From NCBI GenBank assembly GCA_946403755.1, contig CAMJBC010000009.1, positions 1 through 57,274 of the forward strand: a stretch of DNA of 57,274 bases, given 5' to 3'. The notes beneath the pieces are model-generated. The model saw nothing but the letters and a program-made list of their open reading frames with translations, did not search any database and had not been told where the DNA came from. Shown here one piece after another: positions 1 to 57,274 of this stretch (position 1 is its first letter; every line of letters starts with the position of its first letter). The translations under genes were made by a program, and so were the position numbers. Source of the stretch: an uncultured Mycoplasmatota bacterium. GTDB lineage: Bacteria; Bacillota_I; Bacilli_A; RF39; UBA660.

Positions 1-92
1 ATAATACTATATGTACCAAATATAGTGATAATATGCTCAAAAAGGGAGCATGTGGTAGTGGTAAAAAATATAAACAATGCCATGGAAAGTAA
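1..92 (+). CDS. 3' end of a SEC-C motif protein (possibly SecA), partial
   Basis: Only the last 29 codons are present (first full codon at position 3, stop TAA at 90-92). The peptide ends ACGSGKKYKQCHGK, which is the zinc-binding SEC-C tail (C-x-C-x8-C-H) found at the C terminus of SecA and some other proteins. The first Cys of the usual C-x-C pair is Gly here; another Cys lies about 16 residues upstream (ICTKY). SecA is the commonest carrier of such a tail in Firmicutes, but the fragment is too short to exclude another SEC-C protein. A terminator follows directly. Confidence 0.6.
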   Translation, partial: NTICTKYSDNMLKKGACGSGKKYKQCHGK

Positions 93-100
93 GATAAATG

Positions 101-125
101 AAAAGACCAAAATGGTCTTTTTTTT
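101..125 (+). terminator. Rho-independent terminator after the SEC-C protein
   Basis: An 8 bp stem (AAAAGACC at 101-108 with GGTCTTTT at 114-121) and a 5-base loop run straight into a T tract ending at 125. It ends the upstream transcript before the extended -10 of the next gene. Confidence 0.85.
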
Positions 126-133
126 GATATAAT
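125..133 (+). promoter_or_regulatory. Extended -10 promoter element (TGATATAAT)
   Basis: TGA-TATAAT directly follows the terminator T tract and lies about 20 bases before the ATG at 153. No convincing -35 hexamer is visible 17 bases upstream, as expected for an extended -10 promoter. The same word occurs at 3321-3329 and 45179-45187. Confidence 0.5.
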
Positions 134-152
134 AAATTAAGGAGTTGTTAAT

Positions 153-1115
153 ATGGATTTGATTAAATTAAATAATGCAATTGATTCATTATCAAGAGTA
201 ATAACTGTATCAGAAGAAAAAAAGCAAGAATTAATAACTAAATATTCTTCTCTAAGTGAAAAAGAGGTTATAAAAGAGCTTTCTCAAATAGTATATAGAT
301 TATTAAGAAATAATGAAGAATTATATAATTTTTCTCTTGGTGTAATTAGAAATATTAATCCTCAAATTTGTCCATCTATTGAAGAAATGAAAAGTTATTT
401 ATCAAGAATGTTTTCTAATGAAATTGATGGAAATATGTCATTAGAAGAAAATCATAGTTTGATTAATGAAACTATAATTAAATTTACAACGCTATTTAAT
501 CAAAATGGTATAGATTATTATATTGTGGGAGCATTACCTTGTTTTTTAAAAAGAGGTATACCACTATTTAGATATCATGATGACATTGATATAATGATAA
601 ACGAAGATGATATTCCAAAAGTTGCTGAAATTATTGAATTAAGTGGTTATCAATTTTATGATGATAGATTTCCTAGTTTAGAAAGATATCAAGAAATGGA
701 ACAAAACAAACCACCACATACGGTTCTAGCACAAAATCCAAATAATGAATTTCATTTGGGATTCTTTACTTTTAAAAGAGAAAAAGATAATTCTATAACA
801 ATGAGAGAATATTCACATCGTCTTGAAGATGGAAAAGTAGTGGTGGATGTATTAGAAAGACAATCTGATCCTATTGGAACAGAACTTAGATATGATGAAA
901 GACCTACTCAATATATGGGTACATCATTTAAAACAAGTACTATAGAAAGTGTATATGCATTAAAAGAATATACAAAAAGACCAAAAGATATTACAGACAT
1001 ACAAAAATTAAAACCATATATTGATAAACAAAAATTGGATTCACTAAAACAACATCCAAATAAGAATGTAGAGTTTCATAATATAGAATTAAAAAAACCA
1101 CAGCATATGCTATAA
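153..1115 (+). CDS. Nucleotidyltransferase-fold protein
   Basis: A 320-residue soluble protein. The centre (about residues 115-160) has the layout of the MNT/Pol-beta nucleotidyltransferase fold: a helix, GIDYYIVGALP in place of the usual GS loop, then HDDIDIMI, an acidic D-x-D pair typical of metal binding. The N-terminal 100 residues are helical and unlike anything I recognise. ATG at 153 has a strong site (AAGGAG) 9 bases upstream. It is followed after 20 bases by a YoaP-like acetyltransferase, so the two are probably cotranscribed. The substrate is unknown; an antibiotic-modifying or LicD-like role would be a guess. Family-level call only. Confidence 0.6.
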   Translation: MDLIKLNNAIDSLSRVITVSEEKKQELITKYSSLSEKEVIKELSQIVYRLLRNNEELYNFSLGVIRNINPQICPSIEEMKSYLSRMFSNEIDGNMSLEENHSLINETIIKFTTLFNQNGIDYYIVGALPCFLKRGIPLFRYHDDIDIMINEDDIPKVAEIIELSGYQFYDDRFPSLERYQEMEQNKPPHTVLAQNPNNEFHLGFFTFKREKDNSITMREYSHRLEDGKVVVDVLERQSDPIGTELRYDERPTQYMGTSFKTSTIESVYALKEYTKRPKDITDIQKLKPYIDKQKLDSLKQHPNKNVEFHNIELKKPQHML

Positions 1116-1135
1116 TAAAAAACGAGGTGTGAAAT

Positions 1136-1879
1136 ATGAATGAATATATTAATTTAGATGAAAAAAATATTGAAGAAGAACACATTTGTTGTGCTATTGG
1201 CGATCCCAAACATCAATGTGGAGTTGATAAGAAAAAGGAATGGATTAAAGGAAAATTAAAAGAAGGTCATGTATTTAGAAAACTAAATGCAAGAGGAAAA
1301 ATCTTTATTGAGTATGAACCAATAGAAACAGCTTGGGTTCCAGTAAATGGAAAAAACTATATGTATATTTATTGTTTATGGGTAGCAGGTAGTTTTAAAG
1401 GAAAAGGTATTGGTAAAGAATTATTAGAATATGCTATTGAAGATGCTAAATCTAAAAAGATGAGTGGTATTTGTACAATAGTTACACAAAAGAAGAAACC
1501 ATTTATTGGTGATAAAAAATTCTTTGAACATTATGGATTTAAAGTTGTTGATACTATAAATGATTATGAATTAATGGTACTTTCTTTTGATGATAAAGAA
1601 AAACCTAAATTTAGTGATAGTGCTCGTAAGATGGAAATTGAAAGTAAAGATTTTACTATATACTATTCTAATGAATGTCCTTATGTAGAATATGAAGTAA
1701 AAGAATTATCTGATTATGCAAAAGAAAAAGGTATTAAATTAGATTTCATAAAAATAGATTCATTAGAAAAAGCAAAAAATGCGCCATGCATATTTAATAA
1801 TTGGGCAAATTTTTATAAAGGCAAGTTTATTTCAAATACCATATTAAATGCAAATTCTTTTGAGAAACTTATTAAATAA
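1136..1879 (+). CDS. YoaP-like GNAT acetyltransferase with C-terminal YoaP domain
   Basis: This 247-residue protein has two parts. Residues about 30-150 form a GNAT N-acetyltransferase, with the acetyl-CoA loop at GSFKGKGIGKELLEYA (motif A, Q/R-x-x-G-x-G/A type) and a following FFEHYGF strand. Residues about 165-247 contain YYSNECPYVEYEV, resembling the small thioredoxin-like domain that follows GNAT in Bacillus YoaP proteins, with one conserved Cys. ATG 1136 has GAGGTG six bases upstream. No membrane segment or signal is visible. The acceptor substrate is not known for this family. Position in a likely operon with the nucleotidyltransferase-fold protein is seen, but does not reveal the function. 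Confidence 0.75.
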   Translation: MNEYINLDEKNIEEEHICCAIGDPKHQCGVDKKKEWIKGKLKEGHVFRKLNARGKIFIEYEPIETAWVPVNGKNYMYIYCLWVAGSFKGKGIGKELLEYAIEDAKSKKMSGICTIVTQKKKPFIGDKKFFEHYGFKVVDTINDYELMVLSFDDKEKPKFSDSARKMEIESKDFTIYYSNECPYVEYEVKELSDYAKEKGIKLDFIKIDSLEKAKNAPCIFNNWANFYKGKFISNTILNANSFEKLIK

Positions 1880-1904
1880 ATATTTAATGAATGGAGGTTA
1901 TAAA

Positions 1905-2027
1905 ATGAGTTTTACTATAAATATTTATTATAAAAGACAAAATGGTTCTGCTAAAAAATTTGCAAATGAAATGATTTCTTCTGGAATAGTTGATGAAATA
2001 AGATATATATATAAGGAAATAAAATGA
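1905..2027 (+). pseudogene. Truncated antibiotic biosynthesis monooxygenase-like remnant (40 codons)
   Basis: ATG 1905 has a perfect GGAGG site at 1893-1897. The 40-residue product starts MSFTINIYYKRQNGSAKKFA and continues through MISSGIVDEIR, which matches my memory of the N terminus of clostridial ABM-type (quinol monooxygenase-like) proteins of about 95 residues; the conserved continuation after DEIR is absent. The stop TGA overlaps the ATG of the next gene (ATGA at 2024-2027), so it may now act as a short leader coupled to that gene. It could also be a genuine microprotein. The family match is from memory and needs an alignment. Confidence 0.5.
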
Positions 2028-3244
2028 GTAGAGTTGAATTAGAAGAAGTTTTAGACTTTAGAAAAGTTGTTATAGAATTAAATAGAGAATTACATTCTAA
2101 GGGAATTTTTGATTTGGAATACATGTTAGTTAATAATTCGATAGAAGATGTAATGGGTGTTTTAAGTGATAATAGTGATTTTTACAATTTAATTAAAGAC
2201 GATAAATATAGTAATGGTGTAACATTTAGAGAATTGATTGAAATGTATTTTAAATATGTAAAACAAAGATATGAATCTTTATTAATTCGCGATGATGGCG
2301 GAAAAAACGTTGATAAGTATTATGATAGATTAAAAGAACCAATAATGTTTGAAGAAACATATTTACAATATCCTAAAAAAACAATTGGAATGATCAAAAT
2401 GGATGTGGAAAAGACATTAATGCTTATGAGAGAAGCAATTTTAGCATATTATAAAGTATATCATAATAAAAAATTGATAGCTGAGTTAACTTATGGAATA
2501 AATAATAGTGGATACATGGAATTTTCAATAATGGAAGATCAATTATTGCATTTATTAGGCGTAACTGCTGAGCAACTAAGAAATAATCCTGATTTTATTA
2601 GATTAACTGGAAAAAAACATATGAGAAGCCCAGAAATATTGGAATGGATTATTAGAGATTTAGAAGGTAATAATGATTTAATACAATATGATGAAGACTT
2701 TTTAAAAAGACTTTCAAATAATAAATTTAAGTTGGCTGAAGATCAATTTGATAATGATACTCAAACTAGACTTTTGAATTATCATAAAATTAGAGTTAAA
2801 TCACATGCTTTTTTGAAATATGGACCATTTGAAAAAGTATCACTTGTTGCTAAATTAAATAAAAAAGTAACAACTTATGCTAAGAGTAATACTGTGATGA
2901 TTTCACGTGCTGAAAGTTTCAAAAAATATCCTTGGGCATATTTTGGAAGCGTACAAACTCCTGAAAAAAAATACATAGAAACATTACTTATTGATAGTGA
3001 TAAAGGTAAAAAGGAATTATTAAAAGGTTCAACTCCTGCAATAGTAAAAGGAATTGAAAGTGATAGTGGAAATGGAAGCAGTGAATCACATATATTTTCT
3101 GAAGAAGAAAGATTTAAACTTATGGATGAAGCATATAAGTCATTTAGTGATATACTTGATTTTACAAAATTAATAGAATATTTTAATCAATTAGACTATG
3201 AATTTGGTTTAGGAAAAACAAATGATAATAGTTTATCATTATAA
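2024..3244 (+). CDS. PBECR4-like protein of unknown role
   Basis: A 406-residue soluble protein without signal or membrane segment. Residues about 150-300 resemble the PBECR4 group (phage-Barnase-EndoU-ColicinE5/D-RelE-like nuclease 4): MEFSIMEDQLLHLLGV fits the F-x-x-x-x-F-L-H-L-x-G signature, followed by a helical stretch and NYHKIRVKSHAFLKY then a beta-rich part ending AYFGSV. PBECR domains are predicted RNase toxins, usually linked to mobile elements. No catalytic residue can be named with certainty. The start overlaps the stop of the small remnant (ATGA), and AAGGAA lies upstream. A terminator follows. The call rests on motif recall and is tentative. Confidence 0.4.
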   Translation: MSRVELEEVLDFRKVVIELNRELHSKGIFDLEYMLVNNSIEDVMGVLSDNSDFYNLIKDDKYSNGVTFRELIEMYFKYVKQRYESLLIRDDGGKNVDKYYDRLKEPIMFEETYLQYPKKTIGMIKMDVEKTLMLMREAILAYYKVYHNKKLIAELTYGINNSGYMEFSIMEDQLLHLLGVTAEQLRNNPDFIRLTGKKHMRSPEILEWIIRDLEGNNDLIQYDEDFLKRLSNNKFKLAEDQFDNDTQTRLLNYHKIRVKSHAFLKYGPFEKVSLVAKLNKKVTTYAKSNTVMISRAESFKKYPWAYFGSVQTPEKKYIETLLIDSDKGKKELLKGSTPAIVKGIESDSGNGSSESHIFSEEERFKLMDEAYKSFSDILDFTKLIEYFNQLDYEFGLGKTNDNSLSL

Positions 3245-3273
3245 ATTATAATATAACTATTTTTATGAACACA

Positions 3274-3308
3274 AACTCGCATAAAATGTAGAAATATGCG
3301 AGTTTTTT
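3274..3308 (+). terminator. Rho-independent terminator
   Basis: A perfect 10 bp stem, AACTCGCATA (3274-3283) with TATGCGAGTT (3295-3304), an 11-base loop and a T-rich tail. It separates the PBECR4-like gene from the lipid operon. Confidence 0.9.
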
Positions 3309-3320
3309 ATTATAAAAATA

Positions 3321-3329
3321 TGATATAAT
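3321..3329 (+). promoter_or_regulatory. Extended -10 promoter (TGATATAAT) of the lipid operon
   Basis: TGA-TATAAT at 3321-3329, with only a T-rich stretch in the -35 position. It would place the transcript start near 3336, which argues against the upstream TTG at 3335 as start codon of the next gene. Confidence 0.5.
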
Positions 3330-3379
3330 TAATATTGGAGTTGACAATAAAATATATTTTTAGAAAAGAGGTTATACTA

Positions 3380-4804
3380 GTGATATTTCTATCGTATCTT
3401 TTTTTATTTTTGACTGCAATATTAATATGTACAGCATATTATTTAACATTTATAATGGGAAGTGCAACATTCTATGAATTTATTTATATGATGATGCATA
3501 GTATAAGTGCAGGTGGAACATTGCCAACTGTTATGAAAACAGTTGTTCCATGTATATGGTTATTATTATTTTTATTAGTATTATTTTTTATATTAAATAA
3601 ATTTATATTTTTAAAACAAAAAAGAAAATTATTATTTCCAATATTATTATTAGTATTAAGTTTTTTATTAGTATTAAGAATAGTGAAGTTTGATAAGTAT
3701 TTAATTAATTCATTTTCTAAAACAAATATTTATGATGAATATTATGTTAATACTAATGATGTTAAAATTACTTTTCCTGAAGAAAAAAGAAATATAATTA
3801 TTATTTATTTAGAAAGTATGGAGTCATCTTTATTTTCTAAAGAAAATGGTGGAGCTTTTAATAAATCACGTATACCTGAATTAGAGGAAATAGCTCTTAA
3901 TAATACAAACTTTTCACCAACAAATAAACTAGGTGGAGCATATACATTAGATAGTACTGGATGTACAATTTTCTCATTAGTGACCTCTAATAGTGCTACT
4001 CCTACTTATAATAGATTATTTTATTCTTATGGTGAAAAGAATCCATACATGAGAAGTGTAAAAAGTTTAGGAAATGTTTTAAAAGAGAATGGATATAATT
4101 TAGAATTAATGCAAGGTAGTAGTGTTAAGTTTTCTGCTACTGATTATTTCTTAAAAGAAAATGGAGATTTTATATTATTTGATGACAATACAGCTAGAGA
4201 AAGAGGATTAGTTCCAAAAGATTATAGTGCATGGTGGGGAATTGAAGATAATAAATTATTAGAATTTTCTAAAGATGAATTACTAAACTTATCTAAAAAA
4301 GATGAACCATTTGCATTCGTATTATTTACTACAGATACACATTTTCCTAATGGATATTTAGATGAAACTTGTGATGAACCATTTAATGATCATTTATCTA
4401 ATTCATATGCTTGTTCATCTAAAATGGTTAGTAAATATTTAGATTGGTTGAAGGAACAAGAATTCTATGATAATACTACAATATTTTTAATGGGAGACCA
4501 TCAAATAATGCAAGATAGTTATTATAAAAACAATAAACATTTTGAAAGAATGAATTATAATGCTATAATAAATAGTGTAGCAAGTGGAAATACTAAGAAT
4601 AGAAAGTATAGTCAATTTGATATGTATCCAACTATACTTGCAAGTATGGGTGCTACTATTGAAGGAAATAGAATAGGGTTTGGTGTTAATTTATTTAGCG
4701 ATGAAAAAACAATGATTGAACTTTTAGGAAGAGAAAAGTTTGATAATGAGCTATTTAAGAATAGTGAATACTACAAGAAAAATATTCTTAATGAGGTGAA
4801 ATAA
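3380..4804 (+). CDS. LTA synthase-family (sulfatase-fold) membrane phosphotransferase
   Basis: A membrane protein of 474 residues if started at GTG 3380, which has AAAGAGGT at 3365-3372; a TTG at 3335 would lengthen it but lies on the promoter. Three membrane segments (about residues 2-25, 55-75, 82-100) precede an extracellular sulfatase/alkaline-phosphatase-fold domain. Metal and nucleophile positions are visible: IIIIYLESME (first metal ligand), LDSTGCTIFS (Thr nucleophile region), TTDTHFP, and FLMGDHQ (Asp-His ligands). Classical LtaS is about 640 residues with five membrane segments, so this is a short relative. It overlaps pssA by one base (TAATG). Because pssA and psd follow, phosphatidylethanolamine could be its donor, as in phosphoethanolamine transferases; that is inference. 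Confidence 0.8.
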   Translation: MIFLSYLFLFLTAILICTAYYLTFIMGSATFYEFIYMMMHSISAGGTLPTVMKTVVPCIWLLLFLLVLFFILNKFIFLKQKRKLLFPILLLVLSFLLVLRIVKFDKYLINSFSKTNIYDEYYVNTNDVKITFPEEKRNIIIIYLESMESSLFSKENGGAFNKSRIPELEEIALNNTNFSPTNKLGGAYTLDSTGCTIFSLVTSNSATPTYNRLFYSYGEKNPYMRSVKSLGNVLKENGYNLELMQGSSVKFSATDYFLKENGDFILFDDNTARERGLVPKDYSAWWGIEDNKLLEFSKDELLNLSKKDEPFAFVLFTTDTHFPNGYLDETCDEPFNDHLSNSYACSSKMVSKYLDWLKEQEFYDNTTIFLMGDHQIMQDSYYKNNKHFERMNYNAIINSVASGNTKNRKYSQFDMYPTILASMGATIEGNRIGFGVNLFSDEKTMIELLGREKFDNELFKNSEYYKKNILNEVK

Positions 4805-5427
4805 TGAAAATAATAGGTGTTTATAGAAAACCAGATTTTGTAACTATGGCTGGTGGAGCATTCTCAGTAACAGGTATTATTTTAGCAATGAGAGGACATA
4901 TATATTGGTCTATATTATGTATGCTATTAGCATTACTTTGTGATGGATTTGATGGAGTAGTAGCTAGAAGAGGAAAATATGTTGATTATCAATCAGTATA
5001 TGGTACTGAATTAGATTCTTTATGTGATGTAGTTAGTTTTGGTATTTTACCAATGGTAATAGTACAAAATATAACATCATTTAATGTTTTTTCAGTAATA
5101 GCAAGTATTATATTTTGTATATGTGGAATTGTTAGATTAGCATATTTTAATATGTTATCTATTACTAAAAAAAGTGATGGTAAATCATTTATAGGTTTTC
5201 CAATTGTTATTAGTGCTGTAGTACTTCCAATTGTATATTTTGTTTTAGAAGTATTTAAAATCAATTTAGGAAATATTATTTATCCTGTAGTATTATTAGT
5301 ATGCGGTGCTTTATTTGTAGTACCAGTTAAATTAAAAAAATTAAATACAAGAGAAAGATTAATTTGTGCTTTATTTGGTTTAGTTTTTGTAATTATTTTA
5401 AGTTTTGTATATTGTAGATTCAAATAA
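4804..5427 (+). CDS. pssA: CDP-diacylglycerol-serine O-phosphatidyltransferase (phosphatidylserine synthase)
   Basis: A 207-residue integral membrane enzyme of the CDP-alcohol phosphatidyltransferase family. The signature starts at DGVVAR and ends GTELDSLCD (D-G-x2-A-R ... G-x3-D-x3-D); the spacer between AR and G is 11 residues instead of 8, as I recall for clostridial type II PssA. SLCDVVSFG after the last Asp is typical of PssA rather than PgsA. About six membrane segments follow. It makes phosphatidylserine from CDP-diacylglycerol and L-serine. Start ATG 4804 overlaps the stop of the upstream gene, and psd begins 24 bases downstream, giving a complete phosphatidylethanolamine route. Confidence 0.9.
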   Translation: MKIIGVYRKPDFVTMAGGAFSVTGIILAMRGHIYWSILCMLLALLCDGFDGVVARRGKYVDYQSVYGTELDSLCDVVSFGILPMVIVQNITSFNVFSVIASIIFCICGIVRLAYFNMLSITKKSDGKSFIGFPIVISAVVLPIVYFVLEVFKINLGNIIYPVVLLVCGALFVVPVKLKKLNTRERLICALFGLVFVIILSFVYCRFK

Positions 5428-5451
5428 CTTAATCATAATAGGTGATTTATT

Positions 5452-6318
5452 ATGTTTACAGATAGAATTAATAATTCAGTAGAAGAAATTAAATATGGAA
5501 AAGATGTATCTTTTTTATATAATAATTTTTTTGGTAGAATTATTTTAAAATTAATACATAATCGTTTTGTATCTAATATTATAGGTTTGTATATGAATAG
5601 TCCTTTATCAAAAGGAATGATTTCTAGTACAATAAAAAAATATAATATAGATATGGATATATTTGAAAAGAAAGAATATAAAAGTTTTAATGATTTTTTT
5701 ATTAGATATAAAAAAGAACTTAATATTGATTTAGATAAAAATCATTTTATAAGTCCTTCTGATTCTAAATTAACAGTTTTAAAATTAAGTGAAGATACTT
5801 CTTTTAAAGTAAAAGGTTCAATATATAATATGAAAAATATTATTGATGAAGACATATCTAAAGATTATAAAAATGGTTATGCTTTAATATTTAGATTAGA
5901 AATTAATAATTATCATCATTATCATTTTGTTGATGATGGTACTATAGGTAAAAACAAATATATTAAAGGAGTACTACATACTGTTCAACCAATTGCATTA
6001 GGAAAATATAAAGTGTTTCATAAAAATGCTAGAGAATATACTGTGCTACATACTAAAAATTTTGGAGATATAATTCAAGTTGAAGTAGGTGCTTTATCAG
6101 TAGGTAGAATAACTAATAATAAAAGTATTAAATCTTTTAAAAAAGGTGAAGAAAAAGGTTATTTTGAATTTGGTGGATCTACAGTTATATTATTTGTTAA
6201 AGATAAAAGTGTAATTATAGATAAAGATATTTTAGATAATTCTAAAAAAGAGATAGAAACAATTGTAAATTGTGGAGAAAAAATAGGTATAAAGTATAAA
6301 GTTGATAAAAATAAATAA
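5452..6318 (+). CDS. psd: Phosphatidylserine decarboxylase proenzyme
   Basis: A 288-residue protein that converts phosphatidylserine to phosphatidylethanolamine. The C-terminal FGGSTVILF holds the G-S-T self-cleavage site; the Ser becomes the pyruvoyl cofactor of the small subunit. The upstream parts of the self-cleavage triad are visible: SPSDSKL (Asp), NYHHYHFVDDG (His) and LHTVQ. Length and motif order match the clostridial/short Psd type. No N-terminal membrane segment is evident, so attachment is probably peripheral. ATG 5452 has AGGTG six to ten bases upstream. It follows pssA closely and is probably in the same transcript. Confidence 0.92.
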   Translation: MFTDRINNSVEEIKYGKDVSFLYNNFFGRIILKLIHNRFVSNIIGLYMNSPLSKGMISSTIKKYNIDMDIFEKKEYKSFNDFFIRYKKELNIDLDKNHFISPSDSKLTVLKLSEDTSFKVKGSIYNMKNIIDEDISKDYKNGYALIFRLEINNYHHYHFVDDGTIGKNKYIKGVLHTVQPIALGKYKVFHKNAREYTVLHTKNFGDIIQVEVGALSVGRITNNKSIKSFKKGEEKGYFEFGGSTVILFVKDKSVIIDKDILDNSKKEIETIVNCGEKIGIKYKVDKNK

Positions 6319-6348
6319 AAAATATATAATAAAATTGAGGTGAAAATA

Positions 6349-7095
6349 ATGAATAAAGGAACAAAAAGATTTTTATCATTTGCACTAGCTAGTACTTTAG
6401 TTGCTGGTCTTCCTGCTGTTGCACATGCTGAAGGAAATAATAATAGTAATGGAGAAGAAGCAACAATAGAAGAAACTATTGCTAGTAGTAGAACTTATAT
6501 TGTACAAGAAGGAGATACTTTAGGAAAAATAGCTGAAAGATTTTATGGAAATGCTGCTTTATATGAACAATTAGCTAGAGTTAATAATATTCAAAATCCC
6601 GCATTAATTTTTGCTGGACAAATTATTACAATACCTAGAGATTTAACAATAGCTTATGATTATCAAAATAATGAAGCTGTTGTAGTACCTGCTTATGAAG
6701 AAGAAAGAACTTATACAGTTAAATCTGGTGATGTATTAGATTGTATAGTTAGAGTGTTGTATGGATCTAATGATAGATTATTAGTTGATCAATTTGCTAC
6801 ATGGAATGGTTTGCCTGATCCTAATAGAATAAATGCTGGAGATGTACTAAGTGCACCAGATATTAGAGTGTTAAGACAAATTCAACCAAATGATTATACT
6901 GCTGAATATAATAGAATGGGATGGATATTAAATCATCCAAACGGATGTAGACCATGTTATCCAGTTAATCCATATAATGGATGGGATCCAAATCTACCAA
7001 TTATAGTACCTGCTGATGGTTGTGTACCTTGTCTACCACCACCACCTTGTATGCCACAACCAGAACAAGGACCTTGTAAAAAATTAATACCATAA
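6349..7095 (+). CDS. Secreted protein with two LysM domains and a Pro/Cys-rich tail
   Basis: The start is ATG 6349, preceded by TTGAGGTGA six bases upstream; the longer frame begins inside that site. The 248-residue product opens with a signal peptide (RFLSFALASTLVAGLPAVAHA, cut after AHA). Two LysM peptidoglycan-binding modules follow: RTYIVQEGDTLGKIAERFYG (about residues 47-97) and RTYTVKSGDVLDCIVRVLYG (about 119-168). The last 50 residues are rich in Pro, Asn and Cys (C-R-P-C, C-V-P-C-L, P-P-C-M, G-P-C), which may form disulfides or bind a metal. No catalytic domain is present, so it is likely a wall-associated structural or anchoring protein. It lies 30 bases after psd. Confidence 0.85.
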   Translation: MNKGTKRFLSFALASTLVAGLPAVAHAEGNNNSNGEEATIEETIASSRTYIVQEGDTLGKIAERFYGNAALYEQLARVNNIQNPALIFAGQIITIPRDLTIAYDYQNNEAVVVPAYEEERTYTVKSGDVLDCIVRVLYGSNDRLLVDQFATWNGLPDPNRINAGDVLSAPDIRVLRQIQPNDYTAEYNRMGWILNHPNGCRPCYPVNPYNGWDPNLPIIVPADGCVPCLPPPPCMPQPEQGPCKKLIP

Positions 7096-7096
7096 A

Positions 7097-7125
7097 AAAA
7101 TTCGAAGAAATTCGAATTTTTATTT
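7097..7125 (+). terminator. Bidirectional terminator between convergent genes
   Basis: A perfect inverted repeat AAAATTCGAA (7097-7106) / TTCGAATTTT (7111-7120) with a GAAA loop, an A tract on the left and a T tract on the right, so it can stop both the LysM transcript and the opposing gene ending at 7120. Confidence 0.85.
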
Positions 7126-7863
7126 GTTTTGAATTAATCTTGGTTGATTAGTTTGAGTTCTTATTTTTTCTATTATTGATATTAAGTCTTTATTATCTAT
7201 ATCAATATTTAATCTTTCTTGTAATAATTCTAATATTGTATTTTTAATTGGTTCTGGTAAATTATCTATTTCTTCAAATCTATCTGGATCACCAATATCA
7301 ATTATTCCATTTAATAATAAGCTTATATAACACTTTGCATAAAATCTAATATCATGATTTTCTTTAAAGGTTTTATCTATTTTACCTTTTAATAATCTTC
7401 CACCATTTTCTATAGTTGTTTTTGTCATATACATTTGATGAAAATCATATTTATCTTTTCTTTTATCTAAAATTCTTCTATCATTCATATATGTACTAAA
7501 CATATTTCTTGTTAATAAAATAAATGCTAGTATACCTAATAATCTATCAGCAGCATATGAAAAAGCAACTGCATATGAAACTAATACTGATTTACAAAGT
7601 AATTGTACTGCTATTACATCATATTTGTGTGATTCTCTACTACGTAAATAATCAAAAGCACTATCTATATCAGTATATCTAGCTAGCATTTTATTAATTC
7701 TAGTAGAATATTTTTCAATTATTTCAGGAGATAATTTATCTAACTCTGATATTTTATTATATAAATCAAAACTTTCCTTATCTAATTTGTCTATTTCTTG
7801 AAATAAATGATTGGCTCTTTCTTCGAGAGGAGCTTCACTTTTAGCATATTCTAATATTGTCAT
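7120..7863 (-). CDS. Membrane protein of unknown function
   Basis: A 247-residue protein I do not recognise. The N-terminal 70 residues are charged and helical, with a likely coiled coil (LFQEIDKLDKESFDLYNKIS). A hydrophobic stretch follows at about residues 82-118 (LLCKSVLVSYAVAFSYAADR and LLGILAFILLTRNMF), which may be one or two membrane segments, then a helical C-terminal domain with FYAKCYISLLL. ATG has AGAAAGAAG about ten bases upstream. It is a single gene, convergent with the LysM gene and divergent from the oxidoreductase at 7988, with which it shares a 124-base promoter region. Confidence 0.65.
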   Translation of the reverse strand: MTILEYAKSEAPLEERANHLFQEIDKLDKESFDLYNKISELDKLSPEIIEKYSTRINKMLARYTDIDSAFDYLRSRESHKYDVIAVQLLCKSVLVSYAVAFSYAADRLLGILAFILLTRNMFSTYMNDRRILDKRKDKYDFHQMYMTKTTIENGGRLLKGKIDKTFKENHDIRFYAKCYISLLLNGIIDIGDPDRFEEIDNLPEPIKNTILELLQERLNIDIDNKDLISIIEKIRTQTNQPRLIQNK

Positions 7864-7963
7864 GATAATTCTTCTTTCTAATTTAGATTTAATGATCTAA
7901 TGCGGTTTTCTCCTTTTACAAGTGCATATGATAACATATAATTACTATTAATACAATAAATAT

Positions 7964-7971
7964 GATATACT
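7964..7971 (+). promoter_or_regulatory. Extended -10-like element before the SDR gene
   Basis: TGATATACT at 7963-7971 matches the extended -10 style seen elsewhere in the window and lies just ahead of the ribosome site GGTGA (7978-7982). The -35 region is unremarkable. Confidence 0.4.
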
Positions 7972-7987
7972 TAATGTGGTGATTTTA

Positions 7988-8785
7988 ATGAAAAAAATAA
8001 TAGTTGTAACAGGTGCATCTTCAGGTATGGGTAAAGAGTTTTTATTACAAATACTTGATAAAGAAAAAAATATAGATGAAATATGGGCTATAGCTAGAAG
8101 AGAAGATAGATTAAAAGAATTAAAGGAAGAATATAATAAGATAGTTCCATTAAAATTAGATTTAACAAAGGAAGAAGATTTATTAAAATATAAAGAAAAA
8201 CTTGAAAAAGAAAAACCAAATATTATAATACTTGGTAATTGTGCTGGATTTGGTGTTTTTGATCATTCTGAAAATATACCTACTGAGATTAAATTAAATA
8301 TGGTTGATTTGAATGTTAAAGCACCAATGGCTATGATTGATTACAGTTTACCATATATGGAAAAAGGTTCTAAGATAATGAATATTGTTTCATGTGCTGG
8401 TTTTCAACCTATACCATATATAAATGACTATGCTTCAACTAAAGCTTTCTTATTATCTTATTCAAGGGCTTTAAATAAAGAATTAAAATATAAAAAGATT
8501 CATGTTTTAGCAGTAACACCTTATTGGACTAAAACTGAATTCTTTGATAGAGCTATAGATGATGATAAAAAGAAAGTAGTTATTAATTATAATGCTATGT
8601 ATGAAGCTAGTGAAGTAATGAAATTAGCTATTAAAGATTTATATAAAAAGAGAAAAGATGTTTCTTGTTATGGATTTAAAAATAGATTTCAAAGATTTTT
8701 AACTAAAATATTACCTCATTCATTAGTTATGAAAGTTTGGATGAGACAACAAAAATTAGATGGAACACCAAGTATTAGGAAGTGA
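7988..8785 (+). CDS. Short-chain dehydrogenase/reductase (SDR)
   Basis: A classical SDR of 265 residues from ATG 7988, which has GGTGA five bases upstream; the longer GTG frame overlaps this site. The Rossmann nucleotide loop is TGASSGMGKEF (residues 8-18), the NAG-type motif is NCAGFG (about 84-89), the catalytic Ser lies in NIVSCAG and the Tyr-Lys pair in YASTK (about 148-152). RRE after the second strand (AIARREDRLKE) suggests NADP(H) preference. The C-terminal part (KILPHSLVMKVWMRQQK) is basic and may touch the membrane. The substrate cannot be told. It probably forms an operon with the downstream acidic protein, which starts four bases after the stop. Confidence 0.9.
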   Translation: MKKIIVVTGASSGMGKEFLLQILDKEKNIDEIWAIARREDRLKELKEEYNKIVPLKLDLTKEEDLLKYKEKLEKEKPNIIILGNCAGFGVFDHSENIPTEIKLNMVDLNVKAPMAMIDYSLPYMEKGSKIMNIVSCAGFQPIPYINDYASTKAFLLSYSRALNKELKYKKIHVLAVTPYWTKTEFFDRAIDDDKKKVVINYNAMYEASEVMKLAIKDLYKKRKDVSCYGFKNRFQRFLTKILPHSLVMKVWMRQQKLDGTPSIRK

Positions 8786-8789
8786 TAAT

Positions 8790-9374
8790 ATGTATGATAA
8801 ATATGTAAAAGACATAATGGATTTATATGATAAAGAACAAGATGAATATGATAAATTAGATGAAAGTGATCCTTCTCATGAAAAAGTGGAAGAAGAAATA
8901 GCAGAAAAATATGACAAATTAATTCTAGATGTTAACAAAAAATATAATATTATATTTAGATATGATTTAGCAGATGCATGGGGAGTTCAATTATCAACAT
9001 TAATAATTACTAGTGATAAAAAAGATAATGTAGTATGTGTATATGATAATGAAGGATTTAATAAAGAATTAGAAAATGCATATTTTACTGTTGATAATAA
9101 AAAGATAGAAGAAATATTAATTAAATATGAAGATAAGATTAAAAGAATAAATGAAATGGAAGAAAATAATAGTATATCTATAAATGATGGGGTAGAAAAT
9201 AGTTTTTATTTTAATATTAATGGTAATGTTTATTCATATACTATATTTAATTTATTAGCAAGATATGCTGATATGAAAGAAAAAGTAGAGTTGTTCTCTG
9301 ATTTATTAACTGAGATAAGAGAAGTATTAGTAAAAGATGTTAAACATATAGATAGATGCTTAACTTTAGGATAA
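8790..9374 (+). CDS. Acidic hypothetical protein
   Basis: A 194-residue protein that I do not recognise. ATG 8790 is chosen because AGGAAGTGA lies just upstream; an in-frame ATG at 8760 lies inside the SDR gene and has no site. The product is highly charged (DLYDKEQDEYDKLDESDPSHEKVEEE near the N terminus) and soluble, with a beta-rich middle (FRYDLADAWGVQLSTLIITS) and a helical C terminus ending HIDRCLTLG. It sits between the SDR and the permease gene, with four and 26 bases of spacing, so it is likely cotranscribed. Confidence 0.65.
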   Translation: MYDKYVKDIMDLYDKEQDEYDKLDESDPSHEKVEEEIAEKYDKLILDVNKKYNIIFRYDLADAWGVQLSTLIITSDKKDNVVCVYDNEGFNKELENAYFTVDNKKIEEILIKYEDKIKRINEMEENNSISINDGVENSFYFNINGNVYSYTIFNLLARYADMKEKVELFSDLLTEIREVLVKDVKHIDRCLTLG

Positions 9375-9400
9375 AATAAAAAAGTTTTGGAGTGGTTATT

Positions 9401-10243
9401 GTGATAGATGTAATAATAGATGGATTAATTGATACATTAAAAATAGTACCATATTTATTTATTGCTTTCTTATTATTAGAATACATTGAACATAAGATAA
9501 GTAATAAAGATAAAAAAATACTATCAAAAAACAATAAATTTGGGCCATTATTAGGTTCACTACTTGGAGGACTACCTCAATGTGGTTTTAGCGCTATAGG
9601 GGCTAATTTGTACTCTAGAAGGGTTATTACAGTTGGAACATTAATAGCAATATTTTTATCTACTAGTGATGAGATGTTACCAATAATGATTAGTCAAAGT
9701 GTACCTTTAATAGAAATATTAAAAATAATAGGTATAAAAGTATTAGTAGGAATTATATTTGGTTATATTATAGATTTATTATTAAATGGTAGAAAAGAAT
9801 TAAAACCTAGTGAAATACATAAAATGTGTGATGAAGAACATTGTCATTGTGAAAAAGATGGTATATTAAAATCTAGTATTAAACATACTATTAACATAGT
9901 ATTATTTATATTAATTGTTAATATTGGTATAAATATATTAATATTCTTTATAGGTGAAAAAACATTATCTAATTTCTTAAATCAAGGTAGTGTATTATCA
10001 TATTTTGTTTCTAGTTTAATAGGTTTAATACCTAATTGTGCTAGTAGTGTAATAATAACTCAAGTATATTTATTAAAATTAATTAGTTTTGGAACATTAT
10101 TATCCGGATTATTAACAGGTAGTGGTGTTGGAATATTACTATTATTTAAAACAAATAATAATATAAAAGATAATATAAGAATAGTATTAACTATTTATTT
10201 AATAGGAGTATTAATAGGAGCATTAGCAGATCTAATAATTTAG
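9401..10243 (+). CDS. ArsP_2-type permease (putative arsenic/manganese efflux)
   Basis: A polytopic membrane protein of 280 residues with about eight to ten hydrophobic segments. GTG 9401 is chosen since GGAG at 9389-9392 is eight bases upstream; GTG 9392 overlaps the site. The two halves carry related motifs, GGLPQCGFSAIGANLYSRR (about residues 60-78) and LIGLIPNCASSVIITQVYL (about 205-223), each with a Pro-x-Cys inside a membrane helix, plus STSDEMLP. This arrangement is typical of the putative 10-TM permease family annotated as arsenic efflux or manganese transporter. A His/Cys-rich loop (HKMCDEEHCHCEKD) between the halves could bind metal. The ion carried is not proven by the sequence. 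Confidence 0.75.
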   Translation: MIDVIIDGLIDTLKIVPYLFIAFLLLEYIEHKISNKDKKILSKNNKFGPLLGSLLGGLPQCGFSAIGANLYSRRVITVGTLIAIFLSTSDEMLPIMISQSVPLIEILKIIGIKVLVGIIFGYIIDLLLNGRKELKPSEIHKMCDEEHCHCEKDGILKSSIKHTINIVLFILIVNIGINILIFFIGEKTLSNFLNQGSVLSYFVSSLIGLIPNCASSVIITQVYLLKLISFGTLLSGLLTGSGVGILLLFKTNNNIKDNIRIVLTIYLIGVLIGALADLII

Positions 10244-10280
10244 ATTTGCTTTTATTATGGTATTTTGTTAGTATAAAGAT

Positions 10281-11321
10281 ATGAAAAAGAGAAAAAAACT
10301 TAGTATTATTGTTCCAGTTTATAATGTAGAAAAATATCTTAAAAGATGTTTAGATTCATTAGTTAATCAATCACTTGAAGAAATAGAAGTGATATGTATT
10401 AATGATGGTTCAAAAGATAATTCATTAAAAATATTAAGACAATATGAAAAAAAATATCCAGATAAAATTCAAATAATTGATAAAGAAAATGAAGGAGTAT
10501 GGAAAGGTAGATTTGATGGTGTTAAGAAAGCTACTGGAGAATATATAGGGTTTGTTGATAGTGATGACTATGTTAATTTAGATTTTGCTTTAAAATTATA
10601 TAGTAATGCTATTAGAAATAATTCAGATATAGCTGTATGTGGTTTTGATAGAATAGATCTTGAAACAGGAAATGTTTATTCTAGAGAAATGTGTAAATCA
10701 AGTAAATATAATTTTGATATTAAAAAGAAACCAGGTAATCTTTTAGAACTAAATGGAGCACCATGGAATAAAATATTTAAAAGACAATTATTTGATAATA
10801 TGTATAAAATGCAAAATACTCCTAGAGTATTAGATGATTTAATGTTTCAACAATTATTATATGTACATGCTAATCATGTTTCATTCGTTAATGAAAGTTT
10901 AGTTTATTATATGATTAGAAAAGATTCTATTATAAATACTATTAAAGCAGAAAAAATACCTCTAACTTATAAATGCATGTTAGAAGTAAGAAATTATTAT
11001 AAACAAGAAAATCCTAAATTATTAGAATATATAGATACATGTGCATTTTTACATCTTGGTATTTCTTTAATGTATAGAGTATCTGAAGATAAAGAAGTTG
11101 ATTTTAAAGAAATACTAAGTGATAATAAATCATTTTTAAGAAAGAATTTTCCAAAATATAGAAGATCTAAATATGTATCATTCTTCTATGTAATTAAAAA
11201 TCATGGTGTTAATTTTAAACTATGGATAGTTAAAGCATTATATAATGTTGGATTATTTAGATTATTTTTAAAAGTATATAAATTTATGATTAATAAATTT
11301 GGAGTAGATATTAAATGGTAA
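10281..11321 (+). CDS. Family 2 glycosyltransferase
   Basis: A 346-residue GT-A enzyme. The N terminus KLSIIVPVYNVEKYLKRCLD, then INDGSKDNS, and GFVDSDDYV (the D-x-D nucleotide-sugar/metal site, residues about 92-100) are hallmark GT2 motifs. The acceptor half contains VLDDLMFQQ, which positions the general base. The C-terminal 90 residues are basic and hydrophobic and could sit on the membrane. It likely adds a sugar to a surface polymer or lipid. The ATG at 10281 has only a weak AAAG site. A terminator follows. Confidence 0.9.
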   Translation: MKKRKKLSIIVPVYNVEKYLKRCLDSLVNQSLEEIEVICINDGSKDNSLKILRQYEKKYPDKIQIIDKENEGVWKGRFDGVKKATGEYIGFVDSDDYVNLDFALKLYSNAIRNNSDIAVCGFDRIDLETGNVYSREMCKSSKYNFDIKKKPGNLLELNGAPWNKIFKRQLFDNMYKMQNTPRVLDDLMFQQLLYVHANHVSFVNESLVYYMIRKDSIINTIKAEKIPLTYKCMLEVRNYYKQENPKLLEYIDTCAFLHLGISLMYRVSEDKEVDFKEILSDNKSFLRKNFPKYRRSKYVSFFYVIKNHGVNFKLWIVKALYNVGLFRLFLKVYKFMINKFGVDIKW

Positions 11322-11323
11322 AT

Positions 11324-11350
11324 AAAAAACAAGAGTCAATCTTGTTTTTT
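11324..11350 (+). terminator. Bidirectional terminator
   Basis: AAAAAACAAG (11324-11333) pairs with CTTGTTTTTT (11341-11350) around a 7-base loop. A and T tracts on both sides allow it to serve the glycosyltransferase gene and the opposing ybaK. Confidence 0.85.
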
Positions 11351-11814
11351 TAATATTCTCCTACATCTATCCATTCTTTATAATTAGAATATTTTTCCAA
11401 TTCTTCAATAGTTAATTCTATTGCTGAATTAGTACTTCCACATGCTGGAAAAACTGTTTTAAATCTTTTTAATGATTCATCTAAATAAACATCTATTCCG
11501 TCATTAATAGCAAAAGGACATACACCTCCAGGAGGATGACCTATAATACTTTCAACTTCATCAAATTTTAACATATGAGCTTTTTCATGAAAGAAAGCTT
11601 TATATTTAGAATTACTTATTTTAGCATCTCCAGCTAATATTATAAGAATAAACCTATCTTTTAATCTAAAAGACATAGTTTTAGCAATTCTTTTACCTTC
11701 AGTATGTAAAGCTTTAGCAGCTAATTCTACAGTAGCACTACTTTCATCAAATTCTATTATCTTATCTTCTAATTTGTATTGTTTAAAATATTGCTTAACT
11801 TTATCTATAGCCAT
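11350..11814 (-). CDS. ybaK: YbaK/EbsC-family aminoacyl-tRNA deacylase
   Basis: A 154-residue protein of the YbaK/ProX family, which hydrolyses mischarged tRNA such as Cys-tRNA(Pro). Diagnostic parts are RIAKTMSFR (catalytic Lys region), FILIILAGDAKIS, and GHPPGGVCPFAI, the conserved G-x-P-P-G-G-x-x-P loop. ATG at 11814-11812 is preferred, with AAGGAA about seven bases upstream; the longer frame starts inside the previous gene. The upstream gene stops one base before this ATG, so it is the last gene of a three-gene minus-strand operon. Confidence 0.9.
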   Translation of the reverse strand: MAIDKVKQYFKQYKLEDKIIEFDESSATVELAAKALHTEGKRIAKTMSFRLKDRFILIILAGDAKISNSKYKAFFHEKAHMLKFDEVESIIGHPPGGVCPFAINDGIDVYLDESLKRFKTVFPACGSTNSAIELTIEELEKYSNYKEWIDVGEY

Positions 11815-11815
11815 T

Positions 11816-12307
11816 TTATTTTTCCTTTGCAAACATTATGAATAGTCCAAATACCACAACAATAACAATTAATGATACTGTACTTGTTAGTATTTTAAAT
11901 AATCCACCAACACCACTTATTCTACCTTGAGCAGATCCAACAATATTCTCATATGTTGTTTCGTATAATTTATCAAAACTAGTACTCATGGCATCTCCTA
12001 TATAATATTTAGAAGTAGATGTTTTAACTACATATCCAAGTCTGTATGATGAATTATAATTATATACTACTATTTGGTTTGTTGAATAATATGTTTCTCT
12101 TTTAGCAAATATTAAATCATTCTTTTCATAATTTGGAGCTAAATTATCTTCTTCATTTATAAATAAAGCATAATCTCCTAAATAAGCATAATCAGTTCCA
12201 TTACTAGCTGTATATACAGCACAATATATTATATATGCTAATATAACTAGCATTATAACTAATATTGCTCCTATTACAACTCCTACTGTTGGATTCCCTT
12301 TTTTCAT
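11816..12307 (-). CDS. SipW-like signal peptidase homologue without catalytic residues
   Basis: A 163-residue membrane protein with hydrophobic segments at about residues 8-32 and 137-158 around an extracellular S26-type core. Aligned by eye to the intact SipW at 37229, Y-A-L-F-I-N-E-E-D-N-L-A-P matches Y-S-V-F-S-V-K-T-G-S-M-A-P, putting Asn55 where the nucleophile Ser55 should be; SYRLGYVV matches SYITHRII, putting Gly91 in place of the catalytic His91. YYIGDAMS corresponds to the GDAN loop. It therefore keeps the fold but cannot be an active peptidase by this alignment. It follows the 926-residue gene by 54 bases and may be its partner. Confidence 0.7.
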   Translation of the reverse strand: MKKGNPTVGVVIGAILVIMLVILAYIIYCAVYTASNGTDYAYLGDYALFINEEDNLAPNYEKNDLIFAKRETYYSTNQIVVYNYNSSYRLGYVVKTSTSKYYIGDAMSTSFDKLYETTYENIVGSAQGRISGVGGLFKILTSTVSLIVIVVVFGLFIMFAKEK

Positions 12308-12361
12308 ATTATTACCTCTCTCTAACTAAAAATATTTTATCAAAAGATAAATCAAAAGTCA

Positions 12362-15142
12362 TTATCTATTGTATCCAAAATCCTCTTCTTCTTTATCTTC
12401 ATCCTTGTTTTTAATAATTGAATGAGCGCCAAGACTAACTGCTCCTAGAGCAACTCCAATACCTGAAGCAATACCCATTGTTTTAATTACATTTTCTTTA
12501 TTATTTTCTTGAACAACATTTTGAGTATTTACAACTTTAGGTTGTTCTTTTGGTCTAATAATTGTATTTTCTAAATATTCATTTACTGGTGGTTCTTCTT
12601 CAATAACAATAATTGGTTCAGTTGGAACTTCAACAAAATTATCTACATTAGAATCACTTGATAAATTTATAATAGTTCCACCATCATGATTAGGTCCATT
12701 TGGAGTATCAATTATTTCATCTAAACTAGGTACTTCAGTTATAGTTTCAGTAACTACTTCAGTTATTATTTCCGTTTGTGTTTCAGTAGCTATTTCAGTG
12801 ATAACTTCAGTTTGAGCTTCGGTTTGAATTTCAGTTTCAGTTTCAGTAATAGCTTCTGTTTCTTTTACAGGCGTATCATCTGGAGATCCTGAATCCTGAT
12901 CATTTGGATTTTGATTCCAATAATTTGGATTATTATCTGGTTCTTCATCTTCCTGGTCAGGGTCTTGATTAGTCTCCTGAGTACTTTCAAAATAATTATC
13001 TATTAATCCTTTATAATCAATTGAAGTATCTATTCCATAAGCAGATAAATCTAAACTGAAATTATCATTAAATGTTTGATTACCTTGTGTATCTACTACT
13101 GGATTTTCATAAGATGTTTTAACTTGCTCAATAGCATCATTTATAATTGATTGTGCTTGTTGTACTATTGGAGCAAAGCCTTCTAATCTAGACGCATATG
13201 CATTTAATGCAGTTTGTGCTGTCTCATATTTAGTTAATGAATCTTTATATGGTTGTATATCTGATGCACTATATTTTGCTACCCATACACAAGATGGTGC
13301 TTCAGTTCCTATTGGTGTTGAACAAGATTGTTCTTTTGCATTTTCCATCTCTGTAATAGTTGCACTTAAAGTTTCTATTTGTGTTGCTATATCTGCTAGT
13401 GTAGTTTGTATTTCAGATAATTTACTATCATCTAATTCACCTACAGTAACAAGACCACTAAAATCAGTACCAGCAACCGCACTAATTGCTTCAGAAGATC
13501 CAGTTATATAATCAGCTATTAATCCCATAGCTGTTTTAATAGTATCTGATATAAATGTTGATGCTTTTGCATTTGCTCTTAATAAATTATCATAATTTGT
13601 TAAATTAGTTTTAACATTATCCCAAACTCCACCTTGTAATATGTTAGAAGTACCAATTCCACTCACCAGACTATTAACTGATGTAGATAAATTATTAGCT
13701 TTAGTTACTTCAGCATCTAAACTAGGAACTATTGATTTAATAGCATTTTCAAGAGAATCAATACTAATTCTACCAACACTTCCTGATACTGCATTAGTTC
13801 CTAAAATGCCTTTTAATTCATCATATCTTCCGCTTGCTAATACAGCACTTTGTGCTGTACTTAGTAATTCTGCACTTTTAGAATTAAGTGTCTCAAGAGC
13901 AGAACTAACACTAGGATCATTTGTGTTAAATAATCTTGATATTCCATCAGTTAATGTAGTTTCAGCTACTAAAGCAGCACATCCATCTAATTTAAATATA
14001 GCATTTGCTATTCCATAAATTGCATCTGCTTCAGCACTTAAATTACTATATAAAATATTAGTTACATTTCCATAATAATTAGTGGCAGCATACATTGCTC
14101 CTACTACTCCAGCTTCATTATCAGATGCTTTTGTATAAGTAATATTTGAATAATCAGTAATACCACTTTGAATTTGATCAACTGAATTGCTTACGAAAGC
14201 CAAATTAGAAGCAAGAGTACCATCATTAATTTTATAAAATGCTGATAAATCTCTTAGATTTTCTGAAGCTTCAACAATTTTTTCAAGACTTGTAGATCCT
14301 GCTTCTCTCATCATTGTTTCTAAAATACCTTGAGCAGTAGCATTATCTAAATGTTCATGCATATTTCCTTTTTCGTCTATAAAAATTAAATTTGCATCAT
14401 AACCATCAGCCTCTATTCTAGAAAGAACATCATCAATGTTTAAATCTCCAGTCATAATTCTAGTTAGATGGTAGTTTCTAATTAAATCATACATTTTGCC
14501 ATGTATGCTTGTCATAGGTTGATTTAATTCTATAATAAAAGTATTTCTTGTATTAGAATTCATTATTCTTTTGGCATCATGTCCATTATTGCTTGTTAAT
14601 ACTAATGTATATGTATTGTCACCAGAATCATAATTGTATAAATCTGACCATGGGTCAGCTAGTATACATAGATTTACCGAACTAGAATCTCTTGCAGTTA
14701 TATATGCAGCAGAGCCAGATCCACTATAACCACTAGTTGCTATAGTAGGATTTTGCATTCCATTAGCTTCTGCTATATCTTCAAATAAGTGAATTAATCT
14801 ATTAAATCCTCCAGGACCAGTTTGAGCACCACCACTATGAACATAACCATAAATCATGTCATTTCCTGCGTTTTCAATTTTACTTAAGTTTTCTACACTA
14901 AATCCTGTATTTGGATTTCCTACAGCTAAAAAAGTTGAATCTGGTCTAATATCAGTCCATTTTAAAGTAATAGCTCCAGATTGAAGAGCTCCATTATCAT
15001 TTGTATAATAATATCTAAGAGTATTATTTCCAGGCTTAAGCACAGTATCTATTGCGGTACCATCTCTTTGTAAGCAATAAATATGTGTTTGCCCATCTAT
15101 TACTTTAACACTATAACCAATATTAGAATCAATCATTGCCAT
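12362..15142 (-). CDS. Large tail-anchored protein with hydrolase-like N terminus and Thr/Glu-rich linker
   Basis: A 926-residue protein without a signal peptide. Residues about 80-220 contain GYVHSGGAQTGPGGF and TSGYSGSGSAAY; the latter fits the G-x-S-x-G nucleophile elbow of alpha/beta hydrolases. Residues about 270-670 are helical and Ala/Ser/Asn-rich, reminiscent of LXG/WXG100-type coiled coils. A linker (about 715-800) has short T-E-[IVA]-Q/T repeats, then a Pro-rich part and one C-terminal membrane segment (MGIASGIGVALGAVSLGAHS) with a charged tail. The lack of an N-terminal signal with an apparent surface-type linker suggests type VII-like export or an inverted topology; this is inference. 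GGAG lies nine bases before the ATG. It leads an operon with the dead SipW-like gene and ybaK. Confidence 0.6.
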   Translation of the reverse strand: MAMIDSNIGYSVKVIDGQTHIYCLQRDGTAIDTVLKPGNNTLRYYYTNDNGALQSGAITLKWTDIRPDSTFLAVGNPNTGFSVENLSKIENAGNDMIYGYVHSGGAQTGPGGFNRLIHLFEDIAEANGMQNPTIATSGYSGSGSAAYITARDSSSVNLCILADPWSDLYNYDSGDNTYTLVLTSNNGHDAKRIMNSNTRNTFIIELNQPMTSIHGKMYDLIRNYHLTRIMTGDLNIDDVLSRIEADGYDANLIFIDEKGNMHEHLDNATAQGILETMMREAGSTSLEKIVEASENLRDLSAFYKINDGTLASNLAFVSNSVDQIQSGITDYSNITYTKASDNEAGVVGAMYAATNYYGNVTNILYSNLSAEADAIYGIANAIFKLDGCAALVAETTLTDGISRLFNTNDPSVSSALETLNSKSAELLSTAQSAVLASGRYDELKGILGTNAVSGSVGRISIDSLENAIKSIVPSLDAEVTKANNLSTSVNSLVSGIGTSNILQGGVWDNVKTNLTNYDNLLRANAKASTFISDTIKTAMGLIADYITGSSEAISAVAGTDFSGLVTVGELDDSKLSEIQTTLADIATQIETLSATITEMENAKEQSCSTPIGTEAPSCVWVAKYSASDIQPYKDSLTKYETAQTALNAYASRLEGFAPIVQQAQSIINDAIEQVKTSYENPVVDTQGNQTFNDNFSLDLSAYGIDTSIDYKGLIDNYFESTQETNQDPDQEDEEPDNNPNYWNQNPNDQDSGSPDDTPVKETEAITETETEIQTEAQTEVITEIATETQTEIITEVVTETITEVPSLDEIIDTPNGPNHDGGTIINLSSDSNVDNFVEVPTEPIIVIEEEPPVNEYLENTIIRPKEQPKVVNTQNVVQENNKENVIKTMGIASGIGVALGAVSLGAHSIIKNKDEDKEEEDFGYNR

Positions 15143-15197
15143 AAGCTAATCTCCATTATTATAATTGTATCAAAATATTATATAAAAGTATATTATA

Positions 15198-15206
15198 TGT
15201 TATAAT
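15198..15206 (+). promoter_or_regulatory. Extended -10 promoter (TGTTATAAT) for addBA
   Basis: TGT-TATAAT at 15198-15206, with no good -35, sits 20 bases before the addB ATG. On the other strand a TATAAT lies about 20 bases ahead of the 926-residue gene, so this AT-rich 84-base gap is a divergent promoter region. Confidence 0.5.
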
Positions 15207-15226
15207 TTTAATGTTAGAGGTTATAT

Positions 15227-17566
15227 ATGAATAATAAGATTATTATTTTAAAAGATGAATTAAAAAACAATTTTTTAAATAATATTAATTCACTATTAAA
15301 TATTAAAATAATTACACTAAGTGAATTAAAGAAAAAATATTATTTTGATTATGATAAAAAAGCATTATATTTTATATCAAAAAAATATAATGTTATTTAT
15401 GATGTCTCTAAAAAATATATTGAATCTATTTATTTAATAAATGATAAATATCATTCAAAAAAAGTAGATTTTTTAAAAAAAATAAAAGATGAATTAATTG
15501 ATAATAATCTAATTGAATATAATGAATTATTTCATGAATTTTTAAAAAATAAAGATATAATTATCTATAATATTGGAAAAGTAGATAAATTTTATACTAA
15601 TATTTTTAAAGAATTGGAGATTATTTCTAATGTAGAATATATTAATGATGAAATTAAATCAAGTAAGAAAAAAATATATGAATGTAATAATAAAGAAGAA
15701 GAAATATCTTTTGTAGCAAGTGAAATATGTAAGTTAATAAAAAATGGAATTAATATAAATAATATTAAATTATGTAATGTTAATGAATCATATATTTATA
15801 CAATAAGAAATATATTTAAAATGTTTAATATACCTGTAGAATTAGAATATAAAGAAAATATTCTTGGTAGTTTAATATCACAAAAATTTATAGAATATTA
15901 TGATAAAGATATATCTAAAACAATAGATAAAATTAAATCATTAATAAATGATGAAAAAGATGAATATATTTATAATAAAATCATTAATATTGTTAATGAT
16001 TACTATTTTGTTGATAATTATGAAGATGTAAAAGATTTGATAATAGAAGATATATCTAAAATACAAGTAGAATCTAAAAAATATGATAATTCTGTAAGAA
16101 TAGTTAATTTGGAAGAAATAAGAGATAATGATTATTGTTTCTTAATTAATTTTAATGAAGGATCATTTCCAATAAAATATAAAGATGAGGATTATTTAAG
16201 TGATAAAGAAAAACTAAAATTAAATGTTAGTACTTCTAGTGAATTAAATGAAAATGAAACTATTAATATTAGAAATTATATAAAAGGTATTAAGAATTTA
16301 ACTGTTACATATTCTAAATATAGTTTAAAAGGAGAAATATTTATCTCTAGTATTTACGATGAAGAATTATTTGATAATTGTGAAATAAAAGAAGATTATT
16401 CATCATCAAATATGTTTAACAAAATAGAATTATTAAAATTAATGGATGAAAATAGAAAATTTGGTAGTGTAAATGACAAATATAGATTATTGCTTAATAG
16501 TTATAATAATTTAAAGTATTTAAGCTATGATAATAAATATAAAGGTATTAATCCTGAGGTATTAAATAAATATTTAAACAATCAATTAACATTATCATAT
16601 ACTAGTATTAATTCTTATTATCAATGTGCTTATAGATACTATTTATCTAATATATTAAAAATTGATAAATATGAACAAACATTTGAAACAGTAGTAGGTA
16701 ATATATTCCATGAAATATTATCAGAGTGTTTTGTAGATGAGTATGATTATGAAACTTCTTGGAAAAATAAAGTTGAAAAATATAGTAATAAATATGAGTT
16801 TACAAAAAGTGATTTATTCTTTTTAGATATATTGAAAGATGAATTAGTTTTAATAATAGATGTTATTAAAAATCAATTAAATTATACACAATTAAAACAA
16901 AGCATGTATGAAAAACCAATATTAATTGAAATTAATAAAGATTTACATATTATGTTTAAAGGTTTTGTAGATAAAATATTATACGATGATTTTGATGGTG
17001 AAGTAGTATGCGCTATTATTGATTATAAAACAGGTAATCCACATTTAAATTTAGATAATGTTGTTTATGGATTAGATATGCAGTTACCAATATATGCATA
17101 TTTAATTAAAAAGAGTAATATTATTAAAAATGTAAAAATAGGTGGTTTCTATTTACAAAAAATATTAAATAATGAAATGAATCTTGAAAAGAAAAAGAAT
17201 TTATTAAAATTACAAGGTTATTCAAATAGTGATATCAACATTTTAGAGAAAGTTGATACTTCTTATAATGATTCAAATATTATTAAAAGTATGAAAACTA
17301 CAAGTAATGGACTTTCTAGTAATGCAAAAGTTATTAGTAGTGAACAAATAGATATGTTAAATAATATTATTGATAAAAATATTAAAGAAGCCGCTGATAA
17401 TATTCTAAATGCTAAATTTGATATTAATCCAAAAGAAATAAATGGTAAAAATTATGGTTGTGAATATTGTAGTTATAAAGATATATGCTTTATGAAGAAT
17501 GATGATATAGTTTCTTTACAAAAACCAAATAGTTTTTTTGGAGGTGAAGAAGATGGCATGGACTAA
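15227..17566 (+). CDS. addB: AddB-like helicase/nuclease subunit (ATP-dependent exonuclease)
   Basis: A 779-residue partner of AddA in double-strand break repair. The C-terminal nuclease is clear: YQCAYRYY (first Fe-S Cys near residue 467), GNIFHEIL, IDYKTGNPH (the D-x-K part of the nuclease active site, about 600) and CEYCSYKDIC (three more Fe-S Cys, about 746-756). The N-terminal helicase-like half is degenerate and lacks a recognisable Walker A. Bacillus AddB is about 1150 residues, so this is a short form. It overlaps addA by 14 bases, implying translational coupling. ATG 15227 has AGAGGTT upstream. Confidence 0.82.
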   Translation: MNNKIIILKDELKNNFLNNINSLLNIKIITLSELKKKYYFDYDKKALYFISKKYNVIYDVSKKYIESIYLINDKYHSKKVDFLKKIKDELIDNNLIEYNELFHEFLKNKDIIIYNIGKVDKFYTNIFKELEIISNVEYINDEIKSSKKKIYECNNKEEEISFVASEICKLIKNGININNIKLCNVNESYIYTIRNIFKMFNIPVELEYKENILGSLISQKFIEYYDKDISKTIDKIKSLINDEKDEYIYNKIINIVNDYYFVDNYEDVKDLIIEDISKIQVESKKYDNSVRIVNLEEIRDNDYCFLINFNEGSFPIKYKDEDYLSDKEKLKLNVSTSSELNENETINIRNYIKGIKNLTVTYSKYSLKGEIFISSIYDEELFDNCEIKEDYSSSNMFNKIELLKLMDENRKFGSVNDKYRLLLNSYNNLKYLSYDNKYKGINPEVLNKYLNNQLTLSYTSINSYYQCAYRYYLSNILKIDKYEQTFETVVGNIFHEILSECFVDEYDYETSWKNKVEKYSNKYEFTKSDLFFLDILKDELVLIIDVIKNQLNYTQLKQSMYEKPILIEINKDLHIMFKGFVDKILYDDFDGEVVCAIIDYKTGNPHLNLDNVVYGLDMQLPIYAYLIKKSNIIKNVKIGGFYLQKILNNEMNLEKKKNLLKLQGYSNSDINILEKVDTSYNDSNIIKSMKTTSNGLSSNAKVISSEQIDMLNNIIDKNIKEAADNILNAKFDINPKEINGKNYGCEYCSYKDICFMKNDDIVSLQKPNSFFGGEEDGMD

Positions 17567-20500
17567 TGAACAATTAAAAGCTATTAATGATAGTGGATAT
17601 AACATAATAGTTAGTGCAGGAGCAGGTTCTGGTAAAACTGCAGTATTATCTGAAAGAGTATTACAAAAAATATTAAATGGAACTCATGTAAATGAATTAT
17701 TAATTCTTACTTTTACAAAAGCGGCTGCTGAAGAAATGAAAAGTAGAATTAGAAAGAAAATATCTTCTAATAAAGATCTTTCTCATGAATTAACATTATT
17801 AGATTCTGCATATATAACTACATTTGATAGTTATGCTCTTAGTGTAGTAAAAAAATATCATTATTTACTTAATATTCCAAAAGATATAGGTATAACTGAT
17901 GAATCTATTATTAAAATACAAGAAAAAATAATAATGGATGAAGTATTTGATAGTATGTATGAAAAACCAAGTGAAATTTTTACTTCATTAATTAGAAAGT
18001 ATTGTATTAAAAATGATAGTATGTTTAGAGATTTAATACTTAGTATTGCTAATAGTATAAATTCTAATATAGATAGTGAAGGATTTATATCAAATATTAG
18101 AAATAATTATTATACAAAAGAAAATGTAAATTCATTAATAGATGAATATGAACAACTTATTAACAATAAAATTGATTATATTAAAGATTATTTATCTTTA
18201 GCAGACCATTATTTTGATGAAAATTATGTTCAAAAATTATATGAATCATGTGAATCTATTTTATCTTCTACAATAGATAATCTTTGTGATTTTTCTAAAG
18301 TTAAATTACCAGTAATACCAAGAGGTAGTGATGAAGATGCTAAATCATATAAAGAAGAATTAAAAAATAATTTAGATGAATTATTCGCACTTGGTAAATA
18401 TGGTAATAGAGAAACTATATACAATGATATTATGTCTTCTAAAGATTATGTTTTATGTATCATTAATATAGTAGAAGATTATATAAAAAGACTAAGTGAA
18501 TATAAAAACAGTAATCAAATATATACATTTAAAGATATAGCTTTTAATGCAATTAAAGTAGTTTCTGAAAATGATGAAGTTAGAGATGAAATAAGAGATT
18601 CATTTAAAGAAATAATGATAGATGAATATCAAGATACTAATGATATACAAGATAAGTTCATTAAATTAATTGAGAATAATAATGTATATATGGTAGGAGA
18701 TATTAAACAATCAATTTATAGATTTAATGGATCTAATCCAAGTATATTTAAAGAAAAATATGATAATTATTCTGAAAACAAAAATGGTAGAAAAATAGAT
18801 TTGTTAAAGAACTTCAGAAGTAGAAAAGAAGTATTAAAAGGAATAAATGAATTATTTTCATTATTAATGGATAATTATATTGGTGGAGCAGAATACCAAG
18901 AATCTCATAAAATGGTATATGGTCTTACTGATTATGATGAATTAACAAGTAATATTGATTATGATATGCAAATAATTGAATATGAAACTGATGAAGATAA
19001 AACATATACAAATAATGAAATAGAAATATTTGCTATTGCCAAAGATATAAAAGATAAAATCAATAATAAATTACAAGTATTTGATAAAAAAACTAATACT
19101 CTTAGACCAGCTACTTATAGTGATTTTGTTATTATTTTAGATAGAAGTAAATTTTTTGATGATTTTAAAAAGATATTTGAATATTCTCAAATACCTTTAT
19201 CAATATTAAGAAATGATAAATTAACTACTGGAACAGATATTAATTTAATTAGAAATATAATTGATTTAATTATTAGAATTAAAGATGATGATTTAAATGA
19301 AGATTTTAAATATGATTTTATTAGTATAGGAAGAAGTTTCTTATATGAAATGAATGATGAAGAATTATTTGAAATATATGTTAATAATAGTTATAAAGAT
19401 ACTAAAATATATAAAGATTTTTCGAATATTAAATCAATTAATTCTATAACATGTGGTGAATTATTCTTAAATATTTTAGATATTACTGATTTTTATTCTA
19501 AATTATATAAAATAGGTAATTATAATGAAATAGATACCAGAATAAATACTATGTATGATATTGCAACTCAGTTTAATAATATTGGTTATTCTATTTATGA
19601 CTTTAGAGATTATTTAGATAATGTTATAGAAGAAGGAATAGATATTCAATATGAAAGTAGAAGTGATAATGTAGATTCAGTTAGAATAATGACTATTCAT
19701 AAATCTAAAGGTCTTGAATATCCAATATGTTATTTTGCTGATTTAGATCATAAATATAATTTAAGTGATGTTAATTCTAAAATATTAGTTGATAATAAAT
19801 ATGGTCTTATGATTCCTTCTAGTATGGAAGATACTAATTCTAGTGTTATAAAAGATTTATTTATGAATGAATTCTTAAAAGAAGAGATTAGTGAAAAGAT
19901 TAGGTTATTATATGTTGCTTTAACAAGAGCTAGAGAAAAAATAATCATCTTATTACCTAAAAAGGATAGTAGTATATTAAATAAAAAAGTTACTGGCACT
20001 ATTGAAGATGAAAAAAGAATTAAATTTATGAAACTATCTGATATGGTATATGGATGTGTTAATGATTTAAATAAATATGTAAGTTATATTAATTTAAAAG
20101 ATATACCAATATCCAAAAATTATTTATTTAAACCGAGTAAAAAATCTATAGAATGTGTAGGATGTGAAAAAGTAAATGTTGATGAAATAAATATTTCTTA
20201 CGAAGAAGTAAAATCTAAACATTTTTCACATGAAAATATTAATCTTGTTAATAAAGAAATACATGATAATATGTTATTTGGTACTAAAATACATGAAGTA
20301 TTAGAATTAATAGATTTTAAAAATTATAATCCAAATATTATTAAAGATGAATTTATTAGAAATAAAATAACTAAATTCTTAAATAATGATTTATTGAAAA
20401 ATGTTAAAGATGCAAATATATATCATGAATATGAATTTAGATATGTTAAAGATAATAATGATTATCATGGAATAATAGATTTAATGCTTGAATATTCTGA

Positions 20501-20657
20501 TCATATAGATATTATTGATTATAAGTTAAAAGACATATCTAATGATGACTATAAAAAGCAATTAGAAGGATATAAAGAGTATATAAATAGTGTATCTGAT
20601 AAGAAAGTTAGAATATATTTATATTCAATAATAGATGAAAATATAAAAGAAATGTAA
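17553..20657 (+). CDS. addA: AddA helicase-nuclease (ATP-dependent exonuclease subunit A)
   Basis: A 1034-residue UvrD-like helicase with a C-terminal RecB-type nuclease. Seen in order: Q motif NEQL, Walker A SAGAGSGKT (residues 21-29), LTFTKAAAEEM (Ia), DEYQDTND (II), GDIKQSIYRFNG (III), LLKNFRSR (IV), VRIMTIHKSKGLEYP (V) and LLYVALTRARE (VI). The nuclease follows with FGTKIHEVLEL, GIIDLMLEY and IIDYKL. With AddB it resects broken DNA ends for RecA loading. ATG 17553 is preferred because GGAGGTGAAG lies just upstream; an upstream TTG would run through that site. Confidence 0.95.
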   Translation: MAWTNEQLKAINDSGYNIIVSAGAGSGKTAVLSERVLQKILNGTHVNELLILTFTKAAAEEMKSRIRKKISSNKDLSHELTLLDSAYITTFDSYALSVVKKYHYLLNIPKDIGITDESIIKIQEKIIMDEVFDSMYEKPSEIFTSLIRKYCIKNDSMFRDLILSIANSINSNIDSEGFISNIRNNYYTKENVNSLIDEYEQLINNKIDYIKDYLSLADHYFDENYVQKLYESCESILSSTIDNLCDFSKVKLPVIPRGSDEDAKSYKEELKNNLDELFALGKYGNRETIYNDIMSSKDYVLCIINIVEDYIKRLSEYKNSNQIYTFKDIAFNAIKVVSENDEVRDEIRDSFKEIMIDEYQDTNDIQDKFIKLIENNNVYMVGDIKQSIYRFNGSNPSIFKEKYDNYSENKNGRKIDLLKNFRSRKEVLKGINELFSLLMDNYIGGAEYQESHKMVYGLTDYDELTSNIDYDMQIIEYETDEDKTYTNNEIEIFAIAKDIKDKINNKLQVFDKKTNTLRPATYSDFVIILDRSKFFDDFKKIFEYSQIPLSILRNDKLTTGTDINLIRNIIDLIIRIKDDDLNEDFKYDFISIGRSFLYEMNDEELFEIYVNNSYKDTKIYKDFSNIKSINSITCGELFLNILDITDFYSKLYKIGNYNEIDTRINTMYDIATQFNNIGYSIYDFRDYLDNVIEEGIDIQYESRSDNVDSVRIMTIHKSKGLEYPICYFADLDHKYNLSDVNSKILVDNKYGLMIPSSMEDTNSSVIKDLFMNEFLKEEISEKIRLLYVALTRAREKIIILLPKKDSSILNKKVTGTIEDEKRIKFMKLSDMVYGCVNDLNKYVSYINLKDIPISKNYLFKPSKKSIECVGCEKVNVDEINISYEEVKSKHFSHENINLVNKEIHDNMLFGTKIHEVLELIDFKNYNPNIIKDEFIRNKITKFLNNDLLKNVKDANIYHEYEFRYVKDNNDYHGIIDLMLEYSDHIDIIDYKLKDISNDDYKKQLEGYKEYINSVSDKKVRIYLYSIIDENIKEM

Positions 20658-20660
20658 TAA

Positions 20661-20687
20661 TTAGCACTTGATATTGACAAGTGCTAA
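20661..20687 (+). promoter_or_regulatory. CIRCE operator (HrcA binding site)
   Basis: TTAGCACTT at 20661-20669 and AAGTGCTAA at 20679-20687 form a perfect 9 bp inverted repeat with a 9-base spacer. Consensus CIRCE is TTAGCACTC-N9-GAGTGCTAA, so only the innermost pair differs. It overlaps the -35 box of the htpG promoter, as expected for repression by HrcA. Confidence 0.92.
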
Positions 20688-20702
20688 TTTTAGTATTAGA
20701 AT
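20674..20702 (+). promoter_or_regulatory. SigA-type promoter of htpG
   Basis: TTGACA (20674-20679), 17-base spacer, TAGAAT (20697-20702). The -35 box lies inside the right part of CIRCE, so HrcA binding would block RNA polymerase. Confidence 0.85.
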
Positions 20703-20723
20703 ATTTTTTGAAAGTGAGGAATT

Positions 20724-22595
20724 ATGAAAAAGAGAGAATTTAAATCATCATCAAAAAGAGTATTGGATTTAATGATAAATTCTATTTATACTAACAAAGA
20801 AATCTTTTTGAGAGAATTAATATCAAATGCTAGTGATGCTCTTGATAAATTATCATATTTGTCACTAACTAACAAAGATTTAGATGCTAGTAATCCAAAA
20901 ATCTTTATTGAAAGAGATGAAAAAGAAAGAAAATTAATTATTAAAGATAATGGTATAGGAATGGATGAAGAAGAGTTAGAAAATAACTTGGGTACTATTG
21001 CTGAATCAGGATCTTTAAAATTTAAAGAAAGCCAAGAAAAAGATAGCGAAATAATAGGTCAATTTGGAGTAGGTTTTTATAGTGCTTTTATGGTTTCTAA
21101 GAAAGTAGAAGTGCTAACCAGAAAAGCTGGCAGTGAAGATGCATATTTATGGACTAGTGAAGGAGTAGATGGATATACTCTTGAAAAAACTAGAAAAGAT
21201 AAACCTGGAACTGAAATAACTTTATATTTAAAAGATGATCAAGAGGATGAAGATTATTCAACATTCTTAGATGAGTATACAATTAGAAGAATTGTTAAAA
21301 AATATAGTGATTATATTAGATATCCAATTAATATGGATGTGGAAAATAGTAGATTAAAAGAAGGGTCAGATAAAGAATATGAAACTTATGTAGAAGAAGT
21401 AACATTAAATTCTATGATACCTTTATGGAAAAAAGATAAAAAATCTATTACTGAAGAAGAATATAATAATTTCTATACTTCTAAATTTATGGATATGGAA
21501 AATCCATTACATGTAATTCATAATAATGTAGAAGGTTTAGTTGAATATAAATCTATGTTATTTATTCCTTCTCATGCACCATTTGATTATTATTACAAAG
21601 AATATAAAAAAGGTTTAGAATTATATACTAATGGTGTTCTAATAATGGATAAATGTGAAGAATTATTACCAGACTATTATAGTTTTGTTAAGGGAGTTGT
21701 TGATAGTGATGATTTATCACTTAATATATCTCGTGAAACATTACAAAATGATAGAAAAGTAATAGCTATAGCTAAATCATTAGAAACTAAAATTCATAAT
21801 GAATTATTAACTATGTTAAAAGAAGAACCAGATAAATACAAAAAATTCTTTGATGCTTTTGGTACACAAATTAAATATGGTGTTTATGATATGTATGGAG
21901 CTAATAAAGATAAATTAAAAGATTTATTAATGTTCTATTCTGGAAATAAAAAAGAATTAATAACTTTGGATCAATATGTATCTGATATGCCTAAATCACA
22001 AAAAGAAATATATTATGCATGCGGTGAAAGCTATGATAAGATTGATTCTTTACCACAAATTGAACAAGTTAAGAATAAAAAATTTGATGTATTATATTTA
22101 ACTGGTAATGTCGATGAATTTGCATTACAAGTATTAGAAAAATATGATGATAAACCATTTAAAAATGTTAGTGATAATACACTAGATTTAGAAACTAAAG
22201 AAGAAAAAGAAAATACTAAAAAAGCTAATGAAGAATCTAAAGATATGTTAGATTTCATGAAAGAAAGCTTAAATGGTGAAGTAGTAGATGTTAGATTAAC
22301 AAATAAGATTTCATCACATCCAGTATTTTTATCAACACAAGGTGTAATAAGTACTCAAATGGAAAAAGTATTTAATGCTATGCCAATAGATAATGGCCAA
22401 AAAGCTGAATTAATTTTAGAAATAAATGAAAATCATCCAATTGTTGATAAATTAAAGAAATTATATGATAAAGATAAGGATAAATTAAAAGATTATTCTA
22501 AGATATTATATTCAGAAGCTAGATTGATTGAAGGATTGCCTTTAGATAATCCAACTGAAATATCTAATTTAATATGTGATTTAATATCAAAATAA
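20724..22595 (+). CDS. htpG: HSP90-family chaperone HtpG
   Basis: A 623-residue cytoplasmic chaperone of normal length. The N-terminal GHKL ATPase is complete: ELISNASDALDKL, IKDNGIGMDEEEL, GTIAESGS and GQFGVGFYSAFMV. The middle domain has SRETLQND with the catalytic Arg, and the C-terminal dimerisation domain follows an acidic/Lys-rich linker near residue 495. ATG 20724 has GTGAGGA upstream. HtpG in Bacillus is usually not under HrcA control, while here a CIRCE operator sits on the promoter, so repression by HrcA is expected. Confidence 0.96.
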   Translation: MKKREFKSSSKRVLDLMINSIYTNKEIFLRELISNASDALDKLSYLSLTNKDLDASNPKIFIERDEKERKLIIKDNGIGMDEEELENNLGTIAESGSLKFKESQEKDSEIIGQFGVGFYSAFMVSKKVEVLTRKAGSEDAYLWTSEGVDGYTLEKTRKDKPGTEITLYLKDDQEDEDYSTFLDEYTIRRIVKKYSDYIRYPINMDVENSRLKEGSDKEYETYVEEVTLNSMIPLWKKDKKSITEEEYNNFYTSKFMDMENPLHVIHNNVEGLVEYKSMLFIPSHAPFDYYYKEYKKGLELYTNGVLIMDKCEELLPDYYSFVKGVVDSDDLSLNISRETLQNDRKVIAIAKSLETKIHNELLTMLKEEPDKYKKFFDAFGTQIKYGVYDMYGANKDKLKDLLMFYSGNKKELITLDQYVSDMPKSQKEIYYACGESYDKIDSLPQIEQVKNKKFDVLYLTGNVDEFALQVLEKYDDKPFKNVSDNTLDLETKEEKENTKKANEESKDMLDFMKESLNGEVVDVRLTNKISSHPVFLSTQGVISTQMEKVFNAMPIDNGQKAELILEINENHPIVDKLKKLYDKDKDKLKDYSKILYSEARLIEGLPLDNPTEISNLICDLISK

Positions 22596-22597
22596 GG

Positions 22598-22621
22598 AAA
22601 GTGTAAATCTACACTTTTTTT
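22598..22621 (+). terminator. Rho-independent terminator after htpG
   Basis: AAAGTGTA (22598-22605) pairs with TACACTTT (22610-22617) around a 4-base loop and is followed by T residues. Confidence 0.9.
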
Positions 22622-22631
22622 ATTTAAGGTA

Positions 22632-22660
22632 TTGCAATTTCATTGATTATTTTTTATAAT
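22632..22660 (+). promoter_or_regulatory. SigA-type promoter of surface-fibre unit A
   Basis: TTGCAA (22632-22637), 17-base spacer, TATAAT (22655-22660). The -10 continues as TATAATTAAGTCA, an identical 13-mer to the one upstream of the minus-strand TasA-like gene (45088-45100 complement). Confidence 0.75.
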
Positions 22661-22716
22661 TAAGTCAGTATGATAGGTGAAATCATATTGTACTACTATG
22701 ATTGAAAGGAGTGATT

Positions 22717-23490
22717 ATGGCAAAGGGCGATGTCGTAGTAAAAGCCGATAAAATAAGACGTTGGCAAAAAATGGGCAAATACATTAAGCTAACGCTTCTG
22801 ATATTATTGCTTATACTAATAGTGATATACCTTGTCCTAAAAGTCTTTTTCAGTGATGGTAGTTTCTCAGTATCCATTGATAACAATGATATGTTATATA
22901 GTGGTTTAGCAATGTATGAGAGCAGGAACGATCCAATGCCTAAAAGAAGATTGTCGGCCAAGGATGTTCAATTTATGGATAATATTTCCATTAAGTGGCT
23001 TCCAAGTAACATTGATATAGAAGCCGAAGGTTCTCATAATGGTGATAACTATGTAGCATATACATTTTTCATTGAGAATCAAGGAAACTTAATGTTTAAT
23101 TATTGGTATAACGTTGCCATGACAGATGTTATGAGAAATGCTGATGAAGCACTTCGAATAATGATTATAATCAATGGCGAAAGAACGGTATATGCAAAAC
23201 CTAGTCCTATGAATGGTGATGCAGAATGTGCATTATATAGTGGCAATAGATCTAATAAATGCCAAGAAAAATCAACACCATTTAGAGATGATGAGGATGG
23301 AACAATAATTTTACAAAAAAGAGCAAACGTACAACCTGGTGATATTGATAGAATTACTGTAGTTGTATGGATTGAGGGTGATGACCCAGAGTGTCTAGAT
23401 AATCTTATCGGTGGACGCGTGAGATTAGATATGAAAATAATAGAAGAACATACTGAGGAAAGTATAAAAGATAAGGAGAGTGCTTTATGA
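22717..23490 (+). CDS. Membrane-anchored exported protein of the fibre locus
   Basis: ATG 22717 has GAAAGGAG just upstream; the longer TTG frame begins in that site. The 257-residue product has a basic N terminus, a membrane segment at about residues 26-48 (LTLLILLLILIVIYLVLKVF) and an extracellular beta-rich domain. Near the end it carries VVWIEGDDPECLDN, which matches VYMWVEGQDVDCEN in the next gene; this W-[IV]-E-G-x-D-x-x-C motif suggests homologous folds. Other Cys (AECALYSGNRSNKC) may pair. No catalytic motif is seen. Codon use is less AT-biased in the first 250 bases than in its neighbours. Its stop overlaps the next ATG (ATGA), so coupling with the TasA-like gene is likely. A minor subunit or assembly anchor is my inference. 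Confidence 0.7.
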   Translation: MAKGDVVVKADKIRRWQKMGKYIKLTLLILLLILIVIYLVLKVFFSDGSFSVSIDNNDMLYSGLAMYESRNDPMPKRRLSAKDVQFMDNISIKWLPSNIDIEAEGSHNGDNYVAYTFFIENQGNLMFNYWYNVAMTDVMRNADEALRIMIIINGERTVYAKPSPMNGDAECALYSGNRSNKCQEKSTPFRDDEDGTIILQKRANVQPGDIDRITVVVWIEGDDPECLDNLIGGRVRLDMKIIEEHTEESIKDKESAL

Positions 23491-24572
23491 AAAGAGCAAA
23501 TAAGAGAAAGAAAAATAGTAAGATTAAATCATTAGTGTTATTGCTATTCTTAACAATTGTTATGTTATCAACTGCAACATATGCATGGTTCACTTCAAAC
23601 AGAACTGTATCTATTAATACAATCAATGTTAATGTAGCAGCAACATCTGGTTTACAAATTTCTGCTGATGCTATCACATGGAAATCTGTATTATCAAATG
23701 ATGATTTAAAAAATGCTTCAAATACATATGGTGGAGCAGATAACCATATTGTAGCTGAAATGTCTCCAGTTTCAACAGCTGGTACAGTAGCTAGTGGTTT
23801 ATTAAAAATGTATAGTGGTACTGTAGAAGGTGACTCTGGTGGTAATATGGCTCTTACAACTGCAGCTTTAACAGATGCTTCTGGAAAGTATGTTGTGTTT
23901 GATATATTCCTAAAAGTTGATACAGGTGGAACTGTATATCTACAAGCAGGTAGTGGTACAACTGTTAAAAGTGGGGAAACATCAAAAGGTTTAGAAAATG
24001 CAGCTAGATATGCATTCTTAGTTGAAGGAAATGGTTCTTCAACAGCAACATCTAGTTCATTACAAAGTTTAATGACTGGTACATCTAGTACTTTAACTAT
24101 TGTTGAACCAAACTATGATGCTCACACAGCAACAGGTGTTTCAAATGCTGTTACATATTATAATTTCCCTTCAACAGGAACAGGATCAATATCAGCTGGA
24201 ACAAGTTCTTCACCAGTTAATTATTATGGTGTTGATGGAGCTGTAACTAATATTGCATTAACTAGTACTAACCCTCCAGGATTAAGTGGAGTAGTAACTG
24301 GTCAATTTGATCAAAAATGGGGAACAATATTTAAAACTAACACTGCATTCTCAACTGCAGCAACTGGTTTTGGATATATTAGTGGAACTGGTACAAGTGC
24401 TACAACTAACCATTATCCAGCATTATTAAGTTTACAAGCTGGTGTTACTAAAGTAAGAGTATATATGTGGGTTGAAGGACAAGATGTAGACTGCGAAAAC
24501 AATGCATCTGGTACTAACTTATCTTATACAATTTATCTAACTCTTGATGATTATGGAACTAACAACGGATAA
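23487..24572 (+). CDS. TasA/camelysin-like secreted protein (candidate major fibre subunit)
   Basis: A 361-residue exported protein. A basic start, a hydrophobic stretch and TATYAWFTSNRTVSINTI (about residues 29-46) have the form of a SipW-type signal: cleavage after T-Y-A with W-F following and a Thr/Asn/Ser-rich strand. The mature part is Thr/Ser/Gly-rich, beta-predicted and low in charge. VYMWVEGQDVDCEN near the end matches the upstream gene. Codons ending in C (AAC, TTC) are more frequent than in neighbouring housekeeping genes, consistent with high expression. It ends with a strong terminator, so unit A has only two genes. Best guess is a TasA-like filament subunit; homology to TasA itself is not proven from the sequence alone. 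Confidence 0.75.
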   Translation: MKRANKRKKNSKIKSLVLLLFLTIVMLSTATYAWFTSNRTVSINTINVNVAATSGLQISADAITWKSVLSNDDLKNASNTYGGADNHIVAEMSPVSTAGTVASGLLKMYSGTVEGDSGGNMALTTAALTDASGKYVVFDIFLKVDTGGTVYLQAGSGTTVKSGETSKGLENAARYAFLVEGNGSSTATSSSLQSLMTGTSSTLTIVEPNYDAHTATGVSNAVTYYNFPSTGTGSISAGTSSSPVNYYGVDGAVTNIALTSTNPPGLSGVVTGQFDQKWGTIFKTNTAFSTAATGFGYISGTGTSATTNHYPALLSLQAGVTKVRVYMWVEGQDVDCENNASGTNLSYTIYLTLDDYGTNNG

Positions 24573-24593
24573 TAGATAAAAATATATTAAAAT

Positions 24594-24618
24594 AACGTGC
24601 TAAAAAGCACGTTTTTTT
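24594..24618 (+). terminator. Rho-independent terminator of unit A
   Basis: AACGTGC (24594-24600) pairs with GCACGTT (24607-24613), loop TAAAAA, then a T tract. Confidence 0.92.
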
Positions 24619-24619
24619 G

Positions 24620-24648
24620 TTGAATAAAACCCTTGATTTTGGTATAAT
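24620..24648 (+). promoter_or_regulatory. Promoter of surface-fibre unit B
   Basis: TTGAAT (24620-24625), 17-base spacer, extended -10 TGG-TATAAT (24640-24648). It starts directly at the end of the preceding terminator T tract and would drive the 9.7 kb solenoid gene. Confidence 0.75.
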
Positions 24649-24678
24649 TTTATTATAGTGGGAGAGTAGATTTTTAGT

Positions 24679-27600
24679 ATGCTTAAAAATATAAAATACA
24701 ACTTAAAAAAATTACTAAAAAATAGAAAAATAGTAGTACTTACAATACTATTAGTTTTAGTGTTGAATTTTGTTGTTTTATATAATACTTTCTCAGAAAA
24801 AACTACTTCTACAGTATGGGATGGAAGTATAGCTGAAAAGTTTAGTTCAGGAACAGGAAATATTAAAGATCCTTATGTAATTAGTGATGGTTCTGAACTA
24901 GCTTATTTTTTCACATTAATAAATGGTAATGATTATCTAGAATATTTCAATAAATACTACGTAATTGATAACAATATTGATTTAGATGGTAGAGACTTTT
25001 CATTTGCTAAATCAGGTAAAGATTTTAGTGGACATGTTGATGGACAAGGATACTCAATATTTAATTTTAAATTAAGTAAAAGTTATTCAGATGGTAGCAG
25101 TGATAATTATTCATTATTTGATAACTTATCTGGAGCAACAATAGAAAACATTAATTTCAAAGATATCACAATAGAAGCAGGAAATGGTATGAAAGTACTT
25201 GATGTTATTGAAGAAAATGTAACTATTGAAGATGATTCTACTAAAGAAGAAAATAAAACAGTAGAAGAAAATAATACAGTAATTGAAGAAAACAAGACTG
25301 TTGAGGAAAATAAAACCGTAGAAGAACCTGTTGAAAAGAATGAAACAGTTAAGGAAGAAAATAATACAGTAATTGAAGAAAATAAAACAATAGAAGAACC
25401 TAAAAAAGAAGAAAATAAGACTATAGAAGAAAAGAAATCTACAGAAACTAAAAAATCTATCGAAATAAATGAAACTAAAAAAGGCAATTCTACTATTGAA
25501 GATACAAATGAAACTGCATTTATTCATAATTACAATGTTAGAAAAGTAAGTAATGAAACTATTATTGAAGAAGAAAACAATAAATTAAAAGTTAATGTTT
25601 CTTTATTTAAAAATGTTGATAATTCTAAAATTAAAAATATTAGTGTTAATAATATTAAAATTACTTCAGTATTAAATGATAATTATGAAGTGGCATCATC
25701 ATTATTCATACTAAATGACATTGAATATAATACTTTAGTTAATATTAATATTAATGGTAGAAGTTTATTAGATGATACTACTCAATTAATTTATAATTAT
25801 AATGGTGCTAGTATTAAGACTATTTTATATACTAATAGTTCATTAGATTTGATTAAAGATTTTGATGAAAATGATGAATTTTATAAATATACATTAAGTG
25901 GTGGAAAGGCTACATTTGAAAAAAATTATCAAGTTGATGCTATTTTATCTTTATTAAATGAAGAATCAGATGTAGAATGGACTTTCTCAAATGCAATATT
26001 TAGAATGCTTAATACAGGAATGGATAAAATATTAATGCGTTCTATTAAATTAAGAGCTTCTGTTCCAACAGCACATGCTAATGGAAAAGAAAATGGTACT
26101 GTATATATAAACAATTATGAAGCGGATTATAACTATTATATGGGACTTAATTATACATATAGTAGCGATGGAAGAATACCTTCTAAAGTAAATAAAAATT
26201 TATATAATGATAATAATTTAGTATATGTTCAATTAAATTATTTTGGAACAGATGCTGATGGGGATTATACAGGATATGTTTCTGCTGATGATAGAGAAAA
26301 TAAATTTGTTTATTATGTAGTAGCTCCAGTAGAAGAAATTCTTGGTGAAGAAGTAGTTAGAATAGAATTAATTGATAATCCATTTGCAGATAGACCTACT
26401 GGTAAAGCATTTAATGGATGGGTTACTAAAGATAGTGATAGTTTAATTAAACTAGATACCGATACATATACTAGATATATTGTTATTCCTGTATCATATG
26501 CTAATGATAACACTCCAAATTCAGTAAGTGTTGATATTTATGCATCATGGACTAGAGAACATTATGGAGAAGTTAGTGGAAGTTTTCAAAACTCTCAACA
26601 AGATAATTTAGATGCATATGGTGCTCATTTAATAAATGAAGAACAAATTTATGTAGAACCATTAACAGGATATTATATCTACGGTGGTACTGTATATAAT
26701 GGAGACAGATATCCAAGATATACTTATACAGAGACTGGTACTTATATAACTGGTAATAATACAAGATGTAGACAAACTGCATGTCGTTATTTTGAACAAG
26801 CACCAGCTACTTATAATGCTTCATATGAGTATTATCAATTGTTAAATGGACAAATGGTAGCATATCAACCTATAGTAACAATTACTGTTGATTACGTAGT
26901 ACCTTTAGGTGAATCAGTTGCTGGATATTATAGAAAAGTTACTGATAATAAAGTACCAAGAGGTGCTAATTATGGTGATTATTATTATCAATACACAGGT
27001 AATAATTCATCAAATACACACCCATTATTCTATAGTAGGGAAGATCAAGTATGTAATACTACTGGTGGATGTGCAGTAACAAATAATACAATTTATGAAA
27101 TGATTCCATATTATGATAATTTTGGAAATCCAAATGTTGCTGTATCTGGCGGTGAATATTATTATTTAGCTACAAGAGATACAAATATATTAAGAGTAAC
27201 TGGTAATGTATCTGGTACATGGGGAACAGGATTTACTAAGCCTTTTACTTTAACTGCATTATATAATCATGCTAATCATCCTAATAATTATTGGAGTATT
27301 AGTAACTATAGAGTAACATCATATACTGATTTAAGAGTAGAACATATTCGTATGAATAGTGGAGTAGGTCTTATTAACAATAACTCTAGTAGAGCATATA
27401 ATGCATATGGAATATTTAGTGCTGCTTATAAAAATATTAAAATTGGTAGAGGTGTTACAAAATATAATAATGATAATGCCACTATCAATGCTATTGCTGG
27501 AAGCCATAACGGAAATAATGCTGATACAGGAAGTAATACTATTAAATATAAAATGATTGTTGAATCAGGAGTTTATAATGGTGCTTCAGCAACAACATTA

Positions 27601-30600
27601 ACTAATGCTACAGGAACTATTCATATTAATGCATATATTGTTTATGGTAACGATTATGATAGAGTAAGTACAAACGGAAATGAAAAATTACAAGTTAGAT
27701 ATTGTGCTACTGGTTCATTAGCAGGTGCTGTAGATAATGGATCAAGTGGATGGACAGTACCTGCTATAACAACTCATGTTAAGAGTGGCCAATTTGGAAC
27801 AAATAGATATGATTATACAACTGGAATCTATTTAGGTGGTTTAACTGCTGGTACTCATGCTAATTTAAGAGTAGGTATTATTGAAGGTGGAGAAATTTAT
27901 AACTTAATTGGTGGACCTCTTTCAAAATCAACAGAAGAATTTTATAACGATACAATTATGTATATCAAAGGTGGAACTATTGATGTAGTAGTAGGTGGTG
28001 CCGGAAGAACAGCTACTTATGGTAATAGAATTATTCAAATGACTGGTGGAAAAGTTAACTATGCTATCTTCGGTGGTTCAAATGGAATTACTGGTGAAGA
28101 TGGTGGAACTCAAACAGCAGTACTTCGTGGAGAATCATATATTTATATAGGTGGAAATGCTGTAGTAGGAGATACAACATTAGTAAATAACAATACTACT
28201 GAATCAGTTTCACAAGTTGAAGCAGGTAGTGTATTTGGTGCCGGAAATGGTAATAGTGCTAACTCTGAATTAGGTTCAGTTTATAATTCAACTATTATTG
28301 TTGATGATGGCGCTACAATTAGAAGAAATGTCTATGGTGGAGGAAATTATGGAGCAGTTGGTTTTGTATCATCTAATCCACCACAACAAACAACAATTAA
28401 AATTTTAGGTGGAACTGTAAGCGGAAGTGTTTATGGGGCTGCTAATAATAATGGTTCAGGTGGTCTTGGAAGAGTACCAGTAGATACAGTTAACAATGTA
28501 AGTATATTTAATGTAAATACATATGAATCAAGAGGATATACTTGTACAAGTAATGGTGGATGGTATTACACTTGTGTAAAATATGAAGAAGTAGACCAAG
28601 AATGTAATATAAATATTGAAATGACTGGTGGAACAGTTAGTGGAAGTGTCTATGGAGGCTCAAGAAGTAAAGGAGTTGTTCATGGCAACACTGATGTTAA
28701 GATAATTGGTGGAACAGTTTCTACTGATGTATATGGCGGTGGTGAAGGTGGTTTCACAAATAACAATAACCCAGGAACATTTGTTAGTGGAAATGTAGCA
28801 GTTACAATAGGTGATACTTCATCAAGTTCTACACCAACAATTAGTGGAAGTGTCTATGGTGGTAGTGCTTATGGTACTGTTAATGCTTCATCTACTGGGC
28901 AAACTGATGCAACTAAGTCAGTAACAGTAACACTAAATAAAGGAAATGTAGTTAATTCAATATATGGTGGTGCAAAAGGTAGTGATACTTATACTCCTTA
29001 TGTATCTGGAAATATAACAGTTACAACTAATGGTGGAACAGCAACTAACGTTTATGGTGGTTGTGATCAAGCTGGTAAACCAGCTGGAACAAGTTCAGTA
29101 ACATTAAATGGTGGAACATTCACTAATGTATTTGGTGGAGGAAATGCAACTTCACTTGATTATACAAATGTATATCAAAAAGGTGCTACTGTAGGAACTA
29201 TATATGGTGGTTCAAATCAAAGTGGTGATGTATTAATCACTAATGTAAGTATTGAAGATGGAACAACAACAACTGTATATGGTGGAAATAACGTAGGTGG
29301 TACTTGCGGAATTGCAAAAGTAAATGTCAAAGGTGGAACAGTTAGTTCAGCTATCTATGGTGGAGGAAACCAAGTTGCAACAACTGAAACAGATGTTAGA
29401 ATTCAAAATATTGCAAATACTGTTCCTGCTGTATATGGAGGAGGAAACTCTGCAGGAGTAGGAACAACATATGTAAGATTATTATCAGTTAACTCTGCAA
29501 ATAGTATTAACATTACTAACTTATATGGTGGATCTAACACCACTGGTGATGTAACAACATCAAATGTTGAAGTTAACCATGGTACTATAGGAACAATATA
29601 TGGAGCTAATAATCTTGGTGGTAATGTTACAACAACAAATGTAACTGTTAATGCTGGTTCAGCAACTACCGTTTATGGTGGAGGAAACAACGCAACAGCA
29701 GGAACAACAAATGTAACATTAATCAATGGTTCATTTACAAATGTCTATGGTGGTGGACAAGGTGCAAATGCAACTTCAACGGCAACAAATGTACTATTCA
29801 ATGGTGGTACAATTTCCGAAACATTATTTGGTGGAGGAAATGCCGGAGAAGTAGATCAAAATACTGTAGTTACAATTAATAGAAATCAAGTCGCAACAAG
29901 TGCTAAGAATGTATATGGTGGAGGAAACCAAGCTGCAGTTAATGGAAATACAACAGTAACTTTAAATAATGGAACTATTACTCAAACACTATTCGGTGGT
30001 GGTAATGAAGGAGATGTTCTAGGAAATACTACTGTAACCGTAAATGGTGGAACTATGAACCAAGTATATGGTGGAGGAAACCAAGCAGATATTGAAGGTG
30101 GAACAACAGTCAATGTCAATGGTGGAACAGTCGCTGCCAATATATTTGGTGGTGGTAATGAAGGAGAAGTAGACTTAAATACAACTATTAACTTTGCTGG
30201 AGGAAGCGCCAACATGGTATTTGGTGGTGGAAATAAAGCAACAGTTAATGGAAACACTTATTTATTAATAGATGGTGGAAGAGTTACAACTGCTATATAT
30301 GGTGGTGGTAATGAAGGAGCCATTGTTGGAACAACATCAATGACTGTTAACCATTCTCCTGCAAATATCCCAGTAATATATGGAGGAGGAAACCAAGCAG
30401 GAGCTGCTTCTACAAGTGTTATTCTAAATGAAGTTACAGGAAGTAATAATATTCATATTGGAACATTATATGGAGGATCAAATCAAGCTGGAAATATTAA
30501 CTCAACAAGTATAGTTGTTAATACTGGTATTACTGATAATATCTATGGTGGAAATAATGCCGGAGGTACTGTTGGAAATACTAATATTTCAATAGTTGAT

Positions 30601-33600
30601 GGAACTGTAGGATATATCTATGGTGGAGGAAATCAAGCTCCAGTTGATAATACAAATATCATAGTTGATTATGGAACTGTAGATACTATATTTGGTGGAT
30701 GTAATGCAGCAGTTACAAATGAAGATACTTATATTACTATAAATGGTGGAACTATTGGTTCTGGCATTTATGGAGGAGGAAACTTTGGTGCTGTAACTGG
30801 TGATACTCATGTAGTTTTAAATAATAATGATGGAGTAATTCCAAATGTATATGGTGGAGGAAACCAAGCTGGTGCTGATAACACGTATATTAATGTCAAT
30901 ATATCAGCAGTAGGTGGTGCAACTATAGGAAACCTATATGGAGGATCAAATCAAGCTGGAAATATTACATCAACAAATATTACTAAGAATGCAGGAACAG
31001 TTAGTAACTTATACGGTGGAAATAATGCCGGAGGTACTGTAGATACAACAAATGTAACTATTAATGGAGGAGATATTACTACTAACTTATTTGGTGGAGG
31101 TAATGTAGCTCCAGTAGGTGATTCAAATATCACATTAACAAATGGTACAGTTAAGAGTATCTATGGAGGAGGAAACTTTGCTCCAGTTAGTGGAGATACT
31201 ACAGTTAAAATAACTGGTGGTACAGTTCAAGAAGATGTCTTCGGAGGAGGATGTTTAGGAGCTGTAAATGGTTCTACTGATGTTCTTGTAAATGGTGGAA
31301 ACATAAATGGTAGTGTTTATGCTGGTGGAGATGGTTCAACAGCAGTAGTTTATGGAGACACTAAAGTAAGTGTAGGTGACAGTACAACAATTGGTACACC
31401 AACATGTCAAAACAAGAGTGAATGCTCAGTATTTGGTGGAGGAAATGCTGCCAAGACAGGAGCTGAAAATGCTAATAGTTCATTAGCAATAGTTAATATA
31501 GCTGGTGGACATATATATGGAAATGTATATGGAGGACCTAATACATCTAAAGTTAATGGTGGAACTCAAGTAAATATTGGTTCTGATGTTACTTTATCAG
31601 ATGAATTAACAAAAGGAAATATTCATATACATGGAACTGTGTTCGGTGGTGGTGAAGCTAACGCTTCAGGTTCTGAATTCTATGACTGGACATTCATAAG
31701 TGTTACAGATGATATCGTAATTAATATAAATGGAGAAAATTATAACCTAGATATAGATGGATCTATATTTGGTAGTGGTAATGCTTCAACTACATCTGGT
31801 AACAGTTCAATCACAATTAAAAATTTTGGTACATATTCTACACCAAAGAAATGTGTATCTATTCAAAGAACAAACTTATTAACAATCAATAATTCATCTA
31901 TAGCTTTATCTGGAGCATCAGATAGAACTAATGATTACTCTGATGTATTATTTACATTCTCATTAATAGATGAATTAGATTTAATGAATAATTCAACATT
32001 ATACTTAGAAACAGGTACTAATATCTTAAAGAAATTTAAGAGTTTAACTGCTACTGGTGCAGTAGCAACAGTAGATATTGATAGTGATAATAAAACTGTT
32101 ACTAAGAATGTTGATAATAGAATTTATGTTATATCTGGTAAAAATATTAACATTGCTAAAAATGCAAGTGTTACTGAATATGGTGAAGTTATTGGTATGA
32201 CATTCTTCGGAATGTATAAATACAATGGTAATGGAACTGTAAATCAAGGTATTTATGATAAACATGATTTTGATGATGATTTAGATTGGGCAGGTATATT
32301 TGCTCAAGGTTCTTATGTACTTGGATTACATAAAACAAATCATGATATAGAAGCTGATGGTTTCTATACTAATGTAATGGATGAGGAAACTGGAAAGAAC
32401 TCAATTGAATATATTGAGCCAACTCCACCAGCTAGTGCAGAGTATATGTGGCTTGTTGGTAAAAAGATTATTTCTTATGAAGTAGACTTAGTAGCATCTA
32501 AATATTCTACATTAGGTACTTCTGAGCTATCTCTAAGAGACTTCACATTACCAAATACATCATTCCAAATCTTATCATTTGATTCAAGTGCTCTTGCAAG
32601 CGGAATAACTCTTACTACTAAAAATAATATTCCAAGAGTTACTCAAGATGAAACTATTGCTGACACATTAATGGGTCTAACAATGGAAACAAGTAACGCT
32701 GGATGGTTAGTAAATGGTTATACTGAATTTAGAAATGATACAGATACTGATGTAAATGGAACAATCAACTATATTGGTGGTAATAATACATTAACTCCAT
32801 CATTACTATTCTGTTTACATCATGTTAAAAATATTGCTAACGCAGGTAATATGGGTAGTGTAACTATTATGTTACTTGCTGTAACTCAATTAGATGATTT
32901 AAATAAACAGATAGAAAGTTTAGCAATAACAGTAAACTTATCAAGAGTTTTATATACAACAGCTGATTATGAAGCGGCGATGACTGCTGGTAGAAAATAT
33001 GAATTATTTACAAGTACAGCTACAAATATTTCATCTGCTTCATCAATTAGTGCATATTATGCATTATTCCATTCAGGAGATTCTATTTATCATGAAGGAT
33101 ATTATAGATCATTAATTTCTAACTATGTTTTACCTTTAGGAACTAAGATAACAATGTTAGATTTAAGTGGTGAAGGTGTTGATTATTATTATCACGTTAT
33201 TAATGCAAGTGATGTAGCTAATGCACAACAACAACTTCAACAGCAAGGTGATGTTCAATATTTATTATCTATGTTTGAAGTTATGGGTGCTCAGAATAGT
33301 GGTAAATACTATGATGATGAGGCAAAAAATAGTGAGTATTATGATGCAACACTGCAAACGAGTGATGAAGAATTTATATTCATACTTGATTTTGATGATT
33401 GCTCGATCAATTCTAATCAATTAGGCAACTCATTATTAATAGAAATGCTTGATGAAGATGGAGAAACAGTTAATACTGTTCTTGGTCCACAACAAGGAAA
33501 TCTAGTGTATAATATTTATGCTAATAAAGATGCACTAATTGATATAGAAGGTTCTATAGATAAAGAAGTTATCTATAGTGGAGAATCAGTAACAATGGAT

Positions 33601-34371
33601 GTAACTGTTGATTATACACAAAGTCAAGTTAGTGGTTCAGTTGTATATGATACACACTTGTTTGATCAAAAATTAGGTATTAAGATATCACTAATTAATT
33701 CAAATAATGAAGTTGTAAAAGGAACATCTTTATTAGGTTTATATTATTCAATAGGTGATACTAAATATTATCCAAATATTGATGGTACAACGAGAATTAA
33801 GATAGCTGATAGGGTTGATAGTGTTGAAAAATGGATTGTATTAAATACTAGTACATCTAAGCTAGCAACAGGATCTTATAAGATTAGAATTGAATCATTC
33901 GGATCGCCAGATGGTATTTACTATGGTCTTAATTCTTCAGATGTGGTAGAATTAGATATAGACATAGTAAATGAAATCTATGGACTAGATGCTCATGTTG
34001 ATCCTGAGGAAATGGTAATACATGGAGATACGGGATTAAATGCTAATGAAACTAATGAAATAACATATACATTTGACTATAACTCTGGTTTAACAACACC
34101 AAGTATTAGAGTTAAAATGTATAGAAGAAAATATGATGTTGAATTAACTACTGAATATGAATTAGTAGATGCAGCTGATTATTTTGATAGTACATTAACA
34201 ACAACGAGTGTTGAAAAAGAATATAAGATAATAGATCAACCAGAGGATCAATGTACATATACATTTGAAACAAAAGAAGATTTACTTACAGGAACTTATA
34301 AGTTAGAATTTACACTATATGATAGTAATTCACCTATAGGTTCAATAGAAAAATACATATTTATTAAGTAG
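24679..34371 (+). CDS. Giant (3230-residue) beta-solenoid surface protein
   Basis: One uninterrupted 9.7 kb gene. A basic N terminus and a hydrophobic segment (residues 18-36) form a signal anchor. WDGSIAEKF followed by NPY-like DPYVISDGSELAYF (about 46-80) is a common opening of bacterial surface beta-helix proteins. Residues about 175-280 are an E/T/N/K-rich linker with repeated E-E-N-K-T-V. FNGW and DIYASW (about 578-622) resemble an InlB B-repeat; a Tyr-rich part follows. Residues about 1050-2375 are a solenoid of 25-26 residue turns of the form [YF]-G-G-G-N-x3-[VI]-x3-T-x-V-x-[VLI]-x-G-G. The last 300 residues look like two beta-sandwich domains. No LPXTG, SLH or LysM anchor is seen, so it is probably held by the N-terminal segment. 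GGGAGAG lies 12 bases before the ATG. Function: likely a long surface fibre or adhesin. Confidence 0.85.
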   Translation: MLKNIKYNLKKLLKNRKIVVLTILLVLVLNFVVLYNTFSEKTTSTVWDGSIAEKFSSGTGNIKDPYVISDGSELAYFFTLINGNDYLEYFNKYYVIDNNIDLDGRDFSFAKSGKDFSGHVDGQGYSIFNFKLSKSYSDGSSDNYSLFDNLSGATIENINFKDITIEAGNGMKVLDVIEENVTIEDDSTKEENKTVEENNTVIEENKTVEENKTVEEPVEKNETVKEENNTVIEENKTIEEPKKEENKTIEEKKSTETKKSIEINETKKGNSTIEDTNETAFIHNYNVRKVSNETIIEEENNKLKVNVSLFKNVDNSKIKNISVNNIKITSVLNDNYEVASSLFILNDIEYNTLVNININGRSLLDDTTQLIYNYNGASIKTILYTNSSLDLIKDFDENDEFYKYTLSGGKATFEKNYQVDAILSLLNEESDVEWTFSNAIFRMLNTGMDKILMRSIKLRASVPTAHANGKENGTVYINNYEADYNYYMGLNYTYSSDGRIPSKVNKNLYNDNNLVYVQLNYFGTDADGDYTGYVSADDRENKFVYYVVAPVEEILGEEVVRIELIDNPFADRPTGKAFNGWVTKDSDSLIKLDTDTYTRYIVIPVSYANDNTPNSVSVDIYASWTREHYGEVSGSFQNSQQDNLDAYGAHLINEEQIYVEPLTGYYIYGGTVYNGDRYPRYTYTETGTYITGNNTRCRQTACRYFEQAPATYNASYEYYQLLNGQMVAYQPIVTITVDYVVPLGESVAGYYRKVTDNKVPRGANYGDYYYQYTGNNSSNTHPLFYSREDQVCNTTGGCAVTNNTIYEMIPYYDNFGNPNVAVSGGEYYYLATRDTNILRVTGNVSGTWGTGFTKPFTLTALYNHANHPNNYWSISNYRVTSYTDLRVEHIRMNSGVGLINNNSSRAYNAYGIFSAAYKNIKIGRGVTKYNNDNATINAIAGSHNGNNADTGSNTIKYKMIVESGVYNGASATTLTNATGTIHINAYIVYGNDYDRVSTNGNEKLQVRYCATGSLAGAVDNGSSGWTVPAITTHVKSGQFGTNRYDYTTGIYLGGLTAGTHANLRVGIIEGGEIYNLIGGPLSKSTEEFYNDTIMYIKGGTIDVVVGGAGRTATYGNRIIQMTGGKVNYAIFGGSNGITGEDGGTQTAVLRGESYIYIGGNAVVGDTTLVNNNTTESVSQVEAGSVFGAGNGNSANSELGSVYNSTIIVDDGATIRRNVYGGGNYGAVGFVSSNPPQQTTIKILGGTVSGSVYGAANNNGSGGLGRVPVDTVNNVSIFNVNTYESRGYTCTSNGGWYYTCVKYEEVDQECNINIEMTGGTVSGSVYGGSRSKGVVHGNTDVKIIGGTVSTDVYGGGEGGFTNNNNPGTFVSGNVAVTIGDTSSSSTPTISGSVYGGSAYGTVNASSTGQTDATKSVTVTLNKGNVVNSIYGGAKGSDTYTPYVSGNITVTTNGGTATNVYGGCDQAGKPAGTSSVTLNGGTFTNVFGGGNATSLDYTNVYQKGATVGTIYGGSNQSGDVLITNVSIEDGTTTTVYGGNNVGGTCGIAKVNVKGGTVSSAIYGGGNQVATTETDVRIQNIANTVPAVYGGGNSAGVGTTYVRLLSVNSANSINITNLYGGSNTTGDVTTSNVEVNHGTIGTIYGANNLGGNVTTTNVTVNAGSATTVYGGGNNATAGTTNVTLINGSFTNVYGGGQGANATSTATNVLFNGGTISETLFGGGNAGEVDQNTVVTINRNQVATSAKNVYGGGNQAAVNGNTTVTLNNGTITQTLFGGGNEGDVLGNTTVTVNGGTMNQVYGGGNQADIEGGTTVNVNGGTVAANIFGGGNEGEVDLNTTINFAGGSANMVFGGGNKATVNGNTYLLIDGGRVTTAIYGGGNEGAIVGTTSMTVNHSPANIPVIYGGGNQAGAASTSVILNEVTGSNNIHIGTLYGGSNQAGNINSTSIVVNTGITDNIYGGNNAGGTVGNTNISIVDGTVGYIYGGGNQAPVDNTNIIVDYGTVDTIFGGCNAAVTNEDTYITINGGTIGSGIYGGGNFGAVTGDTHVVLNNNDGVIPNVYGGGNQAGADNTYINVNISAVGGATIGNLYGGSNQAGNITSTNITKNAGTVSNLYGGNNAGGTVDTTNVTINGGDITTNLFGGGNVAPVGDSNITLTNGTVKSIYGGGNFAPVSGDTTVKITGGTVQEDVFGGGCLGAVNGSTDVLVNGGNINGSVYAGGDGSTAVVYGDTKVSVGDSTTIGTPTCQNKSECSVFGGGNAAKTGAENANSSLAIVNIAGGHIYGNVYGGPNTSKVNGGTQVNIGSDVTLSDELTKGNIHIHGTVFGGGEANASGSEFYDWTFISVTDDIVININGENYNLDIDGSIFGSGNASTTSGNSSITIKNFGTYSTPKKCVSIQRTNLLTINNSSIALSGASDRTNDYSDVLFTFSLIDELDLMNNSTLYLETGTNILKKFKSLTATGAVATVDIDSDNKTVTKNVDNRIYVISGKNINIAKNASVTEYGEVIGMTFFGMYKYNGNGTVNQGIYDKHDFDDDLDWAGIFAQGSYVLGLHKTNHDIEADGFYTNVMDEETGKNSIEYIEPTPPASAEYMWLVGKKIISYEVDLVASKYSTLGTSELSLRDFTLPNTSFQILSFDSSALASGITLTTKNNIPRVTQDETIADTLMGLTMETSNAGWLVNGYTEFRNDTDTDVNGTINYIGGNNTLTPSLLFCLHHVKNIANAGNMGSVTIMLLAVTQLDDLNKQIESLAITVNLSRVLYTTADYEAAMTAGRKYELFTSTATNISSASSISAYYALFHSGDSIYHEGYYRSLISNYVLPLGTKITMLDLSGEGVDYYYHVINASDVANAQQQLQQQGDVQYLLSMFEVMGAQNSGKYYDDEAKNSEYYDATLQTSDEEFIFILDFDDCSINSNQLGNSLLIEMLDEDGETVNTVLGPQQGNLVYNIYANKDALIDIEGSIDKEVIYSGESVTMDVTVDYTQSQVSGSVVYDTHLFDQKLGIKISLINSNNEVVKGTSLLGLYYSIGDTKYYPNIDGTTRIKIADRVDSVEKWIVLNTSTSKLATGSYKIRIESFGSPDGIYYGLNSSDVVELDIDIVNEIYGLDAHVDPEEMVIHGDTGLNANETNEITYTFDYNSGLTTPSIRVKMYRRKYDVELTTEYELVDAADYFDSTLTTTSVEKEYKIIDQPEDQCTYTFETKEDLLTGTYKLEFTLYDSNSPIGSIEKYIFIK
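27830..31560 (+). repeat. Tandem solenoid repeat region (75-78 bp units)
   Basis: In-frame units of about 75-78 bp coding for Y/F-G-G-G-N turns. Each begins near TATGGTGGAGGAAAC or a close variant. Early turns (27830-29100) are irregular and carry insertions, including a Cys-containing loop at 28541-28608; turns from 29100 to 31300 are regular. Confidence 0.85.
30379..31320 (+). repeat. Higher-order duplication of a six-turn block (about 470 bp)
   Basis: A block of six turns starting with the Tyr codon at 30379 recurs at 30850, 471 bases (157 codons) later, in the same turn order: YGGGNQAG, YGGSNQAGN, YGGNNAGGT, then GGGN-x-APV. At DNA level 26 bases at 30547-30572 are identical to 31015-31040, and about 30 bases from 30469 recur from 30937, both 468 bases apart. 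A diverged twelve-turn relative begins at 29434. Confidence 0.8.
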
Positions 34372-34386
34372 GAAGGAAGATAAGAA

Positions 34387-34488
34387 ATGAAAGAATTATC
34401 AAATAATGAATTATTAGAAGCTTACGAAATGCTTAAAAAGTTTATTAAAACTTTGGAAAAGAGCAAGGAGGAAGTAACACATGACTAA
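34387..34488 (+). CDS. 33-residue helical microprotein
   Basis: ATG 34387 is preceded by AGGAAGGAAGA, a strong ribosome site, and the frame ends in TAA at 34486-34488, overlapping the next gene's ATG (34481) by eight bases. The product is charged and amphipathic (LSNNELLEAYEMLKKF, then KTLEKSKEEV) and should form one helix or coiled coil. It lies 15 bases after the stop of the giant gene. Good ribosome site and overlap argue that it is translated; it may couple translation of the downstream gene or bind its product. Confidence 0.6.
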   Translation: MKELSNNELLEAYEMLKKFIKTLEKSKEEVTHD

Positions 34489-35986
34489 GGAATTGCAAAA
34501 AGAATTTGATGAAATTTTAGCAAACTTAGAAATCCTTCCTACTAATAATGCCAAAAATGTAGAAAAATATGTTGAATACATTGATGGTTATTTAAATAAG
34601 TATACTCAATTATTTAAAGATGCAGAAAGTGAAATAAATGCTAGATATACTGAAACATTAAGCAAGTATTCAACATTAAGATTTGAGGAAGGAAATATAA
34701 GTATTAACTATAATTCATTCAAATTATCTGATAGTAGAGTACCATCAGATGAAAAGATGAATTTACCATATTTATTCTATAAATTAAGAAATTCAACTAG
34801 TCAAAACTTACAAGAAGTTAACAATATAATATTAGAAATCCAAGAGAGTTTTAAAACAGTTGGCGTATTATTAGTTGATAAAGATTTTGATATATCAGAA
34901 AATGTTAATTTATATATGAAATCATTATTAAGTAATAGCGATAATATTCAAGATATATTTAATAGTATATTCTGGAAAACATCTAATTTATTAGGACAAA
35001 TAGAACTTAATTATAGATATTTATATAATAAACATAAATCTAAAATAGATGATTATTTTAAACAAAAATATGCTAATTTTGATTATAACAAATACCTAAA
35101 TTCACATAGAGATTTAGTTAATTCAAATGATTTAGCTAAACATAGTAGTTTAAAATATATATATGATTTGTTTATAAATGGTACTTATGAAGTAGAAGAC
35201 TTTGTTAGTGAAAGTAGAGTACAAAATCTATTTAATAAAGTACTTGCTGATTCTTCTTCAGATAGAAATTATGAATGTTTGATTAAACTTAAAAAGTCTT
35301 TAGTAGAATATAAAGGTTACTTAGATTATGAATATATTATTAAAGACTTTAAAGAATTATATTCTCATCAAGCAGAATATAAAGATTTATTTCCAAATAA
35401 ATTAAAGGAAATAGGTAAGAAAGAATCAACTATTATATCTTTAAATAAGAAGATTAATAAGACTGGATTATTCAAGTTAAGTAAGAAAAAACTTGATATT
35501 GCTTTAACTGAAAGAAATAAATTAATTGATGAACTTATTAATGATTATAAAGAATTAGATGATTTAAGAATAAAGGATTGCATCGCTAATAATGTAACTC
35601 CTGAAAGTAGTTTATATAATATTCTTGTATTTACTTCATATAACTTAGTATATTTTGTAAATTTATTAGAACGTCAGGGTGAAGAAATTACAGTAGAACT
35701 AGTTAATAAACATATGCTTAATCTTCAAAAATATTTATATGATAATTATATTGATATAATTAATAATGTTTATATTAATGAAGATAAACAAATAGATAAA
35801 ATAATAGTAGAGATGTACAAAAGAAATAGTATCATTTTAACAGAAGAAGACATTACTATTGACTCTATTTCAAAATATATAGAAACTGTTGATAAATTAA
35901 TTACATATTTTGATGTATATACAGTTATGATTAATTTAAAAGACGTTGACTTTATATTAAAAGTACCAAATGTACTAAAGAAATAA
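34481..35986 (+). CDS. Cytoplasmic helical protein of the fibre locus, unknown function
   Basis: A 501-residue protein without signal peptide or membrane segment; I do not recognise a family. It is almost entirely helical and charged, with probable coiled coils near residues 1-60 and 310-370 (KESTIISLNKKINKTGLFKL, then LTERNKLIDELINDYKELDD). A few aromatic-rich spots (FWKTSNLLGQIELNYRYLYN) suggest a folded core. AAGGAGGAAGT precedes ATG 34481. It sits between the giant solenoid gene and the SipW/camelysin genes in the same transcript, so a regulatory or assembly role on the inner side of the membrane is an inference. The gene at 39530 is of similar character but I see no clear sequence match. 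Confidence 0.65.
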   Translation: MTKELQKEFDEILANLEILPTNNAKNVEKYVEYIDGYLNKYTQLFKDAESEINARYTETLSKYSTLRFEEGNISINYNSFKLSDSRVPSDEKMNLPYLFYKLRNSTSQNLQEVNNIILEIQESFKTVGVLLVDKDFDISENVNLYMKSLLSNSDNIQDIFNSIFWKTSNLLGQIELNYRYLYNKHKSKIDDYFKQKYANFDYNKYLNSHRDLVNSNDLAKHSSLKYIYDLFINGTYEVEDFVSESRVQNLFNKVLADSSSDRNYECLIKLKKSLVEYKGYLDYEYIIKDFKELYSHQAEYKDLFPNKLKEIGKKESTIISLNKKINKTGLFKLSKKKLDIALTERNKLIDELINDYKELDDLRIKDCIANNVTPESSLYNILVFTSYNLVYFVNLLERQGEEITVELVNKHMLNLQKYLYDNYIDIINNVYINEDKQIDKIIVEMYKRNSIILTEEDITIDSISKYIETVDKLITYFDVYTVMINLKDVDFILKVPNVLKK

Positions 35987-36007
35987 ATATATTAAGTGAG
36001 GTTTATT

Positions 36008-36574
36008 ATGGGAAAAATATTGGATTTTATTAAAGGAATAATAATTACTATATGGGTATTTGTAGCAATAGTAACTACAGTATACTTAATATTCTTTAAT
36101 GAATATAGTGTTAGTCAGATTGGTGATTTATCAATATTTATTGTTGATAATGAAAGATTAGAACCTAGTTTTCATAAAAATGATATAGTAATTGCTAGAA
36201 AAGTAGCTGAAGAATCATATAAAGTTAATGATTATGTATTCTTTTACTTAGATACTACTAATGATAATATTTATATTAATTATGCATCTATTGATAAAAT
36301 AGATAAAAATGAACATGCTGAAGATGCATATCATTTTGGTAAAGATATGGTTTCATATAGTAGTTTAATTGGCCCAGTTAATGGTACTATTGTTTATCAC
36401 AAAGCTGGAGCTGTATTAAGAATATTCTCTTCTAGAATAGGGTTCTTATTCTTAATCATATTACCAACATTATTTGCTTTGGTATATGAAATATTCTCTA
36501 TTGTAGAAGAAGCAAAAGCTGAGGCTAAAGAAGAAGCTAAAGCAGCGGCAGAAAGTGAAAAAAATGAGGGATAA
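36008..36574 (+). CDS. SipW-like signal peptidase homologue without catalytic residues
   Basis: ATG 36008 is used because GTGAGGT lies six bases upstream; a GTG at 35996 is part of that site. The 188-residue protein has a membrane segment (about 10-30), an S26-type core and a second segment (about 143-163) with an Ala/Glu-rich cytoplasmic tail. Aligned to SipW at 37229, D-N-E-R-L-E-P replaces K-T-G-S-M-A-P, so Arg50 stands at the nucleophile Ser, and IYINYAS replaces SYITHRI, so Tyr92 stands at the catalytic His. It keeps KNDIVIARK and the IGPVNG strand. It should not be proteolytic and may act as a chaperone or regulator for SipW substrates. It overlaps the next gene. Confidence 0.72.
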   Translation: MGKILDFIKGIIITIWVFVAIVTTVYLIFFNEYSVSQIGDLSIFIVDNERLEPSFHKNDIVIARKVAEESYKVNDYVFFYLDTTNDNIYINYASIDKIDKNEHAEDAYHFGKDMVSYSSLIGPVNGTIVYHKAGAVLRIFSSRIGFLFLIILPTLFALVYEIFSIVEEAKAEAKEEAKAAAESEKNEG

Positions 36575-37205
36575 CTTCAAAGTTATAATTTGGATAGTAG
36601 TTTTCATATTAGTAATAGCTTCATTTGTTGTATTTGCTGATACTCTTGCATTATTTGAAACTAATGGTACTGGTGAAGCAAATATGGATATAGGTAAATG
36701 GGTTATTAAAATAAGTGATGTAGATATTACAAGTCCCAGTGTACAAGAGATTGTAATAGATAATTTCACTTATGCTAGTAATGTAAATGTTGCACCTGGA
36801 AAAATAGCACCTGGATCAAGTGCTTACTTTGATTTGGTTGTAGATGCAACAGAATGCGATGTAGCAGTTAAATATGATATTACATTTAATTTTGAAGATG
36901 CTGGATATGCAAGTAATATTGGATTTAGTGTGTCTCAAGTTGGATCTAATACTGTAGTTCAAACTGGACCAAATACATATTCAGGAATAATTGATTTAGA
37001 AACTATTAGTGAAGAAGAAGTAGTAACATTAAGAGTTAATGTAGTGTGGAATAATATAGAAGCACTAAATGAAAATGATACTGCTTTAGGTAAAGAATTA
37101 AATAGTAAATTAGCAATACCAGTAACAGTAATAGCTGTTCAGTATTTAGGAGAAACTCTAACACCATATAATAATGGTGGTGGGTCTAATCAAACAGGTA
37201 ATTAA
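36564..37205 (+). CDS. TasA/camelysin-like SipW-substrate protein
   Basis: A 213-residue exported protein. The N-terminal hydrophobic stretch and FADTLALFETNGTGEANMDIGKW carry the typical order of camelysin/TasA precursors: small-residue cleavage site, aromatic, then a T-x-G-x-x-N strand and I-G-x-W. That I-x-x-W-x-I motif (GKWVIKI) recurs in the TasA-like proteins at 43790 and 44480. The mature domain (NVAPGKIAPGSSAYFDLVVD) is a beta-sandwich with no catalytic site. The start is uncertain: GTG 36555 is also possible; both overlap the preceding gene. SipW follows 23 bases downstream, as in tasA operons where peptidase and substrate are neighbours. Confidence 0.8.
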   Translation: MRDNFKVIIWIVVFILVIASFVVFADTLALFETNGTGEANMDIGKWVIKISDVDITSPSVQEIVIDNFTYASNVNVAPGKIAPGSSAYFDLVVDATECDVAVKYDITFNFEDAGYASNIGFSVSQVGSNTVVQTGPNTYSGIIDLETISEEEVVTLRVNVVWNNIEALNENDTALGKELNSKLAIPVTVIAVQYLGETLTPYNNGGGSNQTGN

Positions 37206-37228
37206 AAGAATAAAGTAGGAAGGTAAAA

Positions 37229-37969
37229 ATGTCATTCGTTAAAAAAGGATTAAAACTTATTGTGGATATTTTAACTTTTTTAGTATTTATAGTTCTTATA
37301 GTAATTATATTTGCTAAATTTAAGATGATGATATCTGGAAATGATTATTTTGAGTTGGCAGGATACTCAGTTTTTAGCGTGAAAACAGGTAGTATGGCAC
37401 CAGCTATTAATCAAAATGATGTTATTTTAGTTAAATCACAAGATTATTATGAAATGGGTGACATTATTACTTATAAAGAAGAAAAAAGTTATATTACTCA
37501 TAGAATAATATCTGTTAGAGGGCATGATATCATTACTCAAGGAGACGCTAATAATGCTAAAGATTCTTCAATAACAGATGATATGGTAATAGGAAAAGTA
37601 GTAAAAATATATTCAAATATGGGAGTATGGCAAAAAGTAGTAACTACACCTAAAATTATAATAATGATATTTGTTACTTTAATGCTTTTTGATATAGCAT
37701 TTTCATATAAAGGAATTAGAAGAAGACAAAATATTAAAATAGCTGATAGAATTAGTGATATAGCATTTGAAAAAGTTCTTAACATTGAAAATGCTCCTAA
37801 ATTAACTAAAAAAGAGATAAAAGTATTAAAGGATAAAGCAGAACAAGTTAAAAAAGGTGGAGATGTTGTTTTCGATAAGAAAGAAAAACAATTTGTTAAC
37901 TATACTATTAGATTAGATTTAGGTGAACTTAAAAAAGAAATAGATGAAAATGTAAATGGAGATATTTAA
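37229..37969 (+). CDS. sipW: SipW-type signal peptidase I
   Basis: A 246-residue ER-type (S26B) signal peptidase. Membrane segment at about residues 10-30, then KTGSMAP with nucleophile Ser55, ITHRI with His91 instead of the Lys of ordinary SipS-type enzymes, and GDANNAKD with conserved Asp. A second membrane segment (about 138-157) leads to a basic cytoplasmic tail of about 80 residues, longer than in Bacillus SipW. SipW matures TasA and camelysin precursors, which matches the flanking genes. AGTAGGAAGG is upstream. Its stop overlaps the next start (TAATG). Confidence 0.88.
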   Translation: MSFVKKGLKLIVDILTFLVFIVLIVIIFAKFKMMISGNDYFELAGYSVFSVKTGSMAPAINQNDVILVKSQDYYEMGDIITYKEEKSYITHRIISVRGHDIITQGDANNAKDSSITDDMVIGKVVKIYSNMGVWQKVVTTPKIIIMIFVTLMLFDIAFSYKGIRRRQNIKIADRISDIAFEKVLNIENAPKLTKKEIKVLKDKAEQVKKGGDVVFDKKEKQFVNYTIRLDLGELKKEIDENVNGDI

Positions 37970-38568
37970 TGGTAAAAGAATTTTTGAAGAAATTTGATAC
38001 ACAAAGATTCATATTCGTGGGTAAAATTATATTTATTTTATTTGCATGTGTCATGATATTCAATTTAGTTGATAAAGCAAATTCAAGATATGAATCTAAT
38101 GCCACTATTAGTGCAGAAGCAAGTGTAGCTTTCTTTGTAGTTGATCAAGGCACATATGAAGGATCAATTTCTTTAACAGGTCTTGAACCTAGTACAAATC
38201 CATTTTATTACACATTTTATGTTCAAAATTTTGATTCAGCTGGTAATAGAACTGATGTTAACTTACAATATGATATTAAGTTTGAAACTACTACTAATTT
38301 ACCATTAACATATGAAATTATAAGAAATCAGTCATTTAATGGTACTTATACTAATCTTTTGACTAATTTTACTACTAGACAAGATGATAATGATGTGTTT
38401 TATAAAACATCTAATAATTTAGGTACTTTTAACTTCGGTTTTGCTAACAATCAAGTTGATCAATATACGATCAAAGTTAACTTCCCAATTTCGTATAAAG
38501 ATCACCCTGAATACCAAGGAACAATCGAAATTTTTTCAATAATTATTAATGCAACGCAAGTTGCATAA
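37969..38568 (+). CDS. Exported beta-rich protein, probable SipW-type substrate
   Basis: A 199-residue protein with a basic N terminus, a hydrophobic stretch at about residues 17-33 (FVGKIIFILFACVMIFNLVD), then ANSRYESNATISAEASVAFFVV, which has the aromatic and Ser/Thr strand expected after a SipW-type cleavage site. The rest is beta-rich (FYYTFYVQNFDSAGNRTDVN and TIKVNFPISYKDHPEYQGT) with no catalytic residues. It overlaps the sipW stop (TAATG) and so is translated with it. It is the last gene of unit B; a terminator hairpin starts inside its final codons. Role as minor subunit is inferred from context. Confidence 0.65.
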   Translation: MVKEFLKKFDTQRFIFVGKIIFILFACVMIFNLVDKANSRYESNATISAEASVAFFVVDQGTYEGSISLTGLEPSTNPFYYTFYVQNFDSAGNRTDVNLQYDIKFETTTNLPLTYEIIRNQSFNGTYTNLLTNFTTRQDDNDVFYKTSNNLGTFNFGFANNQVDQYTIKVNFPISYKDHPEYQGTIEIFSIIINATQVA

Positions 38569-38577
38569 TTTTTTTTT
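38549..38577 (+). terminator. Terminator of unit B, overlapping stop codon and next promoter
   Basis: ATGCAAC (38549-38555) pairs with GTTGCAT (38560-38566) around a GCAA tetraloop and is followed by AA and nine T. The stem lies in the last codons and stop of the preceding gene, and its right arm contains the -35 box of the next promoter. Confidence 0.75.
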
Positions 38578-38589
38578 ATATGCTATAAT
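38561..38589 (+). promoter_or_regulatory. Promoter of surface-fibre unit C
   Basis: TTGCAT (38561-38566), 17-base spacer made mostly of the terminator T tract, extended -10 TGC-TATAAT (38581-38589). It drives the genes from 38613 onward. Confidence 0.75.
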
Positions 38590-38612
38590 TTTTATGATTG
38601 GAGAATAGCGAA

Positions 38613-39521
38613 ATGAAGAAGAAAAAACTACTCATAATGTTGCTAATTATATGTATGATAGTTATTCCTTTTAGTTTTACTTTGGGCCGATATGTAATGG
38701 ATAATATCAAAGATTACATAATGGAGACTAATCATTTCTTCTTCAGTAGTGATAAATTGCAAGCTGGAGGCATCACATATGAAGTTAATAACTGGGGTGG
38801 TGCAGATGTGTTTGAAATTCAATTTGAGCTAAACAATCACAAAAATAACATCCTAACTAGTCAAGGAGATATAGAATATTCAATTGATTTAGATTATGAT
38901 GATAATGACATTATATGTAGCATAAACAGTGATAATGGAACTATTTATGAAGCTGAAAAAACTGATAACTTTACTTTAACAGTTACACCAAGAAGAGTAT
39001 TTGCAGATGAAGAATCAGTAAGTGTTACAGTTACAGCAACATCTTCAACTCCATATGTCAAAGAATTAAGTGCTACATATATTATTACTGTTGGTAAAAG
39101 GGGTATATCTTATCAAATCACAGATAGTGTTAATTCACCATATTTGATGTTTTCTATAACAAATGCTATTGATACATATGTAGTTAGAACAGCATTTGGA
39201 ACTCATACAGTAGGTGAAATTATTACATCTAGTGAATATATTAATTTATCCTCTGCAGATAAAGCTAAATGTGCATCAGCCATTATTACTTTAACATGGG
39301 ATCCAGAAGATATAGTAATAGATACTACTAGTAGTTTAATAAGTAGTGGTGCAACTACTACAACGTCAACATATAATGGAATAGCTTATATTAATTCTAT
39401 TACTTTCCCTGTTGATATTTTGAGTAGTACAGAAGTTAGATTTTATAAATGGAATGTTGCTAATAATTATACTTATCCATTTGTAGCACAGACACCAATA
39501 GTAACATTTAGTGCTTCATAG
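38613..39521 (+). CDS. Exported beta-rich protein, probable SipW-type substrate
   Basis: ATG 38613 has GGAG nine bases upstream; the longer TTG frame starts within this site. The 302-residue product has a Lys-rich start, a hydrophobic segment (about residues 6-24, LLIMLLIICMIVIPFSFTLG) and RYVMDNIKDYIMETNHFFFS, followed by a Thr/Ser-rich beta domain with Ig-like features (FTLTVTPRRVFADEESVSVT). No catalytic motif, LPXTG or C-terminal membrane segment is seen. Nearest character is that of the TasA-like neighbours. First gene of unit C. Subunit identity is inferred from context. Confidence 0.65.
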   Translation: MKKKKLLIMLLIICMIVIPFSFTLGRYVMDNIKDYIMETNHFFFSSDKLQAGGITYEVNNWGGADVFEIQFELNNHKNNILTSQGDIEYSIDLDYDDNDIICSINSDNGTIYEAEKTDNFTLTVTPRRVFADEESVSVTVTATSSTPYVKELSATYIITVGKRGISYQITDSVNSPYLMFSITNAIDTYVVRTAFGTHTVGEIITSSEYINLSSADKAKCASAIITLTWDPEDIVIDTTSSLISSGATTTTSTYNGIAYINSITFPVDILSSTEVRFYKWNVANNYTYPFVAQTPIVTFSAS

Positions 39522-39529
39522 GAGGAAAT

Positions 39530-40516
39530 ATGGATTGTATATTTGATGAATATATAAAATTTGTTGAAAATTTCCTCATTAATTACTTTAAGTTCTTGTT
39601 AGCAGGAGATTATGAAAGAAGTTTAATTAGACCATTTATTGATAGATATATTGATGTTAGGTATTATAATCATTTTTCTTTCGTAAAAGAACCAACATTT
39701 ACTCAAAAACTTAATAAAGAACTAAATAACGTAGCTAAAGAAGTAATGAGTGAGAATGAAGATAAAACAGAAAAGGTGAAGAATATATTCGCTCTTTTTG
39801 GCTACATTCTTTACATAGATGGTTGCTTTAGTTATTCAAATATAAGTACACTTACTAAATCATTATTTAATGATGCTAATATTAAATTACAATATAGTGA
39901 TAAAACAAAAGCAGGAGTTACTGAATTAATAAGAGATTTTACTGATAAGAAAAATGAGTTTTTCAAATTATTTGATACAGATGAATTCTTCTTAAGAGGT
40001 AGAAAAGTAGAAGAAAATACATATTTAGTTGATTTAGGTAATAATTGTCATATATCTAAGTTATATAGTGAATATGCAATAGAAAAAGCTTACAACTCAG
40101 AAGTAGTAAGTGAAAATAGAATATATTTAATGTTAGTTATGCTTACTACTAAAGTATTAGCAGAAGCAATAGCATTAAATTTTGATAATACATATATTTT
40201 TGATTTTCCTGAAACATTATTAGAGAAACAAAAGAAAATAATAAAATATTTAAAATTACTTGATAATGATTTATTAAGAAATAAAATTCAATTAAGATTT
40301 AAATATTCAACATATAGAAATAGAGTATTAAAGAAAGAAATAAATAAATTAATAAATAAAGATTATAGTATAAGCATAGAACTTGATGATACATTTGATA
40401 GTGATTATGATAGCTTAGTACTATTTAGTAGCGTTTTTGTTAATAAAAATGGTAAATATTATCAAAACGTTATGGAGAATAAAGAGGAATATAAATTGAA
40501 AGTGATGGAGGTGTGA
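39530..40516 (+). CDS. Cytoplasmic protein of the fibre locus, unknown function
   Basis: A 328-residue soluble helical protein that I cannot assign to a family. TAGGAGGAAAT precedes ATG 39530. Visible elements are a basic/aromatic N-terminal helix (YERSLIRPFIDRYIDVRYYN), a hydrophobic core (FALFGYILYIDGCFSYSN), an R-x-x-R-x-x-x-K stretch near residue 265 and an acidic patch (ELDDTFDSDYDS). It ends one base before the AAA+ gene's ATG and is surely cotranslated with it, so it may be an adaptor or regulator for the McrB-like ATPase. This is inference from spacing only. Confidence 0.65.
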   Translation: MDCIFDEYIKFVENFLINYFKFLLAGDYERSLIRPFIDRYIDVRYYNHFSFVKEPTFTQKLNKELNNVAKEVMSENEDKTEKVKNIFALFGYILYIDGCFSYSNISTLTKSLFNDANIKLQYSDKTKAGVTELIRDFTDKKNEFFKLFDTDEFFLRGRKVEENTYLVDLGNNCHISKLYSEYAIEKAYNSEVVSENRIYLMLVMLTTKVLAEAIALNFDNTYIFDFPETLLEKQKKIIKYLKLLDNDLLRNKIQLRFKYSTYRNRVLKKEINKLINKDYSISIELDDTFDSDYDSLVLFSSVFVNKNGKYYQNVMENKEEYKLKVMEV

Positions 40517-40517
40517 T

Positions 40518-42065
40518 ATGCAGACATTTTTGAAATTCTTTTATGATATTTTAAGTCAATTCTTTTCTGGAATTATGGCTATTCTAGATGGATTCATAAG
40601 TGGAATTGGTAAAATATTTAATTTTAAAAGATACATTGATATTGCTAAGAACTATAAAGGTGATTTCAATGTAGGTGAATGGGTATTATTTGCTATAGCT
40701 GTGTTATTAATGGTTATTATAATCGGTTTAATAGTACTTCTAATTGTATTCTTAATTAGAAAATATATTAGATTTAGAAAAACTGTAGTTGAACAAGAAT
40801 CAATGTTAGAAGAAATATCAGAATTAAATAATAAAGTAGCAACTCTAGTACAAGAAAAAGAAGAAATACTTGCTATGAAAGTATCACATCTTGGACTTAA
40901 ACCTAATGAATCAGATACTACTGAAAAACCTGAAGGTGCAACTGGTGAAGAAGGTGAGAGTGAAGAAGAAGTTGATCCTAATACTTCAATTAGATTTGCT
41001 AAACTACATGATGTAGATATGCAATATGCTGACTATAAAATACCTGATTATGGAAATAACTTCACTTTATCAGAATTAGTTGAATTATTTAGAAACTTTG
41101 CTGCTAGTCAGTTAGGTTTATATTATAAAAGTGAAATGATTAGATTATTCTTATCAGCACTAGGATGTACAAAACTTGTTATCTTACAAGGTATCTCTGG
41201 TACTGGTAAAACATCACTTGCCTATGCTTGGGGAAAATTTTTAAAACACGATTCATGTGTTGCTTCAGTTCAACCATCATGGCGTGATAGATCAGAACTT
41301 TTCGGATACTTCAACGAATTTACAAAGAAATTTAATGAAACAGATATTTTAAAAACATTATATGAAGCTGGATATACTGATGATATTCACACAGTAATCC
41401 TAGACGAAATGAACATCTCTCGTGTTGAGTACTATTTCGCTGAAATGTTATCAATTCTAGAGATGCCTAACCAAGATGAATGGATTGTAGAAGTTGTTTC
41501 TTCTGGATGGCCAAGCGATCCAATTCACTTAAAGAGTGGTAAACTTAGAATTCCACCAAACTGTTGGTATATAGGAACAATCAATAACGATGACTCAACA
41601 TTTATGGTTACTGATAAAGTTTACGACCGTGCTATGCCAATAGATATTAATGATAAAGGTCAAGTGTTTGAACCTACTTCTGTTCCAGCACAAGATATAA
41701 ATTATTCTTATTTGAATAAATTATATCAAGAAGCTATTGAAGCAAATCCTATGACTGATGAAATGCTACAAAAGATTGAAGAAATGGATGATTATGTTAT
41801 CCAACACTTCAGAATTGCTTTTGGTAACAGAATTGTTGCTCATATGAAAAAATTTGTTCCAATATATGTAGCTTGTGGTGGAGAAGAGGTTGATGGAGTA
41901 GATTACTTCATAGCAAGAAAAATACTTCGTAAGTTTGAACAATTAAATATTTCATTTATTAGAGATGAAATAGATGGATTTGTTGATTTCTTAAATAAAG
42001 AATTCGGTCAAGACAAAATGAAGGAGTGTATTGAATACGTATTAAGACTTAAGAAATTAGCATAG
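40518..42065 (+). CDS. Membrane-anchored McrB-like AAA+ ATPase
   Basis: A 515-residue AAA+ protein. A membrane segment at about residues 55-78 and a coiled coil (about 88-120) precede a linker and the ATPase. Walker A is GISGTGKTS (225-233), the McrB-typical VQPSWRDRSELFGYFN follows, Walker B is VILDEMN (292-298), and sensor 1 is GTINNDDS (about 353). The W-R-D-R and D-E-M-N signature places it in the McrB/DUF-associated branch rather than among ClpX or FtsH. Classical McrB has a DNA-binding N terminus; here it is replaced by the membrane anchor. C-rich codons in the ATPase core suggest good expression. It precedes the DUF2357-like gene by 20 bases. Possible roles are remodelling of the fibre export complex or membrane-based defence; neither is proven. 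Confidence 0.85.
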   Translation: MQTFLKFFYDILSQFFSGIMAILDGFISGIGKIFNFKRYIDIAKNYKGDFNVGEWVLFAIAVLLMVIIIGLIVLLIVFLIRKYIRFRKTVVEQESMLEEISELNNKVATLVQEKEEILAMKVSHLGLKPNESDTTEKPEGATGEEGESEEEVDPNTSIRFAKLHDVDMQYADYKIPDYGNNFTLSELVELFRNFAASQLGLYYKSEMIRLFLSALGCTKLVILQGISGTGKTSLAYAWGKFLKHDSCVASVQPSWRDRSELFGYFNEFTKKFNETDILKTLYEAGYTDDIHTVILDEMNISRVEYYFAEMLSILEMPNQDEWIVEVVSSGWPSDPIHLKSGKLRIPPNCWYIGTINNDDSTFMVTDKVYDRAMPIDINDKGQVFEPTSVPAQDINYSYLNKLYQEAIEANPMTDEMLQKIEEMDDYVIQHFRIAFGNRIVAHMKKFVPIYVACGGEEVDGVDYFIARKILRKFEQLNISFIRDEIDGFVDFLNKEFGQDKMKECIEYVLRLKKLA

Positions 42066-42085
42066 AAAGGATAAAAGGGTAAAAT

Positions 42086-43210
42086 ATGCAAGGTGATTTA
42101 AAGATATTAGATGTATATAAGAATTCTGATGCCTCTAAAGTAGATAAATTTGATGCATCACTTAAATCTTCTTATTCATTAGCATCAAACTATGAAAAAA
42201 TTGAAGCAGATTTTGCATGGCTAGATATCATGGAAGATACTATTAAATACTTAGATAATATTCTTAGAAACCCTAATAGATTTATCATTAATGACGAAGA
42301 GGTTGTTAATGTAGAACAAGCTAGAAGAATTACTGTAGAAAGTATTAAACATCTTGCAAAACATACCAATTATATTCAAGAAATAGAAGATAATGGTGAT
42401 GTTAGACCTTCAAAAGTATTAAATATTAATAAAGATGAAAGTTTTAACACATATGAGAATAGACTTATTTATACTTTAATTAATAATATGAGAACATTTA
42501 TTGATTTTAAAGTAAGTAAGAATATAACAGCATCTACATTAAAAGATGAAAAGAAGTGTGAATATACAGGAGTTACTAAAATAGGTGCTGAAAAAGTTAG
42601 TTATAGTTTTGTTCTTAATGCTAAAACTGATGTAGATAAAAAAGATGGATTTAGAAATGGTATGAGTGTAGAACAAAGAATTGCTAGATTAAAATTAAGA
42701 ATTAGTGATTTAACTAACATGCCAGTATATGTAGCACTTGCTAAAGAACATGTTGCTAAAGTTATACCACCAATTAAGAAGACAAACTTAATTCTTAAAA
42801 ATACTAACTTCCAATATGCTATGAAATTATGGGATTTCATACAAAACTATATTAAAGATGAAGATACTGTAGTTAGAGATAAAAAATTAATAGAAGAAGA
42901 TTTAAATCTAAAAGAAATGCTAGATGATGTATTCCTTCTTAATTATTTAGCTGTATCTAGTATAAATAATGAAGGTAATTTAGATGTTCAAGCAAGAGCA
43001 GAAACAGTAGAGAGTTTAACTAATAAAATGATTGAGAAGATAGTTCAATTAAATGCAGATTTACCTGTTGATAAGATGTTAGAATCTATCGGTGAAAAAG
43101 TTGCTGTTGTTAAGAACAAGAAAGAAGCTTCTTTAGCTGAATTAGAAAGAAAATATAATGAAAGGATTCAAATTTATATTGATAAGATAAATGAGTTTAG
43201 TTTTAGGTGA
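42086..43210 (+). CDS. DUF2357-like partner of the AAA+ ATPase
   Basis: A 374-residue soluble protein. The part NKDESFNTYENRLIYTLI (about residues 113-130) matches the N-x-x-E-N-R signature of DUF2357 proteins, which pair with McrB-like ATPases in the way McrC pairs with McrB. Many DUF2357/McrC proteins end in a PD-(D/E)xK nuclease; here the C-terminal 130 residues are helical and coiled-coil (KKEASLAELERKYNERIQ) and I see no PD-(D/E)xK motif. It should therefore be a regulator of the ATPase rather than a nuclease. AAAGGGTAAA lies upstream of ATG 42086; the stop overlaps the ribosome site of the next gene. Confidence 0.65.
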   Translation: MQGDLKILDVYKNSDASKVDKFDASLKSSYSLASNYEKIEADFAWLDIMEDTIKYLDNILRNPNRFIINDEEVVNVEQARRITVESIKHLAKHTNYIQEIEDNGDVRPSKVLNINKDESFNTYENRLIYTLINNMRTFIDFKVSKNITASTLKDEKKCEYTGVTKIGAEKVSYSFVLNAKTDVDKKDGFRNGMSVEQRIARLKLRISDLTNMPVYVALAKEHVAKVIPPIKKTNLILKNTNFQYAMKLWDFIQNYIKDEDTVVRDKKLIEEDLNLKEMLDDVFLLNYLAVSSINNEGNLDVQARAETVESLTNKMIEKIVQLNADLPVDKMLESIGEKVAVVKNKKEASLAELERKYNERIQIYIDKINEFSFR

Positions 43211-43215
43211 TATTA

Positions 43216-43797
43216 ATGAAAAAACTAAAAGAACTAAAAAGAAAAATATCCGAAAATAAAGCATTAAATATAATTTTAGGCATAATAAAATTTATTATAT
43301 ATGCCTTTTTAATATTGCTTTTAGTTACTATTTTAGTTCAAAAAATATCACAAAATAAAAAGACCATTGGTGGATTTATGGTATTTACAGTAGCATCAGA
43401 ATCAATGGTTCCAGAATATAAAGTTGGGAATATCCTTTTTACTAAAAAAGTTCCTGAAGAAGATTTAAAAGTAGGAGATAATATTACATACTTAGGTATG
43501 GAAGGTAGAATGGCTAATTTAGTTATTACCCATAAAATAGTAAAAATAGAAAAAGAAAATGGAGTAACTAAATTTACTACTAAAGGTTTACAAAATATAA
43601 TACCTGACCCACCTATAGTATATGATCAAATATATGGAAAAGTAGTATACAAAACAGCTATATTAAGTTATGTTGCTAAAGTAATTAATAATAAAATAGT
43701 TTATTATGTATCATTTATAGTAATAGGCTTAATAGTATCTATAGAAGTTGTATCTGCTATATTTGCATCTAGGAGAGAGGATGGTGCTGATGAATAA
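43216..43797 (+). CDS. sipW: Second SipW-type signal peptidase I
   Basis: ATG 43216 is used, since TAGGTGA lies six bases upstream. The 193-residue protein has membrane segments at about residues 19-41 and 160-180. ASESMVP carries nucleophile Ser63 and VITHKI carries His106, so the ER-type Ser-His pair is present. In place of the GDAN loop it has KGLQNIIPDP, where the Asp is shifted, and the cytoplasmic tail is short, unlike the peptidase at 37229. It overlaps the next TasA-like gene by eight bases, suggesting that this is its dedicated substrate. Activity is likely but slightly less certain than for the first enzyme. Confidence 0.84.
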   Translation: MKKLKELKRKISENKALNIILGIIKFIIYAFLILLLVTILVQKISQNKKTIGGFMVFTVASESMVPEYKVGNILFTKKVPEEDLKVGDNITYLGMEGRMANLVITHKIVKIEKENGVTKFTTKGLQNIIPDPPIVYDQIYGKVVYKTAILSYVAKVINNKIVYYVSFIVIGLIVSIEVVSAIFASRREDGADE

Positions 43798-44440
43798 AAA
43801 AAATAAAACAACGCCATTTTTTCTAAGAGTACTAAAGAAAATTAAAGTAAGCCATTTAGTAATATTAGCATTATTATTAATTGGTAATACTTATGCATGG
43901 TTTATCTATATTGATACAGTAAGTAATAGTGTAGATGTTCATATTAAAGCATGGAATATTGATTTACAAGATGATCAAGGTACTGTTACTGATACAGTTA
44001 CTGTATATGTAGATGCAGTATATCCTGGAATGACTACATATGAAAAAGAAATTAGAGTAAGTAACTTTAGTGATTTAGATGCAACCGTATCATATGATAT
44101 ATTATCTGTAGAAATAATGGGTGAAAAAACTTATTCAAGAGAAGGTAAAATAGAATATAACTTAGCTACTTCTCAAAATGATCTTACAAGTGCTCAATTA
44201 ATACAACAATTAGCTAATGATTATCCATTTGTAATTGATTTTGATATTGATGAAACACACTTAGAAGCTGTAACTGGTACAGCAACATATACAATATCAA
44301 TAGCATGGGATTATGAATCTGGAAATGATACATTAGATACATATTGGGGAGAAAGAGCATTTACGTTTGTTAATGAAACTCCTGGAGCTGCTTGTATAAG
44401 TTTAGATATCAAAATAAAAATACAACAAGATGATCAATAG
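43790..44440 (+). CDS. TasA/camelysin-like SipW-substrate protein
   Basis: A 216-residue exported protein. The start ATG 43790 has AGGAGAGAGG nine bases upstream; ATG 43781 is an alternative. The signal is typical: LVILALLLIGNTYAWFIYIDTVSNSVDV, with cleavage expected after T-Y-A and W-F following. IKAWNIDL gives the I-x-x-W-x-I motif seen in the camelysin-like proteins at 36564 and 44480. The remainder is a beta-sandwich (VYPGMTTYEKEIRVSNFSDL) with TYTISIAWDYE near the end, as in TasA-family proteins. It is the last gene of unit C and overlaps the second sipW. Confidence 0.82.
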   Translation: MNKKNKTTPFFLRVLKKIKVSHLVILALLLIGNTYAWFIYIDTVSNSVDVHIKAWNIDLQDDQGTVTDTVTVYVDAVYPGMTTYEKEIRVSNFSDLDATVSYDILSVEIMGEKTYSREGKIEYNLATSQNDLTSAQLIQQLANDYPFVIDFDIDETHLEAVTGTATYTISIAWDYESGNDTLDTYWGERAFTFVNETPGAACISLDIKIKIQQDDQ

Positions 44441-44468
44441 TTGTTATAGTCATTTTGTTGTATTTTTT
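44416..44468 (+). terminator. Bidirectional terminator between convergent TasA-like genes
   Basis: AATACAACAAGATGA (from about 44419) inside the gene end pairs, with one mismatch, with TCATTTTGTTGTATT (44450-44464), followed by a T tract. The A-rich left flank would act as the T tract for the minus-strand gene ending at 44480. Confidence 0.7.
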
Positions 44469-44479
44469 AATGCAATAAA

Positions 44480-45061
44480 TTATCTCTTTTGAACTACATT
44501 TAAATTAACTGCAAATGCTGCATTTCCATTAGCTGTAACACTTGTATCAGCACCATTATCCATAGTTTGAGTTACTGGATCATCATTCCATTTAACATAG
44601 AATCTAATAGATGTTACCTTATCTTCAGCATTTAATAATACATCATCACTTATTGAATTACCAATAGTATATGAATAGTTTACTTCTCCTATAGTATATT
44701 TAGTAATAATTAAGTCATCTACATCATTACTAGCAGCATAATCTATAGTTAATGTATATGTATAAGATACGTCAGTATCAGAACCATCAATTACTATATC
44801 AAAATATCCTTCTGATGTAGGGGCTATTACATCTTCTTTTATATTAGTAGTTCCTTCAAATGTTGGAACTATTAAATTAGTAAAGTTAGAGTTTTCTTTA
44901 ATATCTTGGTCATTTACTAAAATGTTCCATCTAGCTATTGTAAAATCAGCGTTAGTATCAGCAGTTGTTACATATTTTGCATATGTAGACTGCATTAATG
45001 ACACACAATAGAATAGGCACATTAAAGCTACGAAAAACATTATTTTCTTTTTGACTTTCAT
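44480..45061 (-). CDS. TasA/camelysin-like SipW-substrate protein, convergent
   Basis: The start is the ATG at 45061-45059, preceded by GGGAGGAG eight bases upstream; an upstream in-frame ATG overlaps that site. The 193-residue product begins MKVKKKIMFFVALMCLFYCV and continues SLMQSTYAKYVTTADTNADFTIARW, a clear SipW-type signal with T-Y-A cleavage. IARWNILV is the I-x-x-W-x-I motif. The mature domain follows the same beta layout (DVIAPTSEGYFDIVIDGSDT) as the protein at 36564, whose KIAPGSSAYFDLVVDATE aligns with it, so these two are close homologues. It is monocistronic with its own promoter region sharing TATAATTAAGTCA with unit A. Confidence 0.85.
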   Translation of the reverse strand: MKVKKKIMFFVALMCLFYCVSLMQSTYAKYVTTADTNADFTIARWNILVNDQDIKENSNFTNLIVPTFEGTTNIKEDVIAPTSEGYFDIVIDGSDTDVSYTYTLTIDYAASNDVDDLIITKYTIGEVNYSYTIGNSISDDVLLNAEDKVTSIRFYVKWNDDPVTQTMDNGADTSVTANGNAAFAVNLNVVQKR

Positions 45062-45087
45062 AACAAACACTCCTCCCATTCTATCTT

Positions 45088-45100
45088 TGACTTAATTATA
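45088..45100 (-). promoter_or_regulatory. -10 region with shared TATAATTAAGTCA motif
   Basis: On the minus strand TATAATTAAGTCA precedes the TasA-like gene by about 27 bases. The -35 position has no good match, so this promoter may need an activator. The same 13 bases sit at 22655-22667. Confidence 0.45.
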
Positions 45101-45158
45101 AGCCTAAAAAGGATATTCATTCTACAAACAATATTTAATTTTACTTATTTGTTTACAC

Positions 45159-45187
45159 TTTTAATATGTATTTATAAGTGATATAAT
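45159..45187 (+). promoter_or_regulatory. Extended -10 promoter of the SH3/MFS operon
   Basis: Weak TTTTAA (45159-45164), 17-base spacer, extended -10 TGA-TATAAT (45179-45187), 22 bases before the ATG. Confidence 0.5.
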
Positions 45188-45209
45188 TTATTTATAATAG
45201 GAGTAAAAT

Positions 45210-46268
45210 ATGAAAAAAGTATTAACTGAAAAAAATATAGGAGCAGGATATTTATACTTTTATGTCCATTTTATAACTGAGATAATTTGCTTTTTTTTGT
45301 TATATAGAATTAAAGGTAATTCTTACTTATTATGGGTAATACCTTTTGTTTATGATGCTTTAGCATTTGTACCTCAATCAATAATTGGCTATTTTAATGA
45401 TAAATATCCAAAGATTAATTTAGGAGTATTAGGAGTAGTAATTATTACTTTAGCTTTACCAATGTATTTTATATTACATATGCCATATCTATCTATAGTA
45501 ACAGTGTGTATTGGAAATGCTTTATTACATGTTAGCGGAGCTGAAGTAACACTTAGAAGTTCAAATGGTAAACTAGCTAGTCCAGCTATATTTGTAGGTG
45601 GTGGATCTTTTGGTGTTATTACAGGAAGATTACTAGCTTCAACTAATGTTTCATATTTATTAATAGCATTCTTTTCATTAACAATGATACCTTTTATTTT
45701 ACTTGCAGAATATTATAAAAAAGATACATTAAATGATAAAAATCCATGTAAGAATTTTAACTATCATAATAAAAATATGAATGTTAAATTAGTTATCTTG
45801 TTTGCAGTCTTAATAGTTATAGTAAGAGCATATATGGGTTATGGAATACCAACATCATGGAATAAAACAACATTAGAAACAATATTATTATTTAGTATTA
45901 TGGGAATAGGTAAATGTTTAGGTGGAATTATGTGTGATTTAATAGGTATTAGAAAAACAGCTATTATAAGTATAGTAGGTTCATTACCATTCTTGTTATT
46001 TGGAGATCAAGTAATGTTAGTTTCATTAATTGGAATAATGATGTTTAGTATGACAATGGCTGTAACTTTAGGAATATTAGTTTCAACTTTAAAGAAAACA
46101 CCAGGTTTAGCTTTTGGGCTTACTACAATAGGACTTTTCTTGGGTACAGCACCAATATTTTTCTTTAAATTTACTACAGTATTATCAAATTGTATATTAA
46201 TAACTATATTAACAGTTATTTGCTTATTAATGGCATTAAAAATAATACCTAAGGAGGCAAAAAAATGA
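45210..46268 (+). CDS. MFS-like membrane carrier
   Basis: A 352-residue polytopic protein with about ten to twelve hydrophobic segments, short for MFS. GYFNDKYPKINLG (about residues 58-70) fits the G-x-x-x-D-[RK] loop between segments 2 and 3, and MCDLIGIRKT near residue 245 is the matching loop in the second half. No substrate-specific motif is recognised. ATAGGAGTAAA is a strong ribosome site. It overlaps the first microprotein by four bases and leads a compact operon of surface proteins, so it may carry a compound used in the same process. Confidence 0.65.
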   Translation: MKKVLTEKNIGAGYLYFYVHFITEIICFFLLYRIKGNSYLLWVIPFVYDALAFVPQSIIGYFNDKYPKINLGVLGVVIITLALPMYFILHMPYLSIVTVCIGNALLHVSGAEVTLRSSNGKLASPAIFVGGGSFGVITGRLLASTNVSYLLIAFFSLTMIPFILLAEYYKKDTLNDKNPCKNFNYHNKNMNVKLVILFAVLIVIVRAYMGYGIPTSWNKTTLETILLFSIMGIGKCLGGIMCDLIGIRKTAIISIVGSLPFLLFGDQVMLVSLIGIMMFSMTMAVTLGILVSTLKKTPGLAFGLTTIGLFLGTAPIFFFKFTTVLSNCILITILTVICLLMALKIIPKEAKK

Positions 46269-46393
46269 TAGATGTTAAAATGACAAGTGAATTATTTAAT
46301 AATGTTAAAACACCATTACTAATTACAATATTTGTAGTATTAATGATAATAATTATAACAGCATATTTTGTATCAAAGGAGGTAAAAAAATGA
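46265..46393 (+). CDS. 42-residue single-pass microprotein
   Basis: ATG 46265 has AAGGAGGCA just upstream, inside the end of the MFS-like gene, and the stop TGA overlaps the next ATG (ATGA at 46390-46393). The product has a short polar N terminus and one membrane segment (LLITIFVVLMIIIITAYFV) with a KEVKK tail. Strong ribosome site and overlaps on both sides support translation. Probably a subunit of a membrane complex with the adjacent carrier. Confidence 0.75.
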   Translation: MIDVKMTSELFNNVKTPLLITIFVVLMIIIITAYFVSKEVKK

Positions 46394-46545
46394 TATTAGA
46401 TGTAGTTTATGAACCAAGGTTATTTGGTGGAGAAAGTGATGTATTAGCATACGTAATTGCAGCTATTATAATAGTATGTGCAGTAATAATAACAATAAAA
46501 CTTATTAATAAAAAGAAGAAAAATGAAGATGAAAAAGGTAATTAG
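46390..46545 (+). CDS. 51-residue single-pass microprotein
   Basis: AAGGAGGT lies seven bases before ATG 46390. The N terminus (MILDVVYEPRLFGGESDVLA) is polar, followed by one membrane segment (YVIAAIIIVCAVIITIKLI) and a Lys/Glu tail, so the topology matches the preceding microprotein. It overlaps the SH3-like protein gene by 23 bases. No family recognised. Confidence 0.75.
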   Translation: MILDVVYEPRLFGGESDVLAYVIAAIIIVCAVIITIKLINKKKKNEDEKGN

Positions 46546-48448
46546 TTTTTTAATATTATTTTTCTTACCTATATTTGTTTTTGCTGATACAGGGCAACCT
46601 ATATATGCTGGTTATAATGCATATGTTAGTAATAAAAATGGAGCTTATTTATATACATTTAATGATAATAAAGAGTTAGAAATAACAGATATAAAATTAA
46701 AATATAATAAAAAAGTATATATAACAGATGAAATAGAGGTTGTTAAAGGTATTTTTTTTGGTGAAGTAGATTATGACTGCGGTGACGATGAGTGTGAAGA
46801 AACATATTATATTAATTTAGATAGAATTAAGAAAAATAATGAGGATAAAGTTTATTCACCAAGTGAATTAAATAGTGAGATAAAGAAAAGATTTGGAGCT
46901 GGAAATGTAGGTAATTTGGATATGATAAGTAAACCAGCAATTATTACAAAAGAAAATTCTACTATTTATAATTATCCTTCTTTTACGGCTAATAAATTAT
47001 CTTATAAACCAGAAATGTATGAAGAATTTACTTTAGTAACAATCATTACAAATTATCAAATGAGTACAGGATGGTTTTATATTAAAAATGATAATATTGA
47101 AGGTTGGATTAGTAGTAATGAAGGCTTAGCATATAATATGAAAGGCTCATTTGTATTTAAGGAAGAAACACCTACTTATACAAATAAGAAAAGCGATACT
47201 AAATCAGATTATATTATTCCTGCTAATACAACTTTAAGTGGAAATAACGTTTTTCAATTATATTTATATGGTATAGAAAATACATCAAAAGATGATTATT
47301 TAATTGTAAAAGATAATGATTCATATTATTGGGTAACAGATTATTTTTTGAATAATAAAGATGCTTTGGATAAAAAAGATATAATAGGTGAAGAAGAGGA
47401 AGATGATTCTACTTTTGATGTTATTTGTTTAGTAGATACACCTTATTATGAACAAATTGGAGAAACAACTATTGGAAAGATTCCTGCTAATACAGAATTA
47501 GAAGTTAAAAATTATTATGATAAATATAATGAAGATAAAGGTACTAGTGTAGAATACTATTATATTACTTATAATGGTAAAGATTACTGGGTAAAAGAAT
47601 CAGATGTTTCTGATGATGTAATGATTGATTATTCACATATATTTTTCACTGAAAAAACTAAGTATTATGAAAGAATAGATGGAGATTCTAAAGGAACTAT
47701 TTCAGAAGGAACAATCAAAGATATAAAAATGTGTGTTGAAAAATATAATTCTAAAACAGATAAAGATGAAAAATACTATAGAATTGAACAAAATAATAAG
47801 AATTATTGGATAAAAGAAAGTGATAAACAAGTATACTTTGGCGATGGTATATATGCTAAAAACCAAGCAATGATGACAAAAGATACAGACATTTATGACA
47901 AACTTGGCGGCAAAGTTGTTGGTAAAATTCCAAAAGGAGAAATTGTTCAATATTTAATTACTAATAATATATCTACTGATGAAGCAAATCCAAAATATGT
48001 ATATTCTTCAGAAGAATATTTGTACGTAAGGTATAATGAAAAATTATATTGGATAAAAACCAGTGATGTTATGAAAGCTAATTATAACACTAGTGTTTAT
48101 ATTAGTGACTCATATGAGTATTATGATGAAATAAATGGAACAAAAGTAGATATTGAAATAAGAAATAAAAAACCATATTCTTACTATTATGTAAAAGAGG
48201 ATGAAAACGATTGGTACTACTTAGATGGCTATAAAGTATGGGTAAAAAAATCAAACGTAATAGAAAAAGAATCAGAAGAACTTGATGATGAAAAAGATGA
48301 ACCTGTAGTAATTGCAGTAGAAAATGGTATTTCAAATAAAACTAAAATAATAATTAGTATATTTAGTTCAGTAATAATAGCGGTTAGTGCTGTAGTTAGT
48401 ATAATTTTAATAAATAAAATGAGAAAAGCAAAAGAGGTTGATAAATAA
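46523..48448 (+). CDS. Secreted SH3-like repeat protein with C-terminal membrane anchor
   Basis: A 641-residue protein with a signal peptide (KVISFLILFFLPIFVFA, cut before DTGQP), several bacterial SH3-like modules and a C-terminal membrane segment (about residues 608-630) with a basic tail. Modules are marked by repeated Y-Y-x-I/V-x-Y-x-x-K-x-Y-W-V/I-K-x-S-D endings, for example GKDYWVKESDV, NKNYWIKESD, EKLYWIKTSDV, and GWFYIKNDNIEGWIS near residue 185. SH3b domains often bind wall peptides. ATG 46523 or 46529 is possible; no clear ribosome site, so translation may be coupled to the upstream microprotein. The next gene is a paralogue. Confidence 0.8.
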   Translation: MKMKKVISFLILFFLPIFVFADTGQPIYAGYNAYVSNKNGAYLYTFNDNKELEITDIKLKYNKKVYITDEIEVVKGIFFGEVDYDCGDDECEETYYINLDRIKKNNEDKVYSPSELNSEIKKRFGAGNVGNLDMISKPAIITKENSTIYNYPSFTANKLSYKPEMYEEFTLVTIITNYQMSTGWFYIKNDNIEGWISSNEGLAYNMKGSFVFKEETPTYTNKKSDTKSDYIIPANTTLSGNNVFQLYLYGIENTSKDDYLIVKDNDSYYWVTDYFLNNKDALDKKDIIGEEEEDDSTFDVICLVDTPYYEQIGETTIGKIPANTELEVKNYYDKYNEDKGTSVEYYYITYNGKDYWVKESDVSDDVMIDYSHIFFTEKTKYYERIDGDSKGTISEGTIKDIKMCVEKYNSKTDKDEKYYRIEQNNKNYWIKESDKQVYFGDGIYAKNQAMMTKDTDIYDKLGGKVVGKIPKGEIVQYLITNNISTDEANPKYVYSSEEYLYVRYNEKLYWIKTSDVMKANYNTSVYISDSYEYYDEINGTKVDIEIRNKKPYSYYYVKEDENDWYYLDGYKVWVKKSNVIEKESEELDDEKDEPVVIAVENGISNKTKIIISIFSSVIIAVSAVVSIILINKMRKAKEVDK

Positions 48449-50154
48449 TGAAAAGAATATTTAAATATTTAATAGTATTATTACTTTTTATACCAATATT
48501 TGTTCTAGCTGATGGAGCAGGTCCTTCATTTGCACCATATAATGCATATGTAAGTGATAAAGATGGGGCTAGTTTATATGATTATGATAGTGATAAAAGT
48601 GCGTATGTAAGAACTAAACACTTTTTAGAATATAATCATCAAATAAAAATAGAAGATGAAGATGTAGTATCAAAAGATTTAGTATATGGATATATTGAAT
48701 ATAATGATGAATACTATTACATAAACTTAAACAAAATATCTCCTTTAAAAGAAGAATATACAGTAGATGATTTAAGAAAAGAATTTGAAATAGATTCAAG
48801 TAATACAGAAGATGAAATTATTGAAGAAAATAAAGTATTAGTTTTATCTGATAATGTAGTAGTAAGAAAAGGACCATCTTTTAAATATGACACAATAGAA
48901 GAAAAACTACAAAAAGAATTAGTTATTGATAAAAAAGCAGAAGTTGGATCATGGATGTATGTAGAAAATGATAGTGTACATGGATGGATTAATACAGATG
49001 ACAATATAATAATGAAAGAAAAAGAAGGAACTGTTTGGCTATTAGAAGATACTGAAGTATATGATAATGTTTTGATATCAAAAAATAAAATATTAGATAC
49101 AAAAATACCTAAAAATGAAAAATTTAATAATGTATATTACTATTATTATGAAGAAAAAATAAAAGAAGCATCACCAGATGATGACGAAGATGAGTACAAA
49201 TACTATGATGTATATAGAGTAGAATATGAAGGAAAAACATATTATATAGATACTGATGAAGCTATATATGCAGTAGAAGATTCTGGTAAATATATAACTT
49301 ATAAAGAAGCAAATTGTTATAATGAATTAGATGGTAATGTTATTAAAACAATTCCACAAAATACTAAAGTAGACATAAAGTATTATTCAATAAATGCAAA
49401 AACTAATTGGGCATATGTTGAAGTTGGTGAAGAAAACTATTGGATTAAAACATCAGATGTTGGCTCATACTACGAAAGCCCTATGAAAACAGTTGATGAT
49501 ATAGAAGATGTTAAAAATAGTATTACTATTCCTGCCAATACTGAATTTGAAAAATATTATTATGTTTCTAGTGAAGAATTATATTATGTAGAATATAAAG
49601 GTAAGAATTATTGGTTTTATGGAAATAATTTAACAGCAGATTATATAGATGAAGAATACGGAGAATATACAACTTCAGGTGAAACATATTTATATGATAA
49701 ACCAAATGGAGAAAGAACCGGTGTTAGTATACCTGAAGATACTGATGTTATTATTAAATATGATTATTATTTTAGAGGAGAAAATGGAACTGTTCTTTGG
49801 TATTATTTAGATAGTAAAAAATATAAAGGTTGGATATCAGATGAAGAAAATGACATGACTGAGTTTCAAGAATCATTGCCTAAAGAAGATAATACTACAG
49901 TAGAAGATATAAAACCTGTCACTGTTCCTACAGAACCAGAAGTTGTAGTAGCTAGTAAATCATTATCTAAAAAAGAAATGATAATTATTTGTTCATTATC
50001 AGCTGTAATATTAGCATTAGTAATATATGTTGTAATATTACTTGTTAATAAAAAGAAAAAAGAAAAAGTACAAGCTACTGAAACTGAACCAGTAGTAACT
50101 ACAGAACCAAGTACAGAATTAGTAGAAAATAAACAGGAAGATAATAATGCCTAA
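48448..50154 (+). CDS. Secreted SH3-like repeat protein, paralogue of the preceding gene
   Basis: A 568-residue paralogue with the same plan: signal peptide (LIVLLLFIPIFVLA), the same first mature motif (A-P-Y-N-A-Y-V-S-D-K-D-G-A versus A-G-Y-N-A-Y-V-S-N-K-N-G-A), SH3-like units (VVRKGPSFKYDTIEE, VENDSVHGWI, EENYWIKTSDV, GKNYWFYGNN), a C-terminal membrane segment (about 507-528) and a charged tail. VLSDNVVVRKGPSFKYD is the classic start of an SH3b repeat. It overlaps the previous gene by one base. A tandem duplication is the likely origin. Confidence 0.82.
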   Translation: MKRIFKYLIVLLLFIPIFVLADGAGPSFAPYNAYVSDKDGASLYDYDSDKSAYVRTKHFLEYNHQIKIEDEDVVSKDLVYGYIEYNDEYYYINLNKISPLKEEYTVDDLRKEFEIDSSNTEDEIIEENKVLVLSDNVVVRKGPSFKYDTIEEKLQKELVIDKKAEVGSWMYVENDSVHGWINTDDNIIMKEKEGTVWLLEDTEVYDNVLISKNKILDTKIPKNEKFNNVYYYYYEEKIKEASPDDDEDEYKYYDVYRVEYEGKTYYIDTDEAIYAVEDSGKYITYKEANCYNELDGNVIKTIPQNTKVDIKYYSINAKTNWAYVEVGEENYWIKTSDVGSYYESPMKTVDDIEDVKNSITIPANTEFEKYYYVSSEELYYVEYKGKNYWFYGNNLTADYIDEEYGEYTTSGETYLYDKPNGERTGVSIPEDTDVIIKYDYYFRGENGTVLWYYLDSKKYKGWISDEENDMTEFQESLPKEDNTTVEDIKPVTVPTEPEVVVASKSLSKKEMIIICSLSAVILALVIYVVILLVNKKKKEKVQATETEPVVTTEPSTELVENKQEDNNA

Positions 50155-50503
50155 TATTAATTTTGCATTATATATGCTTATTTGTTTACTAACTACAATA
50201 ATTGTAGAACTACTAGTATCATTAATTCTTGGAGTAAGAAAAAAATTAGATATTATAAATATAGTATTAGTTAATATTCTTACTAATCCATTAGTAGTTT
50301 CTTTAATAAATTTAATAAGTATTAACCACGGAAAGAACATAGCGTATGTATTTTTGTTCATTTTTGAACTAATAGTGGTATTTATAGAAGGATTTATATA
50401 TAAGAAGTATTTGAGTTTTAAAAAGATAAAACCTATATTATTATCATTTATATTAAATTTATCTTCTTATTTAGTAGGTTTATTAATACAATTATTTATA
50501 TAG
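50147..50503 (+). CDS. Small polytopic membrane protein
   Basis: A 118-residue protein with four predicted membrane segments (about residues 5-28, 35-58, 66-84, 93-115) and few charged residues. ATG 50147 overlaps the end of the SH3-like gene by eight bases, with CAGGAAGATAA as ribosome site. I do not recognise a named family. As last gene of the operon, before a terminator, it probably belongs to the same membrane complex as the carrier and the microproteins. Confidence 0.72.
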   Translation: MPNINFALYMLICLLTTIIVELLVSLILGVRKKLDIINIVLVNILTNPLVVSLINLISINHGKNIAYVFLFIFELIVVFIEGFIYKKYLSFKKIKPILLSFILNLSSYLVGLLIQLFI

Positions 50504-50510
50504 TTTACAT

Positions 50511-50537
50511 AAAAAGTTGTTTTAAACAACTTTTTTA
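50511..50537 (+). terminator. Rho-independent terminator of the SH3/MFS operon
   Basis: AAAAAGTTGT (50511-50520) pairs with ACAACTTTTT (50526-50535) around TTTAA, with a trailing T. Confidence 0.88.
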
Positions 50538-50573
50538 TTTGTATTTATGATAAAATCAAATTAGGAGATAGTT

Positions 50574-51080
50574 ATGGAATTAATAGATTTATATGATAAT
50601 GATGGTAATAAGTTAGATAAAACTTATTTAAGAGGGGATAAAAAGTATAGATTTCATAAAAATGAGCATATTCCAATAGTAATGATATTTATTGAAAATA
50701 GTAAAGGTAAGTTTTTAATTCAAAAAACTTCTGAAGCAAAAGGAAATGTTTATTCTTCAACTGGTGGTCATGTAGATTCTGGTGAAGATAAAGATACAGC
50801 ATTAATAAGAGAAATAAAAGAAGAACTTGGAATAGATGTAGACATAAAAGAAGTAAAATATTTAGGTCATTTCTTAACAGGCACACCTATTAGGTTTTTA
50901 TATTATCTAAAAAAAGATATTGATATTGAAGAGTGTACTATTGATCCTAATGAAGTAAAATATTTAAAATTTATGAGTGAAAATGAAATAAATAATTTAA
51001 TATCTGAAAAATTATTTTTAGAAAGTCATGCTTTTTGTTTTAATAAAATACTAGAATTTAAGAAAAAAGGTATTATTTAA
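50574..51080 (+). CDS. Nudix hydrolase
   Basis: A 168-residue soluble enzyme. The Nudix box is complete: GGHVDSGED, then TALIREIKEELGI (about residues 63-86, G-x5-E-x7-R-E-U-x-E-E-x-G-U). The N-terminal part (MELIDLYDNDGNKLDKTYLR) and the overall length resemble the IPP isomerase-like/YfcD subgroup that acts on nucleoside diphosphate derivatives; the exact substrate is unknown. TTAGGAG lies about eight bases before ATG 50574, and a TGATAAAAT extended -10 is at 50548-50556. Its stop overlaps the nuclease start (TAATG). Confidence 0.88.
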   Translation: MELIDLYDNDGNKLDKTYLRGDKKYRFHKNEHIPIVMIFIENSKGKFLIQKTSEAKGNVYSSTGGHVDSGEDKDTALIREIKEELGIDVDIKEVKYLGHFLTGTPIRFLYYLKKDIDIEECTIDPNEVKYLKFMSENEINNLISEKLFLESHAFCFNKILEFKKKGII

Positions 51081-51787
51081 TGAAAAAATTTATATACAGA
51101 TTATTTGAAGCAATATTATTAATAGCTATATTTGTATATTTAGGTTACAGTGAATTACATAAAGAAGAAATAATAGATCCTATTAAAAGCTATGAGAAAT
51201 CTAATATACCTGATTATACTAATGAAAGCTATATATATATTAATAATAATGAACCCAATTTCACTGAAGAAGATAAAAAAAGAGAAGTATTTGAAGAATA
51301 TAGTGATTTAGATGATTTAGGTAGATGTGGTGTTGCTTTTGCTAATTTAGCATATGAATTAATGCCAACAGAACCAAGAGGTAATATTAGTCATATTAAA
51401 CCTTCAGGATGGAGAATATCTAAATATAGTTGGATAGAAGGAGAATATTTATTTAATAGATGTCATTTAATAGCATATTCTTTAGCAGGTGAAAATGATA
51501 ACGTTAAGAATTTAATAACATGTACAAGACATTTAAATGCAACTACTATGCAAGATTTTGAAATACAAGTTGCTAATTATATAAGAAAAACTAAAAATCA
51601 TGTTCTTTATAGAGTAACACCTATATTTGAAGGATCTAATCCAATAGCAAAAGGTGTTCAAATGGAAGCATATTCTATTGAAGACAATGGCAAAGGTATA
51701 AAATTTAATATTTTTGCATATAATATAGAACCAATGGTTGAAATAGATTATTCAACTGGTGATAACCATCTAGTTAGCAATAACTAG
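51080..51787 (+). CDS. EndA-like DNA/RNA non-specific endonuclease, membrane anchored
   Basis: A 235-residue protein with an N-terminal membrane anchor (about residues 8-23) and a beta-beta-alpha-metal nuclease domain like streptococcal EndA (DNA-entry nuclease). Seen are LGRCGVAFANLAYELMP, IKPSGWR, FNRCHLIAYSLAGEN with the general-base His (about residue 130), and NLITCTRHLN with the metal-binding Asn. It should act outside the cell on DNA for uptake, nutrition or biofilm turnover. Coupled to the Nudix gene by TAATG. A role with the surface fibres would be inference. Confidence 0.88.
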   Translation: MKKFIYRLFEAILLIAIFVYLGYSELHKEEIIDPIKSYEKSNIPDYTNESYIYINNNEPNFTEEDKKREVFEEYSDLDDLGRCGVAFANLAYELMPTEPRGNISHIKPSGWRISKYSWIEGEYLFNRCHLIAYSLAGENDNVKNLITCTRHLNATTMQDFEIQVANYIRKTKNHVLYRVTPIFEGSNPIAKGVQMEAYSIEDNGKGIKFNIFAYNIEPMVEIDYSTGDNHLVSNN

Positions 51788-51832
51788 ATTTTTAATATAA
51801 AAAAGTATATAATTATCTTGTGGTGAAAAAAG

Positions 51833-53758
51833 ATGATTAAAAGAGTTAATAAATTTATTCATTCGAAGAAATTTAATGATTTTATAAATAAAGTAAGAGA
51901 TTTTTTAGTTGATAATAAACATATTATTATATTATGTATTCCATTTATATTAATGGATATATTTACTATGTTATTTGCAACAAGTATTAGTTATACAAAT
52001 TATAGATTCTATGCTCCTATATTATTTAATATATGTTGGATAGGATTATTTGTAGGATTAAGTTTTTCATTTAAAAAATGGATAGGCAAAATAATATATA
52101 TATTATCTTTTCTTGTTTTTTTAGTTGTATTTATGACTAATGGAATATACTTTTCAATAATGAGTAACATATTTGATTTTAGCTTAGTAGTAGCAGCAGG
52201 AGAAGGAGCTCCATATTTATTAGATGCACTTAGAAACTGCAACCCATTTGTATATGTTGCTTTTGTAATAATAGTAATATCATTTATATTTAGTTTAAAA
52301 GAATTTCCAGTTGTTAAAAAGAATAATTATAGATTATTAGGTATAGTTTTTGGATCATTTATAGTTCTTCATTTATTAATACCTTTAACATTAGGAAGAG
52401 TAAATAAAGAATTAACATGGTCAAGTTGGAAAAATGCAAGAAATATATATGAAACATTTAATGATAGTAATAAAAGTATAAAAGTATGTGGTTTTTATGA
52501 ATATAATATTAGAAGTTTCTATATAAATTTCTTAAAACCTGAAGTTGCTATTACTGAAGAAGAATTAGAATTTTTAGATAATTCATATGTAGAAGAATTA
52601 AATCCTAAAAATAAATACACTGGTAAATTTAAAGATATGAATTTAATAATTGTTCAATTAGAAGGAATGGATAATTGGATAGTTAATAAAAATGATACAC
52701 CAACTATTTATAAAATGATGAATAGTGGTATTAATTTCAATAAACATTATAGTTTCTATAATGGTGGTGGTAGTACATTTAATTCAGAATTTGCTATTAA
52801 TACTGGATATGTAACACCATTCTCATATTCCAGAAATGCATATACATTTAATAAGAATAATTTTCCTAATAGTTTAGCTCATATATTTAAAAATATGGGA
52901 TATGAAGTAAATGCTTTTCATATGAATAGTGGAGAATATTATTCAAGAAGTGTTAATTATGATAATTGGGGATATGATAATTATTATGGTTTAAAAGAAA
53001 CAAAAGAATATAGTGATTCTTCATATGAACTTGATAGAGAATTAATTCAAAATCCAACATTCCAAGAATTAATGTTCCCTGAAGATAAGAAATTTGTTCA
53101 TTATATTATTACTTATACAGGACATCTACCTTTTACAAATAAAAAAGGTACTTGTAAAAAACTATATAATGAAGATATTGAAAAAGAAATGAATGAAACT
53201 GGTGCTATAGAACCACCTGAATTCGTTGAAATGACTGAAGAAGAATGTGTTAGAAGACAAAATACTGAAACAGATTATATGATGTCATTATTATTAGATA
53301 GATTAAAAGAAAAAAATCTATTAGATAATACAGCAATAGTAGTGGTTACAGATCATTATTTATATACTTTAGAAGATCAAACAATATTAGAAAGATACAA
53401 AAATACATCTAATAATTTAATTAATCATACACCATTCTTTATATGGACTAGTAAAGGTAAGAAAACAACTATAAATGAAGTTACATCTCAATTAAACATA
53501 TTACCAACAATTTTAAATCTATATGGAGTAGAATTTAATAAAAATAATTATATTGGATCAGATGCATTAGCTAATAAATATAAAGGAATAGCATTCTTTA
53601 ATGATTATAGTTGGTATGATGGTAAAGTTTATGTGGAAAATGGAGAAGTAACTAATGATAAAAAAATATCAGCACAATCTTTACTAGAAAAGAATGAATT
53701 TGTTAGTTATTCAATTAAGAAAAATGATTTGACACTAAAATACAATTATTTTAAATAA
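51833..53758 (+). CDS. LTA synthase-family membrane phosphotransferase
   Basis: A 641-residue protein of the usual LtaS length. Five membrane segments lie between residues about 27 and 190, then an extracellular sulfatase-fold domain with NLIIVQLEGMDNW (metal ligand Glu), NGGGSTFNSEFA (Thr nucleophile), YTGHLPF and VVVTDHYLY (Asp-His ligands). It would polymerise or transfer glycerol-phosphate type groups on the outer face of the membrane. It is closer to classical LtaS than the short enzyme at 3380. TGGTGAAAAAAG precedes ATG 51833. Confidence 0.88.
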   Translation: MIKRVNKFIHSKKFNDFINKVRDFLVDNKHIIILCIPFILMDIFTMLFATSISYTNYRFYAPILFNICWIGLFVGLSFSFKKWIGKIIYILSFLVFLVVFMTNGIYFSIMSNIFDFSLVVAAGEGAPYLLDALRNCNPFVYVAFVIIVISFIFSLKEFPVVKKNNYRLLGIVFGSFIVLHLLIPLTLGRVNKELTWSSWKNARNIYETFNDSNKSIKVCGFYEYNIRSFYINFLKPEVAITEEELEFLDNSYVEELNPKNKYTGKFKDMNLIIVQLEGMDNWIVNKNDTPTIYKMMNSGINFNKHYSFYNGGGSTFNSEFAINTGYVTPFSYSRNAYTFNKNNFPNSLAHIFKNMGYEVNAFHMNSGEYYSRSVNYDNWGYDNYYGLKETKEYSDSSYELDRELIQNPTFQELMFPEDKKFVHYIITYTGHLPFTNKKGTCKKLYNEDIEKEMNETGAIEPPEFVEMTEEECVRRQNTETDYMMSLLLDRLKEKNLLDNTAIVVVTDHYLYTLEDQTILERYKNTSNNLINHTPFFIWTSKGKKTTINEVTSQLNILPTILNLYGVEFNKNNYIGSDALANKYKGIAFFNDYSWYDGKVYVENGEVTNDKKISAQSLLEKNEFVSYSIKKNDLTLKYNYFK

Positions 53759-53782
53759 TCCAATGTTTACATTGGATTTTTA
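53759..53782 (+). terminator. Rho-independent terminator
   Basis: TCCAATGT (53759-53766) pairs with ACATTGGA (53769-53776), followed by T residues. Confidence 0.88.
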
Positions 53783-53829
53783 ATTGAAAAAACTAATATA
53801 TAATAGTACAATTATAATAGGAGAAAAGT

Positions 53830-55095
53830 ATGGAAAATGGTGAAAATAACAATTTAGTACCAAATACAGAAGTACCTACAGTACCAGTTGTAGAACAAAC
53901 TACACAACCTGTAATAAATACACCTGTACAAAGTGAGCCACAAGTAATAGTGCAAGCTACTAATAGTGAACAACCTAAACAAAAGAAAAAACTAGATAAA
54001 AATCTTATTGTTAGGTTAGCAGTTGTTTTAGTAGTAGTATTAGCTATTGCAGCATATTTTGTATTCTTCTTTGAATGGAAACCAAAAGAAGATCCAAGTG
54101 ATCCTAAAAGTGTTGCATATACTTATATTAATTCAATAATAGAAAAAGACTTTTCAAGATCATTTAAATATGCATATCTTCCAAATAATAGTTTTGTAGA
54201 TGGAGATGATTATTTCTCATTCATATCTAATAATAAAAAATATAATAATATATCAGATAAAAAGATAGATAGTGTTAATAAAATAGATAAATCACAAACT
54301 AATGCGGAATATGAAGTAATATTAGATGATAATACTAACTATAATTTAAAACTAAATATGGATAGTAGTGGTAATTGGTTTGTAGTAGTAGATAATTTAT
54401 ATATTGAAGATTGGAAAATAGAAGTGCCAGGTGGTTCAAAATTATATATAGATGATACTTTAGTAGATAATAGTCTTGCTAAAAAGAGTGATAATCATGA
54501 TATATATACTATTCCTGCTATAGCGCCAAGTAAAAAGGAATTTAAAATAGTAACAAGTTTTGATGAATATAAAACATCATTTGATGTAGCAGGTAGTAAT
54601 AGTGGAGATAAAATAATACCTGAATTAAATAAAGAGGATGAAATAAATTCATCATTAGAATATATAAAAGATACATGGAATAGTTTATATAAAGATTATT
54701 TAAGTAATACACCTAAAACCGATGTATTAAAAGATTATTTTGATTCTAGTTTTAAAGAAGAAGATATGGATAAATACTATACAAAGAGTTTTGATTCATT
54801 AACTAGAAAAGGTAATAAGAATTCAGTTTATACAAATATAGAATTATCAGATATTAAAATAAATGAAAATAAAAAATCATATATTGAAGGAAATAATATT
54901 ATTAAAATTGAATTTGGATATAGAGTAGATTTCTTAGTAGATTATGTTTATTCAGGTTCAACAGATAGTAAAGAATATATGACAAGATATTCTTCTATAG
55001 AATTAATTAAAGATAATAATAAATATAAAATTCATAAAATAACAGATGAAAAATTATTAAATTATCTTAAATATATTGATAAAGAATTTAAATAA
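53830..55095 (+). CDS. Membrane protein with TcaA-like extracellular domains
   Basis: A 421-residue single-pass protein: a Pro/Thr/Val-rich cytoplasmic N terminus (about residues 1-55), one membrane segment (NLIVRLAVVLVVVLAIAAYF, about 58-78), then extracellular domains. DPKSVAYTYINSIIEKDFSR begins an NTF2-like fold; GGSKLYIDDTLVDNS with KEFKIV matches the V-x-I-N-G-x-x-V strand pair of TcaA/YvbJ-type proteins; the C-terminal part is a second NTF2-like domain. TcaA is linked to glycopeptide response and wall teichoic acid. The zinc ribbon often present at the N terminus is absent. Family call is tentative. Confidence 0.5.
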   Translation: MENGENNNLVPNTEVPTVPVVEQTTQPVINTPVQSEPQVIVQATNSEQPKQKKKLDKNLIVRLAVVLVVVLAIAAYFVFFFEWKPKEDPSDPKSVAYTYINSIIEKDFSRSFKYAYLPNNSFVDGDDYFSFISNNKKYNNISDKKIDSVNKIDKSQTNAEYEVILDDNTNYNLKLNMDSSGNWFVVVDNLYIEDWKIEVPGGSKLYIDDTLVDNSLAKKSDNHDIYTIPAIAPSKKEFKIVTSFDEYKTSFDVAGSNSGDKIIPELNKEDEINSSLEYIKDTWNSLYKDYLSNTPKTDVLKDYFDSSFKEEDMDKYYTKSFDSLTRKGNKNSVYTNIELSDIKINENKKSYIEGNNIIKIEFGYRVDFLVDYVYSGSTDSKEYMTRYSSIELIKDNNKYKIHKITDEKLLNYLKYIDKEFK

Positions 55096-55120
55096 AAAAG
55101 AAGTCTAATGACTTCTTTTA
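55096..55120 (+). terminator. Bidirectional terminator
   Basis: AAAGAAGTC (55097-55105) pairs with GACTTCTTT (55110-55118) around TAAT, A tract left and T tract right, between convergent genes. Confidence 0.85.
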
Positions 55121-55312
55121 TAATGGAAATTGTTTTTTAAACATTAATACTGCAAATGCTAGTATTAATAAAGTATAAAATATTTTAATTAATATAGTTA
55201 AAAAGTTAACTATTTTTTCATTTTTAATATGTTTTTTTAAGAATTTAACAGGTTTTTTAATAAATGTAGTAGCAAATCCTTCATTATAAAATTGTTTTAT
55301 AAATTCTTTCAT
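55118..55312 (-). CDS. Small membrane protein following the glycosyltransferase
   Basis: A 64-residue protein with a basic amphipathic half (FIKKPVKFLKKHIKNEK) and one membrane segment (FLTILIKIFYTLLILAFAVL). Its ATG overlaps the stop of the glycosyltransferase by four bases, with AGGTG upstream, so it is a true coupled gene. It may be a stabilising subunit of the glycosyltransferase, as small membrane partners of polysaccharide synthases are; inference. Confidence 0.7.
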   Translation of the reverse strand: MKEFIKQFYNEGFATTFIKKPVKFLKKHIKNEKIVNFLTILIKIFYTLLILAFAVLMFKKQFPL

Positions 55313-56814
55313 TTAGCACCTGCCTTATTACTTAAATCATCTATAGTTACTTTACTTTGATGAGGTATAGGTTTCCATTCAACTTTTTTAAATACAGCAA
55401 CATATGTAGTATATCTACCTATAATATCAAAAGTAGGCCATGTAAATGTAAATAATATTTTATTTAATAAAGACATTTTTTTAATTCTAGCATCTTCAAT
55501 TATGAATAAATATATAGCCATTAACATATTAGAAAAATATGCTCCAAGTCTATATAATATTCTAAACCAAATAGTTATTAACATTCCTATAAATAATGCA
55601 TTAATACCAGGGCCAAGACTTATTTTTATACTAAATAAATCTCTTAAAGCTTTTGCTAAATAATTTCCTCCAGAAAATATATTAACATTGTTAATTCCAT
55701 TAGTATATGTATAGAATCCATAAATTATAACTGAAAATAATAACCATCTACATAAATTAATAAATGAAAGAGGTGTTAATTGAACTAATGTATCAAAAGA
55801 AGCAAATCTATGTCTTATTGATTCAACTACATCTAGCATAAAATCTTTAAATGTTCTATTTTTCTTTCTAGTATATTTATAGTTTGTCCAATTTGTTTTT
55901 AAAAATCTTTTACCAAAGAATATATTTATAAATAAATATGGTCCTGTTTCAACAAAAGCTTGTAAATGTCCTTTAGACCAACGTAATCTTTGCCTTAATG
56001 CTATTTTTAAACTTACAGGTTGTTCATCATAAAATTCTGCTTCATCTTGATATGTAATTTGATAACCTTGAGCAACAGCATCAGCAGTTAAAGCTCTATC
56101 TTCAGTTAAACTTGTATAATGCCAACCATTTTTTACTATTTCATTTGTAAATAAGAATCCTGTTCCTTGAATATTAGTTGCAAGTCTAAGAACACTTCTT
56201 GCTCTATGGTTAGTTCTAATAGATCTAATCCAGTGTAATGCATAGGTAGATGCTACCCAATTTTCATCAAAATTTTTAGTGTTTCTATATGAAGTAATAA
56301 TCTTACATCCTGCATCAAAAGCATCATTCATTTTACTTAAATAATCACTTTTTAATAAATTATCAGCATCAAATATAAAAAATCCTTCAAAACTTTCAAT
56401 ACCGTAATCATTTTCTATATTTTTAAATAAAAATTGAAGTGCAAAACCTTTAGTTTTATGTTTATCATCAAATCTTTCATAGCATATAGCACCTTTACTT
56501 CTAGCTATTTCAGCAGTATTATCAGTACAATTATCTGCTACTACAAAGATTGTATATTTATCTTTAGGATAATCATTTTTATTTATACTATCTAATAAAT
56601 TACCAATAACATACTTTTCATTTCTTGCTGCTATACATATACCATATTTATGATATTCTTTAGCAGGTTTAAATTTTCTAGTGAAAAACATTCCAATCAC
56701 AAAATAAAAAGCTTTATGAATAACTATAACACTTAGAATTGTTCCAAGAACTGAATTAATCTTAGAACCTAGTGGATAAAAGCTACTAATTGAATCTATT
56801 ATATTAAGAATCAT
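55309..56814 (-). CDS. Processive family 2 membrane glycosyltransferase
   Basis: A 501-residue enzyme of the hyaluronan/cellulose/N-acetylglucosaminyl synthase type. One N-terminal membrane segment is followed by YGICIAARNE, VVADNCTDNT, FFIFDADN (the D-x-D site), SLTEDRALT (catalytic base) and LRQRLRWSKGH (Q-x-x-R-W acceptor site), then three or four C-terminal membrane segments. These motifs signal a processive enzyme extruding a polysaccharide or a lipid-linked sugar polymer. The TATAAT with TGT extension about 15 bases before its ribosome site is the likely promoter. A small membrane protein is coupled to its end. Confidence 0.9.
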   Translation of the reverse strand: MILNIIDSISSFYPLGSKINSVLGTILSVIVIHKAFYFVIGMFFTRKFKPAKEYHKYGICIAARNEKYVIGNLLDSINKNDYPKDKYTIFVVADNCTDNTAEIARSKGAICYERFDDKHKTKGFALQFLFKNIENDYGIESFEGFFIFDADNLLKSDYLSKMNDAFDAGCKIITSYRNTKNFDENWVASTYALHWIRSIRTNHRARSVLRLATNIQGTGFLFTNEIVKNGWHYTSLTEDRALTADAVAQGYQITYQDEAEFYDEQPVSLKIALRQRLRWSKGHLQAFVETGPYLFINIFFGKRFLKTNWTNYKYTRKKNRTFKDFMLDVVESIRHRFASFDTLVQLTPLSFINLCRWLLFSVIIYGFYTYTNGINNVNIFSGGNYLAKALRDLFSIKISLGPGINALFIGMLITIWFRILYRLGAYFSNMLMAIYLFIIEDARIKKMSLLNKILFTFTWPTFDIIGRYTTYVAVFKKVEWKPIPHQSKVTIDDLSNKAGAK

Positions 56815-56850
56815 TTTTTCACCTCGATATGATTATAACATAAAACAATG

Positions 56851-56879
56851 TTTAAATAAATTTCAAAATAGTATATAAT
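56851..56879 (+). promoter_or_regulatory. Promoter of the small acidic protein gene
   Basis: TTTAAA (56851-56856), 17-base spacer, TATAAT (56874-56879), 20 bases before the ATG. The 85-base gap also holds the opposing promoter. Confidence 0.55.
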
Positions 56880-56899
56880 GTAAAAAGGGAAGTGGTATT

Positions 56900-57085
56900 A
56901 TGGGATTATTTAGTAGAAAGAAAGAACCAAAAGATAGTTTTTATAATGCAGATAATATAGAATATGAAAGAGAACAAGAAGAACTTAGTAAGGAAGAATT
57001 TCCTACAGTACCTATAGATGAACATGAAGAAGAAATAAAAAATCTATTAAAAGAACTTCAAAATCAAGAAGAAAACAATGAATAA
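56900..57085 (+). CDS. Small acidic hydrophilic protein
   Basis: A 61-residue protein from ATG 56900 with GGGAAG nine bases upstream. The start MGLFSRKKEPKD is basic and the rest is acidic with an IKNLLKELQNQEENNE helix. No signal, membrane segment or known motif. It is divergent from the glycosyltransferase and upstream of tRNA-Trp. Function unknown; the clear promoter and ribosome site support that it is real. Confidence 0.65.
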   Translation: MGLFSRKKEPKDSFYNADNIEYEREQEELSKEEFPTVPIDEHEEEIKNLLKELQNQEENNE

Positions 57086-57087
57086 AG

Positions 57088-57116
57088 TTGAAATTTACAA
57101 GTAAATATTGTATAAT
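57088..57116 (+). promoter_or_regulatory. SigA-type promoter of tRNA-Trp
   Basis: TTGAAA (57088-57093), 17-base spacer, TATAAT (57111-57116); start expected near 57123, 12 bases ahead of the tRNA. Confidence 0.85.
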
Positions 57117-57134
57117 ATGTCTTGTAACTGATTT

Positions 57135-57209
57135 AGGGGTATGGTGTCAATGGTAGCATGCCGGTCTCCAAAACCGTTTGTGAGGGTTCGAATCCTTCTA
57201 CCCCTGCCA
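57135..57209 (+). tRNA. trnW: tRNA-Trp (anticodon CCA)
   Basis: A full cloverleaf of 75 bases with encoded CCA end. The acceptor stem is AGGGGTA with TACCCCT (7 bp) and discriminator G. The anticodon loop CTCCAAA carries CCA, reading UGG. The anticodon stem has four good pairs plus one mismatch at its base; the T arm has GGTTCGAATCC. The CCA (not UCA) anticodon and TGA stops agree with the standard code. In many Firmicutes tRNA-Trp precedes secE-nusG; whether that holds here lies outside the window. Confidence 0.96.
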
Positions 57210-57220
57210 TTTAGAATATT

Positions 57221-57250
57221 AAAACACTAACTTAATTGTTAGTGTTTTTT
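57221..57250 (+). terminator. Rho-independent terminator after tRNA-Trp
   Basis: AAAACACTAAC (57221-57231) pairs with GTTAGTGTTTT (57238-57248) around TTAATT, then T residues. Nothing else is recognisable in the last 24 bases. Confidence 0.9.
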
Positions 57251-57274
57251 ATTATATATTCAGCAACTAAATTA

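Follow-up and report, generated by a model that had tools for sequence, protein, structure and literature searches.

Organization of the locus

The analysed stretch of 57,274 nucleotides (hereafter the window) carries a compact set of genes for a membrane-anchored McrB-type AAA+ protein (referred to as the ATPase), a DUF2357 partner protein, an EAL-fold protein, three signal-peptidase-fold proteins and several exported proteins (Table 1). One base lies between the gene of the EAL-fold protein and the start of the ATPase gene (40516/40518), 20 bases separate the latter from the DUF2357 gene, and the signal peptidase gene starting at 43207 shares 4 bases with the end of the DUF2357 gene. The giant protein contains many short YGGGN/YGGSN-type repeats, gave no family match and is likely to form a long repeat solenoid; identity searches with the 501-aa protein gave no match. 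Downstream of the array, neighbouring genes at 46523–48448 and 48448–50154 encode a related pair of exported proteins that have SH3-like repeats and a C-terminal transmembrane (TM) segment.

Table 1. Genes and protein features of the locus (positions in the window).
Position	Strand	Product	Basis and remarks
22702–24572	+	Two exported proteins (22702–23490 and 23487–24572)	Travel with the giant gene
24679–34371	+	Giant exported protein, 3,230 aa, YGGGN-type repeats	Many relatives encode related proteins close to the core
34481–35986	+	501-aa protein	Core-proximal in some relatives; elsewhere beside the giant protein
35996–36574	+	Signal-peptidase-fold paralogue 1; dead, catalytic Ser replaced by Arg and His by Ala	SipW/signal peptidase models, E 3e-5 to 8e-5
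36555–37205	+	Small exported protein, N-terminal hydrophobic segment; paralogue of 44480–45079	Conserved gene order; alignment
37229–37969	+	Signal peptidase, ER/archaeal/SipW type, Ser55-His91 intact	TIGR02228, E 1.4e-21
37969–38568	+	Small exported protein, position conserved	Conserved gene order
38598–39521	+	Exported protein, 307 aa; within the window's family only in ATPase-bearing genomes	Gene order, co-occurrence
39530–40516	+	Helical N-terminal domain and degenerate EAL fold (residues 151–328), 328 aa	AlphaFold, Foldseek, VIA
40518–42065	+	Membrane-anchored McrB-type AAA+ protein, 515 aa	Open reading frame exactly at this position
		Parts of the ATPase: amphipathic N-terminus 1–34; TM 48–87; Glu-rich coiled-coil-like helix ~90–125; AAA+ ~185–515
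42086–43210	+	DUF2357 (McrC N-terminal type) partner, 374 aa	Open reading frame exactly at this position
43207–43797	+	Signal peptidase, ER/archaeal/SipW type, Ser-His intact	TIGR02228, E 5.1e-24
43748–44440	+	Small exported protein, N-terminal hydrophobic segment ending NTYAWF	Gene order
44480–45079	-	Small exported protein, convergent, position conserved	Gene order, alignment

The McrB-type ATPase and its DUF2357 partner

Comparison of an AAA+ profile (34 homologues) with the whole PDB yielded McrB, the 5-methylcytosine-specific restriction enzyme B, as the sole match at E ≤ 0.01 (best E 3e-6). Among the 34 aligned homologues, which share 40–83% identity with the window protein, N356-x-D358-D359 is invariant, and the Walker A motif (GISGTGKTS, 225–233), the Walker B motif (LDEMN, 295–299) and R371 (YDRA) vary little or not at all. 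Because D359 also satisfies NxxD in the ungapped alignment, the window sequence alone is compatible with both NxD and NxxD. The PADLOC candidate-defence model PDC-M26A covers the AAA+ part (E 4.7e-35).

The only hydrophobic segment of the ATPase (residues 48–87) is also present in the homologues of the ~500–550-aa class; it continues into a positively charged exit, RKYIRFRK, and then a Glu-rich helical region. An N-terminal DNA-binding specificity domain as in McrB was not found, the TM segment and the helix being located there instead. The putative coiled coil was assigned by sequence inspection and by weak family matches (FtsL in the window ATPase, E 0.029; DivIC in 3 of the 34 homologues), and a simple heptad count was indecisive. 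For homology of the N-terminus to FtsB, only weak family matches were obtained.

In the partner protein, the PF09823 (DUF2357) match is restricted to residues 37–153 (E 1.2e-9), and Pfam revealed no nuclease domain. A motif scan detected neither a conserved catalytic triad nor a PD-(D/E)xK motif: the sole conserved [DE]xK (154–156) has D/E in just 73% of the sequences, and no column is invariant beyond W249 among 45 homologues. The AlphaFold model is of moderate confidence (pLDDT 71) and mostly helical at the C-terminus; no nuclease was listed among the top matches of fold searches with this moderate model. A hidden nuclease was thus rejected on three grounds, the missing Pfam match, the missing conserved motif and the helical C-terminus. 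The protein ends soon after the shared domain and has no C-terminal coiled-coil extension; longer partners in other families (574–861 aa) gained charged, coiled-coil-like low-complexity tails, with long ones in loci L098–L108, and no nucleases, Pfam giving DUF2357 or no match for those scanned.

The preliminary description of the pair as a membrane-anchored McrB-like ATPase beside a nuclease-less DUF2357-like protein is borne out by the PDB profile match, the retention of the TM segment in homologues and the inspection of the partner, in which no nuclease active site was found. Its proposal that a membrane segment plus coiled coil had taken the place of the DNA-binding part holds for the membrane segment; the coiled coil is left with the indecisive indications given above.

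The EAL-fold protein upstream of the ATPase

The product of 39530–40516 was modeled with high confidence (AlphaFold pLDDT 91.4, pTM 0.88). Its residues 151–328 resembled EAL domains (Foldseek probability 1.00; VIA Z 14.1, rmsd 3.0 over 168 residues), and the top structural matches of this part were essentially EAL domains alone, i.e. c-di-GMP phosphodiesterases and receptors; these included FimX and LapD, c-di-GMP receptors of this fold that serve pili and the retention of adhesins. The sequence gave no family match; PF00563 (EAL) was detected neither in this protein nor in the window's genome, and the fold is termed degenerate since the EAL catalytic motif was not seen in the alignment. Profile comparison with true GGDEF-EAL proteins remained below significance (the second alignment lay in the expected register), and a sequence-profile link to these proteins was rejected for this reason. 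The EAL assignment is one from predicted structure and gene position. A nuclease had also been considered for this gene and was dismissed, the model having an EAL fold instead.

Two independent observations agree with the assignment. In five genomes, the EAL-fold protein constitutes the C-terminal half of a 668–811-aa protein, the N-terminal half of which is a signal peptidase with intact Ser-His. In other families of Bacilli (loci L120, L122, L125, L129, L131), the position of the EAL-fold gene is occupied by a related set of ~450-aa membrane-anchored proteins, and the one scanned matched both EAL (5.5e-10) and GGDEF (8.7e-7). At the same five loci, a giant protein of 2,043–2,463 aa with C-terminal TM segment is encoded 5' of this gene (11–13 cadherin-like repeats in the two giants scanned), the four-gene set thus comprising a giant surface protein, a GGDEF-EAL-type membrane protein, the ATPase and a long-tailed DUF2357 protein; a third group of loci has GGDEF-EAL proteins at positions farther upstream. 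In the window's genome, no recognisable EAL protein and one GGDEF protein were found (L112 389–2401, contig 6; solute-binding domain plus GGDEF, motif DGDEF). With this gene content, a c-di-GMP signal is possible.

Signal peptidases and exported proteins

The products of the genes at 37229 and 43207 scored above the TIGR02228 cut-off, and all 51 peptidases aligned from the position downstream of the ATPase retain the Ser-His pair. Both catalytic residues are also lost in most paralogues at the 35996 position, which suggests a non-catalytic role of this type of protein. Six ER/archaeal-type signal peptidases are encoded in the window's genome, half of them (3/6) within 8 kb at the locus; no ATPase of this kind is encoded near the remaining three. 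On contigs 7, 6 and 12 (L113, L114 and L115, respectively), small exported proteins accompany signal peptidases in the absence of the ATPase pair, with one weak camelysin match. The region 11816–15142 of the window, on the minus strand, encodes a second dead signal-peptidase-fold protein (Ser to Asn, His to Gly) beside a 926-aa surface-like protein with C-terminal TM segment.

The small exported proteins gave no usable match to families or the PDB. Profile searches for an identity as TasA or pilin yielded no match, including none to TasA or Peptidase_M73; their fibre nature is plausible but unproven.

Conservation of gene order and co-occurrence

The DNA around the homologues (40 genome regions and 30 contigs) was collected, and the open reading frames were called and clustered. 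The core order in the window's lineage reads: dead signal-peptidase paralogue, small exported protein, signal peptidase, two more exported proteins, EAL-fold protein, ATPase, DUF2357 protein, signal peptidase, exported protein and convergent exported protein. The ATPase and DUF2357 genes are adjacent in 60 of 63 non-redundant loci, and a SipW/ER-type signal peptidase lies at most five genes away in 56 of the 63, some of the misses being contig ends.

In 147 relatives, an ATPase match was obtained in 45 (a few of them ordinary McrB) and a DUF2357 match in 39; the ATPase is patchily distributed among close relatives and absent from most. Within the window's own family (~90 members), 32 genomes carry it; the 38598 protein (26 family genomes) and the EAL-fold protein (24) occur exclusively among these 32, with hypergeometric p values of ~1e-17 and ~1e-15, respectively, that assume ~90 members and ignore relatedness. 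Many genomes of this set are incomplete. Close relatives without the ATPase also lack the 38598 and EAL-fold proteins, and this joint absence indicates that gain or loss affects the module as a whole. It is well supported that the context of the pair is a surface/export operon and not a defence island; the ~500–550-aa relatives do not lie mostly in defence islands devoid of SipW genes.

Distribution of related loci in the phylum

ATPase homologues (E ≤ 1e-20) were present in 84 of 392 sampled genomes of the phylum, and 40 sampled loci were sorted into groups. ATPases of ~500–550 aa with one TM segment are encoded beside signal peptidases and exported proteins or beside giant surface proteins; several families of the class share the association with signal peptidases. 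Some ATPases of ~600 aa with four hydrophobic segments adjoin peptidase-like proteins. Tandem ATPase-DUF2357-ATPase sets (L149–L153, L155, L156), some starting with a third, divergent ATPase, are located beside large anchored proteins (membrane-anchored and surface-like, 700–1,150 aa). The more distant relatives exhibit an NxDE motif. It is found in membrane-anchored McrB-type proteins of ~900 aa (L109 4541–8777, L110 5346–9567, L143–L148), which have a 510–530-aa DUF2357 partner, stand alone without signal peptidases and are matched by PDC-M26A more strongly than the window protein. Among the groups, a defence-like nature is most likely for this one, and from its missing signal peptidases it follows that the wider superfamily is not bound to surface loci only. 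A CxxC zinc-ribbon-like end was observed in three partners of ~600-aa four-segment ATPases (L138 9167–10489, L141 9092–10366, L154 7687–8778).

Proposed function and alternative explanations

The identity and the context of the pair are well supported; its action and any binding of c-di-GMP we infer. We regard it as fairly probable that the pair forms a nuclease-less, tethered McrBC-derived ring that acts in exporting or assembling a surface structure and is gated by an EAL-fold receptor. A single TM helix would anchor the McrB-derived AAA+ protein in the cytoplasmic membrane, the NTPase domain presumably residing inside the cell according to the positive-inside rule. By analogy with E. coli McrBC, this protein would assemble into a hexameric ring, to which the DUF2357 partner, the McrC nuclease being lost, would bind and which it would activate. 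The pair would serve as a dedicated, energy-consuming component of a surface structure that is processed by signal peptidase and encoded in the same operon, and, as the gene context suggests, NTP use might drive the steps that export, assemble or retain the exported proteins of the operon. The EAL-fold protein would connect this machine to the signal peptidase and probably also to a regulatory input; judged by its position, it may gate the ring in response to c-di-GMP or another ligand.

The adaptation of an AAA+ machine to a surface process, one of two roles considered in the preliminary description, is supported by the gene order, the peptidases close to the pair in 56 of the 63 loci, the co-occurrence of the module genes and the giant surface proteins beside the pair elsewhere. 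Of the observations from which it had been deduced, the tight gene packing and the flanking SipW genes (SipW/TIGR02228 matches, catalytic Ser-His columns) were confirmed; as to flanking fibre genes, the neighbours are indeed exported proteins, their nature as fibres having the standing given above.

A membrane-associated AAA+ machine could instead serve general quality control or remodelling of the divisome or the Sec/signal-peptidase complex, and co-regulation alone would account for the surface genes beside it. Three signal-peptidase-fold proteins adjoin the ATPase, and an FtsB/FtsL-like TM and coiled-coil resemblance, represented here by weak matches, has been reported for CoCoPALM, a kind of system named by Bell et al. 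(eLife 2024; PMC11090510). However, the ATPase is absent from most relatives and therefore not expected of a housekeeping function, and the three other signal-peptidase loci of the genome manage without it; this explanation is considered rather unlikely.

The other role considered, a defence module within a fibre operon, is not supported. Such a CoCoNuT-like, membrane-located anti-phage system would sense infection and kill the cell or block the phage via the membrane or an unknown effector, in line with the McrBC ancestry of the pair, the PDC-M26A match, the patchy presence among close relatives and the status of the CoCoNuT relatives as predicted defence systems (PMC11090510). Yet neither the partner nor any tested neighbour contains a Pfam-recognisable nuclease, a single gene order with signal peptidases is conserved in place of the varied neighbours of an island, surface genes are gained and lost together with the pair, and the EAL-fold domain is fused to a signal peptidase in some relatives, all of which makes a role in defence improbable. 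That the pair is a functionally unlinked passenger of a mobile surface operon would agree with its patchy presence, but is highly improbable in view of the near-perfect pairing, the catalytic motifs conserved at 40–83% identity and the recurrence of the signal-peptidase link in several families of the class, a link also found independently for the CoCoPALM clade (PMC11090510).

If the pair is a surface-structure machine as proposed, cell-surface biogenesis recruited a motor of a restriction system as one of its components, and the uncharacterised CoCoPALM clade would gain a concrete function, a likely control input (the EAL-fold protein) and likely clients, namely the signal peptidase along with the exported proteins that are its substrates. 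Defence-finding pipelines would likewise be warned, as some McrB/DUF2357 hits would not be defence genes. A far-reaching version, which we put forward tentatively and consider doubtful, is that such McrBC-derived mechanoenzymes constitute a new class of Gram-positive surface-structure motor, in which a tethered AAA+ ring, a nuclease-less McrC activator, an EAL-fold second-messenger gate and a dedicated signal peptidase would act on giant exported proteins and fibres, assembling, releasing or retaining them, in many families of Bacilli.

Comparison with known systems

With E. coli McrBC (type IV restriction; 6hz4, 6ut6), the window pair shares the AAA+ fold, the Walker A and B motifs, the N..D motif and the DUF2357 activator domain; in contrast, a membrane anchor is present, and neither a DNA-binding domain nor a PD-(D/E)xK nuclease was found. 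FimX and LapD are resembled by the degenerate EAL fold beside a putative surface-structure machine and, in relatives, by LapD-like membrane GGDEF-EAL proteins in the same position; the likeness is one of predicted fold, whereas sequence similarity of the window protein to them was not detectable. The SipW-TasA matrix-fibre operon of Bacillus, in which the archaeal-like peptidase SipW processes TasA of B. subtilis (PMC10269814), likewise places dedicated Ser-His peptidases of ER/archaeal type beside small exported proteins; the window operon differs in the additional AAA+, DUF2357 and EAL-fold genes and has no detectable TasA homologue. CoCoNuTs have in common with the pair the NxD motif, the coiled-coil fusion (putative in the window ATPase) and a McrC homologue that lost its nuclease (PMC11090510), but the window pair lies in a surface operon, and Pfam recognised no nuclease (McrC, HEPN or other) in either protein or in those neighbours that were scanned.

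The closest likeness is to CoCoPALM, to which Bell et al. devote a few sentences that give no mechanism, the details being deferred to a later paper (PMC11090510); a literature search found no such follow-up. There, an NxD McrB-type NTPase is fused to TM and coiled coil, its partner is a DUF2357 protein, and signal-peptidase genes adjoin (PMC11090510). The window pair likewise exhibits the McrB-type AAA+ (GTPase) domain, NxD followed by D, and the signal-peptidase association; of the FtsB-like TM plus coiled coil, the TM segment is present and the FtsB/FtsL matches are weak. The window partner differs in missing the C-terminal coiled-coil extension, which is usual for the McrC homologue of CoCoPALM and not a strict requirement (PMC11090510), and the operon adds the EAL-fold protein and the dead signal-peptidase paralogue, which the main text of that article does not mention. 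On account of domain, motif, partner and context, and with the usual coiled coil of the partner absent, the pair is CoCoPALM-like, a variant with an EAL-fold component; new here are the dead paralogue among the three local signal-peptidase-fold proteins, the degenerate EAL-fold gene directly upstream of the ATPase, the GGDEF-EAL-type membrane protein at that position in other families of Bacilli and the fusion of the EAL-fold protein to an intact signal peptidase in five relatives.
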